Source of the DNA: an uncultured Pseudomonadota bacterium
GTDB taxonomy: Bacteria > Desulfobacterota > Syntrophorhabdia > Syntrophorhabdales > Syntrophorhabdaceae
Reading direction: 5' to 3'
Length of the DNA: 34,848 nucleotides
NCBI GenBank assembly: GCA_937862865.1
Contig: CALMFJ010000147.1
Coordinates: forward strand, 1 to 34,848
Shown here: positions 1-34,848 of the stretch, in pieces
Numbering within the stretch: the stretch's first letter is position 1
How the letters are laid out: the number at the start of each line of letters is the position of its first letter
The notes under the pieces: model-generated
What the model saw: only the letters and a program-made list of their open reading frames with translations
What the model was told of the DNA's origin: nothing
Database searches by the model: none
Program-made: the position numbers and the translations under genes

Positions 1-2
1 GG

Positions 3-1883
3 GTGTCCTGGTTTCCGTTGATCCTCCTTTATTTCCTGAAGTACTTCGAAACAGGCGAATACCGGAACAGCGTCCTTTGCGCGGTGTTCCTCGTCTTTCA
101 GTACCTTGCGGGCGCGCCGGAGATCGTCATCCTTACGGGCGTCGTGCTCTTCGCATCATTGTTCGTTGTCCCGTGGTTCACGGAACGACCGACGAAACTG
201 GCCGGCCGGATTGCCGGGCTTGTCCTCATGGGCGCGATCTTCGCCCTGTTGTCCGGGGTCCAGTGGACGAGCTTCTATGAACTGCACACACAGAGCATCC
301 GGTCGTCGGGACTGACCTATCTCCAGGCAATAACGTGGTCGTTCGCCTGGAAGGATTTTATCCAGTTCTTTCTCCCCGACGTCTTCGGGTATGCGCAGAA
401 TCTTCAAAAGTACTGGCTGAACCAGTCATGGCTCAAGACGGTCTACCTGGGACTGGGGCCGATACTTCTTTCGCTCATCTATTTTGTAAAAGGCGACAGG
501 AGGAAATATTTCTTTCTGGGCCTTATCGTTTTCAGCCTCGTGCTGGGCCTCGGCGGGAATACCCCGGTGTATAAACTGCTTCATAAGGTGCCCCCTTTCA
601 GCTCCGTCCGCTATCCCGTCAAGTTCCTCTTTCTCATGTTTTTCTCGGTCAGCGTTGCTACCGCAATGGGCCTCGATGTTTTGAAAGCTAAACTGGCGGA
701 GGGCGACCGGACGGTAAAACGGCTCGTCATCGGGTTCTTCTATCTCGGGTTCCTCTTTGCCCTTTTCTGGGCATTCCTCAACTTCTATCATGACCAGGTG
801 GCCGGGTTCCTCGCCCGGCGGAACGTATGCCCGCCCCTTTATCACGAGGTCTGGTTCAATATCCACAATGCAAAACGCTTCCTCGCGTTCTCTTTCCTTT
901 TCTGCACCGGGCTGCTCCTGTATCTCAGGCTGCGTGCAAAAAGGATGGCCCTGGGCTTTATGCTGCTCGTCCTGATCATGGACCTTTTTCTTGCCAATTA
1001 CGGTTTCTATGGCTCGGTATCCTGGAAATGGTTTGAAAGCCCGGAAGGGTTCACCCGCGAATTGCTGAACAGAAACGGGATGGAAAGGTTCATGGTTTCC
1101 GTCAAAACGGAAAATGAGCTCAACAGTATCTTGATCGGCAAGAATTATCTCGTGGCGCCGTATTCGGCAATGCACGGCCTGTACTCGATCGGTGGGGCGG
1201 AGGTGATGCGCATCGGGCATCACGAAAAGTACCTGGGCCTTTTCAATTGCGTGCAAAATATTGTCCGGGCGCGCAGCCTGTTGGACATAGGCGCCATCAA
1301 GTATGCCATTCTCTCGTATCCTCTGGATGACAGAGAGTTTACGCTGGTCAAAAGAGACATCATGAATGATAAGTATGTCTATCTTTACGAATACCGTGGA
1401 TACCCGGGAAGGTTCCTCTTTTTCCCGAAGGCTCAGTACATCAATGATGAGAAACAGGTCATGCTCAGGATCATCGACCAGGGGTCTGACTTTAAAAAAG
1501 AACTCATAATTTCGGGGCGGCCCCCGGACCATCCATGGGGAAGCGAGACATCGCAGGGGGTTGTCCGCCTGGTATCGTACGGTCCCGACAAGGTGATTCT
1601 GACATCGGAATCCGACGGCCAAGGCTTCGTTTACGTCAGCGACACGTACTACCCCGGATGGCGCGCGTATGTCGACGGGCGGCCGACAAAGATATACCGG
1701 GCGAACCTGGCGTTCAGGGCGGTCGAGGTCCCGGCCGGAAAGCACACTGTTGTTTTCAAATACGTCCCGGTGTCCTTCTACCTGGGATGTATCCTGACCC
1801 TTATCGGGATCATTCTTGGGGCCTGGCTATGGCGAAAACGTTCTTTTCAACCCGGAGGCCCCCGCATCCCCCGGGACGGTTGA
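3..1883 (+). CDS. YfhO-family multi-spanning membrane protein, 5' end cut off
   Basis: The reading frame is open to the left edge, so the gene begins outside the window and the GTG at base 3 need not be its start. About 626 residues are visible. The first two thirds hold many hydrophobic helices. The last part is a soluble segment followed by one more helix. The stretch around YYPGWRAYVDGRP, then a VEVPAGKHTVVFKYVP-like segment and the final transmembrane helix, is typical of the C-terminus of YfhO-family proteins. In Gram-positive bacteria these are linked to glycosylation of teichoic acids, probably as lipid-linked sugar transferases. The role in Gram-negative bacteria is poorly known. The gene ends in its own terminator and looks unrelated to the pilus operon behind it. 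Family call fairly sure, function open. Confidence 0.75.
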   Translation: MSWFPLILLYFLKYFETGEYRNSVLCAVFLVFQYLAGAPEIVILTGVVLFASLFVVPWFTERPTKLAGRIAGLVLMGAIFALLSGVQWTSFYELHTQSIRSSGLTYLQAITWSFAWKDFIQFFLPDVFGYAQNLQKYWLNQSWLKTVYLGLGPILLSLIYFVKGDRRKYFFLGLIVFSLVLGLGGNTPVYKLLHKVPPFSSVRYPVKFLFLMFFSVSVATAMGLDVLKAKLAEGDRTVKRLVIGFFYLGFLFALFWAFLNFYHDQVAGFLARRNVCPPLYHEVWFNIHNAKRFLAFSFLFCTGLLLYLRLRAKRMALGFMLLVLIMDLFLANYGFYGSVSWKWFESPEGFTRELLNRNGMERFMVSVKTENELNSILIGKNYLVAPYSAMHGLYSIGGAEVMRIGHHEKYLGLFNCVQNIVRARSLLDIGAIKYAILSYPLDDREFTLVKRDIMNDKYVYLYEYRGYPGRFLFFPKAQYINDEKQVMLRIIDQGSDFKKELIISGRPPDHPWGSETSQGVVRLVSYGPDKVILTSESDGQGFVYVSDTYYPGWRAYVDGRPTKIYRANLAFRAVEVPAGKHTVVFKYVPVSFYLGCILTLIGIILGAWLWRKRSFQPGGPRIPRDG

Positions 1884-1905
1884 CGCCTTGGCACCGCCCT
1901 TTTTT
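1873..1905 (+). terminator. Intrinsic terminator after the YfhO-family gene
   Basis: GGG-A-CGGT at 1873-1880 pairs with ACCGCCC at 1893-1899, leaving one bulged A, and six T follow at 1900-1905. The stem overlaps the last codons of the gene. It separates that gene from the pilus operon. Confidence 0.55.
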
Positions 1906-1906
1906 A

Positions 1907-1935
1907 TAGACCTTTCCGGCCAATTTCGCTAAAAT
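1907..1935 (+). promoter_or_regulatory. Weak sigma70-like promoter candidate for the pilus operon
   Basis: TAGACC (1907-1912), a 17-base spacer and TAAAAT (1930-1935) would start transcription near 1942, just ahead of the TTG at 1957. The -35 matches consensus at only 4 of 6 bases. This is the only reasonable candidate I see in the 73-base gap. Confidence 0.3.
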
Positions 1936-1956
1936 GACACGAAGGCCAACCGACAA

Positions 1957-3312
1957 TTGAAGAGAAAGATCGCGATCAGTTTTGAGAATGATGTCGTCAA
2001 GATCGTTTATGCTCAGGCGGCACGGACGGGCACTCTCGTCGAAAAGACCCTGACGCTTGACAATGACGAGTTCGACCGTTTCCTGGCAACGATGCGCGAG
2101 GACGAGTTTATCGTCGTCCAGAACTTCGAGACCGTGTACCAGGACATTGTGTCGCTTCCGCCCGCCCGGGAAAAATTCTTGAGGCCCCTTGTCGAGCTCG
2201 AGATAAAGAAACGCATGCCGGAGCTGAAGGATTTTTCGTTTTGCCATGTCAGGCTGCGTGATGTTCAGCGCGAGGGGAAAAGATCGACGGACGTCTTCTT
2301 TCTTGCCGTAGACGGTGCCGAGGTACAGGCGATCGTCGACAGGCTCGGCAAGGCAGGGAAGGTGGCGTCGGGGATCTACGCGAACGTCCTGCCCCTTTCC
2401 CTCTTTACCGGCATCGAGGATGGCCAGCCGGACGAACCGGTCCTGGGTGTTCTCGATATCGGGACGAATAAGACAATATTCCTCGCTTCGGACAGGAAAC
2501 TCGCCTTCGTGCGCGTGACGCAGTCGCACGGCCGGGGCTTCGACCAGGACGATATTGAGAACATCAATATGACCATAGCCTACTGCAGGCAGGTCCTCAG
2601 GATCAATCCGTCGCGGGTTGTTTTCCCGGACGCCGCAGGAGATGCGCCTCTTCCGGCGGCGCCCATCGTGGAGGTCGCGCCCGCGCGGTACCCGTCAACC
2701 GTCACAGCTTTCAACGAGACCCTCAGGGATTATGTCGTTCCCCTTTCCGCTATAGATCAGATCAAGGGCATCGAAGACGGTAATCTCCTTCCGGATACGT
2801 ACCGTGATATCGTTGTCCAGAGAAAGCTCATGGAATACTGCATCCTGATCCTCTGCCTCCTGTCCTTCCTCGGCCTTGCCTATATAGGTTTTCAATGGCT
2901 GGAGATCGCAAGGACCGGGACAACGATCGATCGGCTCCGGTACGATATCAATAAGAGGCAGGCCGCGATCGGTGAATTTGAGGCCGCGCAGGCCGGCCTT
3001 CAAAAGTACAGGCCGTCAATTGACATGGTCAATACATTCGGAAAGTCGGCGGACCTCCAGGACGTCCTGGTGGCGCTCCAGAAGGTGTGGGCGGACGGGG
3101 TGGACGTAAGGTCGATACATATAAAGAATGAAAAGGAATCCCTGGTGATAGCGTTGAAGGGGAGTATCCGGGCGTCTTCGTACGAGCAGCTTGAACGGCG
3201 TTATGAGGAATACCTTGCCCAGTACAGGAAGACGGGCGCGGCGGAAGTGGTGTCCCACAAACTGAACCTGAATGACAGGACCTTCACACTGGACCTCAAA
3301 TGGAAGATCTGA
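1957..3312 (+). CDS. PilM/PilN-like (MshI/GspL-type) pilus assembly protein
   Basis: 451 residues from a TTG start, with GAAGG 11 bases upstream. Residues 1-230 look like the actin-fold PilM/GspL cytoplasmic domain, including an LDIGTN phosphate-loop-like motif near residue 167. One transmembrane helix lies at about 292-315. A coiled-coil, PilN-like periplasmic part follows. PilM and PilN thus appear joined in one chain, as in GspL and some MshI proteins. It would recruit the assembly ATPase to the inner membrane and link it to the PilO- and PilP-like proteins encoded next. Its 3' end overlaps the next gene by 13 bases, which indicates translational coupling. The family is clear from architecture and neighbours although sequence identity in this family is low. 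Confidence 0.75.
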   Translation: MKRKIAISFENDVVKIVYAQAARTGTLVEKTLTLDNDEFDRFLATMREDEFIVVQNFETVYQDIVSLPPAREKFLRPLVELEIKKRMPELKDFSFCHVRLRDVQREGKRSTDVFFLAVDGAEVQAIVDRLGKAGKVASGIYANVLPLSLFTGIEDGQPDEPVLGVLDIGTNKTIFLASDRKLAFVRVTQSHGRGFDQDDIENINMTIAYCRQVLRINPSRVVFPDAAGDAPLPAAPIVEVAPARYPSTVTAFNETLRDYVVPLSAIDQIKGIEDGNLLPDTYRDIVVQRKLMEYCILILCLLSFLGLAYIGFQWLEIARTGTTIDRLRYDINKRQAAIGEFEAAQAGLQKYRPSIDMVNTFGKSADLQDVLVALQKVWADGVDVRSIHIKNEKESLVIALKGSIRASSYEQLERRYEEYLAQYRKTGAAEVVSHKLNLNDRTFTLDLKWKI

Positions 3313-3953
3313 CGACGAAAATAGGGATCAAGGACAAGAAGCTGCAGAGGCTTCTTGTTGTCTACGGGGCCTTCTCGGTCTTGTTCCTTGCCATACTTGC
3401 GGCAGGAATATTGTTGAGCGATTATGCCAGGTCCAACAACGAAACGGAAAAGAACCTTGAGCGTATCAGGTCGGGCCTTGTCAGGATCGAGGGCGCGACC
3501 AAGGAGATCAGGGGGTCGATCGTCACGGTTGAAAAGACCATCCCGGTCAGCATATTCAAGGAATCACCCGAGCTGCAGGTCCTTAGCGGCCTCGACGACC
3601 TGAAGGGCGCAATGAGATATGCATCGATACACGTGACCGAGATCGGCGCGACGGACAATAAGATCGTGCTGCCGGTCACGATACGGGGATTCCTCGCCGA
3701 CTATTCCACATTCGTGAACGACGTTGGCCGCCTCCAGGCAATGAGGTTCCCGTTCATGAACATACGGGGTATCCAGATCAACAAGGAGGAGACCGGGAAC
3801 ACGGCCCCGGCCGGGCAGAAACGTTCCGGCCGCGTCGTGTACGAAATTACCGGCGAACTGCTGACCCTGGCAGGCGAGACAGGCCCCGCACCCCCGCAAC
3901 AGGAGACCGGGCCGGCCCCTGCGAGATTGTGGATGAAGGGAGGGCCGAAATGA
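3300..3953 (+). CDS. PilO/MshJ-like pilus assembly protein
   Basis: 217 residues. A short cytoplasmic tail is followed by one membrane helix at about residues 18-42. A periplasmic region then begins with a coiled coil and continues as a mixed alpha/beta domain. The C-terminal tail is rich in proline and alanine. This is the plan of PilO/GspM/MshJ, which pair with PilN/GspL in the inner-membrane alignment complex. The gene overlaps its upstream neighbour by 13 bases and shares an ATGA with the gene downstream. Primary sequence is weakly conserved in this family, so position in the operon carries much of the call. Confidence 0.65.
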   Translation: MEDLTTKIGIKDKKLQRLLVVYGAFSVLFLAILAAGILLSDYARSNNETEKNLERIRSGLVRIEGATKEIRGSIVTVEKTIPVSIFKESPELQVLSGLDDLKGAMRYASIHVTEIGATDNKIVLPVTIRGFLADYSTFVNDVGRLQAMRFPFMNIRGIQINKEETGNTAPAGQKRSGRVVYEITGELLTLAGETGPAPPQQETGPAPARLWMKGGPK

Positions 3954-4432
3954 CCCGGCACAGGCCTATCCTCACCGCGATCGCCATCGTGATCGGGCTG
4001 GCCTGCCTGATCATTATCGGGATGCCGTACGCTGTACATATAAAACCGAAACTTTCGGCCCAGGAACAGCAGCTCGCTCGGTATCAGTACGAAAAGGTCG
4101 AGATCAAAGAGCGCATGGAGCGCGTTGTCTCGGGCTTAAGGAACCCTATGACGGATTCTTTTTCGTCCCCCGGCAAAGCCGGACAGGGCGGGTATCCCGG
4201 CGAAAAACTGGCCGATCTTGCACCGCCTGCCGGAGGGGGCCAGGACCCGGCCGTCAGGCAGCAGCCGGGAGTTTCGTTCATTGTCATAAAGGACCGCAAC
4301 AGGATGGCGATCGTTAATGGAGAAGTGGTGAGGGAAGGCGACAGGACCGGCCACGGGAAAATTGTGCGCATCACGAAAGCGGGTGTGTTGATAAAAAATC
4401 AAGAGGGGCAGCAATGGGTATATATCGAATAG
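3950..4432 (+). CDS. PilP/MshK-like periplasmic linker protein
   Basis: 160 residues from the ATG at 3950, which overlaps the upstream stop as ATGA and has AGGGAGGG a few bases before it. A GTG at 3929 is in frame but lacks this signal. There is one membrane helix near residues 7-29, a middle part rich in proline, glycine and glutamine, and a compact C-terminal domain containing VNGEVVREGD and a final WVYIE. That domain resembles the beta-rich region of PilP/GspC/MshK that contacts the secretin. Here it probably connects the inner-membrane complex to the secretin, whose gene overlaps this one by 19 bases. Confidence 0.65.
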   Translation: MTRHRPILTAIAIVIGLACLIIIGMPYAVHIKPKLSAQEQQLARYQYEKVEIKERMERVVSGLRNPMTDSFSSPGKAGQGGYPGEKLADLAPPAGGGQDPAVRQQPGVSFIVIKDRNRMAIVNGEVVREGDRTGHGKIVRITKAGVLIKNQEGQQWVYIE

Positions 4433-6117
4433 ATAATGGGACCGTAAGGGCCGCGCTTCTTTGCATTGCGGCGATATTTTCATTGTGTTCCTGTTCGCCG
4501 ACGATCAAGGAACAGGTCGGGATCAAGAACGAGGTGCAGGTACCGGACAGGTTCAAGGAGAAAAAGGAGGATAAACCGGCGCCGGCGCCGCCTCCTGCAA
4601 CCCCCGATTTTGTTCCCGCCCGGGTGGAGACGTCGCCCCTCAAGACGAGGATAGTCGATATCATAGCCCGCAGGACCCCCTTAAGGGATGTTCTGCATGC
4701 GGTGGCGAACGCGACCAGCCTCAACCTCGTGATGGAAAAAGGTGTCGATCCCGAGACCGAAGTGAACATGACGCTCCGCAATGTGACCGCCGAGCAGGCC
4801 CTGAACACCGTCTTCGCCTCGGTCGATTACTTTTACCGGATCCAGGACAACCTGCTCGTCGTTTCTGCCGTAGCAACGAAGGTGTTCGAGCTCGGCCATC
4901 CCGCGATGACCCAGAAATACGAGGTCGATGTCGGCGGCGACATCCTTGGCGGTGCCATGAGAATTATACCGGGGGGCACGGGGAGTTCCGGCGGAGGCGG
5001 CGGAGGCGGCGGAGGCGGCGGCGCGCAGTCGACCCAGATCAAAGGGAACGTGAGCCAGAAGATCAAGAGCGACGACACCGCGTATAATTTTTGGGATGCG
5101 GTAGAGAAATCGCTGGCCGGCATTCTTGAGACCTCACCGGGCACCGCGGCAACGGCCGTGCCGGGCGCGAGCGCCCAGGGCACGCAGGCGCCGGTTTCCG
5201 CACCGGTAACGGCCCAGTCGCAGGGTTTTACGATCAACAGGCTGACAGGCACGGTCTTTGTCACGGCATCCAAAAGGAACCTGCAAAGGGTCGAGGCATA
5301 TATTGAATCGCTCAAGAAGGTCATGAAAAGGCAGGTCCTTATCGAGGCCAAGATCATCGAGGTCCGCCTTCTGGACAATTTCCAGTTCGGCATCAACTGG
5401 AGCGTTGTTGACCGCTACATTACGACAACCGCGGAAGGATTGACGAGGACGACGAGCAGCTGGACGTATACGACGACCAATTTCAACCCGATCGCAAGTA
5501 CAAGCCCCGTCTTCACGATCACGGGAAACCCGAGCTTCGGAGGGTTAAAGGCCGACCTGTCAATGGTGGTCAACGCCCTTCAGCAGCAGGGCGATCTCCG
5601 CACGCTGTCAAATCCGAAGCTGAACATTATGAACGGGCAGACGGCGATGCTGACCGTCGGCAGGAACCAGGCATATATGTCCAAGATCGAATCGACCACG
5701 GTGGCCGGATACGGGGGCAACACGGTCTCGTACACGACGGAGCAGAACAGCATCCTCTCGGGGATCATGATAGGCCTTCTTGCTTATATTAACGATAACG
5801 GCGAGATATCCCTGACTATCACGCCGATCACCTCCGACCTTATCGATTTTACGTCCGTTCAGATCGGAACGCCCAAGGTAGCGGACATTCAGCTTCCCAC
5901 GGTCGATATCAGGCAGCTCTCCACCACGGTCAAGATACGCAACGGCGATATCGTGGCCATAGGCGGCCTTATATCGAAGAAGGAATATGTCACCGACAAC
6001 CAGATACCGTTTATCGGCAATATACCGGTGCTGGGGTACCTTTTTAAGAGCCGGGACAAACAGCACGTGAACTCGGAGCTCGTGATCATTCTGCAGCCCG
6101 TTCTTGTGAATATGTAA
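4414..6117 (+). CDS. mshL: MshL/PilQ-type outer-membrane secretin lipoprotein
   Basis: 567 residues. The N-terminus has a lipoprotein signal with a Leu-Cys-Ser-Cys lipobox (lipidated Cys near residue 27). An STN/N0-like domain follows at about residues 85-150, starting PLRDVLHAVANATSLNLV. A glycine tract lies at about 188-204 and an alanine- and proline-rich linker comes next. The C-terminal secretin domain covers roughly residues 280-567 and ends with the signature VAIGGLISKKEY, IPFIGNIPVLGYLF and a final ELVIILQPVLV. It forms the gated pore through which the pilus leaves the outer membrane. AGAGGGG lies 6-7 bases before the ATG. The domain order matches MSHA-type secretins better than the longer AMIN-containing PilQ. 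Confidence 0.88.
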   Translation: MGIYRIDNGTVRAALLCIAAIFSLCSCSPTIKEQVGIKNEVQVPDRFKEKKEDKPAPAPPPATPDFVPARVETSPLKTRIVDIIARRTPLRDVLHAVANATSLNLVMEKGVDPETEVNMTLRNVTAEQALNTVFASVDYFYRIQDNLLVVSAVATKVFELGHPAMTQKYEVDVGGDILGGAMRIIPGGTGSSGGGGGGGGGGGAQSTQIKGNVSQKIKSDDTAYNFWDAVEKSLAGILETSPGTAATAVPGASAQGTQAPVSAPVTAQSQGFTINRLTGTVFVTASKRNLQRVEAYIESLKKVMKRQVLIEAKIIEVRLLDNFQFGINWSVVDRYITTTAEGLTRTTSSWTYTTTNFNPIASTSPVFTITGNPSFGGLKADLSMVVNALQQQGDLRTLSNPKLNIMNGQTAMLTVGRNQAYMSKIESTTVAGYGGNTVSYTTEQNSILSGIMIGLLAYINDNGEISLTITPITSDLIDFTSVQIGTPKVADIQLPTVDIRQLSTTVKIRNGDIVAIGGLISKKEYVTDNQIPFIGNIPVLGYLFKSRDKQHVNSELVIILQPVLVNM

Positions 6118-6130
6118 GGAGGTGGTCCAG

Positions 6131-7780
6131 GTGGCCGGTCCCGTCAAAATAGGCGATATCCTCAAGTCGAAAGGCATGGTTACCGACAAGCAGCTCGATA
6201 TCGCGTTCATCCAGCACAAGGTTACGGGCGATCTCATCGGGGATGTCCTCGTCAAGCTCGGTTTCGTTTCGGCCAAAGAAAGGGGGCAGATCCTTGCCGA
6301 ACAATCGGGCATTGAATTTATCGACCTCGACGAATATGCGATATCGGACGAGGCATTAAAGCTCGTAAGCAAGGACGTCTCCCTGAAGAACGAGTTCGTC
6401 CCCCTCGATGTCGGGGACGGCAAGGTGAGCATAGGGATAACCGAGCCGGGGAATATCATGGCGATCGATACGGTGGCCCGCCTGACGAAAAAGCAGGTGA
6501 AGACTTATATCGTCGACCGTGACACGTATTACGACACCATTGAAAAGGCCTATTATTTCCTGGAAAACCCGATCTACCAGCAGATGGAGAAGATCATCAG
6601 GAATGTGCTGTCGACCGGCGCACCGTCGGGCAACGAGCTTGTATCCATGACGGATATGATCATCATGGACGGCATACGCAAGAACGCCACCGACATCCAC
6701 ATAACACCGACCCCCGATGTCACGCAGGTCTTTTACCGTGTTGACGGTGTCCTCCAGTTCGGTCACTGCCTCCCGAGGGCCATACACATCGGTATCACCT
6801 CGAGGATAAAGATACTCGGGCACATCGATATCGCCGAGACGAGATTGCCGCAGGACGGGGCGTTCAGCTTCGACTTCCTGAACAAGTCATACGATCTCCG
6901 CGTCTCGACCATTCCCACGATCTACGGCGAGAACATCGTATTGAGGATACTCTCGGGCAAGGGGACCCTTCTGCGCATGGAATCCCTCGGCTTCGACGCG
7001 GCTGAAACGGCGCGCCTGCGCGGCCTGTTCCAAAAACCGTACGGTGTCATACTGGTGACGGGGCCCACGGGAAGCGGCAAGACAACGACCCTGTATTCCG
7101 CCCTGCGCGAGGTTAACCTTCTTGAACGGAATGTCCTGACTGTTGAAGACCCTGTCGAATACAAGCTGAGCTTTGTCAAACAGACGCAGGTCCTCGACCG
7201 GGCAGGCTACGATTTCGCGCTGGCGGGAAGGAATTTCATGAGGCAGGACCCCGACGTGATCCTCCTCGGCGAGATCCGCGACGAAGAAACGGCGAAGATC
7301 GCCATCAGGGCGTCTATCACGGGCCATCTCGTCATCACGACCCTGCATACGAATGACGCGGTCACGTCCATACCCCGCCTTGTCGACCTGAATGTCGACA
7401 AATATCTCCTTTCGTCGTCACTGCTTGCGATCGTCTCGCAGAGGCTCCTCCGGAAGGTCTGCAATTACTGCAAGACCGGGTATTCGTTCAACGACGAGGA
7501 GAAGGCGCTTTTCCGGGAGTTCGGCATACAGGCGGAAAGCGGGTATAAGAGCGCGGGGTGCGCGCGCTGCAACAACACCGGGTATATGGGGAGGACCGTC
7601 ATCGCCGAGATATTGCTGGTCGATGACGAGGTGAAAGAAATGATATACGAAGGCATCTCGGCCCCGACGATCAAGGAGAGGGCGATTACCAAGGGGATGA
7701 GGCCGTTCAAGCATCACGGCATGCTGAAAGCGGCCGAGGGCATAACGACCATCGAAGAAGTCCTGAGGGTCGCCGGGTAG
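6131..7780 (+). CDS. mshE: Pilus assembly ATPase, GspE/PilB/MshE family
   Basis: I place the start at GTG 6131 because AAGGAGG (6116-6122) sits 8 bases before it. The in-frame GTG at 6122 overlaps that ribosome site. The product is about 549 residues. An N-terminal T2SSE/MshEN-like domain (about residues 1-150) is followed by the ATPase core. Visible motifs are Walker A GPTGSGKTTT, the Asp-box region VEDPVEY, Walker B region DVILLGEIRDEETA and the His-box HLVITTLHTND. A four-cysteine zinc site (CNYC and CARC) lies in the C-terminal domain. It powers pilus extension. In MshE and relatives the N-terminal domain can bind c-di-GMP. That is a known family property which I have not verified here. 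Confidence 0.92.
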   Translation: MAGPVKIGDILKSKGMVTDKQLDIAFIQHKVTGDLIGDVLVKLGFVSAKERGQILAEQSGIEFIDLDEYAISDEALKLVSKDVSLKNEFVPLDVGDGKVSIGITEPGNIMAIDTVARLTKKQVKTYIVDRDTYYDTIEKAYYFLENPIYQQMEKIIRNVLSTGAPSGNELVSMTDMIIMDGIRKNATDIHITPTPDVTQVFYRVDGVLQFGHCLPRAIHIGITSRIKILGHIDIAETRLPQDGAFSFDFLNKSYDLRVSTIPTIYGENIVLRILSGKGTLLRMESLGFDAAETARLRGLFQKPYGVILVTGPTGSGKTTTLYSALREVNLLERNVLTVEDPVEYKLSFVKQTQVLDRAGYDFALAGRNFMRQDPDVILLGEIRDEETAKIAIRASITGHLVITTLHTNDAVTSIPRLVDLNVDKYLLSSSLLAIVSQRLLRKVCNYCKTGYSFNDEEKALFREFGIQAESGYKSAGCARCNNTGYMGRTVIAEILLVDDEVKEMIYEGISAPTIKERAITKGMRPFKHHGMLKAAEGITTIEEVLRVAG

Positions 7781-7800
7781 GCGGGAAAGGCCGGCACGCT

Positions 7801-9012
7801 ATGGGTGTGTTCGCGTACAAAGCGATAGATGACGCCGGGCTGTACAAGACCGGTTTTGTGGATGCGGTGGACCTGGATACGGCATACAACGATCCCGCAG
7901 TCCAGGGCCTGAGCGTCCTCTCCATGAAACAGGCCGGCAGGATATCCGGGCTGTCGCGCGGGTTCAGTTTTTTGAGGATCAAAAGAAGCGCCATCCTCGA
8001 GTTTGCCACCAATCTCTCCGTTATTCTGCGGGCCGGCATACCGATACTCGATGCGCTTGGCGACCTGAGCCAGACCATGGAGAACAGGTATCTCCACCAG
8101 ATCATCGATGACATCAGGGAAAAGATACAATCGGGCCTGAGTTTCTCGAGCGCCCTGTCCTTCCACAAGAAGGTCTTTCCGGATATCTTCATACGACTGG
8201 TAACGGTAGGCGAAGAGACGGGCAGGCTTGAACAGAGCATTACCGAGGTGGCGGAGCACCTCCAGAGGATGGATGACCTCTCGAGCATGGTGAAAAGGGC
8301 CCTCATGTACCCCGTCTTCGCCCTCGTGACAACGGGCGGTGCGCTCGCTTTCTGGGTTTTTTACGTTCTCCCCAAGATCCTGGTCGTCATGAAGGACATG
8401 AATGTCAAACTGCCTCTGATAACGAGGATCATACTCGGCGTCAGCGATTTTACGAAGGCATACTGGTATGTATTCGCCCTCGCTCCCGTCGCGATCTTTG
8501 TCGCGCTCTTCCTGATGAAGCGAAAGGAGCGGACGCGGTATTTCCTGGACCTGGTCAAATTGAAGGTACCCATTCTCAAGCTTTTTGTTATCAACAGGAT
8601 CTTCGCGGTCTTCTGCGAGCAGATGAGGATACTCATAATATCCGGCATCACGATAGACAGGTCGCTCGTGATTGCCGCCGGCGCCGTGGGGTCAGAGGTT
8701 TTCAAGAGGTCCCTCCTGCAGGCGCGGGACATCATCATGACGGGCAGCAGGATATCCGATTCGTTCAGGCGGGGCAAATTCTTCCATCCGCTTGTCGTCC
8801 GGATGGTCGATATCGGCGAGACGAGCGGTAATCTCGACGACCAGTTCAACTTTCTCGCGGCATTCTTCTACAAGAGGCTTGCGGACGTGACCGACAAACT
8901 GGGCAAGTTGATCGAACCGATACTGCTGGTGCTTGTGGGATGTGTTTTTGCGATCATTATTTTGGGGCTTCTGCTTCCTATCTATGATATTGTAACGAAG
9001 ATCGGAAAATAG
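7801..9012 (+). CDS. mshG: Inner-membrane platform protein, GspF/PilC/MshG family
   Basis: 403 residues, the usual length. The protein begins GVFAYKAIDD as is typical. It contains two repeated T2SSF domains. The first has NLSVILRAGIPILDAL and VGEETGRLEQSI, the second EQMRILIISGITIDRSL and VDIGETSGNLDD. Hydrophobic helices lie near residues 176-198, 222-242 and 372-398. It is the inner-membrane platform on which the ATPase acts during pilin polymerisation. It follows the ATPase gene after 20 bases, with GGGAAAGG as ribosome site. Confidence 0.92.
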   Translation: MGVFAYKAIDDAGLYKTGFVDAVDLDTAYNDPAVQGLSVLSMKQAGRISGLSRGFSFLRIKRSAILEFATNLSVILRAGIPILDALGDLSQTMENRYLHQIIDDIREKIQSGLSFSSALSFHKKVFPDIFIRLVTVGEETGRLEQSITEVAEHLQRMDDLSSMVKRALMYPVFALVTTGGALAFWVFYVLPKILVVMKDMNVKLPLITRIILGVSDFTKAYWYVFALAPVAIFVALFLMKRKERTRYFLDLVKLKVPILKLFVINRIFAVFCEQMRILIISGITIDRSLVIAAGAVGSEVFKRSLLQARDIIMTGSRISDSFRRGKFFHPLVVRMVDIGETSGNLDDQFNFLAAFFYKRLADVTDKLGKLIEPILLVLVGCVFAIIILGLLLPIYDIVTKIGK

Positions 9013-9017
9013 CAACG

Positions 9018-10304
9018 ATGGATTACCTGACATTTTTCAAGCTTGACGACGACCCTTTCCGGCTGACGCCGGACCCCGAATATTTTTTTCCTTCACAGGA
9101 ACATAACGAGATACTCAATTCGCTCAACTATGCGATCGAGCAGAAAGAAGGGTTTTCCCTGGTCATAGGACAGCCCGGCACGGGCAAGACGACTATCCTG
9201 AGGATCCTGATAGACCACTGGAAAGACAGGGCCGAGATCGCGCTCGTCATGACCCCGCGCCTGCAGCCGGAGGAATTCCTTCAGGCGGTTCTCGAGGACT
9301 TGAACATCAAACTTGGCGGCAGGAGCAAGAACGAGATGCTCAAGGCGTTTCGCGATATCCTGATCACGCATGCAGCAACGGGAAAGCGGATAATGATCGT
9401 CGTCGACGAGGCGCAGAACATGCCGGACGAGACGATAGAGGAACTGCGGCTCCTGTCGAACCTGGAGACGGAAAAGGAGAAGCTTCTCCAGATCATCCTC
9501 ATGGGGCAGCCGGAACTGCAGAAAAAGCTGAACGCCGCGCATCTGAAGCAGCTCGATCAGCGGATCACGATCCGTGCCGTCTTAAGACCGCTTACGCGCA
9601 GCGAGACATCGGACTATATCAACTTCCGGCTCATCAAGGCCGGCAAGGGAACGATCGTTTTCGACGAGGAGTCACGGAAAAAGATCTACGACATGTCGAA
9701 GGGGATACCGCGGGTCATAAATCTCGTTGCGTCCCGTGCTTTAATGGCGGCATTCGTCTCGGGGAGTGCCTCCGTGTCGAGGGACCATGTGAAATATGCG
9801 ATCGAACACCTTGCCGGGGAGCACAATGTGCCGTGGAGACGGTACGTTCCGTTCGTCAGGTACGGTATCGCCGCAGTAATCGTCGCCGTGGCGGTTATCG
9901 TGGGCCTGTACAGGTTCTCAGGTACAACATTCTCGAAGAATACGCCCGCCGCCGGTCCACAGGCCCGCAGTGTACAGGCGAAAGAGCCGGCAACGGCCTC
10001 AGGTCATCTTCAGGAAAAGGCTGGTGCCCCTGTCGGGGTGCCGGGGCTCTCCGGAAATATGCCGCCTGAAGCGGCCCTTCCGAAGCCGGATACTGTAAGA
10101 TACGTCACGATATCGGCGGGCAGCGCGAACATGAGAGGCGCCCCGAGTGTCACATCCGCAAAGGTTGCCTGGGCGACAAAAGGCGCAACCTTTGCGGTCC
10201 TCGAATCAAAAACAGACTCCACAGGCCGCACCTGGTACAGGGTTCAGTACCCGAGCGAAAAACCCTGCTGGATATCGGAAAAACTCGTAACGGAAAAACA
10301 ATAA
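9018..10304 (+). CDS. ExeA/MshM-like AAA ATPase with C-terminal SH3 domain
   Basis: 428 residues. The N-terminus MDYLTFFKLDDDPFRLTPDPEYFF is typical of ExeA/GspA-type proteins. Walker A GQPGTGKTT lies near residue 53 and Walker B IMIVVDEAQN near residue 130. An arginine-containing sensor region follows. One membrane helix lies at about 275-298, then a proline- and alanine-rich linker. The C-terminal 65 residues start at about residue 360 (ISAGSANMRGAPS) and have the pattern of a bacterial SH3 domain. Family members use ATPase activity inside and a peptidoglycan-binding domain outside to help seat the secretin. Here the SH3 domain probably does the wall binding. No strong Shine-Dalgarno is seen. 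Coupling to the gene 5 bases upstream is likely. Confidence 0.8.
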   Translation: MDYLTFFKLDDDPFRLTPDPEYFFPSQEHNEILNSLNYAIEQKEGFSLVIGQPGTGKTTILRILIDHWKDRAEIALVMTPRLQPEEFLQAVLEDLNIKLGGRSKNEMLKAFRDILITHAATGKRIMIVVDEAQNMPDETIEELRLLSNLETEKEKLLQIILMGQPELQKKLNAAHLKQLDQRITIRAVLRPLTRSETSDYINFRLIKAGKGTIVFDEESRKKIYDMSKGIPRVINLVASRALMAAFVSGSASVSRDHVKYAIEHLAGEHNVPWRRYVPFVRYGIAAVIVAVAVIVGLYRFSGTTFSKNTPAAGPQARSVQAKEPATASGHLQEKAGAPVGVPGLSGNMPPEAALPKPDTVRYVTISAGSANMRGAPSVTSAKVAWATKGATFAVLESKTDSTGRTWYRVQYPSEKPCWISEKLVTEKQ

Positions 10305-10326
10305 GAATCGCCTGTTGCCTGTCTTC

Positions 10327-11478
10327 TTAATTTCCCAGCAGGACCAGCCGTTCGTTGGCGTATTGCCTGGTTTTGGGGTCGGCGGTGGTTGATGCGAGGA
10401 TGTCCCGGTAGACCTTTTTTGCCTCCTCGCGTTTTCCCTGCTTCTCGAGGACGCGGCCGAGACCGGTTGGTCCCTGCGGACTGCCCGTTCCCGCCAGCTT
10501 CTCATAGATCTCGGACGCCTCGGGGTATCTGTTCCTGTTCTCATAGAGCAGGCCGAGGTTGTAAAGGACCTGCCTGTTGCCGGGCTCGAGGGACCGGGCC
10601 CGCAGAAGGCCCTGCTCGCCTTCGGAGATATCGCCGAGACGTATGGACGCGATGGCAAGGTTGATGATCGCAGGCACGTAATTCCGGTTCGTGTTAAGGG
10701 CCAGGCGGGAATACTGGACAGACTCGGCGTATGCCCCGGTTTTGATAAGGGCCCCGGCAAGCCCCGTCATGACGATATAGTTCTTCCCGTCGAGTGCCAG
10801 CGCCTTCCTGTAGCCCTGAATGGCCTGCGTGAGGTTGCCGCTCTCCTCGTAATTACGGGCGGAGTAGATCGCTGCGTCGCGGTCGGCCTTGCGGCGGTCT
10901 GAAGGCGAGATCCTCTCCTGCTTCTCATAGCGTGCGGGCTCGACGGGCCTTTGCTTCGTTGTTTCGGTCCCGCCCTTTTCCTGCGCGGGCCTTCCGGTGG
11001 TTTTCAGGTCGGCGACAGGCTCTTCGATCGTTGCGGGCCTCGCCGTTTTCTGCACGTCGCGGGCCCCGGCCTGAAAGCCCTGTGCCGGCGGCTCTATGGT
11101 CTTCTTCGGCTCGTCCGCCGGGGCGGCGGGCTGTGCCGGTTGCGGGGTTTCGGCCCGCGGCTCAATATTGGGTGCGGGGCCCTGGGAAGACGGAACGGGG
11201 CCGTCCTTTGCCGGCTGTCCCATCGGCAGTGTCCCCCGCGGGCCCGATGCCGCCTTCAGCCTTACGGAGGGTTTGAGAAAGGTGTTCATGTAATAGACCG
11301 CGCCAAAACCAATACAGACAATACAAAGAACAGCGACGCCGATGATCATGAAGCGGCCCCGTTTTTTCTTTCTTGCGGATGCCCGCGTTATGATCGATTC
11401 GAGGTGGGGCGGTACGACCGTATTTTTTTCGCCCGGTTCGTTCTTTGCTTTGGAAAGGAGGTCGGCGAGGAGGCTCAT
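10327..11478 (-). CDS. Membrane-anchored TPR protein, MshN-like
   Basis: 383 residues. A cytoplasmic N-terminus with a basic RKKKRGR patch is followed by one membrane helix at about residues 41-65. A long low-complexity proline- and alanine-rich linker runs to about residue 190. At least four tetratricopeptide repeats then run to the end, for example the segments around AIQGYRKALALDGKNY and AEQSVQYSRLALNTNR-type helices. Single-pass TPR proteins of this plan (MshN) occur in MSHA loci and are thought to help place the secretin or other assembly parts. It lies convergent to the ATPase gene with only 22 bases between them. Its start codon overlaps the stop of the transglycosylase gene as ATGA. 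Confidence 0.7.
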   Translation of the reverse strand: MSLLADLLSKAKNEPGEKNTVVPPHLESIITRASARKKKRGRFMIIGVAVLCIVCIGFGAVYYMNTFLKPSVRLKAASGPRGTLPMGQPAKDGPVPSSQGPAPNIEPRAETPQPAQPAAPADEPKKTIEPPAQGFQAGARDVQKTARPATIEEPVADLKTTGRPAQEKGGTETTKQRPVEPARYEKQERISPSDRRKADRDAAIYSARNYEESGNLTQAIQGYRKALALDGKNYIVMTGLAGALIKTGAYAESVQYSRLALNTNRNYVPAIINLAIASIRLGDISEGEQGLLRARSLEPGNRQVLYNLGLLYENRNRYPEASEIYEKLAGTGSPQGPTGLGRVLEKQGKREEAKKVYRDILASTTADPKTRQYANERLVLLGN

Positions 11479-12032
11479 GGAGGCCCGTCCCGTTCGCCCG
11501 CTGCGTCCCGGACGTGAAACACGAACGATGACCGGCCCCCCGCCGCTTTCTTCACGGCGACGCTTTTCCTGGTTTCCCGGCCGGCGCCCGGGCCTGCGGT
11601 ATTCGAGGCGTCTGTCACCCCTTTCAACTTGTGGAAAACCTTCCAGGCATAGGTCACACGTTTTTCACGGCTGTAGGCGTTATAGCACCCGACCGCCTCC
11701 CACGTATATCCGTGGCGGTCTATGCATTGCCGCAGGACAAAGGCCCCTGTCATGGTGTTGAGGCAGGCATTGTTCATGAGATCGTCATACGTCACGTTGA
11801 TCGTTCTAAGCCATGCTGAATTGATCTGCATAAGCCCTATGTCCGTCGAGCCGTTCGGGTTTTTGTTGACCGCCCGGGGGTTGAGGCCCGATTCGACCTG
11901 AGCGATGCTCTTCAACAGCCTGGGGCTGATGTTATAACGCTCCCCGGCCTCTTGAAAGCAGAACGCGCGGACATGGACCGGAAAACAGGAAAAGATCAGG
12001 AGTATTATACCCACTAATGCAAAAAAATACAT
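11475..12032 (-). CDS. IagB/VirB1-like lytic transglycosylase
   Basis: I chose the ATG at 12032, giving 185 residues with a clean signal peptide (hydrophobic segment, cleavage near HVRA|F). A TTG at 12071 would extend it by 13 residues but lies at the presumed -35 element. The mature protein begins CFQEAGERYNISPRLLKSIAQVESG and continues DIGLMQINS, ACLNTMTGAFVLRQC and AVGCYNAYS, the conserved blocks of the SLT/IagB family. The catalytic glutamate is Glu47. Such enzymes open local gaps in peptidoglycan for trans-envelope machines. Overlap with the TPR gene and location inside the pilus locus point to that role. The last 50 residues are basic and low in complexity. Confidence 0.85.
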   Translation of the reverse strand: MYFFALVGIILLIFSCFPVHVRAFCFQEAGERYNISPRLLKSIAQVESGLNPRAVNKNPNGSTDIGLMQINSAWLRTINVTYDDLMNNACLNTMTGAFVLRQCIDRHGYTWEAVGCYNAYSREKRVTYAWKVFHKLKGVTDASNTAGPGAGRETRKSVAVKKAAGGRSSFVFHVRDAAGERDGPP

Positions 12033-12042
12033 GTATGACTGG

Positions 12043-12071
12043 ATTATAAGAAAAAAGACCTTTAAAAACAA
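12043..12071 (-). promoter_or_regulatory. sigma70-type promoter of the transglycosylase-TPR operon
   Basis: On the minus strand TTGTTT (12071-12066), 17 bases and a perfect TATAAT (12048-12043). Transcription would begin near 12036, only about 3-5 bases before the ATG at 12032, and no Shine-Dalgarno is visible between. The mRNA would be nearly leaderless. Confidence 0.5.
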
Positions 12072-12103
12072 GCTTTATTCAACTAAGATAAATAAGGTCC
12101 TGC

Positions 12104-12712
12104 ATGGAAACCATCCTCCTCACAGAAGACGACGCCGCTCTCAGGGGCCAGATACGCTTTGCCCTGGAAGAGCGCTTCGAGGTGCGTGAAGCGGAAAACG
12201 TCCTGAAGGCGGTCCATGTTCTCAACTCGGAGAACATAACGCTGGCGGTACTGGACCTGGGACTGCCCCCCCACGAGGACACCCCCGAGGAGGGCTTAAG
12301 GCTCCTCCACTATATTCTCGAGAATTTCGGGATCAAGGTCATCATTCTCACCGGCCAGAAGACGGAGACGGCCGCCCTCGAATCCATAAAGTCAGGCGCC
12401 TTCGATTATCTCGTGAAGCCCGTTTCCATGGAGCAGCTCATGTTCTCGATCGACCGGGCCATCCTTTTCCGGGATACGGAACAGGAGCTGTCGAAACAGG
12501 GCACGGCGAAGGTGAGCTTCGGCATCGAGGTGGGCAAGGGCCTGCAGCCCGCCCGGGAAGAGGCGGAGAAGAACGTGATCCTCACCGTGCTCAAGAACAC
12601 GAACTTCAATGTCTATAAATCCGCAAAGCTTCTCGGCGTGAAGAGGGAAAGCCTCTATTATTTCATCAAGAAGTTCGGCTTCAAAAGAGAGGACATCGAT
12701 GCTGACTCTTAA
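12104..12712 (+). CDS. Response regulator with Fis-type DNA-binding domain, no AAA+ domain
   Basis: 202 residues. Residues 1-125 form a receiver domain: acidic pocket EDD at 8-10, phosphate-accepting Asp51 in LAVLDLGLPP, the Thr of IILTG and the Lys of LVKP. Residues about 155-200 form a Fis-like helix-turn-helix (EKNVILTVLKNTNFNVYKSAKLLGVKRESLYYFIKKFGF). NtrC-type regulators carry this helix-turn-helix behind a sigma54-activating AAA+ domain, which is absent here. The protein resembles the RegA/PrrA/ActR layout, which works with sigma70. It is cotranscribed with the kinase behind it and lies just before the pilin genes, so it probably controls them. AAGG at 12094-12097 precedes the ATG by 6 bases. 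Confidence 0.85.
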   Translation: METILLTEDDAALRGQIRFALEERFEVREAENVLKAVHVLNSENITLAVLDLGLPPHEDTPEEGLRLLHYILENFGIKVIILTGQKTETAALESIKSGAFDYLVKPVSMEQLMFSIDRAILFRDTEQELSKQGTAKVSFGIEVGKGLQPAREEAEKNVILTVLKNTNFNVYKSAKLLGVKRESLYYFIKKFGFKREDIDADS

Positions 12713-13802
12713 GTTCGTCCAGTCGATGTACCTTTTTGTCCTGGTGGCCGGTGCCGTTGCACTGGTCATTCTTTTTTATTTAAGGTACCTGACGAACCGT
12801 GCTTTCAAGGTCCAGCTGCGCATGGTCGATGCCAACCAGGAATGCAACTACGATATCGCCCTTTTTCTGCCGAAGGCCAGTGAGCTTGTCAAAACGGCGG
12901 AGATCGAGGAGATATTCTACGACATACACTATAGCGAAAGCACTGTTGCCAGGCCCGCCCCCGGGACCAGGCATACGATCGTCCGGACGATCACCCGGCC
13001 GGATTATTCCATAAGCCTCGGCATCGTCACGTCAAGCCCGCGGGGCTACCAGAGATATATCTACATGATCATCTTCGAGACCCTTTTTCTTCTCATTGAA
13101 ATGGACATCCTGATGAAGATAAAGGTGGCAAACGAGGCGTTGTGCAATTTTTCAAAGCTCCACACCTTTCTCCTCCATGATGTAAAAAATGTAACCCAGT
13201 TCATTAAAGGGCTTATTTACAATATCGACCGCATAAAGGGGCCCGAGAGGGAACACCGGTTCATCGAGTATTTGAGGGGGTCGGCCCCGGCGCTCAGCGT
13301 GAGGACGGACAAGATACTCTCCACGCTCGAGATCGGTATGGAGAAAGACGAGGAAGAGACCGCCGAGGAGGTCGACATCGCGCGCCTTATAAAGGACCTC
13401 TTTGCCCTGTACCACATAAAGGGCGAAGCGGCGGGCGAGGGGGCCCTGCCTACCCAGAGGCATAAGATGGTCACGGTTTTTGACAACATCATCAAGAACG
13501 TCCGGGAAAAATCGGCCAGAGAGCCGGGGATCGAGTGCTTTTCCTCTGTACGCGAGGAGACCGGATCGCTTGTCGTTGTCATCTATGATACGGGCAGCCC
13601 GGTAAAGAACATTGAGAGGATGTTCGAGCCTTTTTACACGACGAAAGAATCGGGGCTCGGCATCGGCCTTTTCCAGGCGCGCCATATCGTGAAGAACCTG
13701 GGCGGAGATATGGCGGTCGAGAACACCGGCAGGGGCGTTGAGTTCACCGTGAAACTGCCGAAAAGCGCGAAGACGGAGCATATCGACGCAGCCGGCGAAT
13801 GA
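12699..13802 (+). CDS. Membrane-anchored histidine kinase, PrsK-like
   Basis: 367 residues, overlapping the regulator gene by 14 bases, with AGAGAGG 6 bases before the ATG. One membrane helix lies at about residues 8-28. Residues 40-145 are an unassigned possible sensor region with a second hydrophobic stretch near 118-140. The H-box is HDVKN with presumed phospho-His160, the variant found in PrsK-type kinases and not the usual HExxN. The ATPase part retains an N-box-like FDNIIKNV, a G1-like YDTGSPVKN (shortened), an F-box MFEPFYTTK and the G2 region GLGIGLFQARHIV. It should phosphorylate the overlapping response regulator. The signal sensed is unknown. Possible inputs are surface contact or envelope state. 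Confidence 0.82.
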   Translation: MLTLKFVQSMYLFVLVAGAVALVILFYLRYLTNRAFKVQLRMVDANQECNYDIALFLPKASELVKTAEIEEIFYDIHYSESTVARPAPGTRHTIVRTITRPDYSISLGIVTSSPRGYQRYIYMIIFETLFLLIEMDILMKIKVANEALCNFSKLHTFLLHDVKNVTQFIKGLIYNIDRIKGPEREHRFIEYLRGSAPALSVRTDKILSTLEIGMEKDEEETAEEVDIARLIKDLFALYHIKGEAAGEGALPTQRHKMVTVFDNIIKNVREKSAREPGIECFSSVREETGSLVVVIYDTGSPVKNIERMFEPFYTTKESGLGIGLFQARHIVKNLGGDMAVENTGRGVEFTVKLPKSAKTEHIDAAGE

Positions 13803-13807
13803 GCGTG

Positions 13808-13857
13808 TCCGTAAATTCATTCTACATCTTGTATGATCGGCCGATCACTGATATAGT
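13808..13857 (+). promoter_or_regulatory. Promoter of the pilin-like operon with upstream activator box
   Basis: The -35 TTGTAT (13829-13834), 17 bases and -10 TATAGT (13852-13857) start transcription near 13864. Immediately upstream, and running into the -35, lies the box TC(C/T) GTAAATTCATTCTACAT (C/A) TTG at 13808-13831. The same box, with two changes in 24 bases, sits at exactly the same position relative to the promoter of the last pilin gene (17497-17520). A poor -35 with a conserved box beside it is the usual form of an activator-dependent promoter. Confidence 0.65.
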
Positions 13858-13860
13858 GAT
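13834..13860 (+). promoter_or_regulatory. Two overlapping palindromes over the pilin promoter
   Basis: TGATCGGCCGATCA (13834-13847) is a perfect 14-base palindrome in the spacer between -35 and -10. ATCACT-N5-AGTGAT (13844-13860) is a second inverted repeat that overlaps the first and covers the -10 element. Neither is present at the other pilin promoter. Both could bind a repressor. No binder is identified. Confidence 0.45.
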
Positions 13861-13914
13861 GTGCAGGTAAGGGAATACGGCGTGTAGACTGTACTCTCGA
13901 GAGGGCGTTGAGAA

Positions 13915-14511
13915 ATGCGGTTACATCTTTCAGGCCCGGGGGCCGGGAACAACGAGCACGGTTTTACCATGGTCGAGATCGCCATTGTCATGGTCGTCAT
14001 CGGTCTGCTTATCGGCGTTGTCCTCAAAGGGCAGGCCCTCATCCAGAATGCCCGGTATAAGTCCCTCATCAACCAGGCAAACGAACTCACCAATGCATAC
14101 TTCGCGTATCTCAACCAGTACGGGAAATACCCCGGGGACGACAACACCGCAGTCGGCAGATGGGGGGCCACGACGGCGGACGGCAACAACAACGGAAGGA
14201 TCGACAATGCCGAACCCCTGCGCGCCAACCAGCACCTGGCCCTGGCGTCGCTGATCGCCGGCACGTACAACGGGACGACCCAGACAATTCTCCTGAAATA
14301 CGGGAACGCGACCACGGCCACCTTCACGCAGGCCCCTGCCGCCATGCAGGCGCTGTGCGCGAATGTGATAAACTTTGCAGGTTTGGATGGCGAAGCGGCC
14401 CAGGCGCTCGATTCCGCGCTCGACGACGGGGTGTACAGTACGGGCAAGGTGCGGGGCGATGTCGCCTATACCGCGGGCACGGTCATTGCCAACACGAATT
14501 TGTGCCTGTAA
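13915..14511 (+). CDS. Type IV pilin (MshA-like), first of the set
   Basis: 198 residues. The leader of 16 residues ends in Gly, and the mature protein begins FTMVEIAIVMVVIG: the prepilin cleavage site, Glu at mature position 5 and the hydrophobic N-terminal helix are all present. Behind it comes VLKGQALIQNARYKSLINQ and a globular part with YGKYPGDD. The end LDDGVYSTGKVRGDVAYTAGT matches the last pilin gene of the locus (LDTMYDDGVATTGS and AAYTAGS), so the two are paralogs. It needs a prepilin peptidase, which is not in the window. GAGGG lies 9 bases before the ATG. The stop overlaps the next start as TAATG. Confidence 0.85.
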   Translation: MRLHLSGPGAGNNEHGFTMVEIAIVMVVIGLLIGVVLKGQALIQNARYKSLINQANELTNAYFAYLNQYGKYPGDDNTAVGRWGATTADGNNNGRIDNAEPLRANQHLALASLIAGTYNGTTQTILLKYGNATTATFTQAPAAMQALCANVINFAGLDGEAAQALDSALDDGVYSTGKVRGDVAYTAGTVIANTNLCL

Positions 14512-15602
14512 TGCAGGCGTACGATAAAAGAAAAAGGGATTCCGGGAAAATGAGAGCCGGCAGGCCGCAACTAGCTTCCGATCACGGTTTTACCATCGTC
14601 GAGATGGCAATTGTCATGGTCATCGTCGGCATACTCGTGGTACTCGGCGTCAGCATGATAGGCCCGTTGGCAAGGACGGCGAAGGTCAACGAGACGCAGG
14701 GAACGATCGACGCAGACCTCGAGTCGCTCATCGGGTTTGCCGCCACCAATAAAAGGCTCCCGACAAGTGCAAATTTCGCCGCGGCGGTGAAAAAGGCAAA
14801 CGATGGGTGGGGGAACGCCCTGTACTATATCGTCGATTCCACTCTCGCCCCTGCGGCCCCTTACACATCCCCCGATTACATCTGCACGAGGAGAAGCACC
14901 GGGCTCACCGTCAGGAATTGCCTGACCAACAATTGTACGACGACGGCGGGCACGGATTACGTGGACATACCGAACGTTGCATTCGTGATTATAAGCGGCG
15001 GGGAGAATTTCAACGTTCAGACCGCGGCTGTAACCGGCCGGGTGACCGTTTATGTCCGCCACGGGGTGACAACCCGTGACGATTGCACGGCCGCCGCCAC
15101 CTGTCCGAACTATCCTGCCGCCGGCACCATGATCAACCTGTCCGAACGCTATGATGACATCGTGAGGTGGGTCACCCTCGATGAGTTAAGGATAAAGACG
15201 GGGTGCCAGGGCGGGCAATTGAAGATCCTGAACAACGAACTGCCCAGCGGCACGACCGCGGCGTACGGCGCGGACATCTATGCATCCGACGGCATCCCGT
15301 TTACGACAGGCCCCAACACATACCGGTGGTGTGTTAACACGCTGCCCACAACAGGCCTTCAGGCATCGACCGGGTTGACCGCCGCCGACTGCATGACGAC
15401 GACATCCTGGTCCTCGGCCACGCCGGGCGACAGGCTGACGATCTCGAAGTCAGCGCTGGCATTGACCGCGAATTCATATCAGGTCACGGTTGTCGCACGG
15501 GACAATGCAGGGGGGTATGCCGCCGGGTGGCCGGCATGCAATGACCCTTTGAACAAGGACAACTGCAGCCGCAGATCGTTTGTCATCACAATAAGCCCCT
15601 GA
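14511..15602 (+). CDS. Large pilin-like protein with class III leader
   Basis: 363 residues from ATG 14511; an in-frame ATG at 14550 behind AGGG is a good alternative. A leader of about 26 residues ends SDHG, and the mature protein begins FTIVEMAIVMVIVG with Glu at position 5. The helix is followed by a soluble domain containing IGFAATNKRLPTS, DGWGNALYYI, DDIVRWVTLDEL and LKILNNELP. These blocks recur in the next gene. About 110 further residues follow, with several cysteines, ending in a beta-rich, Ig-like segment. Probably a minor pilin at the tip or in initiation, like MshO/MshB-type proteins. Function inferred. Confidence 0.78.
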   Translation: MQAYDKRKRDSGKMRAGRPQLASDHGFTIVEMAIVMVIVGILVVLGVSMIGPLARTAKVNETQGTIDADLESLIGFAATNKRLPTSANFAAAVKKANDGWGNALYYIVDSTLAPAAPYTSPDYICTRRSTGLTVRNCLTNNCTTTAGTDYVDIPNVAFVIISGGENFNVQTAAVTGRVTVYVRHGVTTRDDCTAAATCPNYPAAGTMINLSERYDDIVRWVTLDELRIKTGCQGGQLKILNNELPSGTTAAYGADIYASDGIPFTTGPNTYRWCVNTLPTTGLQASTGLTAADCMTTTSWSSATPGDRLTISKSALALTANSYQVTVVARDNAGGYAAGWPACNDPLNKDNCSRRSFVITISP

Positions 15603-15639
15603 TGATAAGAGGATAAAGAAATTGGGGACCGGGAATCTC

Positions 15640-17418
15640 ATGAAGAGCATCAGAGGCCTCGCGCTGGTGTATATTGTCATGACGATCCTTTTCCTTGTCG
15701 TTATCCTTGCAGCGGCGGCATTCATGGCCGGACCGCTTTCAAAACGCGTGAAAGCCGTCGAGACCGGGAAGACCTTAGATGCTGCGATCAGTGCGGTTAT
15801 CGGGTTCGCGGCGACAAAGGGCCGTTTGCCGACCACCGCCGAGTTTGTCAGCGCTGTACGCAAGGCCGATGATGCATGGGGAAACGCCCTGGTGTTTATC
15901 CCCGATGCCAGCATGACCACGGTCCCTGTGGGTTCGACCGAGGCGATATGCAGGTTGAAGACGACCGGCATCACGATCACCACTGCGGGGGCCCCGGTCC
16001 CCAACGTTGCGTTCCTGATCCTCAGCCGCGGGCCTAATCTCAATAATCAGACGGGCGCTGTCGCTGCAGCCGCGATCAGCGTGCCCGACGGCGATACCGT
16101 TATAGACAGTTATGCCGGAAACGGCGTCTACGATATACCCGGCCCGGCCCGGCCGGAGGTATTCGACGACATCGTCAGATGGGTGACGCTCGATGACCTG
16201 AAAAGCAGGCTTGGCTGTTCCGGGCCGACGCAGGGGCGGCTGAAGATACTCAACAACGAGCTTCCCTCCGTATGCTCCGGACAGGCGTACAACGCCACGT
16301 TGTATAGCGACGGGGGCGTCCTGCCCTGCCTTCCCTGGAGTTACACCGCTTTGCCCGCGGGACTGACGATGGCCCCTGCGACCGGCGTCATCTCGGGGTC
16401 GGTGTCGGCCCCGGGCGTATACCCGGTCACGTTTACACGAACGGACAGCGGGGGAAACACGGTACAAAAGATCCTTAATCTGAATGTTAGGGCCTGTCCC
16501 TCGTGGATGGGGGGGTTTGACAGCGCCTCAAGCCCGGGAGGGACGCTCTCGGGCGGGGCCGCCATCGGGGGGTCGGGGGCCGCAGGCACCGCGAGCGCGC
16601 TGGCCTTGATCGGGGTTTCTCCCTCCTTCATCCCCACAGACCAGGGCGGTGCCGGCTATCCAAAATTCAGTTTCGAACAGAACCAGGCCTTTTCGATCAC
16701 GGCATGGGTCAAACTGACGCAATTCCCCACGAGTCCGCCGGCGTCATTTATCTACCCGTTTGTCTCCAAGCCCGGCACCGGCGCGCAGATGAGCGGATAT
16801 TACCTGGAACTTCACAGTTCGGCCTTCAATCCCCCCAACACGTCGGGAAGGCATCGTATTGCGTTCAGGCTGATCGGGGATGCGGGGGGAAGCCGGACAA
16901 TTACGGTGTATAATACGACAAATATCACTACCCTGAACGCGTGGTACCACGTGGCGGCTTCATACAGCGGGTCGGGCCTGGCGTCCGGTGTCCGCATCTA
17001 CGTGAATGGCGCATCGGGTAAAACCGCATACCAGGATACGCTTGGCGCTCGAAGTATCATCAACACGAACCCTCTGACGGTAGGGTATTACAGTGCGCCG
17101 GCGGCATGGAATTCCGTTTATAACAGCATCTATATCGATGAGGTCCACATGTACGGTGCTGAGGTGAGGCGCCTCGGGGCGGCAAGGGTGGGGGGAGGCA
17201 TCGTGATGAGCCCGTCCATCACGGGCACGTCGGAAAGGATCAACTGCGGCACGGTGTGCGAGGCGTTCTATCCGAAAGGGGCGCAGGTGACCCTTTCGGC
17301 ATATCCCAGCCCGGGAAGCTCGTTCACCGGATGGTCGGGGGGCGGCTGCTCGGGAACGGGGGCATGCACGGTCACCCTTGGGGATGATATCAACGTGACG
17401 GCAACGTTCACGCCATGA
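15640..17418 (+). CDS. Pilin-like adhesin with Ig-like, LamG and B-repeat domains
   Basis: 592 residues from ATG 15640; TTG 15622, 9 bases after AAGAGG, is an alternative. The leader MKSIRG and a long hydrophobic helix look like a prepilin, but the fifth mature residue is Tyr and not Glu. Residues 30-230 repeat the domain of the upstream gene (IGFAATKGRLPTT, AWGNALVFI, DDIVRWVTLDDL, LKILNNELP). Next come a putative Ig-like domain (ALPAGLTMAPATGVISG), a LamG/concanavalin-like domain at roughly residues 280-510 (FSITAWVKL, WYHVAASYSG, GVRIYVNG, YIDEVHMYG) and a C-terminal B-repeat-like segment (GSSFTGWSGGGCSGTGACTVTL). The plan recalls MshQ-type surface adhesins. It probably binds a glycan or surface at the pilus tip. 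Confidence 0.75.
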   Translation: MKSIRGLALVYIVMTILFLVVILAAAAFMAGPLSKRVKAVETGKTLDAAISAVIGFAATKGRLPTTAEFVSAVRKADDAWGNALVFIPDASMTTVPVGSTEAICRLKTTGITITTAGAPVPNVAFLILSRGPNLNNQTGAVAAAAISVPDGDTVIDSYAGNGVYDIPGPARPEVFDDIVRWVTLDDLKSRLGCSGPTQGRLKILNNELPSVCSGQAYNATLYSDGGVLPCLPWSYTALPAGLTMAPATGVISGSVSAPGVYPVTFTRTDSGGNTVQKILNLNVRACPSWMGGFDSASSPGGTLSGGAAIGGSGAAGTASALALIGVSPSFIPTDQGGAGYPKFSFEQNQAFSITAWVKLTQFPTSPPASFIYPFVSKPGTGAQMSGYYLELHSSAFNPPNTSGRHRIAFRLIGDAGGSRTITVYNTTNITTLNAWYHVAASYSGSGLASGVRIYVNGASGKTAYQDTLGARSIINTNPLTVGYYSAPAAWNSVYNSIYIDEVHMYGAEVRRLGAARVGGGIVMSPSITGTSERINCGTVCEAFYPKGAQVTLSAYPSPGSSFTGWSGGGCSGTGACTVTLGDDINVTATFTP

Positions 17419-17496
17419 TGAGGCTCTCAGGCCGTCACAAGGCGGAACATGCCGCTGCCGGGCCGCCTGGATTTTTCATAGCGTAAAACAGTGTTA

Positions 17497-17546
17497 TCTG
17501 TAAATTCATTCTACATATTGCAAAGCCTTTTAATTTCCGTTATATT
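17497..17546 (+). promoter_or_regulatory. Promoter of the last pilin gene with the same activator box
   Basis: The -35 TTGCAA (17518-17523), 17 bases and -10 TATATT (17541-17546) start transcription near 17553. The box with core GTAAATTCATTCTACAT (17500-17516) lies upstream and ends in the TTG of the -35, exactly as at 13808-13831. This places the main pilin gene under its own promoter but the same control as the upstream pilin operon. Confidence 0.68.
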
Positions 17547-17578
17547 ACAGACAGAACTTAAGAAAGGGAGGAATGGTT

Positions 17579-18220
17579 ATGTTGAAATCAATCAGGAATA
17601 CAAAAGGTTTCACTCTCATTGAGATGGCAATCGTCCTCGTCATTATCGGCATCATCCTCGGAGCGGTCCTGAAAGGGCAGGAACTGATCAACAGCGCCAA
17701 ATCGAAACGGATATATACCGATGTCCAGGGCGTGGCGGCGGGCATATACACCTATATGGACAAGTATGGCACGAGATTGCCCGGCGACGACCCGAACGCC
17801 ACAGCAGCCATACGCGGCACCGGATGGGCGACCGGGACGGGCGGCACCCTGGGTAACGGCCTTATCGAGGGCGGAGCCACGGGGAGTGATGCCACCCCCG
17901 GAAGCATGTTCACGTGTGCGGCTGCAACAACCACCGAAACATGCCGCCTGTGGGACCATATGAAGCGGTCAAATATTCTCACCGGTGCGTTAAACTCGAC
18001 AAATCCGCCCAATTCCTACGGCGGCACCATCGGCGTTGCCAACGTGGCAGTCCAGGGCCTTACCGTCAACTGGATAGGCGTCTCCAATGTCCCGTCGAAT
18101 ATAGCCCAGAGCCTCGATACAATGTATGATGACGGTGTCGCGACGACCGGTTCCATCCGTGCCCTCGCCGCCTATACGGCAGGATCTGAAGCCCCGATAC
18201 TGGTTTTCTTCCGGTTCTGA
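17579..18220 (+). CDS. Type IV pilin, probable major subunit (MshA-like)
   Basis: 213 residues from ATG 17579, which lies 7 bases after AAAGGGAGG. The ATG at 17573 is in frame but only one base from that site. The leader MLKSIRNTKG is followed by FTLIEMAIVLVIIG, a canonical prepilin site with Glu at position 5. VLKGQELINSAKSKRIYTDVQG continues the helix. Then come YGTRLPGDD and a glycine-, threonine- and alanine-rich globular part with a Cys pair. It has its own strong promoter, the best ribosome site of the pilin genes and a stable hairpin after its stop. These suit the most abundant subunit, although I infer this from signals and not from data. Confidence 0.85.
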   Translation: MLKSIRNTKGFTLIEMAIVLVIIGIILGAVLKGQELINSAKSKRIYTDVQGVAAGIYTYMDKYGTRLPGDDPNATAAIRGTGWATGTGGTLGNGLIEGGATGSDATPGSMFTCAAATTTETCRLWDHMKRSNILTGALNSTNPPNSYGGTIGVANVAVQGLTVNWIGVSNVPSNIAQSLDTMYDDGVATTGSIRALAAYTAGSEAPILVFFRF

Positions 18221-18230
18221 GAGAAAGAAG

Positions 18231-18262
18231 GGTGAGATGGAGGTGAAACCCTCCATCTCACC
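18231..18262 (+). terminator. Strong hairpin after the main pilin gene, no T tract
   Basis: GGTGAGATGGAGG (18231-18243) and CCTCCATCTCACC (18250-18262) pair perfectly over 13 bases around a 6-base loop. No run of T follows, so it may protect the 3' end of the pilin mRNA as much as end transcription. It also lies just before the next gene. Confidence 0.5.
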
Positions 18263-18278
18263 ATTACAAAAGCCTGCC

Positions 18279-18761
18279 ATGATGCTCATCTACTTCGCTC
18301 ATCCCTGCTTCAACGAATCCCAGGAATTGTTCAAGAAAGAGTTTCTGCGTAAGCTCCGGGCGGCGCTTGACGGGACGGGGCACGGAAAAGCGATCACTAT
18401 CGTGGACCCCTTCGTCGACACGCCGAATATCGAAGGGAACAGGGAGACGAAGCTCAAGCTCAGCCGCCTTGTCAAGGACACGTGCATCAAGATGCTCGAA
18501 GAGTGCGACACGGTCGTCGCCATGGTGGACGACGGCGACACCGGGGTCGCTTTTGAGACGGGTTATGCGGCGGCGGCGGGCATACCGGTCGTTCTCATAT
18601 CGCGGTCTGATTGCGCCGCGGCCAATGCGATGCTGGTCGGGGCGGCCAAAGAGCGGGTCAATGCCCTCCTGACCGATGCACAGGTGACAAAGCTTGCTCG
18701 TATGCTAGAATGGTATTATATTTCCCGCAAAGGGCACGGTCATGGGTCCAGGAAAAGCTAA
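18279..18761 (+). CDS. Nucleoside 2-deoxyribosyltransferase-like protein
   Basis: 160 residues from ATG 18279; a second ATG follows directly at 18282. Starts further upstream would read through the pilin hairpin. The N-terminus MMLIYFAHPCFN and the block CDTVVAMVDDGDTGVAFETGYAAAAGIPVVLIS match the nucleoside 2-deoxyribosyltransferase fold, whose members exchange bases on or hydrolyse deoxynucleosides or nucleotides. The Asp and Glu of the DTGVAFETGYA segment correspond to the family catalytic region. Substrate unknown. It overlaps the zinc-ribbon gene by 20 bases. Confidence 0.65.
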   Translation: MMLIYFAHPCFNESQELFKKEFLRKLRAALDGTGHGKAITIVDPFVDTPNIEGNRETKLKLSRLVKDTCIKMLEECDTVVAMVDDGDTGVAFETGYAAAAGIPVVLISRSDCAAANAMLVGAAKERVNALLTDAQVTKLARMLEWYYISRKGHGHGSRKS

Positions 18762-19173
18762 AGCCAGTATCCGCGCTGAAACGGTACACGGGTTTCGCTG
18801 CCCGGCCTGCGGTTTTACCCTCGATGAGTCAAACGGCGGGTTTCTCTACATAAAGAATGAGAGCGGGATGCGGGTTCCGCTTAAGGACAAGGATGAGCGG
18901 GATGCGCTCGCCCGTATCCTCCTGAACAACGAATTCTCCTTTTGCACTGACGATGTGAACCTTTCCCAGGAAACGATAGATATCCTGGAAGAACGGGTAG
19001 GGTACATGTCCGCCTGCCTGTGCATGGATTGCCTCGGTCAGTTCGGGCTCGACCTGAGAAAAGACACGATCGAATGCCCCCGCTGCAAATCCGACCAAAT
19101 CAAGACCTTCCTCGCAATGCTCTACAAACCATGCCCCAGGTGCCGATCGGGACTGATGGAGAACATGAGATAA
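18742..19173 (+). CDS. Uncharacterised zinc-ribbon protein
   Basis: 143 residues. I do not recognise a named family. Four Cys-x2-Cys pairs are visible: CPAC near residue 19, CMDC near 94, CPRC near 113 and CPRC near 132, so two zinc ribbons seem likely. Between the first two pairs is a helical region with many charged residues (KDKDERDALARILLNNE). It begins inside the upstream gene, with AAAGGG 8 bases before the ATG, so both are translated together. Cytoplasmic; the role is unknown and could be nucleic acid or partner binding. Confidence 0.6.
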   Translation: MGPGKAKASIRAETVHGFRCPACGFTLDESNGGFLYIKNESGMRVPLKDKDERDALARILLNNEFSFCTDDVNLSQETIDILEERVGYMSACLCMDCLGQFGLDLRKDTIECPRCKSDQIKTFLAMLYKPCPRCRSGLMENMR

Positions 19174-19217
19174 TGGGCTACAGGCTACGAAACCCTATTG
19201 CCCATAGCCCATCTTTT
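19173..19217 (+). terminator. Terminator hairpin built of 7-base units
   Basis: ATGGGCTA (19173-19180) pairs with TAGCCCAT (19205-19212), then CTTTTCT. The right arm consists of 7-base units (CCCTATT, GCCCATA, GCCCATC) like those in the hairpin at 28072-28150. It lies between two converging genes. Confidence 0.5.
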
Positions 19218-19700
19218 CTATTGTTCGTAAATATATTCCGCCAGCATCCAGTCAGATACGCGCAGGCGGTGGCTTATCATCTGGGAGAGTTTTTTGAGAA
19301 GGACGACGCCGAGCCGGGGGTTGTCGTTAAGGAGCTGCTCGAAGTTGTCCTTGGTCAGGACGAGGACAAGCGTCTCTTCGACGGCCGTTGCCGACGCGGA
19401 ACGGGGCAGGCCGTCGATGATGCTCATCTCGCCCACGAACCTGCCCGGAGGGATATCGCATATCGTTTTGACCGTTTTTTTCGAGTCGCCTTTCGTGATC
19501 CTGATAAGGCCCTGAGCTACAAGGCACATGTATGGTTCGCGGGCGCCTTCGTTGAAGATGATCTCTCCCGGATCGGCCTTTGCGGCATAGAGGTACTGGG
19601 CAAACTGGTCCATGTCCTCACGGCTTAAGCCGTCGCCCCATTGAGATCTCTCGACCATTGCGACACGTTCCGGAACGGTTGACAGGATATTATGCAGCAA
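19218..19700 (-). CDS. Cyclic-nucleotide-binding domain protein without DNA-binding domain
   Basis: 160 residues from a TTG start with AAGGA 6 bases before it. Residues 20-140 form a cNMP-binding beta barrel: PGEIIFNEGA, LVAQGLIRI, GRFVGEMSIIDGLPRSASATA (the phosphate-binding cassette with Gly-Glu and Arg-Ser-Ala) and a final helix LLKKLSQMISHRLR. The protein stops about 20 residues after that helix, so there is no helix-turn-helix. It probably acts by protein contact and not as a CRP-type transcription factor. It is the last gene of the sulfur module and starts 50 bases after the reductase. Confidence 0.75.
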   Translation of the reverse strand: MLHNILSTVPERVAMVERSQWGDGLSREDMDQFAQYLYAAKADPGEIIFNEGAREPYMCLVAQGLIRITKGDSKKTVKTICDIPPGRFVGEMSIIDGLPRSASATAVEETLVLVLTKDNFEQLLNDNPRLGVVLLKKLSQMISHRLRVSDWMLAEYIYEQ

Positions 19701-19750
19701 GCATTTTCCTTATGCCCCCAAGATTGCTTCCCTCTCAATTTATACTATGG

Positions 19751-21172
19751 TTATGTATTGCTTTGCAATCTTTTCACTGCTACATTCGCGGCAACGAGGA
19801 TAGGGTCCCACACCGTGGCGAAGGGCGGCGCATACCCGAGGTCGAGACGGGCGATATCGGAAACGGCCATTCTGTTGTAGAGGGCGGTTGCGAGCGTATC
19901 GATCCTGTGGGCAACGCCTTCGGCGCCGGCCATCTGGGCCCCGAGGAGACGCCCGGATCTTTTTTCAACAACGTATGTTACGGTGATCCGCTTCCCTTCG
20001 GGGTACGCACTGCTTCGCGACCTGCCTTTAATGGTCGACACGAAATATTCCAGGCCCTCCCGCGATGCCTCGAGAGGCGAAAGGCCGGTCCGCGCAACTT
20101 CCAGGTCGAAGATCTTTGTTACCGCGGTCCCGGCGACCCCCTCGAAGGTGTTTGCCATCCCCGCCGCGTTTTCACCGGCGATCCGGCCCTGTTTGTTCGC
20201 CGTCGCACCCAGCGGAATATAGACCTTTTTCCCGGTAACGATGTGTTTCGACTCCGCGCAATCGCCGGCGGCGTATATATCGGGGAGGCTGGTCCGCAGA
20301 TGATCGTCGACCTTGATCGCCCCCGCGGCGCCAAGCTCCATCTTCGCATCGACAGCAAGGGACGTATTCGGCCGCGCCCCGATGACGAGGAGGACCATGT
20401 CGGCCGCAAAAACGCCTTTATCGGTTTTAACGCGGGCAACCCTGCCGCTGACCGGCTCGAAAGCCTCGACGGAATACCCCTTGTTGAGCCTCACCCCTTC
20501 CGCGATTATCCTTTCCTCGATGATGTCTGTGATGCTGGTGTCCATCGTTCCGAGGACCCTGTCCATCTTTTCGAAGACGGTCACTTCGACGTCCCTTTTC
20601 CGCAGGGCCTCGCACATTTCCATCCCGATCGACCCGCCGCCCACAATGACGGCCTGCATGGGCCTTTTTTCGATCCCGTAAGGGTTTTGATAGACGCAGT
20701 CAGGCCCGATGCACGGCTCGAAAGACTGCCAGTGATTGACAAATTTCTTGATCGCCACGCCATCGTGGAGGTCCCGCAGCGTGAAAACATGCTCCAGGTC
20801 AACCCCGGGAAAAGGCGGGCGGATGGGCAGGGCCCCCGTTGCCATGACGAGCCTGTCATAGGGAATGACCTTCTTTTCGTTCACGTTGAGATCGATGGCC
20901 GTGACCGTCTTGCCGGCCGGGTCGATCGACACCGCTTCGTGCCGCGTCAGGACGGTTATGCCCCGTTCTTTCGCCGCCTCCGGGGTAAGGGAGAGGAGCC
21001 TGTTAATGTCTCTTATATCGTCGGAGATATAATAGGGCAGGGAGCACGCCCCGTACGAGATGAAATGGTCCTTTTCCAGCACCAACGCCTCGGCCTCAGG
21101 TTTGAGCCGCTTAAAACTGCTCGCCGCACTCATCCCGGCAGCAACACCCCCGATAACGACAAGACGTTCCAT
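19751..21172 (-). CDS. CoA-disulfide / NAD(P)H sulfur reductase-like flavoprotein
   Basis: 473 residues from ATG 21172, with GGAGG 6 bases before it; a TTG at 21187 overlaps that site. It begins with an FAD-binding GGVAAGMSAAS. The SYGACSLPYYI motif has its redox Cys at position 43, as in CoA-disulfide reductases. An NAD(P)H-binding GGGSIGMEMCEAL and a second FAD block with IYAAGDCAE follow. The dimer interface is at the C-terminus. Members reduce CoA disulfide, oxygen, or with CoA polysulfide and sulfur. No rhodanese domain is fused. Next to two YeeE-type transporters a sulfur, polysulfide or selenium role is most likely. The exact substrate cannot be read from sequence. Confidence 0.85.
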   Translation of the reverse strand: MERLVVIGGVAAGMSAASSFKRLKPEAEALVLEKDHFISYGACSLPYYISDDIRDINRLLSLTPEAAKERGITVLTRHEAVSIDPAGKTVTAIDLNVNEKKVIPYDRLVMATGALPIRPPFPGVDLEHVFTLRDLHDGVAIKKFVNHWQSFEPCIGPDCVYQNPYGIEKRPMQAVIVGGGSIGMEMCEALRKRDVEVTVFEKMDRVLGTMDTSITDIIEERIIAEGVRLNKGYSVEAFEPVSGRVARVKTDKGVFAADMVLLVIGARPNTSLAVDAKMELGAAGAIKVDDHLRTSLPDIYAAGDCAESKHIVTGKKVYIPLGATANKQGRIAGENAAGMANTFEGVAGTAVTKIFDLEVARTGLSPLEASREGLEYFVSTIKGRSRSSAYPEGKRITVTYVVEKRSGRLLGAQMAGAEGVAHRIDTLATALYNRMAVSDIARLDLGYAPPFATVWDPILVAANVAVKRLQSNT

Positions 21173-21190
21173 TTTTGCCTCCGGCAAAAA
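21172..21190 (-). promoter_or_regulatory. Hairpin that hides the ribosome site of the reductase gene
   Basis: TTTTTGCC and GGCAAAAA (minus strand) pair perfectly over 8 bases around the loop GGA. The GGAGG ribosome site lies in loop and stem, and the last paired base is next to or part of the ATG. Translation could be limited by this structure. Confidence 0.45.
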
Positions 21191-21279
21191 TCGTTCTACG
21201 TTCTACGTTCTGCGTTCCACGTTAAGAACCTTTCCGGGATGAATAACGTAGAACGTAGAACGCGGAACGTAGAACGATT
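21189..21279. repeat. 36-base inverted repeat made of tandem heptamers
   Basis: Left arm 21189-21224 and right arm 21244-21279 are near-perfect reverse complements around a 19-base loop. Each arm is four tandem copies of a 7-base unit of the type GTTCTAC (variants GTTCTGC and GTTCCAC). It fills the gap between the second YeeE gene and the reductase gene and could attenuate transcription or stabilise mRNA ends. Confidence 0.8.
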
Positions 21280-21280
21280 T

Positions 21281-21808
21281 CTATACTCCTTTCTTCTCAA
21301 AATACCGAAACATCATAATCCCGATGATCACCATTATTGCTATGACGATCCAGTGGTTTATTCCCAGTACCTGGGGGAGCGTGATCTTGCCCAGGTTGCC
21401 CCATGTGAGGACGGTTTGCTTCATGAGGGGATAAAGTTCGGCAAAGAGGGCCGCCCCGCCGAGCATGCCGAGGATGCCCCAGAGGGCGTCGTACCGTCCC
21501 TCGCCGAGCGCGCCGAGCGATGTGCCGGGACAATAGCCGAACATGGCCCAGCCGATCCCGAAGATGAGCCCTCCGAGGATGTTCCCCCCGAGGGATGTGG
21601 GTTTTATGGACAGCTTGACAAGCCCCAGGTCTTTCAGCAGGTAGACCCCGACCATCGCGACGAGGACCGTGGTGAACATATATTTTACGATGGTCATGTC
21701 GAGAAGCCGGAGAGCTCCCAGCTGTTTATCATACCGGATCACCCGGGCCTTCTGGAGCAGGAAGCCGAAAATGATGCCCGTTATCAATCCATAGATGAGG
21801 TCGTTCAT
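21281..21808 (-). CDS. YeeE/YedE-family transporter subunit, second half
   Basis: 175 residues with about five hydrophobic helices. The signature FGIGWAMFGYCPGTSLGALGEG carries the conserved Cys of the Sulf_transp (DUF395) family, known for thiosulfate uptake (YeeE/TsuA) and proposed for selenium (YedE). The protein corresponds to one half of a long YeeE; the preceding gene encodes the other half. The start codon overlaps the stop of that gene as ATGA, so both should be made in equal amounts and probably assemble. The C-terminus ends in FRYFEKKGV. Confidence 0.85.
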   Translation of the reverse strand: MNDLIYGLITGIIFGFLLQKARVIRYDKQLGALRLLDMTIVKYMFTTVLVAMVGVYLLKDLGLVKLSIKPTSLGGNILGGLIFGIGWAMFGYCPGTSLGALGEGRYDALWGILGMLGGAALFAELYPLMKQTVLTWGNLGKITLPQVLGINHWIVIAIMVIIGIMMFRYFEKKGV

Positions 21809-22332
21809 TGTGCCTTACCTCCCCGATAGATCAAGTGTGCAACGATAAGACCGCCGACAAAGAAACAGATAAGGGAGATGTAACCGCTGACAGCCAGCTG
21901 GAGCGAACCGCTCAGCCCATGACCGCTCGGTCACCCGTCGGCCAGGCGGGCACCGAACATCGCGATCGCCCCGCCGAAAAATGCCACGACGCCGCGTTTC
22001 AGCCGCCCCGGCCCGAACCTTTGCTCCCACATCGACGGGACTGCCTGCGAGCGAAACGTGCCTGATGTCAGCGCTGCGATGAGCGAGCCGAAAAAGATTC
22101 CCACGACGAACATCCACTGCCAGTCGATCCTGGGAAGCTCCTTGACAAAATATGCCATCCGGGCCACCCGTTCCGCCGAGAATGTCGATTCGAGGTATCC
22201 TGCGCCCCTCACGAAAGTGGTTGACGCCCCGAAATATTTCCCCCCGACCCAGACGGAAGCGATGAGAAGAAGCCCGGTAAGGGCGCCGGCAATATAGGGG
22301 TTCCAGCCCTTCGATTCGTTGCGGTCGTCCAT
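21805..22332 (-). CDS. YeeE/YedE-family transporter subunit with probable selenocysteine at TGA
   Basis: The frame starts at ATG 22332 (AGGAGG 5-6 bases before it) and meets TGA at 21933-21931, codon 134. Reading through gives 175 residues ending at 21805. The segment around the TGA reads GARLADG-U-PSGHGLSG; the family has Cys at that place (GGCTSGHG-type motif). After the TGA the protein continues with two good membrane helices. Its stop overlaps the next start as ATGA, which only makes sense if translation passes the TGA. A bacterial SECIS-like hairpin lies at the right distance. Together these favour selenocysteine over a broken gene. It likely moves thiosulfate, sulfide or a selenium compound. 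selA, selB and selC are not in the window. Confidence 0.82.
21896..21917 (-). promoter_or_regulatory. Probable bacterial SECIS hairpin
   Basis: Counting from the TGA, bases 14-17 (GGCU) and 18-22 (GAGCG) pair with 26-30 (CGCUC) and, after one bulged C, 32-35 (AGCU). The apical loop is GUU and starts 23 bases after the TGA. Known bacterial SECIS elements have the loop 16-37 bases after UGA and a G in its first two positions, so this fits. Confidence 0.7.
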
Positions 22333-22376
22333 GAATACCTCCTTTCACGTGATGGTCCCCGTCGGGTGTATAGTTA

Positions 22377-22406
22377 AGTATAAACACGCCCCGTCATTTT
22401 GAGCAA
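22377..22406 (-). promoter_or_regulatory. Promoter candidate for the YeeE operon
   Basis: Minus strand TTGCTC (22406-22401), 18 bases, TATACT (22382-22377). The -10 is good and the -35 matches only in TTG. It lies about 45 bases before the YeeE start and is divergent from uvrA. Confidence 0.35.
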
Positions 22407-22482
22407 GTGGTCCGGACAGACAATTTTGCTCACCGGGCCGTATTTCCCGGTTGCGGATATGTTGCCTTACGGAGCGGCGAGC

Positions 22483-22511
22483 TTTTCATCAAGGCGCTTT
22501 TCTGGTATACT
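22483..22511 (+). promoter_or_regulatory. Promoter candidate for uvrA, extended -10
   Basis: TTTTCA (22483-22488), 17 bases, TATACT (22506-22511) with TG one base before the -10 (TGGTATACT). The start would be near 22518, about 30 bases before the uvrA ATG. I see no clear LexA-type palindrome here. Confidence 0.5.
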
Positions 22512-22546
22512 ATCAGGCTCCAAAAGGATGCCGAACCCGTATTGCC

Positions 22547-25411
22547 ATGGATAGTATATTCGTCAAAGGTGCAAAAGAGCACAACCTCAAAAATATCGAC
22601 GTAACGATCCCCCGGAATAAAATGGTGATCATTACAGGGCCGAGCGGCTCCGGCAAGTCGACGCTCGCCTTTGATACGATCTACGCGGAGGGCCAGAGGC
22701 GGTATGTCGAATCGCTCTCCTCGTATGCCCGGCAATTCCTCGAACTCATGGAAAAGCCCGATGTCGAGTATATCGAGGGTCTCTCTCCTGCGATCAGCAT
22801 CGAGCAGAAGAACATAAGCAAGAACCCGCGCAGCACGGTGGGCACGGTGACGGAGATCTACGATTACCTGCGCCTTCTTTTTGCCCGTGTGGGCCACGTG
22901 TTCTGCTACGGCTGCGGCAAGGAGATAAAAAGCCAGCACGCCCCCCAGATCGTGGACAGCATTGCCGCCATGGGCAAGGGCGTGAGCCTCACCATCCTCG
23001 CGCCCATCGTGCGCGGCAGGAAGGGGGAATACCGCAAGGAGCTCGACGAGCTGCGGCAGCACGGGTTTACGAAGGTCAAGATAGACGGGAAGATCGTCGA
23101 CCTCGCCGACGATATCGAGCTTGACAAGAACAGGAAGCATGAGATCGACGTCGTCGTGGACCGCATTACGCTCAGGGACGGGATCGAGCGCAGGCTTTTC
23201 GAGGCTGTGGAGCTTGCACTCGGGCGGGCCCAGGGCCTCGTCAAGGTCGAGACCGGGAAGGAAACCCGTCTTTTCAGCGAGAAATTCGCGTGTCCTGAAT
23301 GCGGCATCAGCTACCCGGAGATCGCGCCGCGGATGTTCTCGTTCAATAACCCCTACGGCGCCTGCCCCGCGTGCACCGGGCTCGGCGTCAAAGAGTACTT
23401 CGACCCGGCGCTGATCGTACCCAACCACGACCTGTCCTTGAGGGATGGCGCCGTGGTCCCGTGGGCCGACAAGAACCCCGTTCATTTCCTTCCCTTCCTC
23501 GAGGCCCTGGTAAAACACTACAAGATTGACATCAGGAAGCCTTTCCGGAAACTGCCGAAACATGTCCAGGACGCCATCCTGTACGGGTCGCAGGGCGAAG
23601 GGATAGAGTTCTTTACCGATCTTCACGGCCGGCGTATCTTCAACCGGAAGCCCTTTGAAGGAGTGATAGAAGAGTTGCGCAGAGATTGGGAAAGCGCCGA
23701 TTTCTACGAACGCGACAAGCTCGAGCGCTTCATCAACCTTATTCCCTGCCCCGAGTGCAACGGTGCCCGTTTAAGGAAAGAGATGCTCTGGGTCCGGATA
23801 GACGGGCTCAATATATATGAGATATCCCGGATGACGATCGAGGAATGCGCCGCGTTTTTCGGCAGGGTCCGTCTCTCGGAGAAGGAACAGGAGATCGCCC
23901 GGGCCATCCTCAAGGAGATCACATCCCGTCTGAGGTTCCTTCTCGACGTCGGGCTCGACTACATAAGCTTAAGCCGCAATTCTGCGACGCTTTCGTCGGG
24001 CGAATCCCAGCGCATCCGGCTTGCCACACAGATAGGCTCCGGCCTGACCGGAGTGCTCTATGTCCTCGACGAGCCGAGCATCGGGCTCCACCAGAGGGAC
24101 AACGACCGGCTCTTGAGGACCCTGCGCCGCCTGCGCGACCTCGACAACACGGTCATTGTCGTCGAACATGACTACGACGCCATCGTTTCGTCCGATTATG
24201 TCGTCGATCTCGGGCCGGGCGCGGGGGAGATGGGCGGGAACATCGTCTTTGAAGGTACGCCCGCCGAGCTCAAGGCGCATCCTGATTCGGTCACGGGCCT
24301 GTACGTGTCGGGCAGAATGTCCATTGCGAGGCCCGCCGTCAGAAGGGAGCCGAAGGGTTTCCTCACGATAAAGGGCGCGCGGGCGAACAATCTGAAAGAC
24401 ATGGATGTGACGGTCCCGCTGGGTGTGTTCACGGCCGTGACCGGCGTTTCCGGTTCGGGGAAGAGCACGCTCGTCGTTGACACGCTGTACCCCGCCTTGA
24501 AGCAGAAGCTGTACAGGTCGAAAGAACGGGTTGGCGAATCCGACGGCATATACGGGTTCGAGGCAGTCGACAGGGTCATCGACATAGACCAGTCTCCGAT
24601 CGGGAGAACACCGCGCTCGAACCCGGCGACGTATACGGGCGTGTTTACCCACATCCGCGAACTGTTCGCGCGTCTGCCGGAATCGAGAATGAGAGGCTAC
24701 CGGGAGGGGAGGTTCAGTTTCAATGTGAAGGGCGGCCGGTGCGAGACGTGCACCGGAGAGGGGTTCGTCAAGATCGAGATGCAGTTCCTCCCGGACGTTT
24801 ACATCGTCTGCGAGGCATGCAAGGGCAAGCGGTATAACAGGGACACGCTCGAGATACAATACCGGGGAAAGAGCATTGCGGACATCCTCGAGATGACAGT
24901 GACCCAGGCAATGGAGTTCTTCGACGCCCACCCGCACATCCGCAGCAAGCTGAAGGTCCTTTTCGACGTAGGCCTCGGATATATCCGGCTTGGCCAGGCC
25001 GCGACCACGCTTTCCGGCGGCGAGGCGCAGCGGATCAAGCTTTCGCGCGAGCTGTCGAAAAGGGACACGGGACGGACCTTCTATATCCTTGACGAGCCGA
25101 CGACGGGCCTGCATTTCGTCGACATCGAAAAGCTCCTCCACGTTCTGAACGAGCTTGTCGAGCGCGGCAACACCGTGATCGTCATCGAGCACAACCTCGA
25201 CGTGATAAAGAGCGCGGACTACATAATCGACCTCGGCCCCGAAGGAGGCGACCGCGGCGGGACGGTCATAGCCGAGGGCAGCCCGGAGGCGATAATGTCG
25301 GTCGAAAACAGCTATACCGGCGTCTTCCTGAAAAAATACCTTGAAGAGAGCGCCCATCAAGCAGAGACAATTTCAAATTTGAAATTTCAAATTTCAGGCA
25401 AGAAACCTTAA
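22547..25411 (+). CDS. uvrA: UvrA, excision nuclease ABC subunit A
   Basis: 954 residues from ATG 22547, where the conserved N-terminus ([20 protein letters not shown]) begins; the frame is open further upstream without a family match. Both ABC ATPase units are complete: Walker [10 protein letters not shown] and GVSGSGKST, signatures [11 protein letters not shown] and [11 protein letters not shown], Walker [11 protein letters not shown] and [10 protein letters not shown]. The zinc modules are CYGC, CPEC with CPAC, and CETC with CEAC. It scans DNA for bulky damage with UvrB in nucleotide excision repair. Its Shine-Dalgarno (AAGGA) is 19 bases away, so initiation may be weak. The last codons run into a heptamer repeat, so the C-terminal ISNLKFQIS tail is encoded by the repeat. 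Confidence 0.97.
25371..25398. repeat. Heptamer repeat in the 3' end of uvrA
   Basis: Four 7-base units TTTCAAA, TTTGAAA, TTTCAAA and TTTCAGG in a row. The first two form a perfect 14-base palindrome. The repeat is inside the coding frame and adds about nine residues to UvrA. Confidence 0.75.
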
Positions 25412-25478
25412 AAATCCTTCTTTTCCTTCAAATTACACGTATTTTGATCGAGACGACTCGTCGGGCATAAAACTTCTG

Positions 25479-25509
25479 CGTCATTCCGGCGCTTGACGCC
25501 GGAATGACG
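25479..25509. repeat. Dispersed palindrome, copy 1
   Basis: CGTCATTCCGGCG (25479-25491), loop CTTGA, CGCCGGAATGACG (25497-25509): a perfect 13-base stem. The reverse complement of this element recurs at 34801-34833 with two differences in 32 bases. It lies 68 bases after uvrA and could also end or stabilise its mRNA. No T run follows. Confidence 0.8.
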
Positions 25510-25570
25510 GTAGTGGCGAAATTGCAGCACGGTCTTTAGGCCCGGGATTGCAGCGGCAGGTACTTCTTTA

Positions 25571-25599
25571 TTTAAAATTGTATCCCGGAGTGCGATAAT
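25571..25599 (+). promoter_or_regulatory. Promoter giving a probably leaderless mRNA
   Basis: TTTAAA (25571-25576), 17 bases, GATAAT (25594-25599) with TG one base before the -10. The A of the start codon at 25606 is the seventh base after the -10, just where transcription should begin. No ribosome site is placed correctly. Confidence 0.5.
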
Positions 25600-25605
25600 C
25601 AAAGT

Positions 25606-26130
25606 ATGACCCGTCGGGTTATGATCGTGATGTTCGTTCTGGGTGCGGCCGCGTTGTGCCTTTTTTCATTGGCGGGCCGGGCTGACGCCAAGGGGATGTG
25701 GTCCAAGGTGGCGGGTTCCAGGCAGGGGGACGCGTGGTATGTCGACCAGACGCTTGCCTATGAGGACAGGCACGGCAAGGTCACGAACTCGCGCGCCTTC
25801 CTCAAATGTGTTCCCGGGAAGGACAGTGATCTTGGCGAACAGGTCCGGGAATCACTGGACGTAAGCGGAGTCGTTCCCGGCAGTTTCAGTTATTTTGTCG
25901 GATCGATCGCCGTCGACTGCCGCACAAGGCTTATCCATTTTTCGGAAATCAAATTCTTTGACACAGAAGACAACATCATGTTCCGGGAGGAGTACGGCGA
26001 ACGGCAGTATTACGCGTCCGTCACGGGCCACGCGTCGGAGCGGATCGCGCACTACTTGTGCCTGGAGAAGTCAGGTTTTCTGAACACCCTCAAGAAACAG
26101 GAGCCTTTTCTTTATCTTTTCCCCCAGTGA
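25606..26130 (+). CDS. Exported protein, possibly surface-adhesin E-like
   Basis: 174 residues. A signal peptide covers about residues 1-28 (basic start, hydrophobic core, ADA|K). The mature part contains AWYVDQTLAYEDRHGKVTNSRAFLKC, then a VDCRTRLIHFSEIKFFDTEDNIMF segment. A Tyr-Val-Asp start, a Val-Asp-Cys in the middle and a following beta strand recall the surface-adhesin E fold found in small periplasmic or surface proteins. The match is weak. Its 3' end overlaps the converging alkyltransferase gene by 60 bases. Periplasmic or surface location is likely, function unknown. Confidence 0.6.
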   Translation: MTRRVMIVMFVLGAAALCLFSLAGRADAKGMWSKVAGSRQGDAWYVDQTLAYEDRHGKVTNSRAFLKCVPGKDSDLGEQVRESLDVSGVVPGSFSYFVGSIAVDCRTRLIHFSEIKFFDTEDNIMFREEYGERQYYASVTGHASERIAHYLCLEKSGFLNTLKKQEPFLYLFPQ

Positions 26131-26577
26131 GAACCCCCCGAGCGAACCGTCATGCCTGATCACACGATGGCAGGGTATTATTATGGGGATCGGGTTGCGT
26201 TTGATCGCCTGGCCGACGGCCCGTGAGCCTTTTGGCTGCCCGGTCAGGGCGGCAATCTCTGAATAGCTTCTCGTTTCTCCGTACGGAATCCGTCGAAGTT
26301 CTTCAAGGACTTTCCGCGTGAATTCGGGAAGGTCCGATATATCGATCTCAATGTCGAAATCCACCTGCTGTCCTTTAAGATAACGGTGCAGGAGGGTGCG
26401 GACCCTCTTGAAAGGCAGATCTGTCTCCACGGCAGTCGGAAAACGTCTCAGTATGTGCCTGTGTTCCTGGTACATGTCGTTTTCCGAAAGGTCGAGGCAT
26501 ATGATGCGCCCGTCCCTTTGGACGACAGATATTGTGCCGAACCACGATTCAAAGATCACAAATTCTATAACTGGCAA
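26071..26577 (-). CDS. ogt: Methylated-DNA-protein cysteine methyltransferase
   Basis: 168 residues from TTG 26577, 7 bases after GGAG; a TTG at 26583 is too close to that site. The C-terminal domain is clear: RRIPYGETRSYSEIAALTGQPKGSRAVGQAIKRNPIPIIIPCHRVI, with the acceptor Cys in PCHRV and the Arg finger in the GSRAVG helix. The N-terminal domain is short and has no Ada zinc site. It repairs O6-alkylguanine by transferring the alkyl group to its own Cys, a one-use reaction. The C-terminus overlaps the end of the converging exported-protein gene. It is a single gene, with uvrA nearby as another repair gene. Confidence 0.9.
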   Translation of the reverse strand: MPVIEFVIFESWFGTISVVQRDGRIICLDLSENDMYQEHRHILRRFPTAVETDLPFKRVRTLLHRYLKGQQVDFDIEIDISDLPEFTRKVLEELRRIPYGETRSYSEIAALTGQPKGSRAVGQAIKRNPIPIIIPCHRVIRHDGSLGGFSLGEKIKKRLLFLEGVQKT

Positions 26578-26695
26578 AACCAAACTCCGTGTGATCTGCT
26601 GGCGGGCCTTATACAGCGGGGCAGGGCATAGGATACGGGGAATAATCCTCCGGTTCCCGTTGAAGGGGCCTGTTCATCCGATCATGAAATTCTCA

Positions 26696-27163
26696 TCAGC
26701 CGCCGGATGTCTGGGGAAAAGCGGCGTTTGTATAGAAATACTCCATTTTTTCTTTATGTTTCAGCTCTTCTTCCGCCATTCCCAGGAGGACATTCTTTGC
26801 CTCTCCGTCGGGATGGACCGCGGCAAGGGCAAGGTAAAACTCATGTGCATTCTTTTCGCGGTGGGCCGCAATGAGATAGACGTCTTTCTGCTCCATGCCC
26901 GCTTTGGGCTCGGGGGCTTCGAGATGCTCCGCTATTTTATAGTCGACCACCGTTCCCGGTTTGAGGCCGGCGCCGCCAATCCCTTTTTCACGGTAATTGA
27001 TGAGGAATTCTTTATGTTTTTTCTCTTCCCCGGCGATGTATTCAAGGGCGTCGCCGACCTGTTTGTCGGCCATCATTCTGGCAAGGTCCATATAGAAATC
27101 AAACGCCTCCTGTTCTTTTGTTATCGCAAGGCCAAGAATGTCTTTAACGTCCGCTGTTCCCAT
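26696..27163 (-). CDS. Ferritin-like (rubrerythrin-type) diiron protein
   Basis: 155 residues, four long helices. The first pair has AITKEQEAFDFYMDLA and GEEKKHKEFL; the second has AAHREKNAHEFYLALA and MAEEELKHKEKMEYFY. The two Glu-x2-His sites (EEKKH, EEELKH) with Glu in the partner helices are the diiron ligands of the rubrerythrin group. There is no rubredoxin domain. In anaerobes such proteins take part in peroxide or iron handling. AAAGGAGG lies 7 bases before the ATG, one of the strongest ribosome sites in the window. Confidence 0.82.
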   Translation of the reverse strand: MGTADVKDILGLAITKEQEAFDFYMDLARMMADKQVGDALEYIAGEEKKHKEFLINYREKGIGGAGLKPGTVVDYKIAEHLEAPEPKAGMEQKDVYLIAAHREKNAHEFYLALAAVHPDGEAKNVLLGMAEEELKHKEKMEYFYTNAAFPQTSGG

Positions 27164-27266
27164 TATGTCCTCCTTTTTCGTGCCTGCTATAGCATTACAT
27201 ATTCATCCGTGTCATGCAAGGGCGAAGGGAGCCAAAAAAAAACGATGCCGGGATATCGGGACCGAA

Positions 27267-27296
27267 TTGACAATCCGCCTGTGTACGCTCTACAAT
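27267..27296 (+). promoter_or_regulatory. Strong sigma70-type promoter of the MBL-fold gene
   Basis: TTGACA (27267-27272), 18 bases, TACAAT (27291-27296). The transcript would begin near 27303, about 6 bases before the ATG at 27309, too short for a Shine-Dalgarno, and none is seen. Confidence 0.6.
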
Positions 27297-27308
27297 AAGC
27301 GTGCTGAT

Positions 27309-28073
27309 ATGGAAGGGTTCTTTAAATTTTTCGGCACGGGAGGGGCGCGCTTCATGGCGTTGAAGCAGCTGCGGGCCACCGGCGGGCTGTGGATGAACTA
27401 CCGGAGCACGAACGTGTACATCGACCCCGGTCCCGGTGCGATCGTCCGTATCCGCGCGTCGCGGGACGATTTCGAGCCGGCCCGCCTCGACGGCATAATC
27501 CTCACGCACAAGCACATGGACCATGCCAACGATGTCAATATCCTCATAGAGACCATGGCCGAAGGCGGATTCAAGAAACGAGGTACGCTCTTCTGCCCGG
27601 AAGATGCCATCACCGAAGACCCCGTGGTATTAAATTTCGCCAGGAATTATCTGGAAAATGTCGTTTTTCTCAAGGAGGGAGGGGAATATACCCTGGGCGA
27701 TATCTCTTTTCGCACCCCGGTAAGGCATCGGCACCCCGTTGAGACGTACGGCCTGTTATTTGATCTCAACACGACGATCGGCCTGATCTCCGACACGCGG
27801 TACTTCCCCGAACTGGGGGGCCATTACCGCGCCGAGAACCTCATCATCAATGTACTTCGCCTGAAACCGATCGAAAACCACGAAATAGTCGACCATCTCG
27901 CACTCGACGATGTCGAGGAACTTCTGCAGGACGTGCGCCCCGCCAATGCGATCCTGACCCACTTCGGCATGCACATCGTCAAGAACAAACCCGCCCTTCT
28001 GGCAAAGAAGCTGTCGAAGGCAACGGGCGTGAACGTCATCGCGGGAAGGGACGGGATGAAGTGGGAATTTTAA
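27309..28073 (+). CDS. Metallo-beta-lactamase-fold hydrolase
   Basis: 254 residues from ATG 27309; the longer open frame lacks family similarity before this point. The metal site is THKHMDH (His-x-His-x-Asp-His), supported by a later His in RHRHPVE, an Asp in ISDTRYFPE and the final LTHFGMHI. The N-terminus has FFGTGGAR and an early beta hairpin with NVYIDPGPG. It resembles phnP/RNase Z-like or UlaG-like members. I cannot name the substrate. Its promoter implies an almost leaderless mRNA. Converges on the histidine kinase operon and shares a two-way terminator with it. Confidence 0.8.
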   Translation: MEGFFKFFGTGGARFMALKQLRATGGLWMNYRSTNVYIDPGPGAIVRIRASRDDFEPARLDGIILTHKHMDHANDVNILIETMAEGGFKKRGTLFCPEDAITEDPVVLNFARNYLENVVFLKEGGEYTLGDISFRTPVRHRHPVETYGLLFDLNTTIGLISDTRYFPELGGHYRAENLIINVLRLKPIENHEIVDHLALDDVEELLQDVRPANAILTHFGMHIVKNKPALLAKKLSKATGVNVIAGRDGMKWEF

Positions 28074-28150
28074 AAGACAGGCGATGGGCGATGGGCAATA
28101 GGCGATAGGGAAACAATCCCATAGCCTATTGCCCATCGCCCGTCTTTTTT
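28072..28150. terminator. Two-way terminator made of heptamer units
   Basis: The left arm starts AAAAGAC at 28072 and the right arm ends GTCTTTTTT at 28150. The stem is built of 7-base units like GCGATGG, GCAATAG and GCGATAG. The left arm has one more unit than the right. A-rich and T-rich flanks let it end transcripts from both converging genes. It shares a 23-base segment, with two changes, with the hairpin at 19173-19217. Confidence 0.8.
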
Positions 28151-29031
28151 AAAGGTATCAACAGCCGGAAGGTACTGCCTTCACCCGGTTTCGTCGTGAC
28201 CGTGATCGTTCCGCCGTTGGCTTCGAGGAGTTTTTTGGACAAGGAGAGGCCGAGGCCGGTGCCTTCGCCCTTTGGTTTTGTGGTGAAGAAGGGGTCGAAG
28301 ATCTTTTGAAGGGTTTCTTCGTCGATGCCGCTGCCTTCGTCCGATACGTCGATGAAACCGAAGGGGCCCTCGGCGCCCGTTCGTATCCTGATCGTGCCGC
28401 CTTCGGGCATTGCCTGCGCGGCGTTGTTGATAAGGTTTACGAGCGCCTGCTGGATATGTATCCTGTCTATGAAGGCCCTGACCGGGCCACTGGCGCGCAC
28501 GATATCGAGGCGCACGTTCTTGAAGCGGGTCAGGTGATGCTCCATGAAAAGGAGCGTGTCGTCCACCAGTGATGCGAGATCGGTCTCTTCCGTCTTCGGT
28601 TCGTCCATACGGGAGAAATCGAGAAGCTTCAGAAGGACGTTCGTAAGCCGGCCCGCTTCCTGGTCTATGAAGTGGGAATACCGCCTGGCTTTGTCGATAT
28701 CTTCTGCCTTTGATATCCTCTTTGCGAAGCCCTGGATGGATATCAAGGGGTTCTTTATCTCGTGCGCGATAGAGCCGGCCAGTTCGCCGAGGGCGGAGAG
28801 CTTGTTCGCCCTGAGGAGTTCGGCCTCAAAACCCTTGATGCGTTCATCTCGCAACCGCACGGCTTTCAGTTTGTCGTTGAGGGTTGTGTAGACGTCGTTC
28901 AGCTCTTTAATGTTCGATTCGAGAAGGGTATTGCGGGCACGGGACAGGCTTTTTTCTTCTTCAAGGGCTATCTCGAGGTCCCGCAGCCGGGCCGTGGTGT
29001 CGCGGTCAGCTTTTTTGTTCCGGGCAGCCAT
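28126..29031 (-). CDS. Soluble histidine kinase
   Basis: 301 residues without membrane helix. Residues 10-75 form a coiled coil. The HisKA domain has GSIAHEIKNPL with phospho-His90. The ATPase domain has the N-box NLINNAAQAM, G1 DEGSGIDEE, F-box IFDPFFTTK and G2 GEGTGLGLSLSKKLLEANGG, all intact. It has no sensor of its own. Its start codon touches the stop of the V4R gene (TAATG), so that protein probably is its sensor. The response regulator is not adjacent. The last bases run into the shared terminator at 28072-28150. Confidence 0.9.
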   Translation of the reverse strand: MAARNKKADRDTTARLRDLEIALEEEKSLSRARNTLLESNIKELNDVYTTLNDKLKAVRLRDERIKGFEAELLRANKLSALGELAGSIAHEIKNPLISIQGFAKRISKAEDIDKARRYSHFIDQEAGRLTNVLLKLLDFSRMDEPKTEETDLASLVDDTLLFMEHHLTRFKNVRLDIVRASGPVRAFIDRIHIQQALVNLINNAAQAMPEGGTIRIRTGAEGPFGFIDVSDEGSGIDEETLQKIFDPFFTTKPKGEGTGLGLSLSKKLLEANGGTITVTTKPGEGSTFRLLIPLKKTGDGQ

Positions 29032-29480
29032 TAATAAAGAAATACCTCGAATTCACAGAATTTGTAGCCGAGAGACCAGCTCTTCGTCTGCGTCGATTTT
29101 GCTTTCTTCCCATGAACATTTTCAAGCATACCGGCTATGATCCCGCTTTCCATATCGCAGAACATCTCTCCCGTGTACGAAAAACCGGCGCACGTGATGC
29201 ATTCGTAGAGCTTGACCGTGATATGGTCCTCGTCGATTACCTCCACCTGCGGGATGCCGATCTTGAGGTCGCGTATCGTTTCGGCAAATTGCTCCATTGT
29301 CGTGGCAGGGAGCATGTTGCCGACGCGTTTTCCCATCATGTAAAGCGTCGCGCCCGACGTCTCGCCGAGAATGCTGCGCATGCCGATGATCCTCAATATC
29401 CTGAACAGCAGGAGCGGGACATCGTCCCCCAGCCTGGGGCGCAGAACATTCTTGATGTCGTCTACGGCGTACTCTTTCAT
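29031..29480 (-). CDS. V4R-domain small-molecule sensor protein
   Basis: 149 residues from ATG 29480, which overlaps the stop of the phosphatase gene as ATGA. The C-terminal half holds VKLYECITCAGFSYTGEMFCDMESGIIAGMLE, the Cys-rich, glycine-bearing core of V4R (vinyl-4-reductase) domains. These bind small hydrophobic ligands, and in chlorophyll synthesis a related domain belongs to vinyl reductase. The N-terminal helix bundle is in the usual place. It has no output domain and is followed by a kinase without a sensor, so the two probably form one signalling unit. Ligand unknown. Confidence 0.72.
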   Translation of the reverse strand: MKEYAVDDIKNVLRPRLGDDVPLLLFRILRIIGMRSILGETSGATLYMMGKRVGNMLPATTMEQFAETIRDLKIGIPQVEVIDEDHITVKLYECITCAGFSYTGEMFCDMESGIIAGMLENVHGKKAKSTQTKSWSLGYKFCEFEVFLY

Positions 29481-30265
29481 GGTGTCCTGTATCCTTTCTT
29501 GATGACGCCTTCCATGGTCTCGTGAACAAGGCCGTTCGACGCCAGGCACTCCCCCCGGTAAATATCGAAGGGCCCGCCCGTCAGATTGGTAATACGCCCT
29601 CCGGCCTCCTCGAGGATAAGGGCCCCGGCTGCGAGGTCCCAGGGATTGAGGTGCAGTTCCCAGAACCCGTCGAACCGGCCGCAGGCCACATAGCTCAGGT
29701 TAAGGGCCGCGGAGCCGTCCCTGCGCACTGCCTGGGCTTCGAAAAGAAAATTGACGAAATGGTCGACGTTGTTGTTGGGGTTGGTCGCGATATCATACGG
29801 GAAACCCGTGCTGAGAAGCGATCTCTTGAGATTGCTTACCCCGGAGACGCCGATCCGGTCCCCGTTAAGGTACGCCCCTTTGCCGGATGCGGCGAAAAAA
29901 AGTTCGTTCATTATCGGGTTGTACACGACACCCGCTGCCACCCTGCCCTTTACCTCGTATGCGATGGATGTGCAGAAGAACGGGTATCCGTGGGCATAGT
30001 TTGTCGTGCCGTCGACCGGATCAATGATCCACCTGTTGCTGTCCCCTTCGTACGTGTTGGCTTGCTCCTCGGCGATGATATCATCGCCGGGAAACCGTTC
30101 GCGGACCATGGCGATTATCTTTTCCTGGCAGGCGATGTCGACATCGGTCACGAGGTTGATCTCCTCGCGCTTATGATGGACCGAGAAGCCTCGCGACAGG
30201 GATTCTTTTTGAATACGGCCCGACTCGAGGGCCATTTCCACGGCTGCCTGCAACGGATCTGCCAT
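29477..30265 (-). CDS. suhB: Inositol monophosphatase family protein
   Basis: 262 residues, the normal length. Motifs: EINLVTDVDIACQEKI, Glu in IIAEEQ, the metal site WIIDPVDGTTNYAHGYPFF, and WDLAAGALILEEAGGRIT. The three acidic groups that bind magnesium are present. Members hydrolyse inositol monophosphates, fructose-1,6-bisphosphate or related sugars, and SuhB also takes part in transcription antitermination in E. coli. It opens an operon with a V4R protein and a kinase. There is no Shine-Dalgarno, and the promoter places the mRNA start at the ATG itself. Confidence 0.9.
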   Translation of the reverse strand: MADPLQAAVEMALESGRIQKESLSRGFSVHHKREEINLVTDVDIACQEKIIAMVRERFPGDDIIAEEQANTYEGDSNRWIIDPVDGTTNYAHGYPFFCTSIAYEVKGRVAAGVVYNPIMNELFFAASGKGAYLNGDRIGVSGVSNLKRSLLSTGFPYDIATNPNNNVDHFVNFLFEAQAVRRDGSAALNLSYVACGRFDGFWELHLNPWDLAAGALILEEAGGRITNLTGGPFDIYRGECLASNGLVHETMEGVIKKGYRTP

Positions 30266-30270
30266 ACATC

Positions 30271-30300
30271 ATTCTAATCGATAATTTCTTTCATTTGCAA
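30271..30300 (-). promoter_or_regulatory. Promoter of the suhB operon, probably leaderless
   Basis: Minus strand TTGCAA (30300-30295), 18 bases, TAGAAT (30276-30271). The A of the ATG at 30265 is the sixth base after the -10. No ribosome site precedes it. Confidence 0.55.
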
Positions 30301-30313
30301 GGGAACACTCGGA

Positions 30314-30342
30314 TTGACATGCTTTCCGTTCTGGTCTATGAT
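30314..30342 (+). promoter_or_regulatory. Near-consensus promoter of the GalT-like gene, probably leaderless
   Basis: TTGACA (30314-30319), exactly 17 bases, TATGAT (30337-30342): 11 of 12 bases match. The A of ATG 30350 is the eighth base after the -10, so the mRNA should begin with or very near its start codon. No Shine-Dalgarno is seen. Confidence 0.7.
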
Positions 30343-30349
30343 TACCCCA

Positions 30350-31321
30350 ATGGCGGAATTACGAAAGGACCCTCTTTCCGGGAACTGGGTAGTGGTCGGT
30401 TACGGGGGATCAAAATCAAGCGGTACGGGGCTGTGCCCTTTCTGCCCGGGCCATGAATCCTTTACCCCGTCAACAATACGGCAATACACGGATGAAGCGG
30501 GCGACTGGCTGGTCCGGTGTTTCCCTGCCGCGAACCCCATTTTCATGATAGAGGTGGGTGAAGAGAGGAGAGGAGAGGGCCTGTACGATAAGATGGGCAA
30601 TGTCGGGGCCCATGAGATCATTGTCGAGAACAGGGCGCATTCGAGGACCATGGCAATGTACACGCGTGAGGAGCTCGAGCTCGTCCTCGCAATGTACCGG
30701 GAGCGCATTCTCGACCTGAAAGGCGACCGGCGCTTTAAGCACGTCCAGGTTTTCAAGAACCATGGCGAGCTTGCGGGCTCGTATCTGTTGCACCCGCATT
30801 CCCACGTGCTGGCCACACCGATCGTTCCTGCGCGGGTATCGCGCCAGGTGATCGCGACGCGGAGCCACTTCGTTCAGAAAGACCGGTGCCTGATGTGCGA
30901 TATCTTGAACCAGGAAATACGTCAGGCGAAGAGGCTTGTGAGTATGAACCGGAGCTTTGTCGCCGTTTGCCCGTTCGCATCCCGGTTTTCCTATGAGACA
31001 TGGATCGTACCGAGATTTCACGACGCGAACTACGAAAATATGACAGGCCAGACCGCCCGGGACGATCTGGCGGACATGCTCCTCGACATAATGAAACGGA
31101 TAGAACAGTTTACAAACGCCTATACGATCGAGATACACACGGCGCCCAATATGGCGTCCGCCGAATCTCACGGCGACGACCTTCCGCTCCAGGAATATTA
31201 CCACTGGCATATTGAGATCCTGCCCCGTGATTTCCGGTCATCAAAGTACAAGCGGGAGGACGAATTCGCCGTCTCGGCGATCACGCCCGAGCAGGCTGCC
31301 GAGGCCATGAAGGCCCAGTGA
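30350..31321 (+). CDS. GalT-like HIT-superfamily nucleotidyltransferase or hydrolase
   Basis: 323 residues from ATG 30350. The start ELRKDPLSGNWVVVG is that of GalT proteins; TTG 30314 lies within the -35 element and is not the start. A zinc pair CPFC (residues 29-32) and a later CLMC are visible. The HIT motif reads H148-P-H150-S-H152, where galactose-1-phosphate uridylyltransferases have His-Pro-His-x-Gln. The C-terminal block YYHWHIEILPR is conserved. The Gln to His change puts the motif in the form seen in HIT hydrolases, so sugar-nucleotide transfer should not be assumed. Divergent from suhB. Both have leaderless-type promoters. Confidence 0.8.
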   Translation: MAELRKDPLSGNWVVVGYGGSKSSGTGLCPFCPGHESFTPSTIRQYTDEAGDWLVRCFPAANPIFMIEVGEERRGEGLYDKMGNVGAHEIIVENRAHSRTMAMYTREELELVLAMYRERILDLKGDRRFKHVQVFKNHGELAGSYLLHPHSHVLATPIVPARVSRQVIATRSHFVQKDRCLMCDILNQEIRQAKRLVSMNRSFVAVCPFASRFSYETWIVPRFHDANYENMTGQTARDDLADMLLDIMKRIEQFTNAYTIEIHTAPNMASAESHGDDLPLQEYYHWHIEILPRDFRSSKYKREDEFAVSAITPEQAAEAMKAQ

Positions 31322-31451
31322 CCGCCGATATCCCTGAATTTTATCAAATAGTTCGGGAAACATGAGAAAACCCTTGAAGATATTTTTCTATGTATCACAT
31401 TTTCAACAATTATTTGTTGGGGAATCCCATTAAAAAAATTTAAAAAATCTC

Positions 31452-31481
31452 TTGACAAATATCCGGGAGGTCAGGTAAAAA
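31452..31481 (+). promoter_or_regulatory. Promoter of the nrdD operon
   Basis: TTGACA (31452-31457), 18 bases, TAAAAA (31476-31481). The start would be near 31488, inside the first NrdR box, so a bound NrdR would block RNA polymerase. In the 302-base gap after the GalT-like gene, bases 31322-31450 hold only an A+T-rich stretch with a small 6-base-stem hairpin (31404-31419). Confidence 0.6.
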
Positions 31482-31528
31482 GTACTACATGTAGTATGGA
31501 TATTTAGTGAACATACTATATGTAGTGG
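31482..31528 (+). promoter_or_regulatory. Pair of NrdR boxes
   Basis: GTACTACATGTAGTAT (31482-31497) and ATACTATATGTAGTGG (31513-31528). The palindromic cores are 31 bases apart centre to centre, three helical turns, the arrangement known for NrdR, the ATP-cone repressor of ribonucleotide reductase genes. nrdR itself is not in the window. Confidence 0.88.
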
Positions 31529-31623
31529 TTGGAGGGGGGTTTGCACTACAGGGGCAGGTCGGGAAGCATATTCTGTTTTACTAAGAAACAATTTATAAGC
31601 TGTTAATCCATATAGGGGGTTGC

Positions 31624-33714
31624 ATGGAAACAACGGATTTGAATCTTTTTGTCAGGACGTCTGAGGAGAATATATCCGGATGGGACCGGTCGAGGATCGT
31701 TGACGCACTTATCCGTGAGACATTGATCGACCGGGACACGGCCCAGGAGATCAGCAAAGAAGTGGAGCAGATGATCAGACGTTCGGGCATCGAGATGATC
31801 ACGGCGCCCCTCATCAGGGAACTCGTCAACGCACGATTGATCGAAAAAGGTCTGGAAGGCCCGCGTAAAATGCACACCAGGCTTGGTATGCCGATCTATG
31901 ATGTGGACAGTCTCATTCTTCATCCCAACAAAGAGAACGCAAATGTCCCGCATGGCCCGGAAGCCACGAACCTGACACTTGCCGAAACGATCAAGAAGGA
32001 ATACGCTCTTTTGTCCGTGTTTTCCCAGGAGGTCGCCGACGCCCACATGAACGGCGACATCCACCTCCACGACCTTGGTTTCGTGGACAGGCCGTATTGC
32101 AGCGGCCAGTCGCTTGAATATATCAAGAAATTCGGCCTCGACCTGCCGCACTCCCTTTCCATGGCGAAGCCCGCAAAACACGCGGAGGTGCTGCTCGCCC
32201 ACCTCGTCAAGTTCGCGGCCGCGCTCCAGAGCCACTTTGCCGGGGCGATCGGCTGGGATGCGATCAACATATTCTTTGCACCCTATATCGAGGGGATGTC
32301 CGACAATGACGTGAAACAGCTGGCACAGATGCTTATCTTCGAGTTCTCCCAGCAGGCCGTAGCGCGGGGAGGGCAGGCCATTTTTACGGACATCAATATC
32401 TACTGGGAGATCCCGAAGCATTTCGTCAATGTCCCGGCTATCGGGCCGAACGGGAAATTCACCGGCAAAACGTACGGGGAATATGAGAAGGAAGCCCAGC
32501 GCTTTGCGTGGAAACTGTTCGAGGTCTATAAAGAAGGCGATGGCGCCGGCCGCCCGTTCTTCTTCCCGAAGCCTATCGTCCATATCACCGAGAAGTTCTT
32601 CCACACAGACGGCCATATGGATTTCCTGTATCTTATCTCCGATGTCGCCTCCGACAAGGGAAATACCTATTATGTCTTCGACAGGGGCGAAACGGCAAAG
32701 ATATCCGAATGCTGCCGCCTGAGCTTCAAACTCGAGGAGGCGGACCTCCTCGATGCGAAAGAACCGTGGAGGATGCGTTACTGCGCCCTTCAGAACGTGT
32801 CGCTCAATCTCCCGCGCCTCGCGTACATGGCAAAGAATGACGACACGAAGCTCATGAACCTCATCACCGACCGGTTTATCCTTGCGGTCAAGGCCCACAA
32901 GGAAAAGAGGGTTTTTATGGAAAAGCTCCTTTCCCTCGGTGAGAACGGGCCCCTTGCGCTGCTCACCATGAACCGCGACGGGATGCCGTACCTGAGGTTC
33001 AACCATGCATCCCATCTCATCGGCATGGTGGGCCTCAATGAAATGGTCCAGATACATACCGGGGAGGAGATGCACTCTTCAAAGCGCGCCCTCAAGTTCG
33101 GCCTTAAGGTCATAGCGCACATGAAGATCCTGACCGACAAGATGCGCCGCCAGGAAAATATGAAGATAGTCCTCGAACAGACCCCCGCGGAAAGTACGAG
33201 CTACCGTTTTGCGCGTCTTGACCTGAGGTACTTCTCGCCTCATGCCGGCAGGGTCATGAAGGGCGATATCGCCTCGGGCGAGGTTTACTACACGAACTCG
33301 ACGCACCTTAATGTCAAGCACGCGATGAACCCGATCGAAAGGGTGACCACCGAGGGGTTGTTCCACCCGCTCATCGAGGCGGGATCGATATCGCATGTCT
33401 GGCTCGGGGAGGCCCAGCCGTCAAAAGAGGCCATTGCGGATTTCGTTATCAAGACCTTTAAGCATACAACGAACGACCAGATTGCCTTTTCACCGGAATT
33501 CACGACATGCAACAAATGCCACAGGACGGCACGGGGGCTTGCCGACGCCTGTTCATACTGCGGTTCCACGGATGTTGACGGCATAACGCGGATAACCGGT
33601 TATTTTACAAAGGTGTCGAGCTGGAACAAGGGGAAACTGGGCGAACTCAAGGACCGTTACCGGAACGTCGAGTTCTTTCCCCGGGAAAACCCGAAAGCCG
33701 CGGCGAATGATTGA
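31624..33714 (+). CDS. nrdD: Anaerobic (class III) ribonucleoside-triphosphate reductase
   Basis: 696 residues. An ATP-cone-like allosteric domain covers about residues 5-90. The barrel has DIHLHDLGF, SECCRLSF (active-site Cys region), LEQTPAESTSYRFARLD and GEVYYTNSTHLN, all typical. The C-terminal zinc site is CNKC and CSYC, and the glycyl radical is Gly659 in RITGYF. It makes deoxyribonucleotides without oxygen. AGGGGG lies 4-5 bases before the ATG, and two NrdR boxes lie upstream. A glutaredoxin-like gene and the activase follow at once. This arrangement recalls the class III enzymes that use a thioredoxin- or glutaredoxin-type reductant and not formate. That point is inference. Confidence 0.95.
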   Translation: METTDLNLFVRTSEENISGWDRSRIVDALIRETLIDRDTAQEISKEVEQMIRRSGIEMITAPLIRELVNARLIEKGLEGPRKMHTRLGMPIYDVDSLILHPNKENANVPHGPEATNLTLAETIKKEYALLSVFSQEVADAHMNGDIHLHDLGFVDRPYCSGQSLEYIKKFGLDLPHSLSMAKPAKHAEVLLAHLVKFAAALQSHFAGAIGWDAINIFFAPYIEGMSDNDVKQLAQMLIFEFSQQAVARGGQAIFTDINIYWEIPKHFVNVPAIGPNGKFTGKTYGEYEKEAQRFAWKLFEVYKEGDGAGRPFFFPKPIVHITEKFFHTDGHMDFLYLISDVASDKGNTYYVFDRGETAKISECCRLSFKLEEADLLDAKEPWRMRYCALQNVSLNLPRLAYMAKNDDTKLMNLITDRFILAVKAHKEKRVFMEKLLSLGENGPLALLTMNRDGMPYLRFNHASHLIGMVGLNEMVQIHTGEEMHSSKRALKFGLKVIAHMKILTDKMRRQENMKIVLEQTPAESTSYRFARLDLRYFSPHAGRVMKGDIASGEVYYTNSTHLNVKHAMNPIERVTTEGLFHPLIEAGSISHVWLGEAQPSKEAIADFVIKTFKHTTNDQIAFSPEFTTCNKCHRTARGLADACSYCGSTDVDGITRITGYFTKVSSWNKGKLGELKDRYRNVEFFPRENPKAAAND

Positions 33715-33753
33715 AAGAAGCAGTTAATTTATAGAACAAAGGGGTAGGGGAAA

Positions 33754-34017
33754 ATGGGGATAGTGAAGATCTTTTACAAAGATGATTGCCCGATGTGCCC
33801 GGCGGCAAAGAAACTTAAAGACAATCTTCGGGATATGAACGTTGCCGTCGGCGATTACAATGTTGGAACGACAGACGGTCTGGCCGAGGCCACATATTAC
33901 CGCGTCATGGCATTGCCCACCATTCTCGTGGAAGATGACGCGGAGAATTCCATCGGCGAATGGCGGGGCAATGTGCCCCCTATCGACGAGGTGCTCAGTG
34001 CCGTCCAGAGCGCCTGA
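33754..34017 (+). CDS. Glutaredoxin/NrdH-like redox protein
   Basis: 87 residues with a thioredoxin fold: VKIFYKDDCPMCPAAKKLKD carries the redox motif Cys12-Pro-Met-Cys15, and the cis-proline loop is ALPTILVED. It sits between nrdD and its activase, with AGGGGTAGGGG before the ATG, and overlaps the activase gene by 20 bases. The likely job is to reduce the active-site disulfide of the reductase, as in the class III enzymes known to use NrdH or glutaredoxin. Confidence 0.85.
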   Translation: MGIVKIFYKDDCPMCPAAKKLKDNLRDMNVAVGDYNVGTTDGLAEATYYRVMALPTILVEDDAENSIGEWRGNVPPIDEVLSAVQSA

Positions 34018-34774
34018 TTGCCCGGCTGTAAAAGGGTTCATAGAAACGAGCTTTGTCGACTGGAAGGGCCATATGTCGTCCGTCCTCTTTCTCGGCGGGT
34101 GTAATTTCCGGTGCCCTTTCTGCCACAATCGTGACCTCGTTCTCAGTCCCGGCGGTTTCGAAGACATTCCCCTCGAATACGTCGTGGCGACCTTCAGGAA
34201 ATACAAACACTGGGTTGACAGGGTCGTCGTGACGGGCGGTGAACCGACGATACACAAGAGCCTCTTCAGGTTGATCGGGCTTTTGAAGAGGGAAGGCATG
34301 TCGGTCAAGCTGGACACGAACGGCTCCAATCCTTCCATGGTCAAGGGCCTCGTCAACGACGGGCTTATCGACTGCATAGCAATGGACGTCAAAGGCCCTC
34401 TCGACAGGTACCCGCGCTGGTGCGACTGCGAAGTCGACGCGGGAACGATCCGGGAAAGCATCGAATTTATCATGGGGTCCGGGATCGATTATCACTTCAG
34501 GATGACGGTCGTCCCGTTCCTTCACCAGGAGGCGGATGTCTACACCGTGGCCGAGGAGCTTGAGGGTGCAAAGGACCTCATCATCCAGACCTTCCGTCCG
34601 GACATTACCCTGAACCCCGGGTACGCGCGCGTGAAACCCTTCAGCCCTGATAAAATGGACAAGATCAAGAAGAACGTAGCGGACATCATGGCGGGAAAAG
34701 GCCTGAAACAGGCCAAAAGCATGCGGCTTGACGACCTGGGCGTTAAAAAATCCGATTTAGGGCTTTACCGGTAA
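33998..34774 (+). CDS. nrdG: Radical-SAM activase of the anaerobic ribonucleotide reductase
   Basis: 258 residues from GTG 33998, which has GAGG 6 bases before it and gives a normal N-terminus (GFIETSFVDWKGHMSSVLFLGGCNFRCPFCHN). An open frame runs back to 33842 but has no family match there. The CX3CX2C motif CNFRCPFC binds the 4Fe-4S cluster, and GGEPTIHKS is the SAM-binding region. It generates the glycyl radical on NrdD. Long forms like this resemble pyruvate-formate-lyase-type activases and are often labelled so, but the operon sets its partner. Confidence 0.88.
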   Translation: MPSRAPDCPAVKGFIETSFVDWKGHMSSVLFLGGCNFRCPFCHNRDLVLSPGGFEDIPLEYVVATFRKYKHWVDRVVVTGGEPTIHKSLFRLIGLLKREGMSVKLDTNGSNPSMVKGLVNDGLIDCIAMDVKGPLDRYPRWCDCEVDAGTIRESIEFIMGSGIDYHFRMTVVPFLHQEADVYTVAEELEGAKDLIIQTFRPDITLNPGYARVKPFSPDKMDKIKKNVADIMAGKGLKQAKSMRLDDLGVKKSDLGLYR

Positions 34775-34800
34775 TAGAATTGTTTCAAGTTTCCGGTCTG

Positions 34801-34833
34801 CCGTCATTCCGGCGTCAAGCGCCGGGGTGACGG
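34801..34833. repeat. Dispersed palindrome, copy 2
   Basis: CCGTCATTCCGGCG (34801-34814), loop TCAAG, CGCCGGGGTGACGG (34820-34833). It is the reverse-oriented copy of the element at 25479-25509, 27 bases after the activase gene. The remaining bases to the window edge hold no gene. Confidence 0.78.
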
Positions 34834-34848
34834 ACACGTGAGTGACGG

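Follow-up and report, generated by a model that had tools for sequence, protein, structure and literature searches.

The two-component pair PilS/PilR lies near pilin genes and controls their transcription, a setting that resembles that of the pair described here. PilR, however, is a sigma54 enhancer-binding protein with an AAA+ domain, whereas the present regulator has no AAA+ domain and the promoters associated with it are of the sigma70 type. Regulators of the RegA/PrrA/ActR type share with it a receiver joined to a Fis-type HTH without AAA+. They differ in genomic context, the operator of RegA differs from the box analyzed here, and the corresponding model (NF033791, cut-off 250 bits) gives 49.6 bits to the regulator of the window (residues 2-115) and 62.7 bits in the Gammaproteobacteria. 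The window is the whole stretch of 34,848 nucleotides that was analyzed, which is the entire contig C147 of a 2.64 Mb genome (96.5% complete, 172 contigs); unless stated otherwise, all features are on its plus strand.

The pilus genes themselves resemble MSHA loci. An MshL secretin, an MshE/PilB-like ATPase with a c-di-GMP-binding motif and a GspF-like platform protein are encoded at 4414-9012 (T2SSE, MshEN, T2SSF), with scores over the cut-offs for TIGR02519 (MshL; 256.2 against 250.2) and NF053729 (MshE-type; 47.7 against 38), and pilins are found in the same cluster. What sets the cluster apart from MSHA loci is that it includes a receiver-Fis/kinase pair of its own. A limited search of the open-licence literature found no published description of such a pair in an MSHA cluster, and no earlier report of the regulator, the box or the regulon, which is weak evidence.

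The best curated match to the pair is PrsK/PrsR, the two-component system of XrtA/PEP-CTERM, in which the probable PrsR site is described as a 17-nt motif, sometimes repeated, that ends in TTTACA and precedes a -24/-12 promoter by about 63 nt (Haft et al. 2006, PMC1569441). In both systems the kinase and regulator genes are in tandem and surface proteins are the targets; the regulators of both phyla considered below score 112-124 bits against TIGR02915 (PrsR), and the kinases 78-84 bits against TIGR02916 (PrsK). The regulator of the window reaches 111.8 bits over residues 4-129, against a full-length cut-off of 502.6 that four PrsR proteins of relatives exceed (613-654 bits), and the kinase reaches 84.1 bits over profile positions 472-679 of 679, against a cut-off of 300. 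The kinase lacks the PrsK-type N-terminal half, and the 202-residue regulator, with PF00072 and PF02954 only, lacks the AAA+ sigma54-interaction domain. The predicted targets are pilus genes, and the 17-bp dyad stands directly against a sigma70-type -35 in place of a motif well above a -24/-12 pattern, a pattern that inspection did not show at either site. Without an AAA+ domain, and with no sigma54 promoter at its predicted sites, the regulator is not a member of PrsR. The operators are nevertheless alike, both being 17 nt long and sometimes repeated, with the ending TTTACA in PrsR and (T/C)TACA here. This likeness, in which the PrsR motif is known from its description, is suggestive of a common origin. 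A PrsR-like pattern (TTTACA-N45..75-TGG..) gave scattered matches in seven relatives, and these lacked a clear common upstream half.

The regulator and the kinase

The regulator (12104-12712, 202 aa) consists of a receiver and a Fis-type HTH (HTH_8), with PF00072 and PF02954 over the cut-off; a Pfam search found nothing else over the cut-off, and the AAA+ domain is absent. The residues E8/D9/D10, D51, T83 and K105 are invariant across 11 orthologues, and the recognition-helix region, KRES(L/I)YYF(I/M)KKF, is common to most orthologues of both phyla. A structure model of the protein contains two folded parts (mean pLDDT 82.8).

The gene for a membrane histidine kinase (12699-13802), the start of which overlaps the stop of the regulator gene, follows directly. 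The C-terminal half is PrsK-like, with a HATPase_c domain and PrsK (TIGR02916, 84 bits) as the best NCBIfam match. A Pfam HisKA match is absent, and an H-box, HDVKN, is present, in which H160, D161 and N164 are invariant in 8 homologues. The N-terminal part contains one membrane helix and a small domain of alpha/beta type, which matches no named domain in the libraries; the kinase model is of moderate quality (pLDDT 73.9). Foldseek searches with the kinase and regulator models returned generic kinases, receivers and NtrC-type proteins.

All the elements of a two-component system, namely the phosphoacceptor Asp, the acidic pocket, the H-box and the ATP-binding domain, are present. The two genes encode a two-component pair with intact residues, for which phosphotransfer and DNA binding are predicted. 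The preliminary description had identified the genes upstream of the pilins as a histidine kinase and a receiver-Fis regulator that cannot act on sigma54, and the HATPase_c domain, the HDVKN motif and the lack of AAA+ bear this out.

A near-identical box at two pilin promoters

The pair is followed by four genes of pilins or related proteins. Type IV pilin A (13915-14511, 198 aa), pilin-like protein B (14550-15602, 350 aa) and type IV pilin D (17573-18220, 215 aa) have PF07963 matches over the cut-off, and the large pilin-like or adhesin protein C (15640-17418, 592 aa) contains LamG, Ig-like and InlB-type domains, with no N_methyl match. Pilin D is possibly the major pilin; its N-terminus is similar to that of the pilin that comes first after the box in genus g8.

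A near-identical 24-base box, running into the -35 and followed by 17-base spacers and A+T-rich -10 elements, had been noted at two pilin promoters, and the sequence is as described. The 17-mer GTAAATTCATTCTACAT is present as two exact copies (13811-13827 and 17500-17516), and the surrounding 24-mers, TCCGTAAATTCATTCTACATCTTG at 13808-13831 and TCTGTAAATTCATTCTACATATTG at 17497-17520, are unlike at 2 positions, both in the flanks, with the same core. Promoter 1 has TTGTAT as the -35 (13829-13834) and TATAGT as the -10 (13852-13857), the position of which is kept in relatives; promoter 2 has TTGCAA (17518-17523) and TATATT (17541-17546). A promoter scan of the window picked up promoter 2 and did not detect promoter 1, the -35 of which is poor. 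A sigma54 reading was ruled out on inspection, as neither site in the window has the -24/-12 pattern.

The window contains 2 matches to the 17-mer at up to 3 mismatches, against 0.06 expected from dinucleotide shuffles, and 2 matches were obtained in 0 of 100 shuffles. Whole-genome searching gave zero further sites at up to 2 mismatches; the nearest matches in the rest of the 2.64 Mb genome are two with exactly 3 mismatches each, and a reversed-pattern control likewise gave two.

The core of the box is an imperfect dyad, TGTA-N9-TACA, adjoining the -35, and it corresponds to CGTAAATTCATTCTACA at 13810-13826 (operator 1) and TGTAAATTCATTCTACA at 17499-17515 (operator 2). Among 42 distinct sites from this genome and its relatives, the core is invariant at G1, T2, A3, T13, A14, C15 and A16 (dyad numbered 0-16 as TGTAWATTNATTYTACA), a conservation that is partly by construction since the search pattern, with 1 mismatch allowed, largely fixed those positions. 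More can be learned from the dyad and from the -10, the latter of which, like the upstream element, lay outside the pattern. Complementary dyad pairs average 5.8 of 8 per site, against 2.6 in shuffled sites. Downstream DNA suffices for scoring the -10 at 39 distinct sites; all 39 have one that matches at 4 or more of 6 positions at a spacing of 16-18 (10.6 in shuffles, maximum 21), and the best spacing is 17 in 28 of them. The collected sites also have T-C/A-TTG directly 3' of the dyad and, therefore, the box abuts the -35.

Directly upstream of the core, most sites carry GTAAAAYYGNNTTATC, a family-wide consensus that we infer to be a second, weaker copy of the operator, 17 bp away. The upstream copy is present at site 2 of the window, where GTAAAACAGTGTTATC (17483-17498) fits the consensus, and absent at site 1. 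The scores of an operator model, built on sites of this genome and of relatives, agree with this difference (E=2.6e-10 for site 2, 17483-17523, and E=2.7e-7 for site 1), both sites being part of the training set of the model.

Two readings that assign no activator to the box can be weighed on this anatomy. The motif might be an extended -35 recognized by an alternative sigma factor, given that it abuts the -35 and that the whole block, together with the -10, is conserved in the same orientation. This is very improbable, as the -10 (TATATT) is an ordinary sigma70 element, the core is dyad-symmetric, the upstream repeat would be unexpected in a sigma element, and the presence of the motif follows that of a response regulator. 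It is more improbable still that the two copies are a functionless leftover from duplication of a pilin gene with its promoter. The pilins are indeed paralogues (repeat D1), and the gene order in genus g8, where a D-like pilin comes first, suggests a rearrangement here, but the surrounding sequence has diverged around a nearly identical box, and in other genomes the box stands before genes of unrelated families. Both readings were rejected on these grounds.

Co-occurrence of the box and the regulator

Orthologues of the regulator are encoded in 16 of 39 family genomes, and those outside the window are 63-86% identical to the window protein. Wherever an orthologous locus has enough downstream DNA (genus g1 and the nearest relatives), the box lies between the kinase gene and the next gene, which is usually a pilin. 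Sites of the operator model at E<1e-3 are found in 18 of the 39 genomes; 16 of these 18 encode the regulator, and it is encoded in 0 of the 21 others. The Fisher p for this co-occurrence is about 4e-9 with kinship ignored, which is no true probability because the genomes are related. Of the two exceptions, G036 has its box at a contig end with a kinase C-terminus just upstream, and it was set aside as a contradiction since the contig edge explains the missing regulator. G004 (92% complete), with four model matches and no regulator found, is the one exception that still counts against the pairing. Joint absences are also seen: G032 of genus g8 has neither box nor regulator, where most of its g8 relatives have both, and G014 of genus g4 lacks the regulator and has only a marginal model match (E=0.009).

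Scanning named genomes with an alignment of the regulators reveals more distant relatives, including some in Gammaproteobacteria at 44-49% identity. At three gammaproteobacterial loci (L110, L111 and L113), the regulator and kinase genes are likewise followed by the box (TGTAAAAAAAACCTACATATTG) and then a pilin gene, and in the corresponding genomes (G065, G066 and G068) that locus is the sole strong box site. The box pattern, which says nothing about the regulator, was searched in 245 genomes of the gammaproteobacterial order of G065. The motif itself is not blind, because it was drawn up after the boxes of L110-L113 had been seen; its locations in other genomes are blind. The search gave 8 matches, of which 3 have TGTAAAAAAAACCTACAT (G065, G676 and G593) and all lie between kinase and pilin; the remaining 5 have an altered core and are found at unrelated genes. 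When an equally large sample of this order was searched for the regulator, exactly four carriers emerged, namely G065, G593, G676 and G656. The box of G656 is in place as AGTAAAAAAAACCTACATCTTG, with the first base changed, and was missed by the pattern search because it has two mismatches. Thus, the box stands between kinase and pilin in 4 of 4 gammaproteobacterial carriers, and 0 of the 3 strong matches fall outside the carriers.

The box is likely the operator of the adjacent receiver-Fis regulator. Sites in relatives are not independent of one another; the result in two phyla bears most of the weight of this pairing, and it rests on few gammaproteobacterial genomes. It is unlikely that the box is instead the operator of some other DNA-binding protein that also controls pilus genes, with the two-component pair linked to it by position only. 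Such a protein would account for the boxes of G004, where the regulator was not detected, and several box targets are themselves sensory genes, which is compatible with a wider network. Against this, box and regulator co-occur in two phyla, the box lies beside the pair in the loci that were read and nowhere else as a strong site in G065, G066 and G068, and the dyad suits a dimeric Fis-type HTH.

The pairing with the regulator has a limited reach. No clear box was found, with the patterns used, at the more divergent regulators of L107, L112 (a Polaromonas MAG), L201 and L202, a judgement that leaves out L109 and L203; the L107 regulator is 65% identical and has the same architecture. The case for the pairing is thus strongest in the g1/g8/g4 group and in the close gammaproteobacterial group, and in lineages beyond these the operator may have changed.

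A proposed model of activation

We consider it quite probable that the box is the operator of the regulator and that the bound regulator activates sigma70 promoters. In this model, the kinase would phosphorylate D51 of the regulator, and the phosphorylated regulator would dimerize. One dimer would occupy the 17-bp dyad, around -45 and directly upstream of the weak -35, and a second dimer would occupy the abutting upstream copy where that copy exists. The bound regulator would then recruit sigma70 RNA polymerase in a class-II-like manner. The geometry fits a class-II-type site that adjoins the -35, with the -10 at constant spacing.

That the predicted effect is activation rather than repression is inferred from the position of the box and the weak -35 only. 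A dimer bound beside the -35 could block polymerase too, and the regulator may thus bind the box and repress, or work both ways. We regard this as improbable, since the dyad overlaps neither the -35 nor the -10, and a weak -35 with constant spacing is the usual setting for activation.

Predicted regulon and surface appendages

A search of the genome for the box and the genes behind it, as proposed in the preliminary description, gives exactly 3 sites of the operator model, all of them in its training set. Two are the pilin-cluster promoters of the window, and the third, on contig C139 (692-725, minus strand; TTGACT-16-TAGAAT), precedes a spore-coat-U gene (PF05229; chaperone-usher-type). The predicted regulon is therefore small here, comprising the MSHA-like pilin cluster, through two promoters, and a single spore-coat-U gene.

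The preliminary description had also proposed that the neighboring regulator, bound to the box, turns on all pilins together. The predicted pairing stands, on co-occurrence in two phyla and on geometry; the extension to all pilins does not. It is too broad because this genome has three type IV pilin clusters, of which only the MSHA-like one has the box, and the operator model finds zero sites at the other two (C121 and C43). It is also too narrow, as the box precedes a spore-coat-U gene here and Tad and chaperone-usher genes in relatives. A wide spread of the box over unrelated genes, which would have counted against the proposal, is not seen in this genome; yet some targets in relatives are not pilus genes, and for a number of sites the adjacent gene (GAF, PAS-LuxR, HEAT/glycosyltransferase) has no evident link to pili.

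At E<=0.005 the family has 43 sites, and by our own count type IV pilin or pilin-like genes stand behind 17 of them and spore-coat-U genes behind 7, 2 of these 7 being followed by genes for a PapD-like chaperone and an usher (domain calls for one). Another 3 precede Tad genes (an Flp operon, TadE/TadG and a lone Flp), 6 precede sensory genes (HisKA, PAS-LuxR, GAF), 2 a nucleoside deoxyribosyltransferase gene and 4 genes of other kinds; the remaining 4 are truncated by the end of a contig. Since the same operator precedes type IV pilin, Tad, chaperone-usher and some sensory genes in relatives, the system appears to coordinate surface appendages. This suggests that unrelated pilus types, which are usually studied separately, can share one switch. 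In addition, an uncharacterized receiver-Fis family can now be connected to a specific operator and to a small regulon that lends itself to testing, and the operator model provides a ready means of listing the regulon in further genomes.

On the origin of the system, we give even chances to a scenario in which the sigma54 domain was lost from a regulator of the PrsR lineage, whose dyad operator stayed the same length and came to lie beside sigma70 -35 elements; the regulator would have come to coordinate as many as three unrelated kinds of pilus machinery (type IV/MSHA, Tad and chaperone-usher), with pair and operator kept together across at least two phyla. The system would then be a natural case of how a relative of sigma54 activators may acquire a role at sigma70 promoters.

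Downstream of pilin D, the cluster of the window contains a nucleoside 2-deoxyribosyltransferase-like gene (18279-18761; PF05014, in an open reading frame from 18126, with a predicted start codon), which is likely read from promoter 2. In G009 and G004, a gene of this type lies directly behind the box.

Organization of the pilin region

The pilin operon encodes, in addition to the pilins themselves, a 592-residue protein (window positions 15640-17418) that contains LamG, putative Ig and InlB B-repeat-type domains. The domain search returned no N_methyl match in this protein, a possible minor pilin with an adhesive role and a leader of non-standard type. Further downstream, pilin D, the type IV pilin behind the second box, is separated from the deoxyribosyltransferase-like gene by a 16-base inverted repeat (18228-18265), with no T run on the forward strand at the repeat; this element may determine how much pilin transcript is made relative to downstream transcript. 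The genes of the pilus machinery and the regulator gene are separated by two genes on the reverse strand, which encode a TPR protein (10330-11478) and a lytic transglycosylase of the SLT type (11478-12071).

The box and its neighbors in related genomes

In G009, a relative from the same family, the regulator, the kinase and the box are retained at locus L067 (contig C95), and the deoxyribosyltransferase gene lies directly behind the box, without pilins. A second locus of this genome, L069, contains three boxes, located at Tad genes; in G009 the switch may have moved from one pilus type to another.

Some of the gammaproteobacterial genomes that encode the regulator contain a gene for a large protein directly after the box-driven pilin (L111, positions 2435-3694, and L209). 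The start of this protein is similar across these genomes and, judged by eye only, it was taken for a putative membrane signaling protein.

At three loci of the related genus g8 (L078, L080 and L081), a receiver-domain gene is followed by a gene for a short HisKA-type protein that has its own box, possibly a feedback or a branch of the network. Several g8 contigs (L082, L083, L076 and L079) end about 125 bases or less downstream of the box, which suggests that the genes behind it are repeated or variable and thereby break the assembly.

Also found in relatives is a gene for a 370-residue protein that sits between spore-coat-U and chaperone genes, on the reverse strand in both L077 (6342-7454) and L084 (5279-6391); the L077 copy of the protein gives a weak DUF4388 match in the domain search.
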